Shown here: positions 1 to 56,342 of the stretch, piece after piece | Layout of the letters: each line of letters begins with the position of its first letter | Numbering within the stretch: position 1 is the stretch's first letter | NCBI RefSeq assembly: GCF_029269265.1 | Contig: NZ_JARIXP010000001.1 | Span: 1 to 56,342, forward strand | Direction of reading: 5' to 3' | Origin: Rheinheimera sp. 1928-s | GTDB taxonomy: Bacteria; Pseudomonadota; Gammaproteobacteria; Enterobacterales; Alteromonadaceae | Length of the DNA: 56,342 bases | The notes under the pieces: model-generated | Seen by the model: the letters and a program-made list of their open reading frames with translations, nothing else | Databases searched by the model: none | Told to the model about the DNA's origin: nothing | Program-made: the position numbers and the translations under genes

Positions 1-273
<273 letters not shown>

Positions 274-352
274 ATACAACGCCCAAGGTGTTTGTGTGGG
301 TGTGATAAAGAATTCGATTCAGCTTGCTTGTTAAAGACATAAAAACAGTTTT

Positions 353-471
353 TGCCTGGTGGCAATAGCGCTGTGGAACCACCTGACTCCATTCCGAACT
401 CAGAAGTGAAACGCAGCCGCGACGATGGTAGTGTGGCAGATGCCATGCGAGAGTAGTTCACCGCCAGGCTC
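353..471 (+). rRNA. rrf: 5S ribosomal RNA
   Basis: The closing stem TGCCTGG...CCAGGCT and the conserved blocks CCGAACTCAGAAGTGAAACG and GATGGTAGTGTGG are present in canonical order. The length of about 119 nt is normal. It lies between the 23S end and a strong terminator, so it is the last gene of an rRNA operon read on the plus strand. Confidence 0.97.
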
Positions 472-481
472 CCAAATACAG

Positions 482-508
482 AACCCCGCTCAGTGAGCGG
501 GGTTTTTT
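482..508 (+). terminator. rRNA operon intrinsic terminator
   Basis: An 11-base-pair GC-rich stem, AACCCCGCTCA/TGAGCGGGGTT, is followed at once by a T run. It starts about 10 bases after the 5S gene. Confidence 0.93.
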
Positions 509-536
509 ATTTGCGTTGCTATAGGCGGTCGGCAGG

Positions 537-587
537 GTGAAACAGGAAAAACGGGACGCAAACAGTTTTGCGTCACGCCTGTTTCAC
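537..587. repeat. Nested inverted repeat downstream of the rRNA operon
   Basis: The outer arms GTGAAACAGG (537-546) and CCTGTTTCAC (578-587) enclose inner arms GACGCAAA (555-562) and TTTGCGTC (567-574) with a 4-base loop. No T run follows. The role is unknown: it may be a second hairpin protecting or terminating the rRNA transcript, or a dispersed palindromic element. Confidence 0.7.
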
Positions 588-651
588 GCCTTGAGCTCTG
601 CGAAAGGCCGGACAAGACGGCCTGCTGTCGCCTCACCGCCCGGAATAAGCA

Positions 652-767
652 CCCGAATTCAGAGCTAATCCGCTGTTAAAGTAGTTCACCGCCTCCGAAT
701 TCAGAGCTAATCTGCTGTTAAAGTAGTTCACTGCACCCGAATTCAGAACCGTTCCGCTTTTAAACTA
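652..767 (+). repeat. Three direct repeats, exact 42-bp period, with 5S-like blocks
   Basis: CCGAATTCAGA recurs at 653, 695 and 737, giving a period of exactly 42. The first two units are nearly identical and the third is degenerate. Each full unit ends in AGTAGTTCACCGCC or a one-base variant, a 14-base string also present in the 5S gene (453-466). The unit start also resembles the 5S block CCGAACTCAGA. No open frame or promoter is evident in 510-910, apart from this repeat and the nested hairpin before it. Confidence 0.8.
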
Positions 768-917
768 ATACAGGCGCAATGCCTTCGGCGATTGCACCCT
801 ACAAACCAATCCCACCTACCTTTTACCCCCCTATTTGGCTATAATGCAGCCCGTTTTTACAGCAGTTTTGGGTGTGGTTTGATCATAGTTCGTGTGGCGC
901 AGTATATTTGGTTCAGA

Positions 918-2078
918 ATGATCCGGCTTGGCTGGCGCTCATGGCTGAAATTAATCCCATTGATGTTCATCAGCCTGGTATTGATCTCTATGTTTGCTAC
1001 TCCTATTCCTGATCAGCAGTACCATTTTCCTGATGAAAACACAGCAAACAGCAACTTTCATGTGGTTGAATTTAATGATGAAGGTCAGCCCCACGATGTA
1101 AAGCAGCAACAAGCTTTGTTTGACCGCATCAAAAAGCCGGATTCCGCCACTGCAGAATTGGTGATTTTTGTGCATGGCTGGCATCAGAATGCTGCGCCAA
1201 CAGACTCCAATTTCGTGGCTTTTCAGCGATATATCAAAGAATTACAAGAGGTGGCGCCACAGAGAAACCTAATAGGTCTTTATCTGGGGTGGCGGGGCGA
1301 TAAATACGATCCTTTATGGCTGGACGAATCCGATAAAGCTGAAGGCTGGTTAGAGCCACTGGATTTTCCTACTATTTTCCAGCGCAAAAGAGTATCACGT
1401 CTGGTTGGTGAACAAGGGGTAAGCCAGTTACTGGACAAGCTCGATGCAGTGGTTGAGCAAGGTCAGCTGAAACGTTACATCTTTATCGGTCATAGTTTAG
1501 GTGGTTCTGTGGCTTTGCATGCCAGTAAAGTTCGGGTAAAAAAAGCTATTGATCTGGGCAAAGATAATCCGAATTTGTATCTGTTATTAAACCCTGCAGT
1601 CACCGCCAAAGAGTATAAACCGCTGGACTCTTTATTAAGCGTCGACAGGCAAAAACCAAGCATGGTGGTATTGCAGTCCAAAGGTGACTTTGCGGTGAAA
1701 GAAGCTTTTAATTTCTTAAAAGATGGTGAGCAAGCTGTAGGCAATTCATGGGCTATTACCCACGATATAGATAAATGCCCGAGAGGGAACTGTGAAACCC
1801 CTCTGCATTTACACAGTAGTTTGGCTCAGCATGATGCGATACCAGGTTGTATGATGCAGCTCAACCGGTCTGGCTGGCGTATTCGCGCCAGGGTGCAGGC
1901 GCGTCGTACTATTCAAAGTTGTGATGACGCCAATATGCAGGCGGTCTGGGTACTAGCGGTGTCAGATGATATTATTTTTGGCCATAATGGCATTCTAACG
2001 CCAAACCATGCCGGTGCTTTGGCGGAAATTTTGAGTCTGATTGATTACCACAAAAACCAAATCCCAGAAGCTATTTAG
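918..2078 (+). CDS. Membrane-anchored alpha/beta hydrolase (serine esterase type)
   Basis: The protein of about 386 residues starts with basic residues and one hydrophobic segment (about residues 11-28), so it is probably anchored in the inner membrane or secreted. The fold is shown by an oxyanion-type FVHGW motif near residue 83 and a nucleophile elbow GHSLGGS near residue 190. A later Asp and His would complete the triad, but I cannot assign them with confidence. The substrate is unknown; lipase, esterase or thioesterase are all possible. The start is uncertain: the frame is open upstream to a TTG at 792, but that extension is not hydrophobic-first and runs into the repeat region, so the ATG at 918 is preferred. 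It converges on the EamA gene with an 18-base gap. Confidence 0.8.
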   Translation: MIRLGWRSWLKLIPLMFISLVLISMFATPIPDQQYHFPDENTANSNFHVVEFNDEGQPHDVKQQQALFDRIKKPDSATAELVIFVHGWHQNAAPTDSNFVAFQRYIKELQEVAPQRNLIGLYLGWRGDKYDPLWLDESDKAEGWLEPLDFPTIFQRKRVSRLVGEQGVSQLLDKLDAVVEQGQLKRYIFIGHSLGGSVALHASKVRVKKAIDLGKDNPNLYLLLNPAVTAKEYKPLDSLLSVDRQKPSMVVLQSKGDFAVKEAFNFLKDGEQAVGNSWAITHDIDKCPRGNCETPLHLHSSLAQHDAIPGCMMQLNRSGWRIRARVQARRTIQSCDDANMQAVWVLAVSDDIIFGHNGILTPNHAGALAEILSLIDYHKNQIPEAI

Positions 2079-2096
2079 CTTTCTGTTATATAGAAC

Positions 2097-2987
2097 TTAA
2101 TGCCATAAAATCAGCACTGTGCCAGCTACCGTCAGGCTGGCACCTAGCCAGGCGCCAACTGCAGGTCGTCTTTTATAAACCAGCCATAATAAAGGCACTA
2201 CCAGCACAGGGCTGACAGACGACAGCATACCTATTAAACCTGCATCACCCGTTTTTAAAGCCTGTAAAATCAGCGTCATGCCAATCACCATAGACAGAGC
2301 CGCATTTACCAAAACCATGGCAAAGATTTTCTTTGTCATTGGCAAATAAACCCGCGCTACCTTAAAGCCCAGCCAAAACAACAGAAGATGAGCCAATAAT
2401 GCGACCGTCATCCTTACAGCCGAAGCACTGACCGCATCAATGTCAGTTTCCATCAAAGGTTTTAACATTAAGGTTGAAGCGGCCTGGCATAAAGCCGAAG
2501 TTAAACCTAAGGCGATACCAGAACGAAGTTGGGACTGATTCGATTCCCAATGATGTTGTTCTTCTGCTCTGCGACCGAGCACTATGGCTGTCATCACTCC
2601 TGAACTTAACAAACCACAGCCGACTAAAGTCCAGCCCCAAATAGACTCGCCTAAAAACAGATAAGCCAGCAATACAGAAAACATCGCATGAGTGGCAAAT
2701 AACACACCAGCACGGCGTGGTCCTAATCGGTTCATTGAGGCAAATAACGAGGTATCACCAATTAAAATACCAATAAGTGCCGAGATGGCCAAAAGTGGCA
2801 ACTGAGGCAAAGCCAAAGTGCTAAAACCACCACTGAAAAAAGCCCAGAGCCATAACATGCTGGCCGCGCAGGCTAAACGCCAACGGGTAAAAGCAAAAGC
2901 GCCTAAATGACTGGAGGCTGTGGCAGATAACAAACTGCCGACAGCCCAACACACAGCAGCCAATAAGGCTAAATATTCAAAAGGCAC
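2097..2987 (-). CDS. EamA/DMT-family metabolite exporter
   Basis: The 296-residue inner-membrane protein has about ten hydrophobic helices in two homologous halves, the layout of the drug/metabolite transporter superfamily (two EamA domains). Its GTG start overlaps the stop of cysM in the form TAGTG, so the two genes are translationally coupled. Known EamA members (E. coli EamA/YdeD) export O-acetylserine and cysteine. Given the coupling to cysteine synthase, export of a cysteine-pathway thiol or precursor is a reasonable inference, but the substrate cannot be read from the sequence. It is the last gene of the minus-strand run that begins near 7364. Confidence 0.88.
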   Translation of the reverse strand: MPFEYLALLAAVCWAVGSLLSATASSHLGAFAFTRWRLACAASMLWLWAFFSGGFSTLALPQLPLLAISALIGILIGDTSLFASMNRLGPRRAGVLFATHAMFSVLLAYLFLGESIWGWTLVGCGLLSSGVMTAIVLGRRAEEQHHWESNQSQLRSGIALGLTSALCQAASTLMLKPLMETDIDAVSASAVRMTVALLAHLLLFWLGFKVARVYLPMTKKIFAMVLVNAALSMVIGMTLILQALKTGDAGLIGMLSSVSPVLVVPLLWLVYKRRPAVGAWLGASLTVAGTVLILWH

Positions 2988-3868
2988 TAATAAATTCCTG
3001 AAGATAAATACCGATCACCGCGGTCGCAGATAATGGCCACTATCACGGCGTTATCTAGTTGCTCGGCCAGACGTAATGCCGCATAGACAGCACCGCCAGA
3101 GCTGACACCACAAAAGATACCTTCCTGCTGCGCCAGTTGCCGCATGGTGTCCAGAGCCTGATCGGCCGTGATATCGATGATTTGATCGACCCGCTGCTTT
3201 TCATAAAAGCCGGGTAAATAAGCTTCTGGCCAACGGCGTATACCCGGAATGCTGCTGCCTTCAGCGGGTTGTAAGCCGATGATTTGAATATCAGGGTTGT
3301 GCTGCTTCAGATAACGCGACACCCCCATAATAGTGCCCGTGGTGCCCATGCTGGAGACGAAATGAGTTATTTTGCCCTGACTTTGTTGCCAGATCTCAGG
3401 GCCGGTAGAGGCGAAATGTGCCGCCGGATTGTCGCTGTTATTAAACTGGTCCAGCACCAAACCCACACCTTCTGTTTGCATTTGTTTGGCTAAATCACGC
3501 GCATATTCCATGCCTTGTTCTTTACTAACCAGTATCAGCTCGGCACCATAAGCCCGCATCGATGCCTTACGTTCATCTGTCATATTGTCCGGCATAATCA
3601 GCTTCATCTTGTAGCCTTTAATAGCTGCTGCCATGGCCAGAGCTATGCCGGTGTTGCCACTGGTGGCTTCAATCAGGCAGTCGCCTGGTTTGATATCGCC
3701 CCGCGCTTCAGCCTGTTGCAACATAAAAAGGGCTGGCCTGTCTTTGACTGAGCCGGCTGGATTATTGCCTTCGAGTTTTAACAGCACAGTGCTTTGCGTA
3801 TGATTGGCCATACGTTGTAGCCGCACTAAAGGCGTCTGACCAACATGATCTTCGAGGGTAGGGAACAT
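2987..3868 (-). CDS. cysM: Cysteine synthase B (O-acetylserine sulfhydrylase B)
   Basis: The 293-residue PLP enzyme makes cysteine from O-acetylserine and sulfide or thiosulfate in the cytoplasm. NPAGSVKDRPA (near residues 36-46) holds the PLP-binding lysine. The TSGNTGIALA loop and GTTGTIMGVSRYLK match the family, and the length is typical of CysM rather than the longer CysK. It lies 87 bases after the upstream RNA methyltransferase gene, and that gap contains a perfect inverted repeat. It overlaps the downstream exporter start by one base. Confidence 0.95.
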   Translation of the reverse strand: MFPTLEDHVGQTPLVRLQRMANHTQSTVLLKLEGNNPAGSVKDRPALFMLQQAEARGDIKPGDCLIEATSGNTGIALAMAAAIKGYKMKLIMPDNMTDERKASMRAYGAELILVSKEQGMEYARDLAKQMQTEGVGLVLDQFNNSDNPAAHFASTGPEIWQQSQGKITHFVSSMGTTGTIMGVSRYLKQHNPDIQIIGLQPAEGSSIPGIRRWPEAYLPGFYEKQRVDQIIDITADQALDTMRQLAQQEGIFCGVSSGGAVYAALRLAEQLDNAVIVAIICDRGDRYLSSGIY

Positions 3869-3904
3869 AAAACCTCAGCGGGACATAAGAAATTGAGGCT
3901 AGTG

Positions 3905-3942
3905 TAGCGGATCCGACTCTTTACTCACAGACGGATCCGCTA
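3905..3942. repeat. Perfect 11-bp inverted repeat upstream of cysM
   Basis: TAGCGGATCCG (3905-3915) and CGGATCCGCTA (3932-3942) are exact reverse complements separated by 16 bases. The element sits 36-74 bases upstream of the cysM start on the minus strand. There is no T run on either side. An operator or an mRNA hairpin is more likely than a classical terminator. Confidence 0.65.
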
Positions 3943-3955
3943 TAAGTCAGAAGCT

Positions 3956-4705
3956 TTATAGTCTCGACAGACGTTTAAAGTTGTCACACAAAATGGCAGT
4001 GGCTATACCCACATTCAGTGATTCTGTGTCGCTGAAAGCAGGGATAGTCACAGGGTGGCTGATCACCGATTTTAATGCAGAGCTAATACCATTGGCTTCG
4101 TTACCCATCACCAGATAACCACCGGCTTTACTGAGCTTTAATTGATGCACAGACTCACCTTCAAGATAAGCGCCATAGACAGGCATAGTGCTTTGCTCTA
4201 ATACTGGCAATAACTCCTGGTAATACATCTGTACCCGCAAAAACGAGCCTTTAGCCGCCGCTATCACTTTCGGGTTGTATAAATCCACTGTGTCAGTTGA
4301 GCAGAGAATGTGGCGAATACCATACCAGTCGGCAACGCGGATAATAGTACCTAAATTACCTGGGTCGTTGATTTGATCCAACACTAACACCCAGTCGCCT
4401 TGTTGCTCTTTAAATGGCAGTGCTACTGGTATTTCAGCCACCGCCAAAGCGGCGTTATTGCTACTAAAAGTACCGACCTGCACCAATTCATGCTCAGTGC
4501 ATTGCTGTACCAAATCAGCTTTAGTACAAAGACCATGATGTTGTTGCAAAAACTGCTCTGTACCAAAGACTGCCCGCACTTTCCACGAACTGTGCAGCAA
4601 CTCCAGCACAGATTTTTCGCCTTCGACAAAAAACAACTGCTCGGCTTTGCGGTATTTTTTTTGCTGTAAAGATCGGATTAACTTCGACCATTTCTGACTA
4701 ATCAT
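3956..4705 (-). CDS. TrmH/SpoU-family RNA 2'-O-methyltransferase
   Basis: The 249-residue SPOUT-class enzyme is predicted to methylate a ribose 2'-OH in rRNA or tRNA using SAM. The N-terminal substrate-binding part contains the FFVEGEKSV motif near residue 25. The knotted C-terminal domain shows LDQINDPGNLGTIIRVADW, LVMGNEANGIS and ESLNVGIATAILC, which are SPOUT motifs 1-3. It resembles RlmB/YsgA-type proteins, but the exact target base cannot be assigned. It follows the amidohydrolase gene by 19 bases, so they are probably cotranscribed. Confidence 0.92.
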   Translation of the reverse strand: MISQKWSKLIRSLQQKKYRKAEQLFFVEGEKSVLELLHSSWKVRAVFGTEQFLQQHHGLCTKADLVQQCTEHELVQVGTFSSNNAALAVAEIPVALPFKEQQGDWVLVLDQINDPGNLGTIIRVADWYGIRHILCSTDTVDLYNPKVIAAAKGSFLRVQMYYQELLPVLEQSTMPVYGAYLEGESVHQLKLSKAGGYLVMGNEANGISSALKSVISHPVTIPAFSDTESLNVGIATAILCDNFKRLSRL

Positions 4706-4724
4706 AAAAACCTATAAAAGAGAC

Positions 4725-6389
4725 CTACATCGAGGCCTTATATTTCTGTTGTCCTGCTACCCAGCTTTGTTGCACTTTGGTTTGCCATAAAGTTTCAGCA
4801 GGAGCTTTAAAAATGTCGCGATCAACCAAAATAAAATCAGCCCACATGCCAGGTGCTAACGATCCCATACTTTGATCCTGAAAAGCGCCATAAGCTGCAT
4901 CGAGGGTAAAAGATTTTAACGCCTGAGTTAACGTCAGGCGCTGTTCTGGTAACCAGCCACCTACGGGTTGATTTTGCTGATCCTGACGTGTTACCGCGGC
5001 ATGAATACCGTAAAAAGGATTGGCAAGTTCTACCGGGAAATCTGAACCAGCTACTATGCGACTGCCCTGATCCACAAAGCTTTTCCAGGCATAAGCACCA
5101 CGTAAACGGGCTATGCCTAAACGGTCGGCTGCCATATTTTTATCTGAGGTTGCGTGGGTAGGTTGCATTGCAGGCAGAATATGCAGTTCTGCAAAACGTG
5201 GAATATCTTTAGGCGACACAATCTGTGCGTGTTCAATACGATGACGGCCTTGTTCTAATTGCTCTTTGCTTGCGAGTTGCTCAAACCTGTCCAACACCAA
5301 ACGGTTGGTTAAATCACCTATCGCATGCACATTGGTTTGAAAACCAGCATCCAGAGTCAGCTTCATGACCGCTGTTAACTTGTCTGGCTGAGTGACAAAT
5401 AAACCTTTTTGGCCAGGTTGGTCGGAATACGGTTCTATTAACGCGGCACCACGGCTGCCTAAAGCGCCGTCGCCATAAATCTTTACTGAGCGGGCGACAA
5501 ACAGGTCATCTTTATCCTGTATCGGACCTGCTTTTAGCCAGTCGGCTAAATTTGGATCTGTTGCCGATAACATGGCGTAAATACGCAATGGCAGTTTGTT
5601 GTCTTTACGCAGTTGCTGGTAACTTTGTAAGTTCGCCTGCTCTACACCTGCGTCGTGGACAGAAGTAATTCCCAAAGCCAATAAGTGCTCGAAAGCAGCG
5701 TCTAATGCGGCTAGACGTTCGGCTTCAGATTGCTGCGGAATATGTTGCTCCAGCAATAACATGGCGTTGTCTATTAACACACCTGTTGGATTGCCTTCTG
5801 CATCGCGGATAATTTCACCGCCAGGTGGATCTATAGTTTCTTTGGTGATGCCCGCCAACTGCAAAGCTTTACTATTGGCCCAACCTGCATGCGCATCTAC
5901 CCGTGTTAACCAGACTGCTTTGTCTTTAATGCTTTCATCCAACAAGGTTTTGCCTGGAAACTGCTGTGTAGGCCACAACACCTGGTTCCAGCCACCGCCT
6001 AAAATCCATTGTGATTGCTGATGTTGTTTGGCAAAAGCTGCAACTTGAGCGACGGCCTGTGCTTCGCTGCTACTGGTGCGTAAATCGACCCGATTCAGGT
6101 TTTGGCCTAATCCCAGTACATGTCCATGGCCATCAATCAGGCCAGGTAATAACGTTTGGCCTTTGCCGTCTAGTTGTTCTGCTTTGTTGTAGGCTGCAAC
6201 TGCGGCTTTATCGCCGCGAGCCAATACTTTGCCCGTCTGGTTATCAAACACAAAATGGCTGAATTCGGCAATCTGACCTTTTTCATCAAAGCCATAACCC
6301 TGAATATTGTGCAGCACTACAGGAGCTGCTGACAAAGAGCCGCTGGCAAGCAGTAACAAGCTAAGCACTGAAGGTGTAAAACGAGACAT
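4725..6389 (-). CDS. Secreted YtcJ-like amidohydrolase
   Basis: The 554-residue protein has a clear signal peptide (about residues 1-21, ending SLSAA). It is followed by an amidohydrolase family 3 fold: the metal-binding DGHGH motif near residue 86, VDAHAGWANSKAL, GDGALGSRGA, and a late GSDFPVE metal-ligand motif. Relatives are metal-dependent hydrolases of amide or ester bonds with mostly unknown substrates. The signal peptide places it in the periplasm. It lies between ylqF and the RNA methyltransferase and is probably part of the same transcript, though no functional link to them is evident. Confidence 0.9.
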   Translation of the reverse strand: MSRFTPSVLSLLLLASGSLSAAPVVLHNIQGYGFDEKGQIAEFSHFVFDNQTGKVLARGDKAAVAAYNKAEQLDGKGQTLLPGLIDGHGHVLGLGQNLNRVDLRTSSSEAQAVAQVAAFAKQHQQSQWILGGGWNQVLWPTQQFPGKTLLDESIKDKAVWLTRVDAHAGWANSKALQLAGITKETIDPPGGEIIRDAEGNPTGVLIDNAMLLLEQHIPQQSEAERLAALDAAFEHLLALGITSVHDAGVEQANLQSYQQLRKDNKLPLRIYAMLSATDPNLADWLKAGPIQDKDDLFVARSVKIYGDGALGSRGAALIEPYSDQPGQKGLFVTQPDKLTAVMKLTLDAGFQTNVHAIGDLTNRLVLDRFEQLASKEQLEQGRHRIEHAQIVSPKDIPRFAELHILPAMQPTHATSDKNMAADRLGIARLRGAYAWKSFVDQGSRIVAGSDFPVELANPFYGIHAAVTRQDQQNQPVGGWLPEQRLTLTQALKSFTLDAAYGAFQDQSMGSLAPGMWADFILVDRDIFKAPAETLWQTKVQQSWVAGQQKYKASM

Positions 6390-6405
6390 AAAGGAACCCC
6401 TGGTT

Positions 6406-6421
6406 GGTCCGTTGCCGGACC
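6406..6421 (-). other. Small intergenic hairpin between ylqF and the amidohydrolase gene
   Basis: GGTCCG and CGGACC are separated by a 4-base loop within the 39-base gap. There is no T run on the minus strand, so it is more likely an mRNA-processing or stability hairpin than a terminator. Confidence 0.45.
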
Positions 6422-6428
6422 TGCCGGG

Positions 6429-7364
6429 CTAACGGTATTTTTTCTTGGCTTTTTGCTGACGGACTTTTTCCCGCTCGGCTTTTTCAGCAGCTCTGGTGGC
6501 TTCCTCTAACTTAGCATTCTGCAATTCCTCTGTCACCATATCTGGCGTTTCCAGACTGACAGGGCCAAATAAACCAGCACGAAGTTCGGTAATTAAAATG
6601 GAACCGGCTTTTTGTAAATCAACCACGCCACCTTTACGCATACAACCACGACGTTCGCCTAAGGCATCCAATAAAGCCAGATCGTTTTCTGGCTGCTCTT
6701 TTAACTGATAACGCGCCATCACTTGTTGCGGGTAGGCTTTGAGTAAGTAATCAGCTGCAAAAATAGCGATATCTGCATAATCAAAAGCTGTGTCTTTAAT
6801 GGCTCCTGTCACAGCCAAACGATAGCCACAGCTGGCTGGGCTCAGCTTGGGCCATAAAAAGCCTGGGGTGTCAGTCAGAATGACATTATTGTCTAAACGA
6901 ATACGTTGTTGGATTTTAGTCACACCAGCTTCGTTGCCGGTTTTAGCAATAGTGCGGCCCGCTAAGGTATTGATAATAGTAGATTTACCAACGTTAGGAA
7001 TGCCCATGATCATAGCGCGTGCGCCGCGGATATCTAAATTGCGATCTGGCAGCATTTGGTTGCAAAGTTGTAATAAAGCCTTGATTTGTTCAGGGTTTTG
7101 CTGACTAATAGGAATGGCTTTAATACCTTTTTCCTGTTCAAAGCGTTCCACCCATAAGGCGGTTACAGCCGGATCGGCCAAGTCAGCTTTGTTCAGCACT
7201 TTGATGACCGGAGTGTCACCACGCAGTTCAGGCACCAAAGGGTTTTCACTGGAAAAAGGAATGCGGGCGTCCAGCATTTCGATAATGATATCGACCTGCG
7301 GCATGACCTCGGCAATTTCTTTACGGGCCTTGTGCATATGGCCTGGGAACCAGTTTATCGACAT
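6429..7364 (-). CDS. ylqF: Ribosome biogenesis GTPase YlqF/RbgA
   Basis: The 311-residue circularly permuted GTPase assists late assembly of the 50S subunit in the cytoplasm. The G motifs occur in permuted order: NKAD (G4) near residue 58, then GIPNVGKST (G1) near 121, then DTPG (G3) near 164. The N-terminus INWFPGHMHKARKE is the family signature. The C-terminus is a basic, charged helix ending KKKYR. It is the first gene of the minus-strand run reaching to 2097. The 163-base gap upstream is shared with the divergent FG-GAP gene and must hold both promoters. Confidence 0.95.
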   Translation of the reverse strand: MSINWFPGHMHKARKEIAEVMPQVDIIIEMLDARIPFSSENPLVPELRGDTPVIKVLNKADLADPAVTALWVERFEQEKGIKAIPISQQNPEQIKALLQLCNQMLPDRNLDIRGARAMIMGIPNVGKSTIINTLAGRTIAKTGNEAGVTKIQQRIRLDNNVILTDTPGFLWPKLSPASCGYRLAVTGAIKDTAFDYADIAIFAADYLLKAYPQQVMARYQLKEQPENDLALLDALGERRGCMRKGGVVDLQKAGSILITELRAGLFGPVSLETPDMVTEELQNAKLEEATRAAEKAEREKVRQQKAKKKYR

Positions 7365-7527
7365 AAAAACTCTCTTGGGTTAGCCGCTTGGCGGTTGGAA
7401 CAGGAAACAATTCAATATTTTACGCTGTTATCAGCTAAGGCAGGAACTTTTTTCCGGCTTAAACCTCCGATTAGCAGCTTTTTACGTAGAAGAATCTCGT
7501 AATACATATACAACGGAGTCACAGGGA

Positions 7528-8979
7528 ATGAAGAAGTTGAAGTATCTGGCGGGTTTAGCTATCACTGCTGCTGTGTCGGCAGCACCTGTAATGGCCTCAG
7601 AGTTTAAACAGGTTCAGGTGCAACTGGAGCATCCGGCAAACGGTGATACCTTGTTTATTCCTGGCGCAAAAGCCGTGCTGCAATCTGGTCATTCGTCTAG
7701 CAGTCGCTGGCTGAGTTGGGTGGATTTAACAACCAACACCGCAAAGCAGGTACCTATCCCAACACAAGCTCAGTTTTTTCATAAAGCTCAGATCAAAAGT
7801 CAGCCAAGTGAAGTACTGGTCGTCTTTGGCAGTGAAGGCATTAGTTTTTTTAAACCTGAAGATAGCAGCTGGCATCGTTTACTCAACACTGAATCTTTGT
7901 ACCGCACTGTGGATAGCAAAAGGTTGCTGAAACTGGATTTTGTGTATGACTTAAATAACGATGGCTTATCTGACTTTGTAGTGACAGATTTTAATGCTCA
8001 TCATGTGTATATGCAGCAACAGGATGGCAGTTTTAATCAGTATTCTTTGGCTGTGGACGCCAAATCCCGCATTTTTGATGAAAACCCGGATTACAGCAGC
8101 CGCAAAGCACGCTTTCTGGACTGGAATGGCGATGGCCGTACTGATATTGGCTTTGCGATAGACGATAGCTTGTTGTTGTATCTGCAAACAGAAAGTGGTT
8201 TTTCTGCCCAGGGCCAGACGATTCAGCTTGGATTGGGTTTAACACCAGACGTTCAGGCTGAGCTGAGGGGCGGCGATGGCCGAAGCTTTAAAGGGTTGTC
8301 GATTAGCAGATTGTACGATGTGAAAGACTTAAATAACGATGGCGTAGCCGATTTTATTGTACGTCAGGAGCAGTTTGCTGATGCTGTGGAGCAAAGCTAT
8401 AGCTACCGTATTCATTATGGAACAGTGGAGCAGGGCGCTTTGCAGTTTAAAACTGAACCTGATGCGCGGATTAACACCAAGGGGATCCAGTCCGAACCTG
8501 TATTTACCGACTTAAACAACGACAAAAAGTTAGATTTTTTCACCCCAGCTGCTGAATTTGGTATTGGTACTCTGGTACGGGCTTTACTGGCAGGTACTGC
8601 GAATATGGAACTGCAGTTTTTTCCACAGTTACCAAGCGGAAAGTTTCCGGATAAGCCTGTCTATCGGCAAGACGCTACGGCACAGGTCAGTATTGGTAAC
8701 GCGCAGGTGAATTTGCCTGTACTCAAAGCGCTGGTGTCAGAGCAGGCCCCGGCTTTGTTGTTGATAGGGGATGAAGATCATTTAAAACTGTATCAAAGCG
8801 CTAAAGAAAAACTATTCAGCAGCAAAAGTGTTCGCTTAAAACAAGCCATACCGCTAAACGGTATGCTGGCATCCACAGCAGATTTAGACCAAAACGGTAA
8901 AATGGATCTGATTTTGCCTTTTACTCATCTGGATCCGGAAGCTGTGCGTAACCAGCTGCATTTTTTACTGCAGCAATAA
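7528..8979 (+). CDS. Secreted FG-GAP/VCBS-repeat protein
   Basis: The 483-residue protein has a signal peptide (about residues 1-23, ending PVMA). The body contains at least five calcium-loop-like motifs of the FG-GAP/VCBS type: DLNNDGLSDF, DWNGDGRTDI, DLNNDGVADF, DLNNDKKLDF and DLDQNGKMDL. These suggest an integrin-like beta-propeller in the periplasm or at the cell surface. No enzymatic motif is visible. A good ribosome site (CACAGGGA) precedes the ATG. It converges on the next gene with a 2-base gap. Confidence 0.85.
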   Translation: MKKLKYLAGLAITAAVSAAPVMASEFKQVQVQLEHPANGDTLFIPGAKAVLQSGHSSSSRWLSWVDLTTNTAKQVPIPTQAQFFHKAQIKSQPSEVLVVFGSEGISFFKPEDSSWHRLLNTESLYRTVDSKRLLKLDFVYDLNNDGLSDFVVTDFNAHHVYMQQQDGSFNQYSLAVDAKSRIFDENPDYSSRKARFLDWNGDGRTDIGFAIDDSLLLYLQTESGFSAQGQTIQLGLGLTPDVQAELRGGDGRSFKGLSISRLYDVKDLNNDGVADFIVRQEQFADAVEQSYSYRIHYGTVEQGALQFKTEPDARINTKGIQSEPVFTDLNNDKKLDFFTPAAEFGIGTLVRALLAGTANMELQFFPQLPSGKFPDKPVYRQDATAQVSIGNAQVNLPVLKALVSEQAPALLLIGDEDHLKLYQSAKEKLFSSKSVRLKQAIPLNGMLASTADLDQNGKMDLILPFTHLDPEAVRNQLHFLLQQ

Positions 8980-8981
8980 AT

Positions 8982-9467
8982 TTATGGCCTTAACCATAGT
9001 TTCATTTGTGGATAGCCGTCTGTAGCGGATGGTTGTTCGCACATGCCATACCAGCTTAACAGCGGATGGCCAAAACCGTTTTCAGAGGTAAAGGCGGTTA
9101 TATAGCTTTCTGAGCCGCCTTTATAGCCGTCAGTATGGAATAGAAATTCAGGCGGCAAGTTTAAATACACTAAAGCCGCCCATGACCAGGCGATAGCGGC
9201 CATTTCTTCTGCCGGGCCGTGACCAGACTTACGAACATCAGCCTGTAGTTCAGCTCGTTTGGCTGACGTGGTCACAGCAATGTGTCCAGCTTCATGCAAA
9301 CAGTCTCCCGGATAACTCAGTTTTTCCGGATCAATCAACAAACAACCGTTCTCGATCCGCAAGCCCGGTAAAAAGCTTACACCTGACAAGGAGCTCAGTT
9401 GGTATGGCAGCCCTATCTGCTGAAAAAAATCAATCAGTTTAGTGAGTTGCTCAGTTTTTGTTTCCAC
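8982..9467 (-). CDS. Small HEAGH-motif protein (putative zinc peptidase-like)
   Basis: The 161-residue protein has no signal peptide. It contains HEAGH (residues 58-62), the HExxH zinc-binding signature, and a glutamate-rich helix starting EEMAAIAWSW about 25 residues later that could supply the third ligand, as in gluzincins. No propeptide or further domains are present. I do not recognise a named family. It may be a minimal metalloprotease or a catalytically inactive relative. It converges on the FG-GAP gene and diverges from the hydroxylase cluster. Confidence 0.7.
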   Translation of the reverse strand: METKTEQLTKLIDFFQQIGLPYQLSSLSGVSFLPGLRIENGCLLIDPEKLSYPGDCLHEAGHIAVTTSAKRAELQADVRKSGHGPAEEMAAIAWSWAALVYLNLPPEFLFHTDGYKGGSESYITAFTSENGFGHPLLSWYGMCEQPSATDGYPQMKLWLRP

Positions 9468-9533
9468 TGTCTTTGCTTCCTTTTTTAACCGTTTTCCAAC
9501 CCATCAACACAAATCATGTTTGATCGCTTCAAA

Positions 9534-9579
9534 ATTAGCAATGTTCCTTTTTTGTGCTAATCTGGTTTCTTTATAGAAT
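9534..9579 (+). promoter_or_regulatory. Candidate promoter and operator of the hydroxylase cluster
   Basis: ATTAGCA (9534-9540) and TGCTAAT (9555-9561) form an inverted repeat. A possible -10 TAGAAT lies at 9574-9579, with a weak -35 TTGTGC at 9552-9557 (16-base spacer) that overlaps the right arm. Placement just upstream of the ATG at 9598 fits a repressor site. This is pattern reading only. Confidence 0.35.
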
Positions 9580-9597
9580 AAAAAGAATAACTTAGCT

Positions 9598-10170
9598 ATG
9601 AGCCTTTGCCTGTTTTCTTTAATTACTAAAGCAGAACACTTGCAGCAAATGCAGCAGGAATTGCAATTGCTGGCACAGCAGCACTGGTGTCAGCATGTGA
9701 ATAAAGCCGATTATCAAGGCGGCTGGGATGTATTGGCTTTGCGTTGCGCCACCAAACATCAGGATGCTCACGCCATATTGCAAAGTTTTGCCATTGAAGA
9801 TGGCACAGAGTGGCAGGATTTACCTTTGCTGGAACAGGCCCCTTACGTCAAAAATTTTCTGCAGCACTTACCTGTTTCAATAAAGTCTGTACGTTTAATG
9901 CGTTTACATCCAGGTGCTGTGATTCAACCCCACAGAGATCATGGCTTGTGTCTGGAACAAGGTGAAGCTCGTTTGCATTTGCCACTACAAACCAACCCTG
10001 AGTTAAAATTTTACGTGGCAGAGCAGTTGGTGCCTATGCAGGAAGGTGAGCTGTGGTATATCAATGCGGATCAAACCCATAGAGTTGAAAATAAAGGGGG
10101 AGCCGCCAGAATTAATCTGGTGATTGATTGTGAAGCGAATGACTGGCTAAAGGGGCAAGTCTATGCCTGA
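9598..10170 (+). CDS. Aspartyl/asparaginyl beta-hydroxylase-like 2-OG oxygenase
   Basis: The 190-residue double-stranded beta-helix protein is predicted to be an Fe(II)/2-oxoglutarate-dependent hydroxylase. The metal triad is visible as PHRDH (H112, D114) and H161 in DQTHRV. R171 in ARINLVID is placed to bind 2-oxoglutarate. LHPGAVIQPHRD is typical of the Asp_Arg_Hydrox family, whose members hydroxylate Asp/Asn in proteins or amino-acid-derived metabolites. No signal peptide is seen, so it is cytoplasmic. Its last 8 bases overlap the next gene (ATGCCTGA), implying coupled translation and a shared pathway. The substrate is unknown. Confidence 0.88.
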   Translation: MSLCLFSLITKAEHLQQMQQELQLLAQQHWCQHVNKADYQGGWDVLALRCATKHQDAHAILQSFAIEDGTEWQDLPLLEQAPYVKNFLQHLPVSIKSVRLMRLHPGAVIQPHRDHGLCLEQGEARLHLPLQTNPELKFYVAEQLVPMQEGELWYINADQTHRVENKGGAARINLVIDCEANDWLKGQVYA

Positions 10171-12145
10171 TCAGTGGGGTAACTCCAAAAGACTTAGCCG
10201 CACTGAACTGGAACTCTATGCCAGAGCTTTGCTGCAGTGTAGTTCACCAGGCCAGGCTAAACAGCTGATAGACCCTGTGCTGCGTGCCTTATGTCAACAA
10301 ATCGAACTTGATTTACATCCGGCTATGTTTACTGATCCCGGCGCCACTGTCACGGCTTATGGCAAAGCTGTCTCTCCAACTACAGCTGCACAATGTGCTG
10401 AAGATCCAGACAGAGGCCGTGTTTTTATCCAGGGCTTGCACCAGGCCATTCTCGATCAGGTACAACAACAACCAGACAGGCCAGTGCAGTTGTTGTATGC
10501 AGGTACGGGCCCTTTGGGTTGGCTGGTTTTACCTTTGTTAACTGTATTTGATGCCAGTCAGTTGCAAGTGACAGCTTTGGATATTCACCCGCAGTCTTTG
10601 CAGAGTTTTAAAGCACTGACGGAGCACTTTGGCCTGTCAGACAGAATCACAGATTGGGTTTGTGTGGACGCTACCTTATGGCAACCCGAACCTAAACCAG
10701 CCTTTGATCTGATTGTATCTGAGACCATGAAACATTTGCTGCAGCAGGAACCGCAGGTGCAGATTTTCAGCCATTTGCAGCAATTTCTGACCGTCAAAGG
10801 CCGGTTGATCCCACAACAAATTAAACTGGATGCCTGGGTGGAATGGCGGGAGCAGGGGCAACAACAACGGCACTACTTAGGGCCTTTATTTACGCTGGAC
10901 AAGCAACTTTCCACTGCACTGGCAATAGGAGATCTGTCCGCATTTTCCGGTCAGTGGTCGTTACCAGAGTTTGAACCTGGACCTGTGGATTTGAAACTCA
11001 CCACTGATATTCAGGTGTATGAAACATACTGGCTGCGGGAACATCAGTCGCAACTGACAATGCCACGGTATAAATCCGGACTGATGCTGGTTCCGGCTTC
11101 TGTCGTGCAGTTTCAGTATCAACAGGGGATTTACCCGGATTTTGAATTTGAGTATCAACAGCAGTGGCCTGAACTGGTCAGCAGTGACGATTTAAGCTGT
11201 GCAGGCGTATTTCACGCCAAACGATTATGGCAAAAAACACAGCTGAAAAAGTACAGGCAAGTTGATGCAGAGTACCCGGACGAATGGTTACTGGATAAGG
11301 CGGTGCTTGACCTTTGTGGAGTAGGGCTGGAACCCGGTATGCAGGCTTTGCATAGCTGCAGCAGACTAAGCGACTGTGTTGCTTTTTTGCAGCCTTATGT
11401 GTCGGATCTGTCGGTAAGAACAAGGATAAACCAGCAGCTCAAGTCGTTAAGGCAAAACAAAACTCAGGCGGAACTACCGCAGCTGTTAACCGACGCTCAA
11501 CTGGAGTTCTGGCGCACTCAGGGGTATCTGGTGATCCCCGGTGTATTAAGCAAAGAGCAATGCCAGCAAAGTTGTGATCTGATTTGGCAGTATTTGCAGG
11601 CCGACCCGGCACAACCGGACAGTTGGTATCAAAGCACAGATAAAATGCAAAAAATCATGCTTCAGCTGTTCCGCCACCCTGTGCTGGATGCGAACAGGCA
11701 ACAGCCTCTGATCCGCAAGGTGTACGAACAATTATGGCAACGCACAGATTTAGTGATGAGTACAGACAGGGTCAGTTTTAATCCACCTGAAACCAACAGC
11801 TGGCGTTTCCCCGGGCCTGATTTGCACTGGGATGTTGACCTGATAGCGCCAGTACCTTTTGCCACTCAAGGGCTGGTTTATTTGACGGACACTACAGAGC
11901 AACAAGGTGCTTTTTGTTGTGTGCCGGGTTTTCACCTGAAGGTTGATCACTGGATTAACAGCCAAAACAAAAACGCCATTGAACTGCAGCAGCAAAACTG
12001 GGCAGACTGGCCTGTCAAAGCCATAGCGGCCAAAGCTGGTGATTTAATTATCTGGCATCAGGCGCTGCCTCATGGTGCCAGCCGTAACACTGCAAACTCT
12101 CCTCGTATGGTGCAGTACATCACTATGTATCCTTTGGTGGATTGA
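10163..12145 (+). CDS. Fusion of class I SAM methyltransferase and PhyH-type dioxygenase
   Basis: The 660-residue protein has two catalytic halves. The N-terminal half has a Rossmann methyltransferase core: motif I YAGTGPLG at residues 112-119, an acidic residue after strand 2 (D140, in LDIHP), and SETMK at 186-190, which recalls the PRMT-like group. The C-terminal half (about 435-655) is a phytanoyl-CoA-dioxygenase-like 2-OG oxygenase with HWD at 555-557, distal H637 in LPHGASRN, and a following Arg for 2-oxoglutarate. The middle part (about 250-430) is probably a methyltransferase beta-barrel extension. The stop codon shares its last base with the next start (TGATG). Substrate unknown; the fusion suggests successive methylation and hydroxylation of one molecule. 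Confidence 0.85.
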   Translation: MPDQWGNSKRLSRTELELYARALLQCSSPGQAKQLIDPVLRALCQQIELDLHPAMFTDPGATVTAYGKAVSPTTAAQCAEDPDRGRVFIQGLHQAILDQVQQQPDRPVQLLYAGTGPLGWLVLPLLTVFDASQLQVTALDIHPQSLQSFKALTEHFGLSDRITDWVCVDATLWQPEPKPAFDLIVSETMKHLLQQEPQVQIFSHLQQFLTVKGRLIPQQIKLDAWVEWREQGQQQRHYLGPLFTLDKQLSTALAIGDLSAFSGQWSLPEFEPGPVDLKLTTDIQVYETYWLREHQSQLTMPRYKSGLMLVPASVVQFQYQQGIYPDFEFEYQQQWPELVSSDDLSCAGVFHAKRLWQKTQLKKYRQVDAEYPDEWLLDKAVLDLCGVGLEPGMQALHSCSRLSDCVAFLQPYVSDLSVRTRINQQLKSLRQNKTQAELPQLLTDAQLEFWRTQGYLVIPGVLSKEQCQQSCDLIWQYLQADPAQPDSWYQSTDKMQKIMLQLFRHPVLDANRQQPLIRKVYEQLWQRTDLVMSTDRVSFNPPETNSWRFPGPDLHWDVDLIAPVPFATQGLVYLTDTTEQQGAFCCVPGFHLKVDHWINSQNKNAIELQQQNWADWPVKAIAAKAGDLIIWHQALPHGASRNTANSPRMVQYITMYPLVD

Positions 12146-13260
12146 TGCAAAAAGTCAGTTTGTACCACGCCTTATTGCACGATGCTGTCAGGTTAAAGAC
12201 CTTATGGCAGCAGGAGCAACTGGATGAGTTTGTCGCTTTGATGCGCCAGTATTTACGCTGGCCTGAACTTAACTTTGAGCAACTACAGCGTTTTTTAGCA
12301 GAGCAAAACCAGCAAGCCTTTTGCCCTGAACTGGCCTCTTTTAGCCTGTGTTGGCAACCTTATGCTTATCAGGCACAGCGTAAAATTGTACGTTGGGCTC
12401 CGGCTTTCCTGAAACCCTCTTTGCCTTTTTTTGAAGACGATTTAGCCTTGAGTCGTCAGAGTTTGCTGGCGCAGTTGATCCAGCCTTTTAGTGAACTGGA
12501 ACAGTTGTTACCCCAGCGTTTAACTGTGCCTGCAGTGCAACCGGCCTTGTTGATTTTTCACTGGTCCAGATGTGGTTCCACTTTGGTTTCCGGCAGTTTT
12601 GCCTTACACCAAAAAGTGAAAGTGCTATCCGAGTCTATGCTGGCCAGTGATCTGCTGAATGACCCTTATTGGGCCGGGCAACAACCAGAGCTGCTGGATT
12701 TAGTAGTACGTTTGCAAGGGCGTTTGCGGCACAATGAACAGCGACTGGTGATTAAATGCAATGCCTGGGATTTGCAACATTGGCCTGTCTGGTTAAGTTT
12801 GTATCCGAAAGCTGGGGTGTTGTGTGTAATTCGTCAACCTGAAGCAGTGCTGGCGTCTCATCATCATCTGGCAGGCCGCCATATGGTGAGGTTACAACCC
12901 GAACTCTGGAAAGACACCAATCAATGCGCCACTTTATTGGACTACAGAATTGAGGTGGTCCGGCAAATGGCTGTTTTGATGAATGCAATGCGACAATATT
13001 GTCACTGCACAGTGTTGAGTTACGAACAATTAAAAGACTTCACACCACCGCAATTAGCCAGTCTTGCCGGATTAACCCTGACGGACGCAGAGCAACAGCT
13101 GTGGCGGGAGTTTCGGCTTTTTGATGCAAAACAGCAGGGCGTACCTTTTCAACCAACTAAAAAATCAGCAGAAGAGCTTTTTAGTCCGGCAGAGTTAAAG
13201 CAGATCCGCTCAGATCTACAACCTTTGTATCAGCTTTTACTGGCAAAAGGCGAGGGATAG
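12145..13260 (+). CDS. Sulfotransferase-like protein
   Basis: The 371-residue protein is called from a PAPS-binding 5'-PSB-like loop, FHWSRCGSTLVS (near residue 140), and a later VLSYEQL segment that resembles the family's 3'-phosphate region. The N-terminal 120 residues are not recognisable. It is divergent enough that PAPS use should be treated as predicted. The ATG at 12145 overlaps the previous stop; a TTG three bases earlier is in frame but not favoured. The 3' end overlaps the oppositely oriented gene by 31 bases. Confidence 0.75.
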   Translation: MQKVSLYHALLHDAVRLKTLWQQEQLDEFVALMRQYLRWPELNFEQLQRFLAEQNQQAFCPELASFSLCWQPYAYQAQRKIVRWAPAFLKPSLPFFEDDLALSRQSLLAQLIQPFSELEQLLPQRLTVPAVQPALLIFHWSRCGSTLVSGSFALHQKVKVLSESMLASDLLNDPYWAGQQPELLDLVVRLQGRLRHNEQRLVIKCNAWDLQHWPVWLSLYPKAGVLCVIRQPEAVLASHHHLAGRHMVRLQPELWKDTNQCATLLDYRIEVVRQMAVLMNAMRQYCHCTVLSYEQLKDFTPPQLASLAGLTLTDAEQQLWREFRLFDAKQQGVPFQPTKKSAEELFSPAELKQIRSDLQPLYQLLLAKGEG

Positions 13261-13997
13261 CCCAACTGTTTTGCCAATACAGCAATTTCCTTCAGTTTAC
13301 TTAAATGTGGGTATTCAGCAGAGGTCTGCACTAAACCCAGGCCAAATTGATCCACTTTTTTCAAAGCGGGCCAGAACAGAGGAGTCGAGCAGTCTAAAAA
13401 TGCTGCCAGCTGCAGCTTACTTTGCTCTGAAAACAGCTGACTAAAACTCAGGCTAAACCAGTCCTGCTCAGGCCATTGCTGCTGATAGTTCAGTGCCTGC
13501 CATTGCACTTCCGCCCAATACCATAGGTTTTTTTCCGCCGGGTTCAGCAAGGGCCATAACTCTTTATATTGATGCAACAAGTCTTGCTCAGCACCCGGCA
13601 TATACAAGTTTTTGACGGGTAAATGTGGCAACACAGGTGGCACAAAAGCATTCAGTTTTAATAACGAAGCCACTGTATCCAGCGGGTCCCGGTGAATATG
13701 GATCACTCTGATGGGACAGTTGAGCTGTTGCCTGAACCAATTCAGATGCCGCCAACATGGGAAACCTGTCTCGATATAAATTTTACCCGACGCCAGTTGC
13801 TGCCTGATAAATACCAGGTGTTGTTCCAATAGTTCAGCATTGGCCTGCAGAGGGTGTTGCACTGTATTGAGATCAGGTCGGTAGCCAAAATGCAGAGGTT
13901 CATGCTGCACCATAAAGTCTTGATGCCATTGTTGTAATGTTTCGGTCAGCCATTGAGTGCCGCATCGGCCTGTGGAGATAACAAAGTAAACAGTCAT
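13230..13997 (-). CDS. Sulfotransferase family protein
   Basis: The 255-residue protein has a P-loop-like 5'-PSB at the very N-terminus, VISTGRCGTQWL (residues 6-17), and HIHRDPLDTVASL, which matches the 3'-phosphate-binding Arg/Ser region of PAPS-dependent sulfotransferases. No membrane segment is seen, so it is probably cytosolic. It converges on the preceding sulfotransferase-like gene with a 31-base tail overlap and is not closely similar to it. The acceptor is unknown. Confidence 0.8.
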   Translation of the reverse strand: MTVYFVISTGRCGTQWLTETLQQWHQDFMVQHEPLHFGYRPDLNTVQHPLQANAELLEQHLVFIRQQLASGKIYIETGFPCWRHLNWFRQQLNCPIRVIHIHRDPLDTVASLLKLNAFVPPVLPHLPVKNLYMPGAEQDLLHQYKELWPLLNPAEKNLWYWAEVQWQALNYQQQWPEQDWFSLSFSQLFSEQSKLQLAAFLDCSTPLFWPALKKVDQFGLGLVQTSAEYPHLSKLKEIAVLAKQLGYPSPFASKS

Positions 13998-14017
13998 TTC
14001 AATCAGTTTCTTACATC

Positions 14018-14034
14018 GTAAATTATATATTTAC
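14018..14034. promoter_or_regulatory. AT-rich palindrome in a divergent promoter region
   Basis: GTAAAT and ATTTAC flank TATAT, within a strongly AT-rich 115-base gap between the minus-strand sulfotransferase and the GNAT gene. A regulator site or overlapping -10 elements are plausible, but AT-rich palindromes arise easily by chance. Confidence 0.35.
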
Positions 14035-14113
14035 ATCACTGTATAAAATATAAACTGGAAAATCTACATTCGGTACACTATGCTGTTCCGATTAAAAGTG
14101 TCAGGTTGTTTAA

Positions 14114-14611
14114 GTGGTTCAAGAACTAAATCAGATATTTGAATTAAGTACCCGTATCGCTACTGCAGAGGATGAGTTGTTTTTTGAACAGTTATTTTGT
14201 TCAACCAGGGAGTTTTTCTATGAACTGCAGCTTCCCCCCGAGATCACAGAGTCTCTGCTCAAACAACAATACAGGTTGCAGCAAAGTTCATATAAAGCCG
14301 AAGCGCCCAATGCTGTTACTTATTGGCTTGGCCTATCTGAGCAGCCAGTGGGTAAAGTGATGTTAAACAGCACTGCCAGTGAAATACTGATTATGGATTT
14401 AGCTTTTATTAAGACGATGAGAAGTAAAGGTTATGGCTCTGCGGTGTTGGATGCAATTAAACAAAAAGCTGCGGCAACCGGCGTGAGGGTGAGGTTATCT
14501 GTTGATAAAAATAACGTACGAGCAAAAAAATTGTATTTACAACATGGTTTTGTAATCACAGGTTCATCTGAAAGTCATGAGTTTATGTTTTGGTCGGGTA
14601 CAAAGCTTTAG
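14114..14611 (+). CDS. GNAT-family N-acetyltransferase
   Basis: The 165-residue single-domain protein has the GNAT acetyl-CoA loop MRSKGYGSAVLDAIKQKA (near residues 100-117) after a central strand LIMDLAFI. It has a typical C-terminal NNVRAKKLYLQHGF motif. The start is a GTG with only a weak ribosome site, so a slightly different start is possible. It is followed after 173 bases by the tail-collar gene. GNAT genes are often seen beside MdpB-like tail-collar genes in other proteobacteria (from memory, not checked), so the two may work together. Acceptor unknown. Confidence 0.85.
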   Translation: MVQELNQIFELSTRIATAEDELFFEQLFCSTREFFYELQLPPEITESLLKQQYRLQQSSYKAEAPNAVTYWLGLSEQPVGKVMLNSTASEILIMDLAFIKTMRSKGYGSAVLDAIKQKAAATGVRVRLSVDKNNVRAKKLYLQHGFVITGSSESHEFMFWSGTKL

Positions 14612-14784
14612 CGGTTGTCAGTAATAAAGATTGTTTTATGGATGGTGAACAGCGTAATGAAAAAAGAAGTGTAGGATTTTAATGCAGTTTTTCCTGTTGT
14701 TTAGGATCGGGCCTTCATTTCTACAATGTCATTTATTATAAAAAATAATTAATAATGTGTTAAATAAACAATAAGGAAAAACCT

Positions 14785-15384
14785 ATGTCTGAACAATTTA
14801 TTGGTGAAATCCGTATGTTTGGTGGTAGTTTCGCTCCACGTAACTGGGCATTTTGTAACGGGCAGTTGTTGAATATTCAGCAAAATACGGCATTATTTTC
14901 TATACTGGGAACGACATACGGCGGCGATGGCGTAAACACCTTTGCATTACCTAATCTGCAAGGCCGTGTTCCAGTGCATAAAGGGCAAAGCCCTGGTACC
15001 AGCTTTTATAGTCTGGGCGAGGCGGCGGGCACTGAACGAGTGACGCTTACTGCCGCCGAACTACCTGCTCATACTCATACAGTGGCATTAACAGGGACCG
15101 GCAGCGCTAGTCTAGCGTTAAGCGCTTCCTCTGAGAATGGCAATACGCCTACTCCCGGCCCAACAACTGTGCCAGCTAAAGTACCAAGTGGCTTAGCCTC
15201 ATTGAATGCTTATAGCACTACAGCGCCTGACACCACGCTTTTACCTGCTACAGCAACAACAACTGTGAATGTAAGTGGAAACACCGGAGTGGCGGGCAGT
15301 AATATGCCTGTTTCCGTGGTTCAGCCTTTTTTAGCCTTAAACTTTATTATCGCTACTCACGGACTTTTTCCTAGTCGTAATTAG
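14785..15384 (+). CDS. Phage tail collar domain protein (MdpB-like)
   Basis: The 199-residue protein begins IGEIRMFGGSFAPRNWAFCNGQLL, with tail-collar hallmarks in G-x-FAPxNWAFCNGQ and ALFSILGTTYGGDGVNTFALPNLQGR. The middle is Ser/Thr/Ala-rich, and the C-terminus VVQPFLALNFIIATHGLFPSR is the conserved fibre-like end. It matches the microcystin-dependent protein type, which occurs outside prophages. No other phage gene is nearby and there is no signal peptide. A ribosome site AAGGAA precedes the ATG. Function unknown; attachment or a contractile-injection-like role is only a guess. Confidence 0.88.
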   Translation: MSEQFIGEIRMFGGSFAPRNWAFCNGQLLNIQQNTALFSILGTTYGGDGVNTFALPNLQGRVPVHKGQSPGTSFYSLGEAAGTERVTLTAAELPAHTHTVALTGTGSASLALSASSENGNTPTPGPTTVPAKVPSGLASLNAYSTTAPDTTLLPATATTTVNVSGNTGVAGSNMPVSVVQPFLALNFIIATHGLFPSRN

Positions 15385-15412
15385 CATTTAATACGGGGCG
15401 GGTTGATAAGTA

Positions 15413-15451
15413 TTAGTATGAAGTGCGTAAAAACTACGCACTTCATACTAA
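15413..15451. repeat. Perfect 17-bp hairpin in the leader of the giant adhesin gene
   Basis: Arms 15413-15429 and 15435-15451 are exact reverse complements around a 5-base loop AAAAC; the core is GAAGTGCGTA/TACGCACTTC. It lies 28 bases after the tail-collar stop and 26 bases before the ATG at 15478. The plus-strand side is followed by A's rather than T's, so it is not a canonical terminator. It could end the tail-collar transcript, protect an mRNA end, or control translation of the adhesin. Confidence 0.8.
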
Positions 15452-15477
15452 AAAAGACATTGGAAGGGGAAGTGGTC

Positions 15478-18400
15478 ATGCAGGAAGTTACTTTTAAAAT
15501 CATTGATATGCTTAATCGCCTGATAAGGTTGTATAAACATTTTAGTGGGCGACAATGGTTTTTAGGTAGCTTGTTGGCTCTGGCATCTTTTGGTGCTATG
15601 GCGATAACTCCCTCGGATCAAGGATTTGACTCTGAGTCGGAACGGCTTCTCGTGACCAGCGGTGAAACTATTACCGGAGCAACCTATAGGCTATTTTCAC
15701 CTGCAGGTTTTTTGGCTTTAACTCAAGCACCTGCCAGTGTAAGTATTACACCAGACAGCAACGACTTAGCCGTTATGTTTAACTTTGATGGGGTGAATAT
15801 TAATCCGGGGGCTTTGGATGCGAGGATCACCTCGGCCGACGGTACTGAGTTCAGAATTGTTTCGATGGAAGTGGATACAGGGGCTGGTTTAAGCACCAGT
15901 TCAAATCTCGTTGTCACTGGTTATAGAGACAGTGTTCAAGTGGCATCCGATACTATTAATACGGCAAACTCTGATTCATCGGGTTCAGTCACTTATGCAA
16001 AAAATGCTGTTGGTGGTGGTTTCGGGGGGACTATTACCTTTAATTCAGACTGGCAGTATATAGATGAAATACGTTTTACTGGTACTGATACCATTGTGGT
16101 GGTTGATGACTTAGATTTTGAACCTGGCATTTCACCCAACCTTGCTCCTACAGTGGATGCCAATGGCGCTGCTGGCGGCACATCCAATACCATCACTTTT
16201 ACCGAAGACGCCCCAGCTGTCCGTATTGCAACAAGTGACGCGACCGTAACTGATGACGGCAATATAGCGGGTATGACTCTGGTATTGACGGCTACACCTG
16301 ACGGCGCATCGGAAGTGATAGCGTACAGCGCCTCTCTTAATGGTGGTGCTTCACTTGTCTCACAGGGGCTAACCGGCAGTTACAATAGTGGAACCAGAAC
16401 CTATACCCTGACAGGTACAACTACAGCTGCTGTATACCAAAGTGTGTTGCGCGCTCTGGTGTACAACAATAGTAGTCAAAACCCCACTACAACAGCTCGT
16501 ACTGTGACTATCACTGTGACAGATGCAGGAAGCGCAACGGCGCAGGCGACATCCACCATCAATATCACTGCGGTCAATGATGCCCCTGTTGTCACAGCCT
16601 CAGGTGGCACCACTGCATTTACCGAAGGCAATAACGTCGCTTCAACACCAGTTGCGATAGACACTGGCCTGACACTGTCAGACGTCGACAACGCAAACAT
16701 GGCTTCGGCGACTATCTCTATCACTGGAAATCTCCAGGCAGGGCAAGACATACTGGGTTTTAGTGACCAAAATGGTATCACTGGTAGCTACGACCCAGGC
16801 ACCGGAATCTTAACCCTGTCGGGCAGTGCTACTGTGGCTCAGTATCAAGCAGCGCTGAGCTCTGTGACTTACAGCAACAGCTCTGAAGACCCCAATACAA
16901 GCAATAGGACTATCAGCTTTGTCGTAAACGACGGCACTGGTAATAGCTCCGCCAGTACCAAGACGGTTAGCGTGACGGCTGTTAACGATACCCCAACCGA
17001 TATTGCGCTGAGTGCGAATACTCTGAACCAAAGTGCTGCCAATGACACTGTGGTTGGTACTTTCAGCAGTACTGATGTGGATAGTGTGAGCTTTACTTAC
17101 AGTTTTGCCAGCGGTGCGGGTGATACGGATAATGCTTCTTTTAGTATCAGTGGCGATCAACTGATTGCAACCACTCCTTCTGCTATTGCTGGAGGTAATC
17201 GTACAGTTCGCGTGCAGACCAGTGATGGCAATAGCAGTTTCTCTAAAGCTCTTACTGTTGTTGTGACAGATGATATAGCGCCAAATGCACCATCTGTGCC
17301 GGATCTGGCTGCTGGGTCCGATAGTGGCAGTAGCCAGACTGATAATATTACCAATGTCACTACTCCAACCTTTACCGGAACGGCAGAGCCAAACAGCACA
17401 GTCACTTTGTATGACACAGATGGGACTACTGTGTTGGGTAGTACTACAGCAACTGGCGGCAACTGGAGTATTACCAGCTCAGCTTTGAGTGCAGGCAGCC
17501 ATGTTCTGACAGCAAAAGCAACAGATGGTGCTGGTAACGCGTCGGTGTCATCTGCTGGTTTGACTATTACTATTGATACTACTGCACCAGCCAAGCCTGC
17601 TACTCCTGATTTAGCTGATGCTTCGGATACGGGCAGCAGTAACTCGGATAATGTAACCAACGCCACCAGCCTGACTTTTAACGGCACTGCAGAAGATGGC
17701 AGTACCGTCAGCCTGAGCTCCAGTGTAAACAATGGCTTGGGAACGACAGCGGCCACAGGTGGCAGCTGGAGTTTAACCACTGCAGCTGTCACCAGCGAAG
17801 GGGCGCATAGCATCACACTAACGGCCACAGACGAGGCGGGTAATGTCAGTGTGGCTTCGGATCCACTGGCGATCACCTTAGACAAAACCCCACCTGCTAT
17901 TGGCGGTGTGGCTTTTGATCAGGCGTCCATAACGAGCGCTAATCAGGCTGCAGTGAGCTTTACTTTGGCTGGTGCTGAGGTGGGTGCAACGGCAGAGTAC
18001 GAAATTACCAGCAATAATGGCGGCACCGCAGTAAGCAACTCTTTTGTGGTTGCAAGTGCAGCGCAGCAAGTGACAGGATTGAATGTCGGTGCTTTAAATG
18101 ACGGCACTTTAACTATCAGCATTATTCTGACAGACCCAGCTGGTAACAGCAGCACCCCGGCAGTTGAAGCTACTGTGAATAAAGATGCGAATGATCCTCT
18201 AGTCTCGGCAGTTGCTATTGCATCTGGCAACTACAAAGCAGGAGACAGCATTAGCTTTACAGTTACTTTTACTGAGGCTTTGGTATTATCCGGTGCTAAT
18301 TCTGACTACAGTTTGGCGATAGACATAGACGGCATGACCCGGCAGGCCCTGTTAACTAATAATGCAGCTGGCGTTTTAACTTTTAGCTATACAGTGCAGG

Positions 18401-21400
18401 CTGGTGACAATACCGCTGCTGCTGGTGTTGCCATCGCCAGCAACGGATTGTCCTTGCTCAATAGTGCTACCATCAAAGATGCAGGCAATAATGATGCAGT
18501 TTTATCTTTCAGCGGTGTTAATAACAGTGCGGCTAAAGTAGATACTACAGCTCCTGCATTAACAATAGTGACAGATCCGGCTCAGGCAGTGTTTGTAAAT
18601 GCAGCCAACTATGAAATTAAAGGCACTCATAGCGAAATTGGCCTGACTATTAACCTCTATGCAGATACAGGCAATGATGGTACTGCAGACGGTGGAGTTT
18701 TGGTCAGTGCTGTGGTCGATGCCGATGGTAACTGGAGTTTGCTCCAACCTTTAACTGCAGACAGTGCACACAATTATGTGGTGGTGGCTGAAGATGCGGC
18801 TGGTAACGAGTCGGCTGCAGCAGATGTGCCTACTATTACTGAAGACTCTATTGCCCCGGTAACTCCTGCAGTGACTACTCCTGCAATAGCAACTGTGGTT
18901 AGCGGTGTGGTGCAGCAAATTACAGGTACTCATGCTGAAGATGGCGTCACAATAGAAGTGTTTGCCGATACTGGCAATGATGGTGAAGCAGATAACAGCA
19001 CAGTGCTTGCCAGCGCAGAAGTTGGAGCGGTAGCTACAGGCACATGGTCACTGGATGTCATTTTAACCGCAAACGCCGACAATAACTTTGTGGTGATAGC
19101 CAAAGACAAAGCAGCCAATCAGTCTGCTGCTGTGGATGTACCCACTATTACCGAAGATTCTGTGGCTCCTGTGGTGACTATAGCACCACTGCTGACTGCA
19201 AATCCAAGCCCTGCTTTGGTGGGCACAGTGGATGATGCCACTGCAACCTTAAGCCTGACAGTGGACGGTAACAGTTACACTCCAACCAATAACGGCGATG
19301 GCAGCTGGGTCCTCGCTGCTGATCAAATCACAGCTTTGGCTCACGGTGTTTATGATGTTGTTGTCAGTGCTGAAGACGCACAAGGCAATATTGGCACTGA
19401 TGCTACAGGTAATGAGTTGACTATCGATCTGCTGGCACCTTCAGGCTATACAGTAGCTATAATGCAGGACCGTATCAGCGCCGATAACCAGGCAGCCATG
19501 AGCTTTGCTCTGGCAGGTGCTGAGGTTGGCACTGTATATAGTTATTCGGTCAGTGATGGTACTAATGTGGTCTCTGACGTGGGTCCTGTGATGAGCCCGA
19601 CTCAGCAGGTAGGCCCTATTAATGTCACTGATCTCGCTGAAGGTACCTTGCAACTGAGTGTCACTCTGATGGATGTGGTAGGCAATATTGGTGCCGCAGC
19701 AACAGATACAGTAGTGAAACTTTACAACGCGACTCCGGTGATTTCCGGCAGCCCTGCAACTTCAGTTAATGAAGACAGCCTGTATAGCTTTACCCCGACT
19801 GCAACTGATGCAGATGCAGGTACCACCCTGACGTTCAGCATCAGCAATAAACCAGCATGGGCAACCTTCAACACGGCCACTGGCGCGCTGACTGGCACAC
19901 CAACCAATGATCATGTAGGTGTCACTTCAGGCATAGTGATCAGCGTCAGCGACGGTACGGCAACAGCTTCACTTGCAGCTTTTGCTATTACAGTGGTCAA
20001 TACCAATGATGCTCCTGTTGTCACTTCAACACCAGTCACCTCAGCGACTCAAGGTTCGCTTTACAGCTACAGCTTTGCAGGCACTGATGTGGATGCGGGG
20101 GATACCTTAACCCGCTCAGTGGTGACCAAACCAGCCTGGCTAACCTTTAATGCTGGCACAGGTGTATTGTCCGGTATTCCGGCCAATAGTGATGTAGGCG
20201 CACATGCAGTGACATTAAGAGTGACAGATGTCGCTGGTTTATTTGCAGATCAAAGCTTTACTGTCACTGTGACCAATGTCAACGATGCACCCACTATCAG
20301 CGGAACTCCGGCAATCACAGTAGCTCAGGGCGCAGCTTATAGCTTCGTACCCACAGCTGCGGATGTGGATGCCGGTACAACTTTGACCTTCAGTATTGCG
20401 AATAAACCAAGCTGGGCCAGCTTTAATACGGCGACAGGGGCCTTAACCGGTACTCCGGGTAATGCCGATGTTGGGGCTACTGCGGGTATTGTGATTTCAG
20501 TGTCAGACGGTGAGTTAACTGCAGCACTGCCAGCCTTTACGCTGACAGTGACCAATGTCAACGATGCACCCACTATCAGCGGAACACCTGCGATTACAGT
20601 CGCCGAGGGCGCAGCTTATAGCTTCGTCCCTACAGCTGCGGATGTGGACGTGGGTACAACCTTGACCTTTAGCATTGCCAATAAACCAAGCTGGGCCAGC
20701 TTTAATACGGCGACAGGGGCCTTAACTGGTACTCCGGGTAATGCCGATGTTGGGGCTACTGCGGGTATTGTGATTTCAGTGTCAGATGGTGAGTTAACTG
20801 CAGCACTGCCAGCCTTTACGCTGACAGTCACTAATGTTAACGATGCACCCACTATCACTGGAACACCTGCGATAACAGTAGCGCAGGGCGCAGCCTATAG
20901 CTTCGTACCCATAGCTGCGGATGTGGATGCCGGTACAACTTTGACCTTCAGTATTGCTAATAAACCAAGCTGGGCCAGCTTTAATACGGCGACAGGGGCC
21001 TTAACTGGTACTCCGGGTAATGCCGATGTAGGAGCGACTGCGGGTATTGTGATTTCAGTGTCAGACGGTGAATTAAGTGCAGCACTGCCAGCCTTTACGC
21101 TGACAGTGACCAATGTCAACGATGCACCCACTATCAGCGGAACACCTGCAGTGACAGTAGCGCAGGGCGCAGCTTATAGCTTCGTTCCTACAGCTGCGGA
21201 TGTGGATGTGGGTACAACCTTAACCTTTAGCATTGCGAATAAACCGACCTGGGCGGCCTTTAATACAGCGACTGGAGCCTTAACCGGTACTCCGGGTAAT
21301 GCCGATGTTGGGGCTACTGCGGGTATTGTGATTTCAGTGTCAGACGGTGAGTTAAGTGCAGCTTTGCCAGCCTTTACGCTGACAGTCACCAATGTCAACG

Positions 21401-24400
21401 ATGCACCCACTATCACTGGAACACCTGCAATCACAGTAGCTCAGGGCGCAGCTTACAGCTTCGTTCCTACAGCGACTGATGTGGATCTCGGTACAACTTT
21501 GACCTTTAGCATTGCGAATAAACCAAGCTGGGCCAGCTTTAATACGGCGACTGGAGCCTTAACCGGTACTCCGGCCAATGCCGATGTTGGGGCTACTGCG
21601 GGTATTGTGATTTCAGTGTCAGACGGTGAGTTAAGTGCAGCATTGCCAGCCTTTACGCTGACAGTGACCAATGTCAACGATGCACCCACTATCAGCGGAA
21701 CACCTGCAATTACAGTAGCGCAGGGCGCAGCTTATAGCTTCGTCCCCACAGCTGCGGATGTGGATGCCGGTACAACCTTCACCTTTAGCATCGCCAATAA
21801 ACCAAGCTGGGCCAGCTTTAATACGGCGACAGGGGCCTTAACCGGTACTCCGGGTAATGCCGATGTAGGAGCGACTGCGGGTATTGTGATTTCAGTGTCA
21901 GACGGTGAGTTAAGTGCCGCTTTGCCAGCCTTTACGCTGACAGTCACTAATATCAACGATGCACCTACTATTACTTCAACAGCCATAACTAATGCAGCTC
22001 AGGGTACAGCTTATAGCTACACCCTTACTGCTACAGACGAAGATGTGGGTGACACCCTGACCTTCAGTGCAGCCACTAAACCTACCTGGTTAAGCTTTAA
22101 CGCTGCAACGGGTTTATTAAGTGGCACACCAGCGCGGGCAGATGTAGGAAGTCATCAGGTTAGTTTAGTAGTGACTGACAGTGGTGGATTAACTGCAACA
22201 CAAAACTTTAGTCTGGTGGTAATCAGCTCCAATGATGCTCCTGTTGCAACAAATCGTTCTGCCACGTTGGAAGAAGACACAAGCCTGAGTCTGACTTTAA
22301 CAGCGCAGGATCCGGATCAGGATGAACTGACCTTTGAGCTTGTCACTCAGCCAGAACATGGTACAGCAACACTGCAAGGTGCCGTACTGGTGTATACACC
22401 GGATCAAGACTTTAACGGTACAGACAGCATTGGTTTTATCGCCAAAGATGCAGAGTTAAGTTCTACAGTGGCCACTATCAGTCTGACTGTTACCGCAGTG
22501 AATGATAATCCTGTAGCACTGGATGACAGCTACAGCCTGCAACGCACGAGCAACAATCAGTACCTGCTGAATGTACTGGCCAATGACACAGATGTGGATG
22601 AAGACACACTGACTATAGATGGCGCCTCTAGCACTGTAGGTACTGTGATCTTTAATGCGCAGGGCTTAACTCTTACTGCACCGGATCGTTATGTAGGGCC
22701 TGTTAGCCTGCGTTACACCGTCACTGATGGTAACGGTGGCCGTGCCAGTGCTAATGTCAGCCTGATTATTGAAGGCGGTGCGGCAGCTGATCTGCCAGTG
22801 ATTACAGTGCCTGCCGACATTGAAGTCAATGCAACGGCACTCTTTACCCGGGTTCCTCTTGGCACTGCCACAGCTGTGGATCGTAATGGTCGTCGCCTGA
22901 GGGTGTCCTTGATCAACGGTAGTTTGTTCTTTGCTCCAGGCGAACATATCGTCTACTGGCAGGCTACTGATGCTGACGGCAATACGGCCACCAAAGCACA
23001 GAAAGTCAGTGTCAATCCGCTGATCTCATTAAGCAAAGATCAACTGGTGACTGAAGGCAGTGATGTGGTGGTTGAGGTGATGCTCAATGGTCCGGCTCCT
23101 GTCTACCCAGTGTTAGTGCCATACACAGTTACTGGCAGTGCAGATGCCAATGATCATACGCTGGTGTCTGGAGTGGCGGAAATCACCTCAGGCTTAAGCA
23201 CCGGTATTCGTTTTGCTGTACTGGAAGATGGTCAAGCAGAAGGAGTTGAAGACATAGTGATTAGCCTGGATGCTAGCGTTAATCGTGGCAGCCAACGCAG
23301 CAGCCGTATTGTGGTGACAGAAGCCAATATCGCCCCTGTTGTGTCTTTAACTGTGCAGCAGAATAGCGAAAGTCGGCTGACTGTTGGGGAAAATGACGGT
23401 CTGGTGACAGTGACAGCTACGGTAACCGACGCCAACCAGCAGGATCAGGTTAGTGGAGTATGGAGCTTTGGTCGTCTGGACAATGTGACTACAGATCAAA
23501 CTCAGTTGAGCTTTGATCCGGCTGAGCAAGGGCCTGGTTTGTATCAGGTCAGCTACACGGCGACAGACAATGGCACACCTAATTTATCTGCTACCAACAG
23601 AGTCTTTATCGTGGTCAGGCCCAGTCTGCCGACTTTAGGATCACAAGATTCAGATGGTGATTTAATCCCTGATGAGCAGGAGGGTTTTGCTGACTCAGAC
23701 GGTGATGGTATTCCTGATTATCAGGATGCCATCAACGAATGTAACGTGATGCCAACCGAGTTACTGGGCCAGACTGAATTTGTTGCTGAAGGGGAGCCTG
23801 GTGTGTGTTTACGCCTGGGTACTGTAGCGGCTGAAACTGATGCTGGTGGGTTGCAGATAGCACAAGATGCTATTGAAGAAGATCCTGTGGCTGTAAATAT
23901 TGGCGGTATCTTTGATTTTATCGCTTATGGTTTACCTGAACAGGGTCAAAGCTATAGCCTGGTGATACCACAACGTTTACCAGTGCCCGCCAATGCAGTG
24001 TACCGTAAGTTCAGCGATGTGGGCTGGGTAGACTTTGTCAGCAATGAGCGTAACTCAGTGGCCAGTACGCAAGGTGAACGGGGATTCTGCCCACCACCTG
24101 GCGGAGTGGAGTGGACTGAAGGTTTAACTGAAGGTCATTGGTGTGTGCAGGTCACAGTAGAAGATGGTGGTCCAAATGATGCCGACGGCGTCGCCAACAG
24201 CGCTATTGTAGACCCTGGTGGTGTGGCGGTTGAGCTCAATGGTAATAACCTGCCTGTGGCTGTGGCCGATACCGCTTCAACAGGGGTTGATATGACAGTG
24301 GTGGTGGATGTGTTGGCCAACGACACAGATCCGGACGGAGATGCTTTAACTGTCAGTCAGGCTGTAGGTAGTTTTGGTACTGTTACTGTGCTGGCTGATC

Positions 24401-25488
24401 AGCAATTAAGCTATACACCAAATCAGGACTTTATTGGCACAGATACAGTGATCTACAACATTACCGATGGCAGAGGCGGTACGGCCAGCAGTGAGTTGAT
24501 TGTCAGCGTGGTAGCAAACAGAGCTCCTGTGGCTGTGAATGATGTAGCATCTACCGATGATAAAACTGTATTGCTGATAGCGGTGTTAGCCAATGACACT
24601 GACGAAGATGGCCATACACTGACGATCAGCAGCGCCAGTGCAGTGCAGGGCACTGTCAGTATTGAGGCGGATCAACGCCTGCGTTATGTGCCAAAAGCCG
24701 GTTTTGCCGGGGTGGACACCATCAGTTATACAATAACAGATGGTTTTGATGGAGAGGCAACAGCACAGGTTAGTGTCACTGTGCGGGCTTATCAGGACGT
24801 CGTTGTAGATAACAAATCAAGTGGAGGCAGTATGGCGTGGTGGATGGTGATGGTAGTCGCAGGAGCTGTGGTATTGCGTCGCCGTTCAGTGCTGGGGTTA
24901 GCTGCGGTAGCGTTGTTGTCGTTTAGTCCTTTTAGCCAGAGCGCTGACTGGTATCTGCAAGGTTCCATTGGAAACAGTAAAGCCGACCAGAATCAAAGTC
25001 GTTTGGTAGAGGAGTTACCTAATGGAACCATCACTGGTTTTGATGACAGTGACAGGTCTTTTGGCATCAATCTGGGTTATCAGCTGCATCCTTATGTTGC
25101 GTTGGAGGCTGGTTATTTGGATTTAGGCGAAGCCAGTAGTCAAATCACCGCAGAAAGTCTGACACCAGAGCAGTACCATGAATTGGTGAAGGCCGTCAGC
25201 CCGGTATTAGTGGATGGTTATACTGCAGCAGTGCGTTTTACTTTGTGGCAAAACGATCAGTTGAGTCTGGAAGTGCCTGTAGGCCTGCTGTTTTGGGAGT
25301 CTGAAATAGAAAGCCGAATGGATGATGAAGTACTGAAAACAGAAACGGATGGCAGTGATTTATATCTTGGCGTTCAACTGAACTATCAATTGGCGGCAGG
25401 CTGGAAAGTAGGTGTGGGGTATCAGCAGCTAAATCTTAAACCCAACGATGTAAATACTTGGCTGGTGAGTTTACGCTACGAGTTCTGA
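15478..25488 (+). CDS. Giant multidomain adhesin with GlyGly-CTERM and C-terminal OMP beta-barrel
   Basis: The ATG at 15478 is chosen for its strong ribosome site GGAAGGGGA, giving 3336 residues. A long n-region leads to a signal peptide ending near residue 42 (SFGAMA). About 43-218 is an N-terminal globular domain. About 220-510 and 600-1320 hold cadherin-like and bacterial Ig-like repeats. About 1418-2252 holds nine He_PIG/CADG-type repeats, six nearly identical. Cadherin-like/VCBS repeats, HYR-like and Calx-beta-like regions follow, then TSP3 calcium repeats (DSDGDLIPDEQEG..., 2724-2752), a choice-of-anchor-U-like domain (about 2780-2920, with CPPPGG and EDGGPNDADG), and two more Ig-like repeats. 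Residues 3114-3136 look like a GlyGly-CTERM signal (SSGGSMAWW...VLRRR). A signal-like hydrophobic stretch (3137-3156) and a 180-residue OmpA-like barrel ending LRYEF follow directly. It probably acts in surface adhesion or biofilm. A terminator follows. Confidence 0.88.
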   Translation: MQEVTFKIIDMLNRLIRLYKHFSGRQWFLGSLLALASFGAMAITPSDQGFDSESERLLVTSGETITGATYRLFSPAGFLALTQAPASVSITPDSNDLAVMFNFDGVNINPGALDARITSADGTEFRIVSMEVDTGAGLSTSSNLVVTGYRDSVQVASDTINTANSDSSGSVTYAKNAVGGGFGGTITFNSDWQYIDEIRFTGTDTIVVVDDLDFEPGISPNLAPTVDANGAAGGTSNTITFTEDAPAVRIATSDATVTDDGNIAGMTLVLTATPDGASEVIAYSASLNGGASLVSQGLTGSYNSGTRTYTLTGTTTAAVYQSVLRALVYNNSSQNPTTTARTVTITVTDAGSATAQATSTINITAVNDAPVVTASGGTTAFTEGNNVASTPVAIDTGLTLSDVDNANMASATISITGNLQAGQDILGFSDQNGITGSYDPGTGILTLSGSATVAQYQAALSSVTYSNSSEDPNTSNRTISFVVNDGTGNSSASTKTVSVTAVNDTPTDIALSANTLNQSAANDTVVGTFSSTDVDSVSFTYSFASGAGDTDNASFSISGDQLIATTPSAIAGGNRTVRVQTSDGNSSFSKALTVVVTDDIAPNAPSVPDLAAGSDSGSSQTDNITNVTTPTFTGTAEPNSTVTLYDTDGTTVLGSTTATGGNWSITSSALSAGSHVLTAKATDGAGNASVSSAGLTITIDTTAPAKPATPDLADASDTGSSNSDNVTNATSLTFNGTAEDGSTVSLSSSVNNGLGTTAATGGSWSLTTAAVTSEGAHSITLTATDEAGNVSVASDPLAITLDKTPPAIGGVAFDQASITSANQAAVSFTLAGAEVGATAEYEITSNNGGTAVSNSFVVASAAQQVTGLNVGALNDGTLTISIILTDPAGNSSTPAVEATVNKDANDPLVSAVAIASGNYKAGDSISFTVTFTEALVLSGANSDYSLAIDIDGMTRQALLTNNAAGVLTFSYTVQAGDNTAAAGVAIASNGLSLLNSATIKDAGNNDAVLSFSGVNNSAAKVDTTAPALTIVTDPAQAVFVNAANYEIKGTHSEIGLTINLYADTGNDGTADGGVLVSAVVDADGNWSLLQPLTADSAHNYVVVAEDAAGNESAAADVPTITEDSIAPVTPAVTTPAIATVVSGVVQQITGTHAEDGVTIEVFADTGNDGEADNSTVLASAEVGAVATGTWSLDVILTANADNNFVVIAKDKAANQSAAVDVPTITEDSVAPVVTIAPLLTANPSPALVGTVDDATATLSLTVDGNSYTPTNNGDGSWVLAADQITALAHGVYDVVVSAEDAQGNIGTDATGNELTIDLLAPSGYTVAIMQDRISADNQAAMSFALAGAEVGTVYSYSVSDGTNVVSDVGPVMSPTQQVGPINVTDLAEGTLQLSVTLMDVVGNIGAAATDTVVKLYNATPVISGSPATSVNEDSLYSFTPTATDADAGTTLTFSISNKPAWATFNTATGALTGTPTNDHVGVTSGIVISVSDGTATASLAAFAITVVNTNDAPVVTSTPVTSATQGSLYSYSFAGTDVDAGDTLTRSVVTKPAWLTFNAGTGVLSGIPANSDVGAHAVTLRVTDVAGLFADQSFTVTVTNVNDAPTISGTPAITVAQGAAYSFVPTAADVDAGTTLTFSIANKPSWASFNTATGALTGTPGNADVGATAGIVISVSDGELTAALPAFTLTVTNVNDAPTISGTPAITVAEGAAYSFVPTAADVDVGTTLTFSIANKPSWASFNTATGALTGTPGNADVGATAGIVISVSDGELTAALPAFTLTVTNVNDAPTITGTPAITVAQGAAYSFVPIAADVDAGTTLTFSIANKPSWASFNTATGALTGTPGNADVGATAGIVISVSDGELSAALPAFTLTVTNVNDAPTISGTPAVTVAQGAAYSFVPTAADVDVGTTLTFSIANKPTWAAFNTATGALTGTPGNADVGATAGIVISVSDGELSAALPAFTLTVTNVNDAPTITGTPAITVAQGAAYSFVPTATDVDLGTTLTFSIANKPSWASFNTATGALTGTPANADVGATAGIVISVSDGELSAALPAFTLTVTNVNDAPTISGTPAITVAQGAAYSFVPTAADVDAGTTFTFSIANKPSWASFNTATGALTGTPGNADVGATAGIVISVSDGELSAALPAFTLTVTNINDAPTITSTAITNAAQGTAYSYTLTATDEDVGDTLTFSAATKPTWLSFNAATGLLSGTPARADVGSHQVSLVVTDSGGLTATQNFSLVVISSNDAPVATNRSATLEEDTSLSLTLTAQDPDQDELTFELVTQPEHGTATLQGAVLVYTPDQDFNGTDSIGFIAKDAELSSTVATISLTVTAVNDNPVALDDSYSLQRTSNNQYLLNVLANDTDVDEDTLTIDGASSTVGTVIFNAQGLTLTAPDRYVGPVSLRYTVTDGNGGRASANVSLIIEGGAAADLPVITVPADIEVNATALFTRVPLGTATAVDRNGRRLRVSLINGSLFFAPGEHIVYWQATDADGNTATKAQKVSVNPLISLSKDQLVTEGSDVVVEVMLNGPAPVYPVLVPYTVTGSADANDHTLVSGVAEITSGLSTGIRFAVLEDGQAEGVEDIVISLDASVNRGSQRSSRIVVTEANIAPVVSLTVQQNSESRLTVGENDGLVTVTATVTDANQQDQVSGVWSFGRLDNVTTDQTQLSFDPAEQGPGLYQVSYTATDNGTPNLSATNRVFIVVRPSLPTLGSQDSDGDLIPDEQEGFADSDGDGIPDYQDAINECNVMPTELLGQTEFVAEGEPGVCLRLGTVAAETDAGGLQIAQDAIEEDPVAVNIGGIFDFIAYGLPEQGQSYSLVIPQRLPVPANAVYRKFSDVGWVDFVSNERNSVASTQGERGFCPPPGGVEWTEGLTEGHWCVQVTVEDGGPNDADGVANSAIVDPGGVAVELNGNNLPVAVADTASTGVDMTVVVDVLANDTDPDGDALTVSQAVGSFGTVTVLADQQLSYTPNQDFIGTDTVIYNITDGRGGTASSELIVSVVANRAPVAVNDVASTDDKTVLLIAVLANDTDEDGHTLTISSASAVQGTVSIEADQRLRYVPKAGFAGVDTISYTITDGFDGEATAQVSVTVRAYQDVVVDNKSSGGSMAWWMVMVVAGAVVLRRRSVLGLAAVALLSFSPFSQSADWYLQGSIGNSKADQNQSRLVEELPNGTITGFDDSDRSFGINLGYQLHPYVALEAGYLDLGEASSQITAESLTPEQYHELVKAVSPVLVDGYTAAVRFTLWQNDQLSLEVPVGLLFWESEIESRMDDEVLKTETDGSDLYLGVQLNYQLAAGWKVGVGYQQLNLKPNDVNTWLVSLRYEF
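20284..21957 (+). repeat. Six tandem 279-bp coding repeats
   Basis: GATGCACCCACTAT or close variants begin at 20284, 20563, 20842, 21121, 21400 and 21679, an exact 279-base (93-codon) period. The next unit begins at 21958 but is divergent. The copies differ mainly at a few positions, such as the DVDAGTTL, DVDVGTTL and DVDLGTTL variants. Older, diverged units of 92 codons flank them on both sides (about 19732, 20008 and 21958). This is recent in-frame expansion. Confidence 0.95.
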
Positions 25489-25506
25489 GCTCTGGTTTGA
25501 TACCTG

Positions 25507-25540
25507 ACAAGGGCGGTTTTTACCGCCCTTGTTATTTTTT
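25507..25540 (+). terminator. Intrinsic terminator of the adhesin gene
   Basis: The stem ACAAGGGCGGT/ACCGCCCTTGT has a short T-rich loop and is followed by TATTTTTT. It starts 18 bases after the stop codon. Confidence 0.92.
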
Positions 25541-25617
25541 GTGACAAAAAAATCTGCGGCTTTCCAGATAGCTTTGTTATGTTAAGCTGAAGCTAAAGCG
25601 AATTGGAGTAAAAATTA

Positions 25618-25842
25618 ATGTCAGGACAAGGATCCGGCGGCAATGTATTGGCCGCATTATGTAGTTTGTTTATTCCTGGTTTAGGCCAACTGTTACAAGG
25701 CCGGTTACTGGCCGCTATACTGTTTTTTGCGATTACAGTAGTGGGTTATGCACTCTGGTGGTTAGTTATTCCTGCCATTATCGGCGCTATTGCCCACTTA
25801 TTCGCCATACTGGATGCGGCGCGTTTCCGATCTTATAACTGA
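25618..25842 (+). CDS. Small TM2-like membrane protein
   Basis: The 74-residue protein has two hydrophobic segments joined by a short turn. It carries the IPGLGQLLQGR motif near residues 19-29 and ends in a short polar tail after LDAARF. This is the pattern of small TM2-like or DUF5683-like bacterial membrane proteins, whose function is unknown. GGAG lies upstream of the ATG. It stands alone after a terminator, and its 3' end overlaps the convergent binding-protein gene by 10 bases. Confidence 0.75.
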   Translation: MSGQGSGGNVLAALCSLFIPGLGQLLQGRLLAAILFFAITVVGYALWWLVIPAIIGAIAHLFAILDAARFRSYN

Positions 25843-26498
25843 GACGGTACAACTAACTGACGCAATGCGGCTTCCAATTGAGGGACTAAAGCCGCATGGC
25901 GTTCATGCACATAGTGAAAGATTTCTGTTTTGGCCAAATCAGGTGCGATAGTGTAAATACCATGATTTTTCTGCTGTTTTAACTGCCATTCTGTTTCATC
26001 CCCTAATGCCACAACCACATCAGTCCGGCCGGACAACAGCCGTTGTATCGCCTGAGAAATGGTATTTACTTCGGTGTACTCCTGATCCTGCATATTCACT
26101 TTGGCCAGATAAATGCCTCGCAGTACATCAACACGAAAGGCTGATAAATCCTGCCAGCGCTCGATTTTTAGGTGGGGATTGCGGCTGAAAGCGGTAATAC
26201 GGATATGGCCTATAGGCACCTCTACCCTGAGCATATTTGGCAAGATTTCAGCTGCTTGGGCAGTGCGGCTTAATTCAGCATCCAGTATCAGCCCTTTATT
26301 ACTTTCGTGGGCGCTGCGTTCCAGTGGCATCACTATCAGTACCATTTGATAACCCAACTGCTGATAGGCTTTATCCATCAATAAAATACTGGAGTGATCG
26401 GCAGGTAAATTGTTGGAAGCGCCCACAGCAATTTCTGGCTCGTTGGCGAGCGCCGCACTGAATCCGATCCAACAGAAACACAAGGCAAAAAGACGCAT
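25833..26498 (-). CDS. Periplasmic solute-binding-like protein (SBP_bac_3 type)
   Basis: The 221-residue protein has a signal peptide ending near residue 18 (SAALA). Its two-lobe pattern resembles family 3 extracellular binding proteins: a hydrophobic strand after EPEIAVGAS, the LRGIYLAKVNMQ region, and GRTDVVVALGDETE near residue 150. No ABC permease or ATPase is adjacent. Such orphan proteins often bind small ligands for signalling or are divergent relatives of transporter receptors. Ligand unknown. Confidence 0.75.
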   Translation of the reverse strand: MRLFALCFCWIGFSAALANEPEIAVGASNNLPADHSSILLMDKAYQQLGYQMVLIVMPLERSAHESNKGLILDAELSRTAQAAEILPNMLRVEVPIGHIRITAFSRNPHLKIERWQDLSAFRVDVLRGIYLAKVNMQDQEYTEVNTISQAIQRLLSGRTDVVVALGDETEWQLKQQKNHGIYTIAPDLAKTEIFHYVHERHAALVPQLEAALRQLVVPSQL

Positions 26499-26619
26499 TA
26501 GTGAGCAAAGTCCCTGAAGCTGATTTGTATTGACTATAGCAAAACAGCTAAAGTGCGGTTTTTAGTTTCATCCTGACGGCCGCGCCCGGCACTACAGATA
26601 AAACGGCGAAGGAGAACAG

Positions 26620-28044
26620 ATGATTTTACCTGTGATTATGGCGGGCGGTTCTGGCAGCAGATTATGGCCTTTGTCGCGTGAACTGATGCCAAAACAGTTT
26701 CTAAAACTGGATGGTGATTTCACTATGCTGCAGGCAACACTGAAACGTTTGCACGGTCTGAACACACAAACTGCGCTGGTGATTTGCCATGAAGATCACA
26801 GGTTTGTGGCCGCCGAACAGTTAAGGCAAATCAATCAGCTTCATCACAATATTGTACTGGAACCGGCTGGCCGCAATACAGCTCCTGCTATCGCGCTTGC
26901 CGCATTTACCGCTATTAAAAAAGGTCAGGATCCTTTGTTGCTGGTACTGGCCGCAGATCATCTGATGGGTGATCACCTGGCTTTTCAGCGAGCCGTTGCA
27001 GCAGCAACAGAGTTTGCCGATGCGGACCAGCTAGTCACTTTTGGTATTGTGCCTGTGACCGCAGAAACAGGCTACGGCTATATCAAAAGAGGGCAAAACA
27101 TAGAGCTGAACAATGCCACTGCTTATCAGGTAACGCAATTTGTCGAAAAACCACAGCTGGACACCGCACTGGCCTATATCAGTAGCGGCGACTATTACTG
27201 GAACAGTGGCATGTTTTTGTTTAAAGCCAGTGTTTACCTTAAGGAACTACAGCAATACAGACCGGATATTCATGCTGCCTGTGAGCGGGCAATGGCTGAA
27301 GTAAATCCGGACTTAGATTTTATCCGTGTCGATCAGCAGGCATTTTTAGCTTGTCCGTCTGAGTCTGTGGATTATGCAGTCATGGAAAAAACCAATGCTG
27401 CTGTGGTGGTGCCTTTGGATGCACACTGGAGTGATGTCGGCAGTTGGTCGTCTTTATGGCACAGCTCGGAAAAGAACAGCGATGGCAATGTGCATAAAGG
27501 TGATGTATTGAGTCTGGACAGCCAGAATAACTATGTCATGGCTGAAACCGGGCTGGTGGCTACTTTGGGGTTGCAGGATATGCTGGTGGTGCAAACCAGA
27601 GATGCAGTGCTGGTTGCAACCAAAGATCGGGCGCAGGACGTAAAAGCCATAGTGCAGCAGTTGAGCGAATTGGGCCGCACTGAACATCAAAGTCACCGAG
27701 AGCTATACCGACCCTGGGGCAAAAGTGATTCACTGGCTCAAGGCGCGCGGCATCAGGTGAAACATATTACGGTGAATCCCGGCCAAAAGTTATCGGTACA
27801 AATGCATCATCACAGAGCTGAACACTGGATAGTAGTGGCAGGTACAGCTTTGGTGACTATTGATGGTGTGGAAACCTTTCTGCTAGAAAATCAGTCGGTT
27901 TATGTGCCTTTAGGTGCAGTGCATTCGCTGGAAAATCCGGGGAAAATACCACTGGAACTGATAGAAGTGCAGTCCGGTACTTATCTGGGCGAAGACGATA
28001 TAGTGCGGTTTTCAGATTGGTATGGCAGGGTAGAAGTTAAATAA
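26620..28044 (+). CDS. manC: Mannose-1-phosphate guanylyltransferase / mannose-6-phosphate isomerase
   Basis: The 474-residue type II bifunctional enzyme makes GDP-mannose for surface polysaccharide. The nucleotidyltransferase signature [13 protein letters not shown] is at residues 9-21, FVEKP lies near residue 177, and the C-terminal cupin (about 375-470) carries [10 protein letters not shown], the metal-binding isomerase motif. The ribosome site AAGGAG is clear. No other mannose or polysaccharide gene is adjacent, so it may serve a pathway encoded elsewhere. Confidence 0.95.
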
Positions 28045-28167
28045 CCAAGTGATAGAGGTAATTCAGGTCAGAGAATTCCTTGAGCTGAATGAATAGGGTT
28101 AAAACTGGCTTATTAACTGGCTTAAAGTCGCTAGTTCCTGTCCCTTGTGAAATTTGTAAATTTTGCC

Positions 28168-28206
28168 GCTATCTTGCGCTGCTATCTTGTGGCGCTATGT
28201 TATGCT
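28168..28206 (+). repeat. Three imperfect 13-bp direct repeats before the AraC-type gene
   Basis: GCTATCTTGCGCT (28168), GCTATCTTGTGGC (28181) and GCTATGTTATGCT (28194) are head-to-tail. The 13-base period is not a multiple of three and lies upstream of the chosen ATG at 28252, so it is probably a regulator-binding array or part of the leader rather than coding sequence. Confidence 0.55.
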
Positions 28207-28251
28207 GCGACTGTCTTCTTTATAGTCAATACTCAAAATCTAAGCATAAAC

Positions 28252-29319
28252 ATGGCAATCTCAGATCAGCTAATACTTTTGTTGAGTGGCTTGGGCGGCT
28301 TGCATGGCTTGCTGCTGGCGGCTTTTCTATTCTTTCGGCCGCCTGGTGCATGGAGCAACCGTTTTCTGGCCGGTGTCATTTTTATGTTGAGTATCAGGGT
28401 GTTGAAATCGGTGTTATTCCATTTCAACCCTGCGATAGGAAAACAAATCCTGCAATTGGGTTTGTCCGCCTGTTTTTTGATTGGGCCGCTGCTGTATTGT
28501 TATAGCCTGCATTTTATGGAGATTTTTCGTCGATCTTCGCTACATCGCCTGCATCTCATCATCCCGCTATTCATCGTTATACTTATTGGCGGATTGTATC
28601 CCTATCACTTGAATCCGCAGCTTTGGAATGGGCTATTTTATAGAATCATTAACTACAGCTGGCTGGCTTACACCCTGCTGTCAGTCTACGTGTTATGGCC
28701 GAAAATTGTCAGCCTCAAGCTAACAAACTGGCGTCAACACCCTGATCTGGTCATCGTGCTTGGTATTGTGTCTGGCAGCGGGCTGATTTGGTGTGCGTAT
28801 CATTTTGGCGCTTACACCTCTTATATTTCGGGCGCGTTAACCTTTAGTTTTTTGATCTGTGTCGGGGCGCTAACGGTATTTCTGCAGCTCCAGCAACAAA
28901 AAAACAAAGTGATAGGCCGCTACGCCAACAAAAAAATATCTGCTGTAGCTGCTGAACCTTTAATCTCTGAACTTGAGCAGTTTATGAGTGCAGAGCAGGT
29001 TTATTTAGATGCCAATCTGGTGATGCCCAGGTTAGCGAAAATGCTGGGTTGGCCCACACCTAAACTCTCGCAATTACTGAATGATAATCTTCATTTGTCA
29101 TTTAACGATTTTGTGAACGGTTACCGGATTGAACATGCAAAAACGTTGTTGCTTGGCGAAGCTGCGATGAAGATGGACGACCTGGCGGAAAGTTCTGGCT
29201 TTAACTCGCTCTCTACTTTCTACGCCGCATTTAAAAAACACACTCAGCTGACACCGGCAAAATATAAGGCCGCACTGTTGTCGGAAGCCTTGGATAATTC
29301 CGAAACTATAAATCCGTAA
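28252..29319 (+). CDS. Membrane-linked AraC-family transcriptional regulator
   Basis: The 355-residue protein has about seven hydrophobic helices in residues 5-225 and a C-terminal AraC/XylS double helix-turn-helix (about 255-350) with NDFVNGYRIEHAKTLL and SGFNSLSTFYAAFKKHTQLTPAKYK. It is probably an inner-membrane sensor that binds DNA directly. The frame is open upstream to a GTG at 28147, but the family's usual start (hydrophobic within a few residues) and the 13-bp repeats favour ATG 28252. It is upstream of, and in the same direction as, the secreted DJ-1-like gene, its likely target. Confidence 0.85.
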   Translation: MAISDQLILLLSGLGGLHGLLLAAFLFFRPPGAWSNRFLAGVIFMLSIRVLKSVLFHFNPAIGKQILQLGLSACFLIGPLLYCYSLHFMEIFRRSSLHRLHLIIPLFIVILIGGLYPYHLNPQLWNGLFYRIINYSWLAYTLLSVYVLWPKIVSLKLTNWRQHPDLVIVLGIVSGSGLIWCAYHFGAYTSYISGALTFSFLICVGALTVFLQLQQQKNKVIGRYANKKISAVAAEPLISELEQFMSAEQVYLDANLVMPRLAKMLGWPTPKLSQLLNDNLHLSFNDFVNGYRIEHAKTLLLGEAAMKMDDLAESSGFNSLSTFYAAFKKHTQLTPAKYKAALLSEALDNSETINP

Positions 29320-29405
29320 TCCGGAATCATCATTCGCGCTGGCTGCTCAGGTCTGTCAATCGTAGGGTTGCTCTTGGTTTTTTCCAACTGAAAACAGGAG
29401 CAACA

Positions 29406-30566
29406 ATGCGTCACTTATTTACCCCCATATTTGCACTTATCGTGGTTATTTTTATGCATCAACAGAGTTGGGCATCCGACATAACCAGCCAAAATCAGCC
29501 AGATGTCGCCGCTATTCAGCAGGTGTTGAAAAACTATATCGAAGGCACTTCGTATAGCAACAGGCCACAAATTGCCAAAGCCTTTCACCCCGCTGCAGAT
29601 TTGTTATTAGACAAGGAGGGCCAGGCTTTTAACAAAGTCCCGGTCACTGATTACCTTGGAATGTTTAATTCAGCCTATCAGGGAAAATTCAATGGACGTG
29701 TAGGTGAAATTTTGCAGATTGATGTCAGTGGAAATCTCGCCACCGCCAAGGTTGAGATCCTTATCCCCAGCCAGCAGGCCAGGTTTATTGATGTTTTTTT
29801 GTTGAAACAGATCGACAATCAATGGCAAATCATTACTAAAGCTGCGACAAAACAAGCATCAAGCCAGAACGGCGTACGAGTGTTGTTTATCCTTTCCAGT
29901 GCGCATTTTCATGGCAACTCTAAAATACCGGCAGGTGCCAGTTTTCCGGAAATCGTGAATGCTTATCACAGCTTTAAACAAGCCGGATACACAGTGGAAT
30001 TTGTCAGTCCAGAAGGCGGTGCTGTCCCCCTGGCTTACATTGATACGTCAAAGCCACTGTTTAAAGAACATTTGTACGATAGTGACTTGATGTTCGCGTT
30101 AGGACACACCAAAAAAGCCACACAGTTGCAGGCGAAGGATTATCGTGCTGTGCATTACGTTGGTGGAAGTAGTGCCATGTATGGCGTGGCCGATAATGCC
30201 GAGATATCCAAATTGGTGATGGATATTTATGAAGAGCACAATGGCATCATTTCAGCTGTCTGTCATGGCACAGCGGGTATAGTTCATCTGAAGACAAAAG
30301 ATGGTAAGTATCTGGTTGATGGCAAAAGAATTAGCGGTTCACCGGAAGATTACGAAATCAAGTCAGCCGACTATTTCAAGCAGTTTCCGTTCTTAATCAA
30401 ACAAACTGTGCTCGATCGCAATGGAACTTTTCATTTTGGCAAACGAGATGAAGCCTATATTGAAGTCGACGGCCGTATAGTTACAGGGCAAAACCATCAA
30501 TCGTCGGCACTAGTGGCTGAAGCTATTATCAAGCAACTTCAGGCAGAACAGGCGAGTGTTAAATAA
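29406..30566 (+). CDS. Secreted NTF2-like and DJ-1/PfpI fusion protein
   Basis: The 386-residue protein has a signal peptide ending near residue 23 (SWAS). Residues about 30-150 form an NTF2/SnoaL-like (lumazine-binding-type) domain with FHPAADLLLDKEG. Residues about 155-380 are a DJ-1/PfpI (Hsp31-like class I GATase) domain with nucleophile-elbow AVCHGTAG and an upstream acidic residue. DJ-1 relatives include chaperone, protease-like and glyoxalase activities, so the reaction cannot be fixed. It lies 86 bases after the AraC-type gene, with ribosome site AGGAG and a terminator downstream. Confidence 0.87.
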   Translation: MRHLFTPIFALIVVIFMHQQSWASDITSQNQPDVAAIQQVLKNYIEGTSYSNRPQIAKAFHPAADLLLDKEGQAFNKVPVTDYLGMFNSAYQGKFNGRVGEILQIDVSGNLATAKVEILIPSQQARFIDVFLLKQIDNQWQIITKAATKQASSQNGVRVLFILSSAHFHGNSKIPAGASFPEIVNAYHSFKQAGYTVEFVSPEGGAVPLAYIDTSKPLFKEHLYDSDLMFALGHTKKATQLQAKDYRAVHYVGGSSAMYGVADNAEISKLVMDIYEEHNGIISAVCHGTAGIVHLKTKDGKYLVDGKRISGSPEDYEIKSADYFKQFPFLIKQTVLDRNGTFHFGKRDEAYIEVDGRIVTGQNHQSSALVAEAIIKQLQAEQASVK

Positions 30567-30649
30567 TACGGTTTGCGTAAAATAAGCGTCATCTGTGATC
30601 ATGCGCCATACGAATGATGCGCACTAGGGTACATCCCTTGTGCCTTAAG

Positions 30650-30690
30650 CTCAGTACTCTGATGCAGATCAGAGCACTGAGTGTTATTTT
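30650..30690 (+). terminator. Intrinsic terminator after the DJ-1-like gene
   Basis: CTCAGT-A-CTCTGAT pairs with ATCAGAG-C-ACTGAG around a GCAG loop, and TGTTATTTT follows on the plus strand. It lies in the convergent gap between the DJ-1-like gene and gor. On the minus strand there is no T run, so it mainly serves the plus strand. Confidence 0.75.
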
Positions 30691-30696
30691 CCAGAG

Positions 30697-32049
30697 CTAG
30701 TTTTTAAGGGTAACGAACTCTTCGGCAGACGTCGGATGTATAGCCACACAGTTATCAAAGTCGGCTTTGGTGGCGCCCATTTTGATAGCTACACCAAAAC
30801 CCTGCAGCATTTCGTCAGCACCAAAACCTATCACATGCAAACCTACTACTTTTTCGGTAGGGCCAGCACACACCAGTTTCATTCGGGTTAACTGCCGATG
30901 TTGGGTTAAAGCCGTGTACATAGCAGCAAATTCACTGCGATACACTTTCACCTCGTCATCACCAAACTGCTGACGGGCTTCGTCTTCAGTTAAACCTATG
31001 GTGCCAATAGGAGGGTGCGAAAACACCACTGTCGGCACTGTGCTGTAATCCAGCTTGCTGTCAGGTTTGTTATTAAATAACCGTTCTGACAAACGTCGTC
31101 CGGCCGCTACTGCGACCGGAGTTAACGCCAGACGCCCAGTGTTATCACCTACCGCATAAATGCCCGGGACATTAGTATTCTGATACTCGTCTGTAGGAAT
31201 GAAACCGTCATCGTCTAACTTCACACCGGCTTTTTCCAATTGCAGTTGATCGTTGGCTGGTTCACGGCCTATGGCCCAAATCAGACAATCTACAGTCAGG
31301 TTCTGGCCTGTCGATACCTGAACAGTTAAAGAGCCATCGATATTTTTACTGACAGAAGTGACTTCGGTATGGCTGTGCAACTTAGGACCATCTTTTGCCA
31401 TTAGCTCAACTAAGGTGTCAGACAATATAGGGTCGAAGTTGCGCAGAGGTTTATCTTTACGTACCAACAAATGCGTTTCACTGCCCAAGGCTTTCATCAC
31501 GCCGGCAATTTCTACCGCTATATAACCAGCACCTACTACAGCTACACGTTTTGGCTGGCTTTGTAAGGCAAAAAAGCCATCGCTGTCGATGCCAAACTCT
31601 GCGCCTGGTAAATCCGGGCGAACAGGACGGCCGCCAGTGGCTATGGTGATATGGTCAGCGCTATAGCGTTTGCCATCGACTTCAACAGTGTTTTTATCCA
31701 CAAAACGGGCAAAGCCCCGAATGACAGTGACGCCGTTTTTCGCCAGTACTCTGTCGTAAGAGCCATGAATGCGGGAGATATAAGCTTCGCGGCTTTCTAC
31801 TAATTTGGCCCAATTTAAAGCAGGCATTTCAACATCTAAGCCATAATCCGGCGCGTATTTAATGGCATCGGCTATTTGCCCGGCAAACCACATCGCCTTT
31901 TTAGGTACGCAACCTACATTCACGCAGGTGCCACCTAAAAATTTAGCTTCGATAATTGCGCATTTCTGGCCATGACTGGCCGCTCTATTGGCGCTGGCAA
32001 TACCGCCGCTGCCGCCACCTATGGCGATATAGTCAAAATGTTCAGTCAT
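30697..32049 (-). CDS. gor: Glutathione-disulfide reductase
   Basis: The 450-residue cytoplasmic flavoprotein reduces oxidised glutathione with NADPH. An FAD-binding GGGSGG lies near residues 11-16, the redox pair is C42/C47 in [13 protein letters not shown], and an NADPH-binding GAGYIAVE lies near 175. The C-terminal [12 protein letters not shown] carries the catalytic His-Glu pair. Length and motifs match E. coli Gor. It stands alone as a single gene. Confidence 0.95.
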
Positions 32050-32128
32050 TGCAGGCTCTTTTTGCTGTTGTTGTAGTTAGTTGTTATATGGGGTCGGCAG
32101 GCTGAACTCAAGGGGGATAGATGAATGG

Positions 32129-33325
32129 CTACTCATCTGAGACGATTTCAGCCACTGATGGCCAGCGGAGGCTGACACAGGTTCCTTGCGAGGGGGTGCT
32201 GTGGATCCGCACTTCGCCCTGGTGCCACTGAGCGACTTTATTGACAATATACAAACCTAAACCAAAACCTGAGCTGTTGCCACCCCGACGAAACAGCCGC
32301 ATCAATACATCAGGATGTTCTTCAAGGCCAGGGCCATCATCAGTCACTGTCAGTTGATAATATGATTCCGTTTGTTCAAACCTGACCTGAATACTGCCTT
32401 TGGCATAACGAATTGCATTTGCCAGTAAATTTTGTCCGGCCAACAGCAGAGCTGAATAATGAAAATGAGCGATAGTCGGCTGGGACTGAAAGCTCAGTTC
32501 AAAGGCATGCTGATAAATGTCAAATCGTGAAGCCAGGTCTGCCATAAAGTCTGCAGTCTTGTGACAAGGCAATGGATTCTGATGTCGAAAGTAATCCAGT
32601 TTGGAAAAATCCAGATAGTTGCTGACCAGCGCATCAATTTCTTCAATATCATCCAGCAGGCGTTGCTGATAGCGGCTTTCCAGCTGCTGCGCAGCAAGGC
32701 TTAAAGTAAACTTCATCCGTGCTAATGGTGTGCGGGTTTCGTGGGCTATGGTGCGCGACATATCTTGATTAATCGCCATCATCTGGCTGATCTGGCTGGC
32801 CATTTGTTCCATGCTTTGTGCCAGCGGGTACAAACTGGAGCCCTGATGGATCTGGCTCTGGACAGGGGCCGGTGAGGCGGCAAATTGTTGGGTTAATAAG
32901 GTCAGGCGTCTGATATCCCGAAATACCGGCCATAACAAAGCTAAAAACAGCAGCGCCAGAGCGCCGTAGAGTAAGTAGGGCAAGCTACTGTTGGCTGCAG
33001 AAAGTGTCGGTAGTGGACCCAACTGATCCAGCATAGTAGGTTGCAGGCTTTGCCGGTAATACAAGCTTTGGCCATCAGGTAAATCTACCGCGACAATTTG
33101 CTGTTGCCGCAGCAGTGCGCTGAGTTCAGGCGGGAAATACAAGCTGGATGCAGGGACCTGCTGAATGATCTGGCCTTGTTGCTGTAGCTTAAACAGTGAT
33201 TCAGCATCCAGCTGATAGTTCCAGTGTTCTTGTTGGGTTAACTGAACAATACTGCCAAGTGCCCACAACAAAGCTGCGCAGGACAACAGCAACAACAGAT
33301 AAAAGCGCACAAACTGCTTTTTCAT
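32129..33325 (-). CDS. Sensor histidine kinase
   Basis: The 398-residue protein has two membrane segments (about 8-28 and 120-140) enclosing a periplasmic sensor domain of about 90 residues. The kinase core has the H-box IAHETRTPLARMKF (phospho-acceptor H195), N-box NLLANAIRYAKG, G1 box DDGPGL and G2 box GFGLGLYI. Its start overlaps the response-regulator stop (ATGA). The signal is unknown; the upstream mipA and DUF3019 genes suggest envelope stress or antimicrobial cues. Confidence 0.93.
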   Translation of the reverse strand: MKKQFVRFYLLLLLSCAALLWALGSIVQLTQQEHWNYQLDAESLFKLQQQGQIIQQVPASSLYFPPELSALLRQQQIVAVDLPDGQSLYYRQSLQPTMLDQLGPLPTLSAANSSLPYLLYGALALLFLALLWPVFRDIRRLTLLTQQFAASPAPVQSQIHQGSSLYPLAQSMEQMASQISQMMAINQDMSRTIAHETRTPLARMKFTLSLAAQQLESRYQQRLLDDIEEIDALVSNYLDFSKLDYFRHQNPLPCHKTADFMADLASRFDIYQHAFELSFQSQPTIAHFHYSALLLAGQNLLANAIRYAKGSIQVRFEQTESYYQLTVTDDGPGLEEHPDVLMRLFRRGGNSSGFGLGLYIVNKVAQWHQGEVRIHSTPSQGTCVSLRWPSVAEIVSDE

Positions 33326-34023
33326 TCCTGTTGTCCGGCAGGTAAATAATTAAACAGATAGCCCTGACCCCGCACTGTCACTATAGATAAGCCCTGAACA
33401 TCTAATTGCTCCAAATGCTTACGAAGTCGGCTGATCCTGACATCAATAGCCCGATCCAGGCCATCGTATTCGCGGCCGACCAAATGCTGAAACAACAGTT
33501 CACGGCTGATGATTTGTCCTGGCCGGGCGATAAAAAAGCATAAAATATCGAATTCAAGGCCTGTCAGCTGCAATGGTTTTCCTGCCAGCAAAGCCCGGTT
33601 CAAACTAAAATCAATCACCAGATCATACAGCGCCAGCTGACTGTGAGGCTGCAGCTGGCTTTGTCTGGCTCGCAGGCAACTGCGGATCTTGGCCAGCAAT
33701 AAACTGGGGTCTATAGGTTTGCACAAATAATCTGCTGCGCCAGCTTCCAGGCCACAAATTTGATCTTCTGCACTACTCAAGGCAGTCAGAAATAACACAG
33801 GGCAAGACCAGCGTTGCTGCAACTGCGGCAGCAAGTTCAGGCCGTTACCATCAGGCAGCATAATGTCACAGAGTATTAGATCATAATCGCCTGTGTCAGT
33901 TAATGTGCTGCTGGCATCAGCCACATGAGAGATTTGGATCTGCTGAGCACGCAGGTATTCGCAAATCCCCAAAGCCAGGCCAGGGTCATCTTCAATCAAT
34001 AAAATCCGGCTATGCTGATGCAT
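33322..34023 (-). CDS. OmpR/PhoB-family response regulator
   Basis: The 233-residue protein has a receiver domain with acidic E11/D12, phospho-acceptor D53 (CDIMLPDG) and K102 (CKPID). A C-terminal winged helix follows, with VGREYDGLDRAIDVRISRLRK and VRGQGYLF. The ATG at 34023 shares its A with the stop of the DUF3019 gene (TGATG), which decides the start; the frame is open further upstream but that stretch lies inside the previous gene. Confidence 0.94.
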   Translation of the reverse strand: MHQHSRILLIEDDPGLALGICEYLRAQQIQISHVADASSTLTDTGDYDLILCDIMLPDGNGLNLLPQLQQRWSCPVLFLTALSSAEDQICGLEAGAADYLCKPIDPSLLLAKIRSCLRARQSQLQPHSQLALYDLVIDFSLNRALLAGKPLQLTGLEFDILCFFIARPGQIISRELLFQHLVGREYDGLDRAIDVRISRLRKHLEQLDVQGLSIVTVRGQGYLFNYLPAGQQE

Positions 34024-34418
34024 CAGAGCATATTCCACAGATAACCACGTTTGTGTCTTTTGTGTGCACCCTGAAACTGCACCAGCTGTAATGTGGTGCT
34101 GGCTATCACTTCTCCTTGTGGGGTTTTCAGCCATAGTGGCAAATTGCGGCCTGTATGAACGTCAAGGATAAAAGCTGTGGTTTGAGTGGGAAGGTGCCAT
34201 TGGCAACTGAGCTGAGTTGTATCCTGATGCAAACACACTAATTGATGCTCTCCACCTGTCACCAGCAGTCTGGCTTTGATCTGACATTGAGGTTGCTGTT
34301 CAGTCACAACGCAGGTCTGAGGTATTAATTTCAGTTGCAGTTCGGCTGGTGCTGCTTCTGCAACACAAACAAGAACCACACTGAACAGCTGAATCACAGC
34401 ACTGCACCTAACCATCAT
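34023..34418 (-). CDS. Periplasmic DUF3019-type protein
   Basis: The 131-residue protein has a signal peptide ending near residue 23 (AEAAP) and four later cysteines (TC...QC...VC...SC) that could form two disulfides. The pattern QTCVVTEQQPQCQIKARL fits the DUF3019 family, known mainly beside OmpR-type two-component genes and MipA-like genes in Shewanella-type bacteria. Function unknown; a periplasmic ligand or sensor accessory for the kinase is an inference. It is coupled on both sides by TGATG overlaps. Confidence 0.8.
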   Translation of the reverse strand: MMVRCSAVIQLFSVVLVCVAEAAPAELQLKLIPQTCVVTEQQPQCQIKARLLVTGGEHQLVCLHQDTTQLSCQWHLPTQTTAFILDVHTGRNLPLWLKTPQGEVIASTTLQLVQFQGAHKRHKRGYLWNML

Positions 34419-35257
34419 CAGAAGCTGTATCTCACTCCGATAAACCTGCTGTAATAGTGGTCAGATCGCAGCAAAGGACTACGTAATAAATCCCGATCCA
34501 ACTGATTCTTTTGCCAAAACGCCTGTACTGCCCATTGTGGATCCAATTGGTAGCTCAGTGTCAGACCATAAAAGTAGTTCAATCCGCCTGATAACTCGAA
34601 CCAGCTAGGGTTATTTCCGAGTTCGTGCAGCCGAAGGTTGTAATAATAGTTGGTGATTTTTTTGCTTTTGTAGAGAGCGCCAAAATGCCAGCGGAATTGC
34701 CATTGTTGCCAGTTGTAACTCTTGCGAAAACTCAGATGCTGCTCTTGTCCATGATGCACACCACTAATATCTGTCAGTGAGGACAACCTGATCTCGGCTA
34801 TATCAGTTAGCCAGGTCATACTTAAGCCTGCCATATAAGATAAATGGCGTTCAATATCCTGATAAGTGGGTTGTTGCTCAGGGTCTGAACCATCACCAGA
34901 CTGATAGCCGCCATCCATGCCCAAAGCATCCCACCAGCCAAACTGGTTGATACCATCGAGCTCAAAGAAAAAACCATCGTCATTGAGTGAGCCGGTCAGA
35001 TCCAGATACCAGTGTTGTTCTTCAAATAAGGTATAGCCAATGAAACTGTTTTCGATAAAAAAACGTTCACCATAATAGCTAACAGCAGGCAAAACTGAGC
35101 CCTGTAAATCGTCGCGGTTTGACAGGGGGGTCGTCACTTTTCCCGCACCAACAGATAAAGCAAAGTTCCATTCACCCGCTTCAGTTTGTGTGGTGTCTGC
35201 CAGTAACTTACTGCTGTATAGCGCCATGACTAAAACAAAAGTCAAAAAGAGTTTCAT
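34418..35257 (-). CDS. MipA/OmpV-family outer-membrane protein
   Basis: The 279-residue protein has a signal peptide ending near residue 20 (KLLAD). It has alternating beta-strand sequence ending in a C-terminal F (VRYSF), the outer-membrane insertion signal. The N-terminal part GAGKVTTPLSNRDDLQGSVLPAVSYYGERFFIEN is typical of MipA/OmpV. Family members are linked to murein synthesis scaffolds or to envelope defence. The ATG at 35257 gives a proper signal peptide; an earlier TTG is less likely. It is the first gene of the four-gene operon. Confidence 0.9.
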   Translation of the reverse strand: MKLFLTFVLVMALYSSKLLADTTQTEAGEWNFALSVGAGKVTTPLSNRDDLQGSVLPAVSYYGERFFIENSFIGYTLFEEQHWYLDLTGSLNDDGFFFELDGINQFGWWDALGMDGGYQSGDGSDPEQQPTYQDIERHLSYMAGLSMTWLTDIAEIRLSSLTDISGVHHGQEQHLSFRKSYNWQQWQFRWHFGALYKSKKITNYYYNLRLHELGNNPSWFELSGGLNYFYGLTLSYQLDPQWAVQAFWQKNQLDRDLLRSPLLRSDHYYSRFIGVRYSF

Positions 35258-35333
35258 CAAAATCCAAAGGGTTAACAACCTGCGGCTCTTACTTTAGCAA
35301 GACTGAATACTGAAATCTGCAGTTTTATGACAA

Positions 35334-35350
35334 TGATACAAACTGATACA
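35334..35350 (-). promoter_or_regulatory. Candidate OmpR-type response-regulator site
   Basis: TGATACA occurs at 35334-35340 and again at 35344-35350, a direct repeat with the 10-base period used by OmpR/PhoB-family dimers. It lies about 80 bases upstream of the mipA start and about 100 bases upstream of the divergent protease gene, so it could serve either one. Autoregulation is the simplest guess. Confidence 0.45.
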
Positions 35351-35449
35351 TGAAATGCTTCGCGCATAGGACAACTTGAATGATTAGATAAATTCAGCGA
35401 CGGAAAAATAACCAGTCGCGTCGATAATAATCACAAGTTGGAGAGTCCA

Positions 35450-38400
35450 GTGAAGTTAAAATCCATAGCTTATGCCGTTGCAGCCGCCTTTGGTGGTATT
35501 GCAATTGCCCATGCTGCAACCAGTCATTTGCCCGCATCCTCAGCAAGTAAGACGGATGCAAATACCCTAAAACCCGTCGCTATTTCAGCCGAACAAATCA
35601 AAAAACAGCAAAATAGCAGAAGCATCAAAAACAACAGATTTGTGAATGACGGTTTAAACCTTGCGTTGCAGCCAAAAAAAGTTAACTTTGTGCGCGAAGA
35701 TGGTCTCAAAGGAGAGCAAGTCTACATCGTCAGGTTACGACACAGTGCAGTAAGCCAATACAACGGCAGTATTGCCGGACTTGCCGCTACCAAGCTGGAA
35801 AAAGCGGATACAGCACAGCGTTTATTCGCGAAAGGTCAGCCCGCTACTGCTGCGGTGAAAGACTATCGGGAGTTTTTACTGGATCAGCAGCAAGTTGCAT
35901 TAAAAGATATCAGTCAGTTGCTTGGTGCTAAAAAAGCCCGTATGCAATTTGTGAATGCTATCAACGGCTTTAGTTTAAGTCTGACGCAGGACGAAGCCGA
36001 ACAAGTCGCTGCTTTGCCCGGCGTGGTCAGTGTACAGCGCTCAAAAATGTATCAGCTGCATACCGATGAAGGCCCGCAACGTATCAGTGCTGACAAAGTC
36101 TGGACTGGGCAAACCAGTGTAGATTTACCACTGAAAGGTGAAGGTACCATTGTTGGTATTATTGATACTGGTGTAAACAGTGATCACCCTTCGTTTGCCG
36201 ACATAGGTGGCGATGGCTACAACCATGTTAACCCATTGGGCGCTGGTAACTATGTAGGAGACTGTGCGCTTGAAGAGTTCGAGAGCAGATGTAACGACAA
36301 ACTGATTGGTATTCGCAGCTACTCTGTGATTACCGACACGTACGATGGTTTGTACCCTGCAGTGGGTGAAGACGTTTCAGGTCATGGTTCACATACGGCA
36401 TCTACAGCCGCTGGTAACGTGCTGAGAGACGTCGATTATTCAGTCGCTGAACTCAGCCCTGCCAGCGAAGGTAAAGTGATCAAAGAAGATTTATTCCCTG
36501 AGATCTCAGGTGTGGCACCTCATGCCAATATCATTTCTTATCAGGTCTGTTACCCGTTAGAAGGTTGCCCGGGTGAGGCCTTAGTCGCTGCTATTGAAGA
36601 CGCCGTAATTGATGGTGTGGACGCGATTAACTTTTCTATTGGTAATGTGATGAACGTTACTTCACCTTGGGAAGACGCCATTGAGCTGGCCTTTTTAGGT
36701 GCACATCAGGCCGGTATAGCCGTTGCGGCTTCAGCAGGTAATGCGGGTAGCAATGATGGTCAGGAAATTGGAACTTACATTGACCACGTCTCCCCTTGGT
36801 TATTAAACGTTGCCGCTTCGACCACTGGCCGCAGTATTGTGGTGGACACCAAAGCGCAGGGCTTTACCGGTGGTGACAGTCTGCCGCAAGAAGCTATAGC
36901 TGGTGGTGGTATCAATGAACAGGCTCTGACAGGTGTAGTGGTGCAGGCCGCTAATTTTGGTAATGAGCTGTGCACAGAACCTTTTGCTGCTGGCACTTTT
37001 GATAATTTAACCAATGCAGATGGCGAACCTTACCTGGATGCCGAAGGTAATCCAGCCAATATTATCGTTGCTTGTATGCGTGGCGAAAATGGCAGGGTGG
37101 AGAAATCTGCTCATGTTGCAGCAGGTGGTGCTGAAGGTTTTATTCTTTATAACGCCACAGATTGGGGGGCTGATGCGACTATCGCTTACACCGATAGTTA
37201 CGCTGTGCCTGGAATTCATCTGTCTTATGGTCAGTGGTGGAATCAACTTCAACCTTGGTTAAGCTCACAAAGCAGCACTGGCCACCAGTTGACCCTGACA
37301 GTGACAGAAATCGACCGTCGACAAAACGATGCTGAAGCCGACAAACTGGCTGATTTTTCGTCTCGCGGCCCTGGTATTGCTAACCCTGAACATTTAGTGC
37401 CTTCGGTGACTGCGCCTGGTGTGGATATCTATGCCGCCATTAACGACGAAAGTCCTTTTGCTGAGCGTTTGGGGTTAAGCCCAGTGACGGGTGAGTTTGG
37501 TGTGTACAGCGGCACTTCTATGGCGTCTCCTCATGTTGCCGGCGCTTTGGCTTTGTTAACCCAGGCGCATCCAGACTGGACAGTGGCGCAAAAGCAATCA
37601 GCTTTGCAGTTAACAGCCGAACCTGTAGTGACTTATGCAGTTAATGCTGGTACAGAGTGGGAGCAAGATATTAAAGCCGAAATTTATCGTGCCGGTACTG
37701 GCCGCATTAATGTGGCCGCGGCCATAGATGCGGGCCTGCTGATGGATGAAAGTTATAACAATATGTTGGAGGCAAACCCAGCCAATGGTGGACTGGTACA
37801 CAAACTGAACTTGCCACAAATGGTGAACTTCAGCTGCAAACCGACCTGTAGCTGGGTCCGTACTTTTACCGCCACTAAAGATGGTAGCTGGACAGTTTCT
37901 GCTGATGAAATTACTAACTGGTCTCCGTCTTATCAGGAACGTTATGTACAACAGGGCGCTAAGCTGGAAATTGTGCCGAATAAATTCAGCTTAAAAGCAG
38001 GTGAAACTCAAACTGTGATGGTGCGGGCTTCTATTATGAATTCTCAAGATGTGTTGGGAAATTCAGAAGTCGAGTTGCAGTCTCATCTGATGTTTAAAGA
38101 AGACAATAACAATGCGCCTGACATGCGTTTGCCAGTGGTCTTCAAATACGACAACGCTGGCCTGCCTGAACGTTTGTCTGTCATTGCCCACAGAAATGAA
38201 AGCAGTTATGTTGCTAAACAGGTGCCGGTACCAGCCATGACACAAGCTGTAACCCGCACTTATCAGCCGGTCAAAGCGGAACGTCATAGCGTTACCTTAG
38301 CAAAAGATGATGATTTCACCTTCCCATGGCCACTGCAGGACGGCGATTTGCCTGAAAATCGTCTGGATGAGGCAGCCCATAGTTTCTGGATTGATGTGCC

Positions 38401-40705
38401 AGCCAACAGCAAGCGACTGATTGTTGAAAATCTGCAAAGAACCCACTCCAGCAATAAAGACGCACATAACTTCGGCAATGTGATTGTCTATCTGGGTAAA
38501 GACTTCAACAACGATGGGGTGATGGATTTAGACACCGAAATGCTCTGCGTTTCATGGCATGTGGTTTATAACAACTTCTGTAATATCAATGAACCAGAAG
38601 CAGGTAAGTACTTCGCTATTTTGTACAATGCCAATGACTGGATGACACCAGGCACTGATACCTTTGAATACACTTATGCGGTCGTTGGTGGAGATCAAGC
38701 CACAGATGTCAGTGTCTCTATGCCAGTTCAAACGGATGGCAAAGAACCTGTCGATGTACAGATCAGCTGGAATAAACCTGAGATGGTTACAGGGGATGTC
38801 TACTACACAGGTTTTGATATAGGGTCTTCAGCTGCCAATGCCGGGAATATAGGTTTTGTGCCAGTGAAACTGAGTCGGGGTGATGACGATGTGACACTTA
38901 AAGCGGATAAAACTTCGGCTCGTGTCGGTCAGCCTGTCACGTTACAGTTCAATGCCTTACCTAATCAAAGTGGCGCGGACAGGGACTTTACTTTAACTGC
39001 GGTTATTCCGGCTGGTTTAGAGTTAAGTGCCGAAAACGTGCTGGCCAGTGACGATACTATAGTCACTGAGACCACACTGGAAAACGGCGTGTTGACCGTC
39101 AAAGGGACTCAGCCTGATACCAAAGACGTCAAACCTGAGTATAAAGTCACCACCAGCGATGAAGATGAAATGTGTCGTGTGCCTGATTTTGGTCAGAATA
39201 ACGACCGCTATGTTAATTTGAGTGACTTTGGTGCTTATCCTATCTTTGGTGACGACCCATCTCTGCTCCGGGAAGGTACTTTAGTGCCATACAGCTTGAT
39301 GTTTGGCGATGGCGGCAGTTTTGGTTTATACAACAACGAGTATGCCAATTCACGCTGGATGTCAGTGCGTGGCAACGGTCTGATTGCCTTCTCCGGCGAC
39401 CCAATTTACTACCCTGCGCATTATCCATTCCCTTATAACAGCTTCCCACATGAGACTATAGGTGCATTGTGGCGTGGTTGGGGTGGGTATCCATTTATTC
39501 TGGATACAGCAGCAACACCTTTAAGCTGGGACACTGGTATGACTATTGCCAGTACTCAAACTGGCTGGGGTATTGTGGAGTGGGATGGCATGCGGACTAT
39601 GCCTTACTTAGGTATGGACGAAAACTGGCAATCGATTTGGGGTGAAAGCGATGATCGCTTTGAATTCCAGGTGATTTTTAACAACAAAACCCGTTTTGGT
39701 AAAGGTGAGTATGAGCTTTACATGGCCTACAACCAACTGGATTTTGCCGGTGACGGTCGTGGCGCTGTGGGTCTGCAGGGCTATCGTGGTCAGCTGTCTG
39801 TCTATGGCCCATTAGAAGGTCATCTGGGCGTTCAATACGCTTATGAAGACTTAGATAGCAAACTCAATGTGGGTAAAGTGCTGTGTTACAACTATGTTGG
39901 CCCTGAGTCTTCTCAGTTCCAGGTGACGGTCAATGCCACTGTCGCTCAGGCAGCTATCGGCAGCTCAATGAAGGTGACAGCGACCAGTCAGGTTGCAGGT
40001 ATGCAAGATATCAGTATGAGTCATGAAATCGCTGTACCTGGTAACCTGACCGTTGGTGAGATAGGTGCTATCAGCATAATGGAAGACACTGAATTGACAG
40101 GCTTGCAAGTGGTTTATGCTGATGAAAACAACAGTGTAAATACCATCACCGTCAGTGGTGAGAATTTCACGGCCACAGTGGATGGCCACACTGCAGGTTC
40201 AACCATTAATATCAAACCTGATGCCGACTTTAGCGGTACAACCACTGTGACTGTGACAGTGGCTGATGTGGAACAACCAAATGACAAAGCCAGTACCAGC
40301 TTTGAATTAACGGTCACACCAATCAACGATGCTCCTGTGGCGAAAGTAACCAGTAGCAGCGTCACTGGTAATGCTGGCAGCAACATTGTGTTGGACGCTT
40401 CCGGCAGTACAGACGTTGACGGTGATACGTTAAGTTTCAGTTGGCAACAAAGCTCAGGCAGTGCGTTAAACACTACTGCTGATGGTGCCAAACTGACGCT
40501 GAACAGTGTTCCGGCCGGCAGCTACAGCTTTGAAGTGACAGTGTCTGATGGTGAGCTGAGCAGCGCAGCTGAAGTGACTGTGACAGTACAAAACAATCAG
40601 GTCATAACTGAGGTCAAGCCTAAATCATCAGGTTCCTTTGGTGGTTGGGGTCTGTTGATGTTGGTCGCTATGGCCGGACGCTTATTTCGTCGTAAAGCGG
40701 CATAA
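35450..40705 (+). CDS. Large secreted subtilisin-family (S8) protease with GlyGly-CTERM
   Basis: The GTG at 35450 with GGAGAG upstream gives 1751 residues. A signal peptide ends near AHAA (residue 23). An inhibitor-I9-like propeptide covers about 65-195. The S8 catalytic domain has D239 (IIDTGVNSDHPSF), H315 (GHGSHTAS), oxyanion N431 (ASAGNAGS) and S690 (SGTSMASPHVAG). A PA-type insert lies between N431 and S690. Beta-rich and cadherin/PKD-like repeats follow to about 1715. The C-terminus SSGSFGGWGLLMLVAMAGRLFRRK is a GlyGly-CTERM signal, expected to be cleaved by rhombosortase before type II export. It diverges from the mipA operon. It probably degrades proteins outside the cell or processes surface proteins. 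Confidence 0.93.
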   Translation: MKLKSIAYAVAAAFGGIAIAHAATSHLPASSASKTDANTLKPVAISAEQIKKQQNSRSIKNNRFVNDGLNLALQPKKVNFVREDGLKGEQVYIVRLRHSAVSQYNGSIAGLAATKLEKADTAQRLFAKGQPATAAVKDYREFLLDQQQVALKDISQLLGAKKARMQFVNAINGFSLSLTQDEAEQVAALPGVVSVQRSKMYQLHTDEGPQRISADKVWTGQTSVDLPLKGEGTIVGIIDTGVNSDHPSFADIGGDGYNHVNPLGAGNYVGDCALEEFESRCNDKLIGIRSYSVITDTYDGLYPAVGEDVSGHGSHTASTAAGNVLRDVDYSVAELSPASEGKVIKEDLFPEISGVAPHANIISYQVCYPLEGCPGEALVAAIEDAVIDGVDAINFSIGNVMNVTSPWEDAIELAFLGAHQAGIAVAASAGNAGSNDGQEIGTYIDHVSPWLLNVAASTTGRSIVVDTKAQGFTGGDSLPQEAIAGGGINEQALTGVVVQAANFGNELCTEPFAAGTFDNLTNADGEPYLDAEGNPANIIVACMRGENGRVEKSAHVAAGGAEGFILYNATDWGADATIAYTDSYAVPGIHLSYGQWWNQLQPWLSSQSSTGHQLTLTVTEIDRRQNDAEADKLADFSSRGPGIANPEHLVPSVTAPGVDIYAAINDESPFAERLGLSPVTGEFGVYSGTSMASPHVAGALALLTQAHPDWTVAQKQSALQLTAEPVVTYAVNAGTEWEQDIKAEIYRAGTGRINVAAAIDAGLLMDESYNNMLEANPANGGLVHKLNLPQMVNFSCKPTCSWVRTFTATKDGSWTVSADEITNWSPSYQERYVQQGAKLEIVPNKFSLKAGETQTVMVRASIMNSQDVLGNSEVELQSHLMFKEDNNNAPDMRLPVVFKYDNAGLPERLSVIAHRNESSYVAKQVPVPAMTQAVTRTYQPVKAERHSVTLAKDDDFTFPWPLQDGDLPENRLDEAAHSFWIDVPANSKRLIVENLQRTHSSNKDAHNFGNVIVYLGKDFNNDGVMDLDTEMLCVSWHVVYNNFCNINEPEAGKYFAILYNANDWMTPGTDTFEYTYAVVGGDQATDVSVSMPVQTDGKEPVDVQISWNKPEMVTGDVYYTGFDIGSSAANAGNIGFVPVKLSRGDDDVTLKADKTSARVGQPVTLQFNALPNQSGADRDFTLTAVIPAGLELSAENVLASDDTIVTETTLENGVLTVKGTQPDTKDVKPEYKVTTSDEDEMCRVPDFGQNNDRYVNLSDFGAYPIFGDDPSLLREGTLVPYSLMFGDGGSFGLYNNEYANSRWMSVRGNGLIAFSGDPIYYPAHYPFPYNSFPHETIGALWRGWGGYPFILDTAATPLSWDTGMTIASTQTGWGIVEWDGMRTMPYLGMDENWQSIWGESDDRFEFQVIFNNKTRFGKGEYELYMAYNQLDFAGDGRGAVGLQGYRGQLSVYGPLEGHLGVQYAYEDLDSKLNVGKVLCYNYVGPESSQFQVTVNATVAQAAIGSSMKVTATSQVAGMQDISMSHEIAVPGNLTVGEIGAISIMEDTELTGLQVVYADENNSVNTITVSGENFTATVDGHTAGSTINIKPDADFSGTTTVTVTVADVEQPNDKASTSFELTVTPINDAPVAKVTSSSVTGNAGSNIVLDASGSTDVDGDTLSFSWQQSSGSALNTTADGAKLTLNSVPAGSYSFEVTVSDGELSSAAEVTVTVQNNQVITEVKPKSSGSFGGWGLLMLVAMAGRLFRRKAA

Positions 40706-40763
40706 CAAGTACTGGTAGTTAAATTGGTGTGGCCATGGAAGGGCCACCAATTTACTCCTGACA

Positions 40764-40792
40764 AGCAGGGCGCATCAGCGCTCTGTTTTTTT
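40764..40792 (+). terminator. Intrinsic terminator of the S8 protease gene
   Basis: CAGGGCGC/GCGCTCTG with an ATCA loop is followed by seven T's. A second, weaker hairpin (TTGGTG...CACCAA) precedes it at about 40721-40751. Confidence 0.85.
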
Positions 40793-40852
40793 ATCAGTCC
40801 TATCGGAAACTGATGCCATCACGCAAAAATTTTCCACTAACTTTATTCTTCG

Positions 40853-40879
40853 CTTGAGAATGTGGTAAAAGCCCCAATA
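40853..40879 (+). promoter_or_regulatory. Sigma-32-like heat-shock promoter of prlC
   Basis: CTTGAGA at 40853-40859 and CCCCAATA at 40872-40879 are separated by 12 bases, close to the sigma-32 consensus CTTGAAA and CCCCATNT with the usual 11-16 base gap. It ends 32 bases before the prlC ATG. The enterobacterial prlC/opdA operon is known to be heat-shock controlled. Confidence 0.65.
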
Positions 40880-40911
40880 CTGCTTTTATAAAGAGTTCAC
40901 AGAGATACATC

Positions 40912-42933
40912 ATGACCCAAGCCTTACCTGTATTTAGTCAAATTGAACCCAACCAAATCAAAGCCCGTGTAGAACAGCTGATCGCCGCTTGTACTGCAGA
41001 TATCGAAGCTGTGGTGAAAGAGCCAAACCCAAGCTGGCAGTCGCTGATTGTGGCACTGGAAGAAAACAGCGATGAACTCGGCAAATTCTGGTCGCCTGTG
41101 TCGCATTTAAATTCAGTAAAAAACAGCCCTGAACTACGTGAAGCTTACGAAAGCTGTCTGCCGTTGTTGTCGGATTTCAGCACTTATGTAGGGCAGCATG
41201 AAGGCTTGTATCAGGCTTACTTAAAGCTGTCGCACAGTGCTGAATACGCCACTTTAACGACAGCGCAGCAAAAAGTGATTCAAAACGCCTTACGTGATTT
41301 TAAGTTGTCCGGTATTGGTTTATCGGATGAGAAAAAACAGCGCTACGGTGAAATTCAAAGCCGTGCTTCCGATTTAGCTTCCAGTTTTTCCAACAATACC
41401 CTGGATGCTACTCAGGCCTGGTTTAAACATATTGAAGATGAAAGCCTGCTGTCTGGTTTGCCTGAAGATGCCAAATTAGCAGCGGCCGAAGCTGCTGCAC
41501 AAAAAGAATTATCCGGCTGGATTTTTACGCTGGAATTCCCAAGTTATATCGCCATTCTGACTTATGCCGATAATCGCGATTTACGCGCTGAGTTATATCA
41601 GGCCTATTGCACCCGTGCATCCGATCAAGGCCCAACTGCTGGTCTGTTTGATAACACCGCCATTATTGAAGAAACCTTAGCTTTGCGTCACGAGTTGGCT
41701 CAACTGCTGGATTTTGATAATGCGGCAGAAGAATCACTGGCCACCAAAATGGCTGAAAGCCCGGCGCAGGTACTGGAGTTTTTAGCAGATTTAGCCCGTC
41801 GCGCTAAACCTCAGGCTTTGCAGGATTTGGCTGAACTCAAAGCTTTTGTTAAAGCAGAGTTTGACGTCGATGAGTTAAACGCCTGGGATGTCACTTATTA
41901 CTCAGAGAAGTTAAAACAAGCCAAATACTCCATTTCTGACGAAGCTTTGCGGCCTTATTTCCCGGAAAGTAAAGTGGTACCGGGTTTATTCAGCGTGTTA
42001 GGCAAATTGTTTGGCATCAGCGTACAAAAACGTGAAGGTGTCGATGTCTGGCATCCGGATGTGAGCTTCTACGATATTTTTGATGCCAAAGGTGAGCTGC
42101 GTGGCAGTTTTTACTTGGATCTATATGCTCGTGCGAAAAAGCGAGGTGGTGCCTGGATGGACGATTGTCAGGGCCGACGCTGGAAAGCCGATGGCAGCCT
42201 GCAGCACCCTGTGGCCTACTTAACCTGTAACTTTAATAAACCTGTAGGTGGTAAACCTGCGTTATTTACTCATGACGAAGTAGTCACTTTGTTCCATGAG
42301 TTTGGCCATGGTTTACACCATATGCTGACGCAAGTGGATGCCTCTGCAGTAGCTGGTATCAGTGGTGTGGCTTGGGATGCCGTCGAATTACCCAGCCAGT
42401 TTTTAGAAAACTGGTGCTGGCAGCCAGAAGCTTTGGCGTTAATTTCAGGTCATTACCAGACAGGTGAAGCTTTACCACAAGATATGCTGGATAAAATGTT
42501 GGCAGCGAAAAACTTCCAGTCGGCCTTGTTTTTAGTGCGTCAGCTGGAATTTGCTTTGTTTGACTTCCGTTTACATGCCGAGTACGACCCGGCTTTGGGC
42601 GGTCGTGTGCAGCACATTCTGGATGATGTACGCCAGCAGGTGTCTGTGATACTGCCGCCACGCTTTAACCGCTTCCAGCATGGCTTTAGCCATATTTTTG
42701 CCGGTGGTTATGGTGCTGGCTATTACAGTTACTTATGGGCTGAAGTGTTGTCGGCCGATGCTTTTGGCCGCTTTGAAGAAGAAGGTATTTTTAATGCTGC
42801 TGTGGGTCAGGATTTCCTGCACTGCATTTTAGAAAAAGGTGGTAGTGCAGAACCTATGGAATTGTTCAAAGCCTTCCGTGGTCGCGAGCCATCTAATGCG
42901 GCCTTATTACGCCATATGGGCATTGCAGCTTAG
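40912..42933 (+). CDS. prlC: Oligopeptidase A (M3 metallopeptidase)
   Basis: The 673-residue cytoplasmic zinc peptidase degrades signal peptides and other short peptides. HEFGH is at residues 462-466, with the third ligand expected about 25 residues later in the GISGVAWDAVELPSQFLENW segment. FAGGYGAGYYSYLWAEV near residue 600 is the M3 substrate-loop signature. Length and motifs match E. coli PrlC/OpdA. In enterobacteria prlC is followed directly by rsmJ. Here rsmJ lies 5.5 kb downstream, after three other genes. Confidence 0.96.
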   Translation: MTQALPVFSQIEPNQIKARVEQLIAACTADIEAVVKEPNPSWQSLIVALEENSDELGKFWSPVSHLNSVKNSPELREAYESCLPLLSDFSTYVGQHEGLYQAYLKLSHSAEYATLTTAQQKVIQNALRDFKLSGIGLSDEKKQRYGEIQSRASDLASSFSNNTLDATQAWFKHIEDESLLSGLPEDAKLAAAEAAAQKELSGWIFTLEFPSYIAILTYADNRDLRAELYQAYCTRASDQGPTAGLFDNTAIIEETLALRHELAQLLDFDNAAEESLATKMAESPAQVLEFLADLARRAKPQALQDLAELKAFVKAEFDVDELNAWDVTYYSEKLKQAKYSISDEALRPYFPESKVVPGLFSVLGKLFGISVQKREGVDVWHPDVSFYDIFDAKGELRGSFYLDLYARAKKRGGAWMDDCQGRRWKADGSLQHPVAYLTCNFNKPVGGKPALFTHDEVVTLFHEFGHGLHHMLTQVDASAVAGISGVAWDAVELPSQFLENWCWQPEALALISGHYQTGEALPQDMLDKMLAAKNFQSALFLVRQLEFALFDFRLHAEYDPALGGRVQHILDDVRQQVSVILPPRFNRFQHGFSHIFAGGYGAGYYSYLWAEVLSADAFGRFEEEGIFNAAVGQDFLHCILEKGGSAEPMELFKAFRGREPSNAALLRHMGIAA

Positions 42934-42990
42934 TTCCTTTGTACTTGAAGCTGCAGCTTTGTTGATCAGGTTCCTCGCTCAGGCAGGATG

Positions 42991-43016
42991 CGGGCGGGGG
43001 CAAGCCCACGCCCCTA
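42991..43016. repeat. GC-rich palindrome between prlC and the glycosylase gene
   Basis: GGGCG-G-GGGC pairs with GCCC-A-CGCCC around a very short AA loop. The form GTAGGGGCGTGGGCTTGCC (minus strand) resembles short dispersed palindromes in many gammaproteobacteria. No T run follows. Confidence 0.5.
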
Positions 43017-43059
43017 CATGAACTCCAATTACTCTGGAATATGAATAGGAGAGGCCTTG

Positions 43060-43761
43060 ATGGCTTTTGTTGAAAAATTTGAACTGATCTACCACAGAGC
43101 AGTCGAGCGCAAAGGTGGCAAGGCTGCATTGCAGGCTTTGTTATCAAAACCCCGCACAGCTGCTCAGTTACAACAGCTGACAGATGCTGAATGTTTAAGT
43201 GAGTTCAGTAAAAAAATCTTCCAATCGGGTTTTGTCTGGTCTGTGGTGGAGAAAAAGTGGCCGGGTTTTGAAGAAATATTTTTTGGCTTTGAACCTGAAA
43301 AAATGCTGCTGATGAGTGATGAAATGTTAGCGGCCAAAGCTACAGATCCCCGTATTATCCGTAACGCGACTAAAGTTTTTGCGATACGCGATAACGCCTT
43401 GATGATCCAGCAGGTGGCTGACAAGTATGGCAGTTTTGGTGCCTTCTTAGCCCAGTGGCCTGCTGAGGACATTATTGGCTTATGGGGTTATCTGAAAAAA
43501 CACGGCAACAGGTTAGGTGGTAATACCGGCGCTTATGCCTTACGTGTGCTGGGTAAAGATACTTTTATTCTCAGTCAGGATTTAGAGGCTTATCTGCGTA
43601 ACCTTGGTGTGGTAGAAGGCGGCCTAAGCAGTCAGAAAAACCAAAAAGCCATTCAGCAGCAATTTAATTTGTGGCAGCAAGAGTCTGGCTTAAGCCTGCA
43701 GGAAATCAGCAAAGTGGTGGCTTTTAGCTGCGGTGATAACTATGTAGGTATGAAAAACTAA
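43060..43761 (+). CDS. Tag-like DNA-3-methyladenine glycosylase I family protein
   Basis: The 233-residue protein resembles the COG2818/Tag superfamily of helix-hairpin-helix base-excision glycosylases, which remove 3-methyladenine from DNA. SKKIFQSGFVWSVVEKKWPGFEEIFFGF, the ATDPRIIRNATKVFAIRDNA segment and the LGGNTGAYALRVLGKDTFILS region are characteristic of a Tag-like branch. The N-terminal Cys and HDxEWG zinc-snap motif of classical E. coli Tag is not seen, so the biochemical activity is less certain. The start ATG at 43060 follows AGGAGAGG. Confidence 0.8.
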   Translation: MAFVEKFELIYHRAVERKGGKAALQALLSKPRTAAQLQQLTDAECLSEFSKKIFQSGFVWSVVEKKWPGFEEIFFGFEPEKMLLMSDEMLAAKATDPRIIRNATKVFAIRDNALMIQQVADKYGSFGAFLAQWPAEDIIGLWGYLKKHGNRLGGNTGAYALRVLGKDTFILSQDLEAYLRNLGVVEGGLSSQKNQKAIQQQFNLWQQESGLSLQEISKVVAFSCGDNYVGMKN

Positions 43762-43765
43762 AATT

Positions 43766-43816
43766 GGGGTCAGATCACATTAGTTATGCGTAACAAATGT
43801 GATCTGCCCCCTTTTT
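43766..43816 (+). repeat. GGGGTCAG palindrome acting as a terminator (copy 1)
   Basis: GGGG-T-CAGATCACATT (43766-43781) pairs with AATGTGATCTG-C-CCCC (43796-43811), with one mismatch. An inner GTTA/TAAC pair adds to the stem, giving about 20 base pairs, and TTTTT follows. It starts 5 bases after the glycosylase stop. The outer sequence and flanks match the second copy at 48380. It is both a terminator and a dispersed-repeat candidate. Confidence 0.8.
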
Positions 43817-43922
43817 AATAACTTGTTACAACTTAGCTTTAATTGTAAGCCGCTGTTTACTTTCTGCTCCTCATCCTCCGTGTTAACTTAGTGTATTCAA
43901 CACCATAACAAGGAGATATCCC

Positions 43923-44807
43923 ATGCTGGAAATTAAAGGCCTGACCAAAACCTACGACAATGGCGTTAAAGCGCTGAATAACGTCAATTTATCCATAAGC
44001 AAAGGTATGTTTGGCCTGTTAGGTCCTAATGGCGCTGGTAAATCTTCGTTAATGCGCACCATTGCTACTTTGCAGCAGCCCGACAGTGGCAGCATAGTCT
44101 TTAATGGCATAGATGTATTAAAAGACCCGCAGGCGCTTCGCAAAACGCTGGGTTATCTGCCACAGGATTTTAGTGTCTATCCACGTATCAGCGCTTTTGA
44201 TTTATTGGATCATCTGGCTGTGCTCAAAGGTTTTACGCAGAAAAAAGAGCGTAAAGAACTGGTCGAAGGCTTATTAGCTCATACCAACTTGTTTCAGCAT
44301 AAAGACAAAGCCGTCAGCGGTTTCTCCGGCGGTATGCGCCAGCGTTTTGGCATAGCTCAGGCTTTGTTGGGTAACCCGGATTTGTTGATTGTCGATGAAC
44401 CCACTGCAGGTTTGGATCCGGAAGAGCGCAACAGATTTCATAACCTGTTGGTCAGTTTGGGTGAAGAAAAAGTCATTATTTTATCCACTCACATCGTCGA
44501 TGACGTGGCAGAGCTTTGCCCTGCTATGGCGGTATTGGCCGGTGGGCAGATTTTATTGCAAGGTAACCCTCTGGATTTGATTCAGCAGGTGGGCGGTCAA
44601 ATCTGGACTAAAACAGTATCACAACAGGAAGCGGCAGAACTGGAAAAAGTATTGCCTGTGATCTCCAAGCGTTTATTTGCGGGTCGTACTGTGCTGAATG
44701 TATTTGCAGAGCAAGCGCCTGAAGGTTTTGTTGCGACAGCTGCTGGCCTGGAAGATGTGTACTTCTCCTGTTTATCCAATCATCGCTCAGCACAAGCTGC
44801 GGCTTAG
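43923..44807 (+). CDS. ABC transporter ATP-binding protein
   Basis: The 294-residue ATPase has Walker A GPNGAGKSS near residue 36, signature SGGMRQRFG near 138, Walker B LLIVDEPTAGLDP near 158 and the H-loop STHIVDDVAE. A C-terminal extension of about 80 residues follows. It belongs to the CcmA/ABC-2 type. It is 8 bases upstream of the permease/peptidase fusion and surely forms one complex with it. The strong ribosome site AAGGAG precedes the ATG. Confidence 0.94.
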   Translation: MLEIKGLTKTYDNGVKALNNVNLSISKGMFGLLGPNGAGKSSLMRTIATLQQPDSGSIVFNGIDVLKDPQALRKTLGYLPQDFSVYPRISAFDLLDHLAVLKGFTQKKERKELVEGLLAHTNLFQHKDKAVSGFSGGMRQRFGIAQALLGNPDLLIVDEPTAGLDPEERNRFHNLLVSLGEEKVIILSTHIVDDVAELCPAMAVLAGGQILLQGNPLDLIQQVGGQIWTKTVSQQEAAELEKVLPVISKRLFAGRTVLNVFAEQAPEGFVATAAGLEDVYFSCLSNHRSAQAAA

Positions 44808-44815
44808 GAGAGGTT

Positions 44816-47800
44816 ATGTTTGGTTTAATGACCCGCTTTGAGCTGCGCTATTATCTGAGCCAGCCATCTTTTTATGTCGTCAGTTTATTGCTGTTTTTAG
44901 TCAGCTTTTTATCTGTTGCTTCAGACAATGTCACTATAGGCGGTGGCGGCGAGGTGTTTAAAAATAGCCCTTTTGCTATTGGCCAGACTTTGCTGACTTT
45001 AAGCTTATTTGCCATGTTTCTGGTGGTGAACTTTGTTGGTAGCAGCGCTGTGCGCAATCAGCAGCACCAGATGGAAGAGCTGATCTACAGCAAACCAGTA
45101 TCGCCTTTTGCTTACCAGTTTGGCCGTTTTTTTGGCAGCTATCTGGTGGTGTTATTGGTCTATATCGCTGTGCCTTTGGGTATGTTACTCGCCAGTTTTA
45201 TGCCATGGGTTGATGCCAGCCGGTTTGGTCCTACCGATTTGTGGGCTTATGCTTATAACTATCTGGTGTTGTCTATTCCGAGCTTCTTTATCATCTCTGC
45301 ATTATTTTATGCCATAGCAGCACGTTTCCGCTCCATGATGGCGTTGTATCTGATTGCTGTAGTATTGCTGGTGCTTTATATAGTCTCTGGTTCAGTGGCG
45401 CGTTTACCTGAGTACCGGGTTTGGGCTGCCTTGTTAGATCCTTTTGGTTTACGTACCTTTTTAGATGTCACCCGTTATTGGACTATTCAGGAGAAAAATA
45501 CGCTGCTGATTGGTTTTGAAGGCGTATTACTGCAAAACCGCTTGTTATGGCTGGGTGTCGCTGTCGTCTTACTGGCGTTTTCCGGTTTATTTAAATTGCC
45601 TTCACTGGATAGGAAAGATAGAAAAAAATCTAAAAAAGCTGAACTGAAACAGCCTGAACTGTCACTGGAAACCTTGCAAAAAAAATCCTCTGCAACGGCG
45701 CTTTTACCCGCCTTTTGGGTTCGGTTAAGGTTTGAAGTAAAGCAGGTTTTATTTACAGCTCCTTTTATTATTCTGGGTTTAATTACAGTAGCTCAGTTGA
45801 TAGGTCCGCTTTTTGCTGACTTTGGCTGGTATGGCACCTCAAACTGGCCTCTGACTCAGACCATGGTGGGTCATGTTATTGGCTCTGTCAGCTTGTTGAT
45901 GATTATTGTTATTGTCTATTACAGTGCTGAAGTGGTGTGGCGTGAACGCAATTGTGGTATGGGCGATATTATCGATACTATGCCAGTGCCGAATTTGACT
46001 TTCTGGACCGCCAAGTTACTGGCTATGGCGCTGGTGATGGCGACTTTGATTGTGATCGGTATTTTAACCACTATCAGTTACCAGTTGATTAAAGGCATTG
46101 AAAACTTTGAGCTGGTGCAGTACCTGATCCGTTTAGGCTTTTTCTTCCTGCTGCCTTTTATCATGAGTGCTGTGCTGGCGTTTTTCCTGCAGGTGTTAAG
46201 CCCGAATAAATTTGTCGGTATGGGGCTTTTTGTTGGCTATTTCTTAAGCACCATGGTGATGGCATCCTGGGGTTTAGGTCACAGTTTATATAACTTCAGC
46301 TCTTCACCCTCCATAGGTTTTTCTGACCTGAATCAATATGCCACCAGCTTAACAACCCATTCGGTTTATATGTTGTATTGGGGAGCTATCAGCAGCATTT
46401 TATTTGTACTGGGCTACGGTTTATACCACAGAGGGCCGCTGCAAAGCCTGAAAGTACGCTGGAGCAAACTGGGTTACCACTTAGGGAAAACAGGAAAAGC
46501 AGTAATTGCTGTATCTGCAGTGGTTGCTATAAGCACTGGAGCTTTTATTTATCAGCAAACCATAGTGCTGAATAACTACGTTACCGCTGAAGAAACCACG
46601 GATTTACAGGCCGAGTATGAAAAAGCCTTTGTTCAGTATGCGGCTTTACCTGTGTTAGTGACCACCACTGTAAATGCGCAAATTGACCTGTATCCATCAG
46701 AGCAGAAAGTTGTAGCCAGGATGCAAATTCAGTGGCAAAACAAATCACAACAGCCCATCGAAAGAGTATTGGTGAACTGGCCGGAAAATACTCAGCAGAT
46801 GACTGTGACTATTGAAGGTGCCAGCCTGGGTGAACGGGACGCCAAATTCCGTACTTCATGGTTAACTTTCAGCACTCCGGTCGCTCCTGGCGCCATCGTT
46901 GCAGGTGTTATTGAACTGACCCGTGAATCCAAAGGGCTGCGCGAAACAGGTTTTGATTCGTCTGTGGTTGAAAACGGTACTTTTATCAACAACAGAGAAT
47001 TATTGCCAACTTTTGGTTATCAGGAAGGTTACGAGCTGCAAGACAGGCACGAGCGCTTAAAACGTGATTTAGAGCCAAACGAACGCGCCAATAAGCTGGA
47101 AGATTCTAAGTTTTATACGCAGAACTTCTTTGGCGCTGACGGTGATTTTATTCAGTTTGAAGCAACAGTATCGACTGAAGCAGATCAAGTGGCTTTAACC
47201 CCTGGTTATCTGCAAAAACAATGGCAACAGGATGGCCGTAATTACTTCAGTTACAAAATGGACCAGCCTATGGTGAATTTCTACTCCATCAGTTCTGGCC
47301 GTTATGAAGTGAAAAAAGCGCAGCACAATGGCGTGGCTATTGAAGTGTATTACCACAAAGGCCACCCGTGGAACGTGGAGCGTATGGTGGAGTCAGTGAA
47401 AGATTCGATAGACTACTTCACCGCTGCTTTTGGTCCTTACCAGCACAAGCAGCTGCGTATTATCGAGTTCCCTGGTTATCGTAGTTTTGCCCAGAGTTTT
47501 GCCAATACAGTGCCTTACTCTGAGCAAATCGGCTTTATTACCGACCTGCGTGATCCGGAAAATATCGATCCTGTGTATTACGTTACGGCTCATGAAGTGG
47601 CGCACCAATGGTGGGGCCATCAGGTGGGTGCCGCTGATGTACAGGGTAGTGCGGTGATTTCGGAAAGTTTGTCGCAGTATTCAGCTTTGATGGTGATGGA
47701 GAAAAAATACGGTGCCGACAAGATCCGTAAATTCCTGAAAATTGAGTTAGACCGCTATTTACAGGGCCGCTCTACTGAGCGTTTAGGTGAACAGCCCTTA

Positions 47801-48370
47801 TTACGTTCAGAAGGCCAGGGTTATATTCATTACCAAAAAGGTTCAGTGGTGATGATGGCGATTAAAGACCGTTTAGGTGAAGAGCGCTTAAATGCCAACT
47901 TAAAGGCGTTTAACGAACGTTACCGTTACCGTAACGACCCTTTCCCAACCACTTTGGATTTGGTCAGCTACTTAAGCCAAAACACAGCGGCGGAAGAAAA
48001 GGCTTTTATTGACGACTTGTTTAATAACATCACCTTATATGATTTACGGGTGAAAGACGCCAAAGTCACTGAACTGGCCGATGGCAAGTTCCAGCTGAAT
48101 TTGATTCTGCATGCCGACAAGTTAGTGGCTGATGACAAAGGGGTTGAAACAACCCAAGCGCTGGCTGAGCAAATAGATATTGGTGTATTCAGTGTCGACC
48201 CGGATCAAACCACGGGTGAAAGTGGCGTGATTTATCTGAAGAAGCATCAGTTGGTGACAGGAGAAAACAGCATTGAGCTGGTGCTGGACAAGAAACCGCT
48301 GTATGTAGGTGTGGATCCTTTTGTTCGCCTGATCGACCGCGACGGCGCAGATAACATCCGCAAGTTGTAA
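44816..48370 (+). CDS. ABC-2-type permease fused to an M1-family peptidase
   Basis: The 1184-residue protein has two blocks of about six hydrophobic helices (about 15-260 and 310-560), each resembling an ABC-2 permease half. A further helix (about 560-585) leads to a long periplasmic part from about 590. That part is an M1 gluzincin-like domain with HEVAHQWWGH (zinc H926, H930, catalytic E927) and a third ligand E950. The HExxH-to-Glu spacing is 19 residues rather than the classical 18. The aminopeptidase GAMEN motif is absent; the equivalent region reads FPGYRSFAQSFANTVPYSEQ. Peptide processing coupled to export is likely. A palindromic terminator follows. Confidence 0.9.
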   Translation: MFGLMTRFELRYYLSQPSFYVVSLLLFLVSFLSVASDNVTIGGGGEVFKNSPFAIGQTLLTLSLFAMFLVVNFVGSSAVRNQQHQMEELIYSKPVSPFAYQFGRFFGSYLVVLLVYIAVPLGMLLASFMPWVDASRFGPTDLWAYAYNYLVLSIPSFFIISALFYAIAARFRSMMALYLIAVVLLVLYIVSGSVARLPEYRVWAALLDPFGLRTFLDVTRYWTIQEKNTLLIGFEGVLLQNRLLWLGVAVVLLAFSGLFKLPSLDRKDRKKSKKAELKQPELSLETLQKKSSATALLPAFWVRLRFEVKQVLFTAPFIILGLITVAQLIGPLFADFGWYGTSNWPLTQTMVGHVIGSVSLLMIIVIVYYSAEVVWRERNCGMGDIIDTMPVPNLTFWTAKLLAMALVMATLIVIGILTTISYQLIKGIENFELVQYLIRLGFFFLLPFIMSAVLAFFLQVLSPNKFVGMGLFVGYFLSTMVMASWGLGHSLYNFSSSPSIGFSDLNQYATSLTTHSVYMLYWGAISSILFVLGYGLYHRGPLQSLKVRWSKLGYHLGKTGKAVIAVSAVVAISTGAFIYQQTIVLNNYVTAEETTDLQAEYEKAFVQYAALPVLVTTTVNAQIDLYPSEQKVVARMQIQWQNKSQQPIERVLVNWPENTQQMTVTIEGASLGERDAKFRTSWLTFSTPVAPGAIVAGVIELTRESKGLRETGFDSSVVENGTFINNRELLPTFGYQEGYELQDRHERLKRDLEPNERANKLEDSKFYTQNFFGADGDFIQFEATVSTEADQVALTPGYLQKQWQQDGRNYFSYKMDQPMVNFYSISSGRYEVKKAQHNGVAIEVYYHKGHPWNVERMVESVKDSIDYFTAAFGPYQHKQLRIIEFPGYRSFAQSFANTVPYSEQIGFITDLRDPENIDPVYYVTAHEVAHQWWGHQVGAADVQGSAVISESLSQYSALMVMEKKYGADKIRKFLKIELDRYLQGRSTERLGEQPLLRSEGQGYIHYQKGSVVMMAIKDRLGEERLNANLKAFNERYRYRNDPFPTTLDLVSYLSQNTAAEEKAFIDDLFNNITLYDLRVKDAKVTELADGKFQLNLILHADKLVADDKGVETTQALAEQIDIGVFSVDPDQTTGESGVIYLKKHQLVTGENSIELVLDKKPLYVGVDPFVRLIDRDGADNIRKL

Positions 48371-48379
48371 GCATAAATT

Positions 48380-48430
48380 GGGGTCAGCTGACATTGTTAA
48401 CAGTTAACAATGTCAGCTGACCCCTTTTTT
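48380..48430 (+). repeat. GGGGTCAG palindrome acting as a terminator (copy 2)
   Basis: Two exact 22-base arms (48380-48401 and 48403-48424) are reverse complements separated by one A. The outer part is GGGGTCAGCTGACATTG and the centre is GTTAAC-A-GTTAAC. A T run follows. It starts 9 bases after the permease/peptidase stop. It shares the AAATTGGGGTCAG start and CCCC-T-run end with the copy at 43766. Confidence 0.85.
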
Positions 48431-48496
48431 AAACAGGGTGAGGGCGGTTACACTAGCTATAGTTTTATATTTGATGTGAAAAGTTAAAGTGACACT

Positions 48497-49255
48497 ATGT
48501 CCAGCACTTGTTATTTAACCCAGCCTGACTTTCCTCCTGAATTGGCTGAAAGCCTGCAACAGCAGTTTGGGCTGACTGCAACTCATGCGCCTCAAGGCTG
48601 GTATTTATGCTGGACAGGCGATGCCTTGGTGTTACGCAACACAGAACTAAATAAACAAGGCGATATACTGGTCGACTTCGCCAGTGGTGCTGCGACTTAC
48701 AGACGTAAGTTTGGTGGCGGTAAAAGTGAAGCCATAGCCAAAGCTGTAGGTTTAACCAAAAAGCCGGGTTTAACAGTAGTAGATGCAACAGCTGGTTTAG
48801 GCCGTGATGCCTTAGTGTTAGCCAGTTTAGGCGCTAAAGTAACCTTAGTGGAGCGTCAGCCTGCAGTGGCTGCTTTATTGGCGGATGGCTTGCGCCGCGC
48901 TGCTCTCGATCCAGAATTAGCGCATTGGTTGCCTGAACGTATGCAACTGGTATTTGCCCCATCGCAGCAAGCGTTAACCCAATTGCCATCACCAGATGTG
49001 GTGTATTTAGATCCTATGTTTCCGGCTCGTGAAAAGTCGGCTTTGGTAAAAAAAGAGATGCAGGCTTTTCATCAGGTGGTAGGCACAGATGACGATGCAG
49101 ATGCCTTGTTTCCATTAGCCTGGCAACTGGCCAGCAAAAGAGTAGTGGTAAAGCGGCCTGGTTATGCAGAGTTTTTAGCAGGGCAAAAACCCAGTATGCA
49201 AATCGAAGGTAAAAACAACAGATTTGATGTGTATGTCAAAGCGGCTTTGGATTAA
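48497..49255 (+). CDS. rsmJ: 16S rRNA (guanine1516-N2)-methyltransferase
   Basis: The 252-residue SAM enzyme methylates G1516 of 16S rRNA. The SAM motif [20 protein letters not shown] lies near residues 97-116, followed by LVERQ. The catalytic motif [10 protein letters not shown] lies near 172, and KRPG is close to the C-terminus. Length and motif order match E. coli RsmJ (YhiQ). It precedes the peroxiredoxin gene by about 25 bases in the same direction. Confidence 0.94.
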
Positions 49256-49279
49256 CTGAATGAAATGAGGGATAAATTG

Positions 49280-49753
49280 ATGATCAAAATTGGCGATACC
49301 TTACCCGAAGTGACCTTTGCACGTTTAACCGACAATGGCCCTGTGAACCTGACCACCACTGAAGTGTTTAAAGGCGAAAAAGTGGTGTTGTTTGCCGTAC
49401 CAGGTGCTTTTACTCCAACCTGCAGCGCAGCCCATTTACCTGGCTTTATTGAACAGGCGCAGCAGTTTTTTGATAAAGGCGTAGACCGTATTATCTGTAC
49501 TTCGGTCAATGATGCTTATGTGATGGATGCCTGGGGTAAAGCTCATAACGCTGCTGACATTGTGTTTTTAGCAGACGGTGCCGGCAAGTTTGCCAAAGCT
49601 ATAGGCCTGGATGCAGATACCGGCGATTTTGGTGGTGTACGCTCAAAGCGTTACGCTATGGTTGTGGAGAATGCTGTAGTGACAGCGCTGAATGTTGATG
49701 AACCTAAGCAGTTTGAAGTCAGTAAAGCTGAAGTGATGTTAGAGCTGGTGTAA
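49280..49753 (+). CDS. Prx5-type peroxiredoxin
   Basis: The 157-residue thiol peroxidase reduces hydrogen peroxide and organic peroxides, usually with glutaredoxin/GSH or thioredoxin. The peroxidatic cysteine is C48 in PGAFTPTCSAAHLPGF, the Prx5 signature. RYAMVVENAVVTALNV lies in the C-terminal third. The ATG at 49280 has AGGGAT at correct spacing and gives the standard N-terminus; an ATG 15 bases earlier lies before that ribosome site. Probably cotranscribed with rsmJ. Confidence 0.92.
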   Translation: MIKIGDTLPEVTFARLTDNGPVNLTTTEVFKGEKVVLFAVPGAFTPTCSAAHLPGFIEQAQQFFDKGVDRIICTSVNDAYVMDAWGKAHNAADIVFLADGAGKFAKAIGLDADTGDFGGVRSKRYAMVVENAVVTALNVDEPKQFEVSKAEVMLELV

Positions 49754-49761
49754 GCCAGCTC
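49742..49761 (+). terminator. Weak hairpin at the end of the peroxiredoxin gene
   Basis: GAGCTGG and CCAGCTC flank TGTAAG, overlapping the stop codon. Only a weak T-containing stretch follows. It lies at the junction with the convergent Sel1-like gene. Confidence 0.4.
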
Positions 49762-49805
49762 TGGTCTGTCATTACCCTGATTACAGATATATCAGAGCAG
49801 ATACA

Positions 49806-50774
49806 TCAAGGCAGATAAAGAGTGCCATTGGCTTTTATCATCGCCAGCCACTGCTCTGACAAAACCTGAGCTTGTTCAATCTGATCAAGGCTAAGTTCTG
49901 ACTGACGACGTTGCACAAACCAAGAGTATCTGCTTTGCAACTCATTGTCGTCCGTCAGCTCCAGGATCAGCAGGTTTAAAGCATAGGATTTAGCGCGACC
50001 ATGTTCGCCATAGTTTTGTGAGTGGTGCATTTTCGACAGGGTGATCAGCGCTTTGATGCTTCCGTGTTGTGATGCAGACTCCAATAATGAAAGCTGTAGC
50101 TGAATAAAGTCTTCCCGTTTTTGGATATAAGCGCCACGTTCAAGCTCTGTTGCACCAGCTAATTTCATAAATAGCTCTGGCGTGATTGTGGCTATTTCCT
50201 CCTGAGCAGGCACATAACCCGCCTTGGCTGCAGTTTCTAAATAAGCGTAAAACTCATCGCGTTGCTGCTGATTTATTCCTTCACAAAACTCATAGCGTTC
50301 TTTGATGTCAGCTATAGCAAATCCATCATCTTTATATTCATAGGCTTGTTGCAAACGCGTGTCTAAATCGGTTTCATCCAGCGGTGCCATGGCACAAAAC
50401 CTCAGGTTCATTGCCAGATTATAGGCGGCATGCAGATCGCCTTTGTCGGCCCGGTTTTTCAGCTTTGCGTGCTGAGTTCGCAGAGGCTGATCCAGTTTCC
50501 AGTCTGTTTGTTCAATAACGACCATCTGTTCAGCTGGTTCTGACGCTGCCGGATTGGAATTGAGATCGGCGGTTACGTCCTTCTCAATAGCTAAGGGCAC
50601 CGGGCTGGATTTTTCAATATCAGAGTTTTGCTGTGTTTGATCTTGTGCTTGATCCTGAACGCTGAGATCACTGCTGAAGTGGTTAAAAAACAATCTGCTG
50701 CAGATCAGCAGTAACAGGACAGACAAAGCTATTTTTGTCACAGCGGGATTGAAAAAAGCGAAGAGTTTGCGCAT
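49806..50774 (-). CDS. Membrane-anchored Sel1-like repeat protein of unknown function
   Basis: The 322-residue protein has one N-terminal membrane segment (about 12-30), a Gln/Asp/Pro-rich linker to about 95, then a helical periplasmic domain. LKNRADKGDLHAAYNLAMNL and LESASQHGSIKALITLSKMH look like Sel1/TPR-type repeats, so a protein-binding scaffold is likely. The ATG at 50774 follows ACAAGGA; a GTG one codon earlier is possible. A decayed fragment of a close paralogue lies at 53008-53096 in the same orientation, on the far side of glf and the DUF707 gene. Confidence 0.8.
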   Translation of the reverse strand: MRKLFAFFNPAVTKIALSVLLLLICSRLFFNHFSSDLSVQDQAQDQTQQNSDIEKSSPVPLAIEKDVTADLNSNPAASEPAEQMVVIEQTDWKLDQPLRTQHAKLKNRADKGDLHAAYNLAMNLRFCAMAPLDETDLDTRLQQAYEYKDDGFAIADIKERYEFCEGINQQQRDEFYAYLETAAKAGYVPAQEEIATITPELFMKLAGATELERGAYIQKREDFIQLQLSLLESASQHGSIKALITLSKMHHSQNYGEHGRAKSYALNLLILELTDDNELQSRYSWFVQRRQSELSLDQIEQAQVLSEQWLAMIKANGTLYLP

Positions 50775-50969
50775 CACATTCCTTGTAAAAGTTCAGATAT
50801 GACCATACCAGAACTATCCGATCAACACCACGGCAGTGGGCAGCCTGTATTAGGGTTTTGTATCGCATAACATCAGATTGTTGTCTTTGGTGCAATATTG
50901 TTAAGTTATGTTATACAGCCTGTAGTTTTATTTTGCCCGGTGTAATATGTCGGCAAATTTCCACATTGA

Positions 50970-52136
<1,167 letters not shown>

Positions 52137-52151
52137 CGCGGAGCTGAAGAT

Positions 52152-52964
52152 ATGAAACCTTTTCTGGTGATTGGACGGGTAGGGGATAAGTCCTTGCATC
52201 CAGGCTGGTTGTTGGGGGCTGAACCTAATTTTGATGTGTTTTTGAGTTATTTTGGTGATGAACCAGACAAGTTTCGTGATCAGGCTACTTATTATGAGCA
52301 GGTCAAAGGTGGGAAGTGGCCAATACTCCACCGCATTATTACTGAACATTGGGATCTGATCAGTCGTTACTCAGCGGTCTGGTTACCGGATGATGATTTA
52401 CTGACCAATGCACATGATATAAATAAGATGTTTGCTTTTATGCAAGCTTTTGATTTATCGCTGGCACAGCCAGCATTGTCATTAGATTCATACTTTTCGC
52501 ATTCAAGTTTGTTACAACAAACGAACTCTATACTGCGCTTTACTAATTTTGTTGAAGTGATGGCACCTATCTTTTCGGCAGATGCGTTAAAACAGCTACG
52601 CAACACCTTTGGTGAAAGTCCTTCAGGCTGGGGACTGGATAATCTGTGGCCTCTGTTACTGGACAATAGTAATAAGCGCAAAATAGCAATTCTGGATGCG
52701 GTGACTGTGGTCCATACCCGCCCTTTAGGGGGGGAGCTTTACAAAAAGAACCCAGAGTTGTCGCCTGAACGTGATGTAGAAAAACTGATCCAACAATATA
52801 GTGATTTGTTCATCAGCCGCAGGAGTTTTAAAAACAAGTTCCGCATTTATGCAACGGCAAATCTTGCAGTGAACAACTCTGATATATCCGCTTTTGTGAA
52901 AGGTAAACTGTATCGCCTAATTGCGAAGCATCGTAGTTCCAGAGTGGAAAAATATTCCGCTTAA
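52152..52964 (+). CDS. DUF707-family glycosyltransferase-like protein
   Basis: The 270-residue protein has no signal peptide. It contains WLPDDDLLTN near residue 76, a DxD-like acidic motif, and SGWGLDNLWPLLL with VVHTRPLGG later. These fit DUF707, a family usually found in surface polysaccharide loci and suspected to be glycosyltransferases. Its position directly after glf suggests transfer of galactofuranose or another sugar to LPS or capsule. The activity is unproven. Confidence 0.82.
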   Translation: MKPFLVIGRVGDKSLHPGWLLGAEPNFDVFLSYFGDEPDKFRDQATYYEQVKGGKWPILHRIITEHWDLISRYSAVWLPDDDLLTNAHDINKMFAFMQAFDLSLAQPALSLDSYFSHSSLLQQTNSILRFTNFVEVMAPIFSADALKQLRNTFGESPSGWGLDNLWPLLLDNSNKRKIAILDAVTVVHTRPLGGELYKKNPELSPERDVEKLIQQYSDLFISRRSFKNKFRIYATANLAVNNSDISAFVKGKLYRLIAKHRSSRVEKYSA

Positions 52965-53007
52965 CAAAATTGGGCGGCTGTTCTGGTATTTGCGGAACAG
53001 TCGCCTG

Positions 53008-53096
53008 ATGCTGTTGGTCTATTCCGGCACAAAACTGATAGCGTTCTTTGATGTTCGCGACCGCAAGGCTATCTTCATTACAGTCCTTGTAAAAGT
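53008..53096 (-). pseudogene. Relic of a Sel1-like paralogue (internally deleted)
   Basis: On the minus strand the stretch translates to ...NIKERYQFCAGIDQQ, matching DIKERYEFCEGINQQ of the intact gene at 49806-50774. Directly upstream of that block (53083-53096) is ACAAGGA with its flank, matching the promoter-proximal region of the intact gene. The 5' half of the gene is therefore missing, joining the ribosome site to mid-gene. No open frame of useful length remains. The rest of the 52965-53110 gap shows nothing else. Confidence 0.75.
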
Positions 53097-53110
53097 GTAG
53101 GCCCGGAACC

Positions 53111-53668
53111 TTAGTTCACCACGAATTCCAAAGCCGCTTTAATTGAAGGCCAGACTTCATCTGCGCTGGCTTTATCTTCTGCTGTCAATGTTTGGCCTGA
53201 TAACACCAACACTTTACGGCCAACACCAGCAGCTTTGGCTGCTTGCATATCGGCTTTTTTATCGCCCAGCATCAGGCTTTGGCTTGGGTCTATCTGATAC
53301 TTGTTTATGGCCTGCACTAACATGCCCGGCGCTGGTTTACGGCAATCGCAGTCGATTTGATAAGGCGGCTTGGCATTGACCGGATGATGAGGGCAAAAAA
53401 ATACATCAGTGATAAATACACCGTGCGATTCAAACTGAGCTTTCATCCAGTCGGTCAACGCATAAAACTGCTGCTCGTTGTAATAACCCCGGCCTACGCC
53501 GGATTGATTGGTTACCACTATCAGTAAATAACCCTGCTGCTGCAAATGGCGGCAAGCGTCGAAGACTCCCTCAATAAACTCGAACTGCTCCGGATTGCTG
53601 ACATAACCGTGATCGACATTAATCACACCGTCGCGATCTAAAAACGCGGCTTTTTGCATCTGTTTCAT
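53111..53668 (-). CDS. gmhB: D-glycero-beta-D-manno-heptose 1,7-bisphosphate 7-phosphatase
   Basis: The 185-residue HAD phosphatase acts in ADP-heptose synthesis for LPS. The DRDGVIN motif has D11 and D13, TNQSGVGRGYY lies near residue 54, and the zinc-site pattern CPHHP...DCDCRKP is present. Late motif GDKKADMQAA supplies the metal ligand. It follows the GT9 gene by 10 bases and shares its transcript. Confidence 0.93.
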   Translation of the reverse strand: MKQMQKAAFLDRDGVINVDHGYVSNPEQFEFIEGVFDACRHLQQQGYLLIVVTNQSGVGRGYYNEQQFYALTDWMKAQFESHGVFITDVFFCPHHPVNAKPPYQIDCDCRKPAPGMLVQAINKYQIDPSQSLMLGDKKADMQAAKAAGVGRKVLVLSGQTLTAEDKASADEVWPSIKAALEFVVN

Positions 53669-53678
53669 AACTGCTGGC

Positions 53679-54740
53679 TCATAGTTGCTGCTCTGCCACT
53701 ACTTTATCGAACATAGCGGTCACAGCCTCTACAGCTATTTTTTGCATAATATCAGTGCCTTTGACGCGGGTGCCCCATTTCAGCTCTGCTGCAGTTTTGC
53801 CTTGCTGTGCCAGTAAAGATTGGTGATACACCTCGACCACATACTGACGGAACAAATAAGGGCCGGTGCGATCCGGATTACTGTGGCCATATAAACCTAT
53901 CACCGGAGTTCCAACAGCCACCGCCATATGAGTAGGGCCTGTATCTGGCGCTAAGACTAAACTTGCGTGTTTCAATAAAGCCAGCAGCTGTTTTAAATTG
54001 GTTTTGCCGGTGAGGTCTGTGATGGGATGCTGTGCTGATGCCAAAATAGCCTGGCTTAAAGTACGTTCCAGCTCTGTCGGGCCACCAGATAAAATCACTG
54101 CAAAGCCTTTGGTATGGGCATAATCGGCCAAAGTCGCATAACGCTCCGGTAACCAGTTGCGTTCTGCTTTTGAAGCTGCAGGGCTGATGATCAAGACGCG
54201 TGAGTTACCGGTTGCAGCTAACTGCTGTTTTGCCCATAACTCATCGGCGTCAGGAATAGGCAGTTGCCATGTTGGAGTTTTTCCAAGTTCTTGCTCTGAT
54301 ACACCAATAGCTTTAGCAAACTGGCGAAAGCCATCCAGCACATGGCTACGTGGCGCTGGCTCTATCCGATGACGCATAAAAAGCGCATGTAACTCTTTGG
54401 CTGTGTGCCAGTCGAAACCAATCTTTTTGCGCGCCTTGATACAAAGCGAGGCGACATTAGCGCGAAAGGCCACCTGCATATGCAGCAGCACATCAAAATA
54501 GTCGTTTTTTAAATCCTGCTTGAGCTGGCTATAAGCCGCTTTGCCAAGCTTTTTATCAAAAATCACAAAACGTACACCGGGCAAACCTTCCAGCAAGCGG
54601 GCTTCGATTTTGCCGATGATCCAGGTGATTTGCGCTTGTGGATGCTGACGCTGAATAGATTGCACCACGGACACTGCATTGCAAACATCACCGATAGCGG
54701 ATAAACGCAGAATACAAATAGAAGTTATGGGCTGCGACAA
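53679..54740 (-). CDS. Glycosyltransferase family 9 (heptosyltransferase-like)
   Basis: The 353-residue cytoplasmic GT-B enzyme has the ADP-heptose:LPS heptosyltransferase fold: ILRLSAIGDVCNAVSVVQSIQ at the N-terminus, and in the C-terminal half ISPAASKAERNWLPERYATL and the GPTHMAVAVGTPVIGLYG nucleotide-sugar site. Whether it is WaaC, WaaF or another GT9 cannot be decided. The start is a TTG one base after the hldE stop, with CAGGGA about ten bases upstream. It is part of the heptose operon. Confidence 0.88.
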   Translation of the reverse strand: MSQPITSICILRLSAIGDVCNAVSVVQSIQRQHPQAQITWIIGKIEARLLEGLPGVRFVIFDKKLGKAAYSQLKQDLKNDYFDVLLHMQVAFRANVASLCIKARKKIGFDWHTAKELHALFMRHRIEPAPRSHVLDGFRQFAKAIGVSEQELGKTPTWQLPIPDADELWAKQQLAATGNSRVLIISPAASKAERNWLPERYATLADYAHTKGFAVILSGGPTELERTLSQAILASAQHPITDLTGKTNLKQLLALLKHASLVLAPDTGPTHMAVAVGTPVIGLYGHSNPDRTGPYLFRQYVVEVYHQSLLAQQGKTAAELKWGTRVKGTDIMQKIAVEAVTAMFDKVVAEQQL

Positions 54741-54741
54741 A

Positions 54742-56202
54742 TCAGTTATTTCCCTGCAAGTCCTGAATTTTCCGTATTACTTTGCTGGTGGAGCGGCCAT
54801 CAACAAAAGTCAGCACCTGCACTTCACCACCATGAGCTATCACCACGTCTGCGCCCACTATGGTTGCAATGCTGTAGTCGCCGCCTTTGACCAATACGTC
54901 AGGCAATATGCTGCTAATAAGTTGGAATGGAGTATCGTTTTCGGCAACGTCATCGCCAAAAGGCACCACCCAGTCGACACTGGCCAAGCTTGCCAGCACT
55001 GTGGCGCGGTCTTCCAACGTATTAATCGGGCGCTGTTCGCCTTTTAAGCGGCGCACTGAAGCATCTGAATTCAAACCTACGACTAAACGGTCACCCAAAG
55101 CCTTAGCCTGAGCTAAATAACGCACATGACCTGCGTGTAAAATATCAAAGCAGCCGTTGGTAAAGACAATACGTTCGCCGTTTTGACGGGCAAACTGAAT
55201 ATGCTGCAGTACTTTGTTAAAAGGCGTCTGGTAAAAATCGCCCTGACGGAATAAGTCTTTATTTAACTTAGCGGCCAGCTCTTCAGGAGAAACTGTCGCT
55301 GCGCCCACTTTGCCTACCACTATGCCTGCCGCCAAATTGGCCAGCTGAGTGGCATCATGTAACGACATACCAGCACTTAACATCACAGCTAAAGTGGCGA
55401 TCACTGTGTCCCCAGCACCTGTTACATCACTGACTTCCAATACCTGGGCCGGGAAGTGATGATGTTCAGTGGCGGTAATAAGGCTCATACCTTGTTCGCT
55501 ACGGGTTAATAAAATCGAGGCTAAACCTGCTTTTTGCATCAGCTCACGGGCTGAGCAGAGCATATCTTCCACTGAAGCTGTTTTACCACCTGCAGTTTTA
55601 AACTCACCTAAATTTGGCGTAATCACATCAGCACCGGCGTATACCGACAAATCCGCTTGTTTCGGGTCAACCAATACAGTTTTGCCAGCCGCTTTGGCCA
55701 GTTTGATCATTTTGGAAATATGCTGCAACGAGCCTTTGTTGTAATCACTGAACAGGATCACATCGTAGTTCTGATATACAGCGGCAAAACGTTCTGCCAG
55801 AAGTTCGGCGTCTTCGCTGCTGAACATTTCTTCCTGATCCAGCCGCACTATTTGCTGTTGGCGCGACACCACCCGCATTTTGGCGATAGTAGGTTTGTCA
55901 TTTTGACTAAACAATTCTGAGTGAATTTGTTCACCCGCCAGCAACTGCTGCAAAGACTCGCCAGCGCTGTCGTTACCAATAATACCTAATAAGCCTACTT
56001 TACCGTCCAGATGGGCAATATTACGTGCCACGTTGGCAGCGCCACCGGCTTTGTCTTCTATTTTGCTGATTTTCACCACAGGCACCGGCGCTTCAGGTGA
56101 TATACGCTGCGAGTCGCCATTAAAATAGCGGTCCAGCATCACATCACCCACCACCAGTACAGAAGCAGAAGACAAATTTTGCAGCAGGCTCAGATTAATC
56201 AT
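54742..56202 (-). CDS. hldE: Bifunctional heptose-7-phosphate kinase / heptose-1-phosphate adenylyltransferase
   Basis: The 486-residue fusion enzyme makes ADP-D-glycero-beta-D-manno-heptose. The N-terminal ribokinase-like domain (to about 320) has GGAANVARN near residue 52 and [11 protein letters not shown] near 260. The C-terminal nucleotidyltransferase (about 340-486) has [16 protein letters not shown]. The length is normal. Its ATG shares a base with the upstream stop (TGATG). Order of the minus-strand operon: gmhA-like, hldE, GT9, gmhB. Confidence 0.96.
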
Positions 56203-56342
56203 CAGTTGTTTCCTACGATGGCCAGATCAAGTGCTTCGCAGAGCCAGTGGCCAATAAACATATGTATTTCCTGAATACGGGCTGTTTCGTCGTTTTTAAC
56301 GATAATAGGCAGTTTGGCGATGTCTTTAACTAAACCGCCATC
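56202..56342 (-). CDS. Phosphoheptose isomerase-like SIS-domain protein, 3' end
   Basis: The last 46 codons of a minus-strand gene end at TGA 56204-56202, overlapping the hldE start. The translated end includes [15 protein letters not shown] and [20 protein letters not shown], which match the C-terminal helix of GmhA/DiaA-type SIS proteins. From its place next to hldE, sedoheptulose-7-phosphate isomerase (GmhA) is the best guess. The rest lies outside the window. Confidence 0.8.

Follow-up and report, generated by a model that had tools for sequence, protein, structure and literature searches.

Architecture of the locus

The window, meaning the whole DNA stretch of 56,342 nucleotides that was analysed, contains a single forward-strand frame (15403-25488, 3361 codons) that leads from a giant adhesin through an internal GlyGly-CTERM sorting signal and the residues RRR to a second signal-peptide-like segment and an outer-membrane barrel (Table 1). 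The frame is open from 15403, and the ATG at 15478, which lies 3' of a purine-rich stretch, is the probable start of the gene. Within the adhesin passenger, matches were obtained to Big_9, He_PIG and Cadherin_4/5 of Pfam and to NF012211 and NF041766 of NCBIfam.

Table 1. Features of the fused gene and their positions in the window.
Feature	Position	Strand	Basis or remark
Fused gene (adhesin + GlyGly-CTERM + second signal peptide + OmpA-type barrel)	15478..25488	+	Translation
Adhesin N-terminal signal peptide (MQEVTF...SFGAMA/ITPSD)	15478..15603	+	By eye from translation
Adhesin passenger: tandem-95, Ig-like and cadherin-like repeats and choice-of-anchor U domain	15604..24816	+	Pfam, NCBIfam
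Internal GlyGly-CTERM (Gly motif, helix, RRR)	24820..24885	+	TIGR03501
Two Gly codons	24823..24828	+	Rhombosortase cut expected after the second Gly (24828/24829), by analogy with VesB
Candidate internal Shine-Dalgarno AGGAG (24861-24865) and TTG (24874-24876)	24861..24876	+	Weak; nearly confined to Rheinheimera-type rows
RRR, serving the first signal as basic tail and the second as n-region	24877..24885	+	Arg conservation, loop charge
h- and c-region of the second signal peptide, with probable cleavage at SQS/ADW	24886..24942	+	Hydrophobicity, homologue residues at the site
OmpA-type outer-membrane barrel of eight strands and 181 residues, ending in Phe	24943..25485	+	PF01389/PF13505 criteria

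The internal sorting signal matches TIGR03501 with 20.2 bits (cut-off 15.5), or 21.2 bits as an isolated piece, but it does not occupy the extreme C-terminus: 200 residues follow RRR, so that the protein is a variant GlyGly-CTERM substrate rather than a plain member. By simple rules, the segment after RRR has the positive n-region, h-region (11-residue KD mean 2.53) and small residues at -3 and -1 of a signal peptidase I substrate, both small residues being Ser, whereas many homologues have stronger, AxA-like sites. The remainder is OmpA-type by PF01389/PF13505, by its eight strands and by its aromatic C-terminal residue (F). An earlier note on this DNA had read the frame past RRR into a second signal, with RRR shared as its n-region, and into an OmpA-like barrel of about 180 residues ending in F; this reading is borne out, with a second segment that resembles a regular, cleavable signal peptide. 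RRRSVL resembles a twin-arginine (Tat) motif, and outer-membrane barrels require unfolded export, which counts against a Tat route; export of the barrel by this route was rejected because the motif is not conserved (RRYRLL and RQRRTL in homologues).

Distribution and conservation of the fusion

About 70 fused loci were read, carrying 22 family labels and all belonging to Gammaproteobacteria. The fusion is present in 18 of the 22 genomes of the source genus (apparently Rheinheimera), two of the 18 being traced only to a contig edge, and absent from the other four; in-frame fusions also occur in further families of the same order and class. Among the matches listed for genomes outside the class in the phylum sample, none spans the junction, one of them, in G890 (a 1295-aa frame), being left uninspected. 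The search for the fusion pattern overlooked five loci (L065, L067, L069, L075, L090) that proved fused on inspection. Several rows depart from the common plan: L132, counted as fused, has about 170 further residues separating the barrel from the second signal; L092, L093 and L099 (family f2) combine a long frame and a barrel with no clear Gly motif within the stretch read; L185 (FecR-like by eye) and L191 (OmpA, Ig, barrel) are fused but lack the signal pair; L024 is a remnant of the barrel without GlyGly; and the paralogue L037 ends after the basic tail, followed by barrel remnants only.

Across the fused loci the Gly motif, the helix, the basic loop, the second hydrophobic segment and the small-x-small site are kept while the remainder diverges. 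Among 24 diverse homologues the first Gly and the first Arg are invariant and the second of each nearly so. The Gly pair stands in 51 of 52 loci tested (L094 has GxG), a set differing by one row from the 52 in which loop net charge (+2 to +7) and second-signal h-region KD (at least 1.69) held throughout. TIGR03501 recognises 42 of the 52 Gly segments (E <=0.1), a larger number than any other model does. Since the loci were mostly chosen by a Gly-helix-R/K pattern, independent testing is confined to what follows the loop; there, a small-x-small site follows the h-region in 52/52 mutually related rows, against a background of 0.687 of barrel windows. This count used a looser rule than the first site picker, which in seven Rheinheimera rows settled on AVA within the h-region and elsewhere made some doubtful picks, so that its figure of 49/52 with A at -1 is too high. 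Furthermore, dN/dS was 0.065-0.30 across four tested segments, with pS near saturation for the second signal and barrel.

A rhombosortase, whose presence the earlier note had left to be checked, is encoded in the same genome (G000:C20:89642-90091, 151 bits, cut-off 84), as is the type II secretin GspD (540.9 bits). In the class sample, rhombosortase scored above cut-off in all 12 fusion carriers, compared with 113 of 356 other genomes (Fisher 1.6e-6) and 26 of 48 genomes with a barrel match only (Fisher 0.002). Within the source's order rhombosortase is common (83/98 genomes), and co-occurrence there says little. No rhombosortase above cut-off was found in two carriers outside the class sample, G156 (99% complete) and G216 (80% complete), and in a sole case (G742) its gene lies directly downstream of the fused gene. 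A TIGR03501 search of the source genome gave seven matches, a minimum, since the terminal GlyGly signal of an S8 protease in the window escaped it.

Split homologues

The earlier note had regarded a stop after RRR in homologues as evidence against its reading. Such stops do occur in some genomes, but in nine distinct loci that have one the barrel is the next gene after the adhesin, which supports a pairing of the two rather than an error, and both signals are carried as in the fused form. With second-gene starts chosen by the analyst, six of these nine pairs share 1 to 7 bases, and gaps of 1, 16 and 60 bases separate the other three; an earlier ATG in L086 would give overlap there too. On a tree in which long branches meet and some placements are unsure, the fused state needs 9 changes, at least 5 of them forced.

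Comparison with known systems

The closest precedent is MXAN_5598 of Myxococcus xanthus, in which an internal MYXO-CTERM lies between adhesin and barrel and which has been likened to TraA/TraB; its authors propose that genes fused and that the adhesin is processed (mBio 2025, PMC11980579). As in the window, one ORF there joins a large adhesin, an internal sorting signal and an outer-membrane barrel; it differs in relying on MYXO-CTERM with myxosortase where the present system has GlyGly with rhombosortase, in including an OmpA wall-binding domain and in being one named protein rather than many families. The window motif lacks the MYXO-CTERM Cys, there being no Cys in VVVDNKSSGGSM.

TraA and TraB of Myxococcus, from overlapping ORFs (by four bases), form a complex measured as 1:1 (0.98; PMC3325183, PMC12045341). 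They likewise pair a sorting-tagged surface adhesin with an OmpA-type barrel, a pair fused in the window and adjacent in relatives, and their four-base overlap recurs in 4/9 split pairs here. They are described as separate genes with a PA14-type domain and MYXO-CTERM, and no PA14 appears among the window's Pfam matches up to 0.1, although TraA's own PA14 is itself described as distant (PMC3325183). TraB also has an OmpA wall-binding domain, whereas the window gene ends with the barrel; such a domain occurs in some fused homologues (L025, L027 and L028 by eye; L189 with PF00691, 7.2e-16). Relative to the OmpA transmembrane domain (PF01389; PDB 9fzc, 1qjp), the window barrel has about 20% identity and no periplasmic domain and, unlike OmpA, would be exported from inside a polyprotein.

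GlyGly-CTERM substrates such as VesB of Vibrio cholerae share the Gly motif, helix and basic tail and the presence of rhombosortase and type II secretion, but their signal terminates the protein, whereas the window adds a second signal and a barrel (PMC6219818, PMC13393428). VesB itself is described as acquiring a glycerophosphoethanolamine-containing moiety and becoming largely surface-bound, some of it being released later (PMC6219818).

Polyproteins are rare in bacteria. The fbcH polyprotein is a bacterial precedent; literature searches for it and for a bacterial polyprotein with signal peptidase found nothing. Going by the title of work by Abdul Halim from 2017, an archaeosortase substrate with a non-C-terminal tripartite signal is reportedly processed, although that substrate is archaeal and the enzyme a different one.

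Proposed processing and alternative explanations

The conserved anatomy with signals kept on both sides, the repeated transitions between the fused and the unfused state, the two-signal split homologues and the co-occurring rhombosortase, together with the type II secretin, suggest that the gene probably encodes a secreted polyprotein that rhombosortase would cut after the glycines and signal peptidase I ahead of the barrel. The N-terminal signal peptide would direct the giant adhesin into Sec; the GlyGly-CTERM helix would halt transfer, leaving RRR in the cytoplasm; and the second hydrophobic segment, with RRR as its n-region, would begin a second transfer, that of the barrel. Rhombosortase would then cleave after the Gly pair, giving the adhesin a new, probably lipid-linked C-terminus, and the adhesin would reach the surface via the type II secretion system, while signal peptidase I would cleave between SQS and ADW and the Bam machinery would insert the barrel. 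Adhesin and partner barrel would thus arise in equal amounts, probably in a complex at the surface resembling TraA/TraB, a partnership suggested by linkage and analogy.

An unlikely alternative is that translation of the barrel begins additionally, or predominantly, at a start inside the sorting signal, the read-through polyprotein being a by-product. Besides the candidate in Table 1, the window has a second one (GGAGG-ATG, 24823-24834), an SD-like site precedes ATG, GTG or TTG at the helix end in 11 of 14 Rheinheimera-type rows, and starts overlap in split homologues. Synonymous divergence over 556 columns in ten rows (nine Rheinheimera and L054 of another family) is lowest at the helix/RRR, which holds the five lowest of 181 overlapping windows (pS 0.33-0.43, mean 0.65), but a window elsewhere follows closely (0.438) and the minimum is worth, by our own estimate, about 1 in 37 independent windows. 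The constraint is weak in a four-row Rheinheimera set sharing two rows with the former (lowest 4-5% at three windows, overall minima elsewhere) and absent from 11 Shewanella-family rows and three f11 rows. Moreover, the internal start codon varies between rows, in a codon listing from which L174 is absent, and a SD-plus-start pair anywhere in the junction is found in 13/14 Rheinheimera-type rows but only 11 of 38 fused rows of other types; the remaining 27 have none, and L063 alone has one at the helix end.

Very unlikely, too, is a chain left uncut at one or both sides, with adhesin and barrel held together by a hairpin in the inner membrane until conditional cutting frees the adhesin. The single open frame favours this idea, which the earlier note had offered alongside the polyprotein, but it would require two hydrophobic segments to remain in the inner membrane with the barrel in the outer one, the small-x-small site is kept throughout, split homologues make two separate chains, and L037 stops after its basic tail. 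The polyprotein part of that note gains support, while its suggested switch between tethering and release does not, given that the second segment resembles an ordinary cleavable signal peptide and that VesB becomes mostly surface-bound (PMC6219818).

A passenger followed by a C-terminal barrel recalls a type V autotransporter, whose barrel carries the passenger across the outer membrane, but this was rejected as scarcely plausible: PF03797 gives 13.6 bits (cut-off 26), the barrel is OmpA-type with eight long strands instead of a 12-strand type V barrel, two membrane signals separate it from the passenger, and split genes exist. The loss of a stop through sequencing or assembly error, suggested by the unusual arrangement, is refuted by the identical frame in many independent assemblies, including single-contig G015, G021, G063 and G293, and by the dN/dS values.

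Implications

The loci are a new and widespread rhombosortase version of a known arrangement, and what was a remark on a single Myxococcus protein now extends to many families. Rather doubtful, but conceivable, is that they form a Gammaproteobacterial counterpart of TraA/TraB, in which one chain cut by two unrelated proteases would supply 1:1 cell-cell contact junctions and evolution would alternate between adjacent, often overlapping, genes and a polyprotein to fix the ratio. Annotation that assumes GlyGly-CTERM at the protein end will misdescribe fused loci. One chain with two different sorting signals back to back raises the question of whether rhombosortase can act on a non-terminal signal, and the natural occurrence of fused and split forms of one pair provides a test of why a surface adhesin would need a partner barrel.

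Distribution of the fused gene

In the window, one reading frame carries a giant adhesin, an internal GlyGly-CTERM (Gly pair, helix and RRR), a second, signal-peptide-like segment and an OmpA-type barrel; the in-frame fusion described in the earlier note is confirmed. Of the 22 genomes of the genus, 18 show the same arrangement on reading of the junctions, two of them (G007 and G018) with the upstream part cut by a contig edge. Near records point to Rheinheimera as the genus (R. soli, 91% identity over the last 262 residues). With these residues as query, 40 of 98 relatives gave matches; matches over the full length also came from Shewanella (ANA-3, S. decolorationis, S. xiamenensis and others). 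Further families emerged from profile searches that covered 394 genomes in the order and 369 in the class. Read singly, the fused loci total about 70 under 22 family labels, namely 52 in the set used for loop and h-region tests, six order-level loci missed by the pattern or earlier left out (L061, L065, L067, L069, L075, L090), 13 class loci (L119-L123, L125, L126, L128, L132, L186-L189) and L194, a phylum-sample locus belonging to the same class; because matches were read only in part, this total is not a frequency.

Features in the window and at one further locus
Position	Strand	Feature
9598-13260	+	In row: Asp/Asn beta-hydroxylase; PhyH dioxygenase with methyltransferase; sub-threshold sulfotransferase match
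14785-15384	+	Phage tail-collar-domain protein (PF07484), immediately upstream of the fused gene
15478-25488	+	Fused gene, from its likely start
24832-24897		Sorting signal with low synonymous divergence, Rheinheimera-type rows only
35438-40705	+	Subtilase (S8) with ordinary terminal GlyGly-CTERM, SSGSFGGWGLLMLVAMAGRLFRRKAA
L177 (G721), 1-4774		GlyGly-type protein, rhombosortase directly behind, convergent OmpA-type protein alongside

The upstream neighbourhood is conserved. By eye, tail-collar-like genes also lie ahead of the adhesin-barrel fusion at L163 (two), L164, L048 and L047; L164 has a GNAT-like gene there as well, and L163 a sulfotransferase-like one. The row of genes farther upstream possibly encodes modification enzymes. 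The terminal GlyGly-CTERM of the downstream subtilase was not picked up by the own-genome search with TIGR03501.

Conservation at the junction

Across 24 diverse rows with identity down to 26%, the columns ahead of the barrel that never or hardly ever vary include both glycines and two junction arginines. The Gly pair is present in 51 of 52 fused rows, and all 52 of the loop and h-region set have a basic loop (charge +2 to +7) between the first helix and the second hydrophobic segment, an 11-residue KD hydropathy mean of at least 1.69 in that segment, and a small-x-small site at most 16 residues after it (against 0.687 of barrel windows); as these loci were mostly chosen via a Gly-helix-R/K pattern, only what follows the loop tests the arrangement independently, and kinship among the rows makes them non-independent. 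At E up to 0.1, the NCBIfam GlyGly model hits 42 of the 52 Gly segments, a number that no other model reaches. For a set of ten close relatives, dN/dS is 0.113 in the Ig tail, 0.303 in Gly-helix-RRR, 0.065 in the second signal and 0.102 in the barrel. In the Rheinheimera rows, a predicted signal-peptidase site, SQ[SGA]|, likely lies immediately ahead of the first strand.

Fused and split arrangements

The earlier note proposed searching homologues for the same fusion versus two separate genes; both arrangements occur. At nine distinct loci the GlyGly protein terminates and a separate gene with its own Met, next on the same strand, encodes the barrel, at stop-to-start distances, dependent on barrel starts chosen by the analyst, of -4 (L034, L078, L081, L192), -1 (L035), -7 (L083), +1 (L085), +16 (L086) and +60 (L036); six of the nine overlap, four of these by four bases. 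On a tree of 64 barrels (52 fused, eight paired, four solo) that contains some long branches, the fused state needs nine changes, at least five of them forced by well-supported branches, and the paired state six, at least three of them forced; fusion or fission, judged from this tree, therefore occurred repeatedly. A paralogue, L037, ends after its basic tail and retains only remnants of the barrel.

Passengers vary among fused loci, comprising tandem-95 repeats, InlB-like repeats with a sub-threshold lectin match, DUF11 and TSP3, and an OmpA wall-binding domain follows the barrel in L025, L027 and L028 (by eye) and in L189 (PF00691, 7.2e-16). Genome G293 (family f6, Shewanella-type) has a copy near the Rheinheimera type, L054, besides a second, L098, like those of its relatives, which suggests horizontal transfer.

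Proposed processing

Sec export and the positive-inside rule provide the basis for the proposed topology of the two hydrophobic segments. The first helix is likely a stop-transfer segment with RRR on the inner side, the second segment likely a signal peptide restarting export, and the barrel would be freed by signal peptidase I. Published work reports that in VesB, which reaches the surface via the T2SS, rhombosortase cleavage exposes the second glycine and a glycerophosphoethanolamine-containing moiety is then attached (PMC6219818), that GlyGly-CTERM can be moved between passengers (PMC13393428), and that sorting tags function mid-protein, as stated with two references in PMC11980579. Double processing, by rhombosortase after the glycines and signal peptidase I before the barrel, is put forward as probable; a partnership of the two products is held with less assurance.

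Alternatively, the barrel could also be translated separately in the Rheinheimera-type group. There, the synonymous-divergence minimum of the whole stretch falls at helix/RRR (ten rows: nine of the genus and L054), and 11 of 14 rows have a Shine-Dalgarno-like site ahead of ATG, GTG or TTG at this place; however, the divergence signal is absent from 11 Shewanella-family and three f11 rows, and among the 38 remaining fused rows just one has such a site with a start there. As for the earlier interpretations, a polyprotein is supported by the conserved signals, the fused/split changes and the rhombosortase link, while unproven, and a switch between tethered and released forms finds no support.

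Association with rhombosortase

The rhombosortase that the earlier note proposed seeking is present in the genome (151 bits, cut-off 84), as is a type II secretin (540.9 bits). The rhombosortase sequence contains GLSG and a later His. Of the 369 class-sample genomes, 126 have rhombosortase above cut-off; it occurs in 12/12 genomes with the fusion read vs 113/356 others (Fisher 1.6e-6) and vs 26/48 with a barrel match only (0.002; the 26 tallied by hand); both comparisons leave out the window's own genome, and the P values are indicative because genomes are related and groups were set after the data were seen. At order level rhombosortase occurs in 83 of 98 genomes, too often for its presence to tell carriers apart. 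Of 46 genomes selected for loci that are fused, paired or unclear, 44 carry it, with none above cut-off in G156 and G216. In G742, the rhombosortase frame starts where the fused gene ends, on the same strand, as one would expect for an enzyme and its substrate.

Relation to known systems

The 2011 paper defining GlyGly-CTERM places the signal at the extreme C-terminus, and the words 'fusion', 'internal' and 'barrel' did not turn up in a word search of it (PMC3237569); word searches of PMC13393428 (2026) and PMC5300114 (2017) found no internal case. Within the literature as available, the closest precedent is MXAN_5598 of Myxococcus, which likewise combines adhesin, internal sorting signal and barrel, with an OmpA domain, but uses MYXO-CTERM and another protease, and which its authors liken to TraA/TraB (PMC11980579); the traA and traB reading frames share four bases (PMC3325183), and their products associate 1:1 (PMC12045341). 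The kind therefore has one earlier example, based on a different protease. Judged against the openly licensed literature searched, the novelty seems to lie in the rhombosortase form of the fusion, which is widespread, in how broadly it is distributed, in the recurrent switching between states and in the split pairs that overlap.
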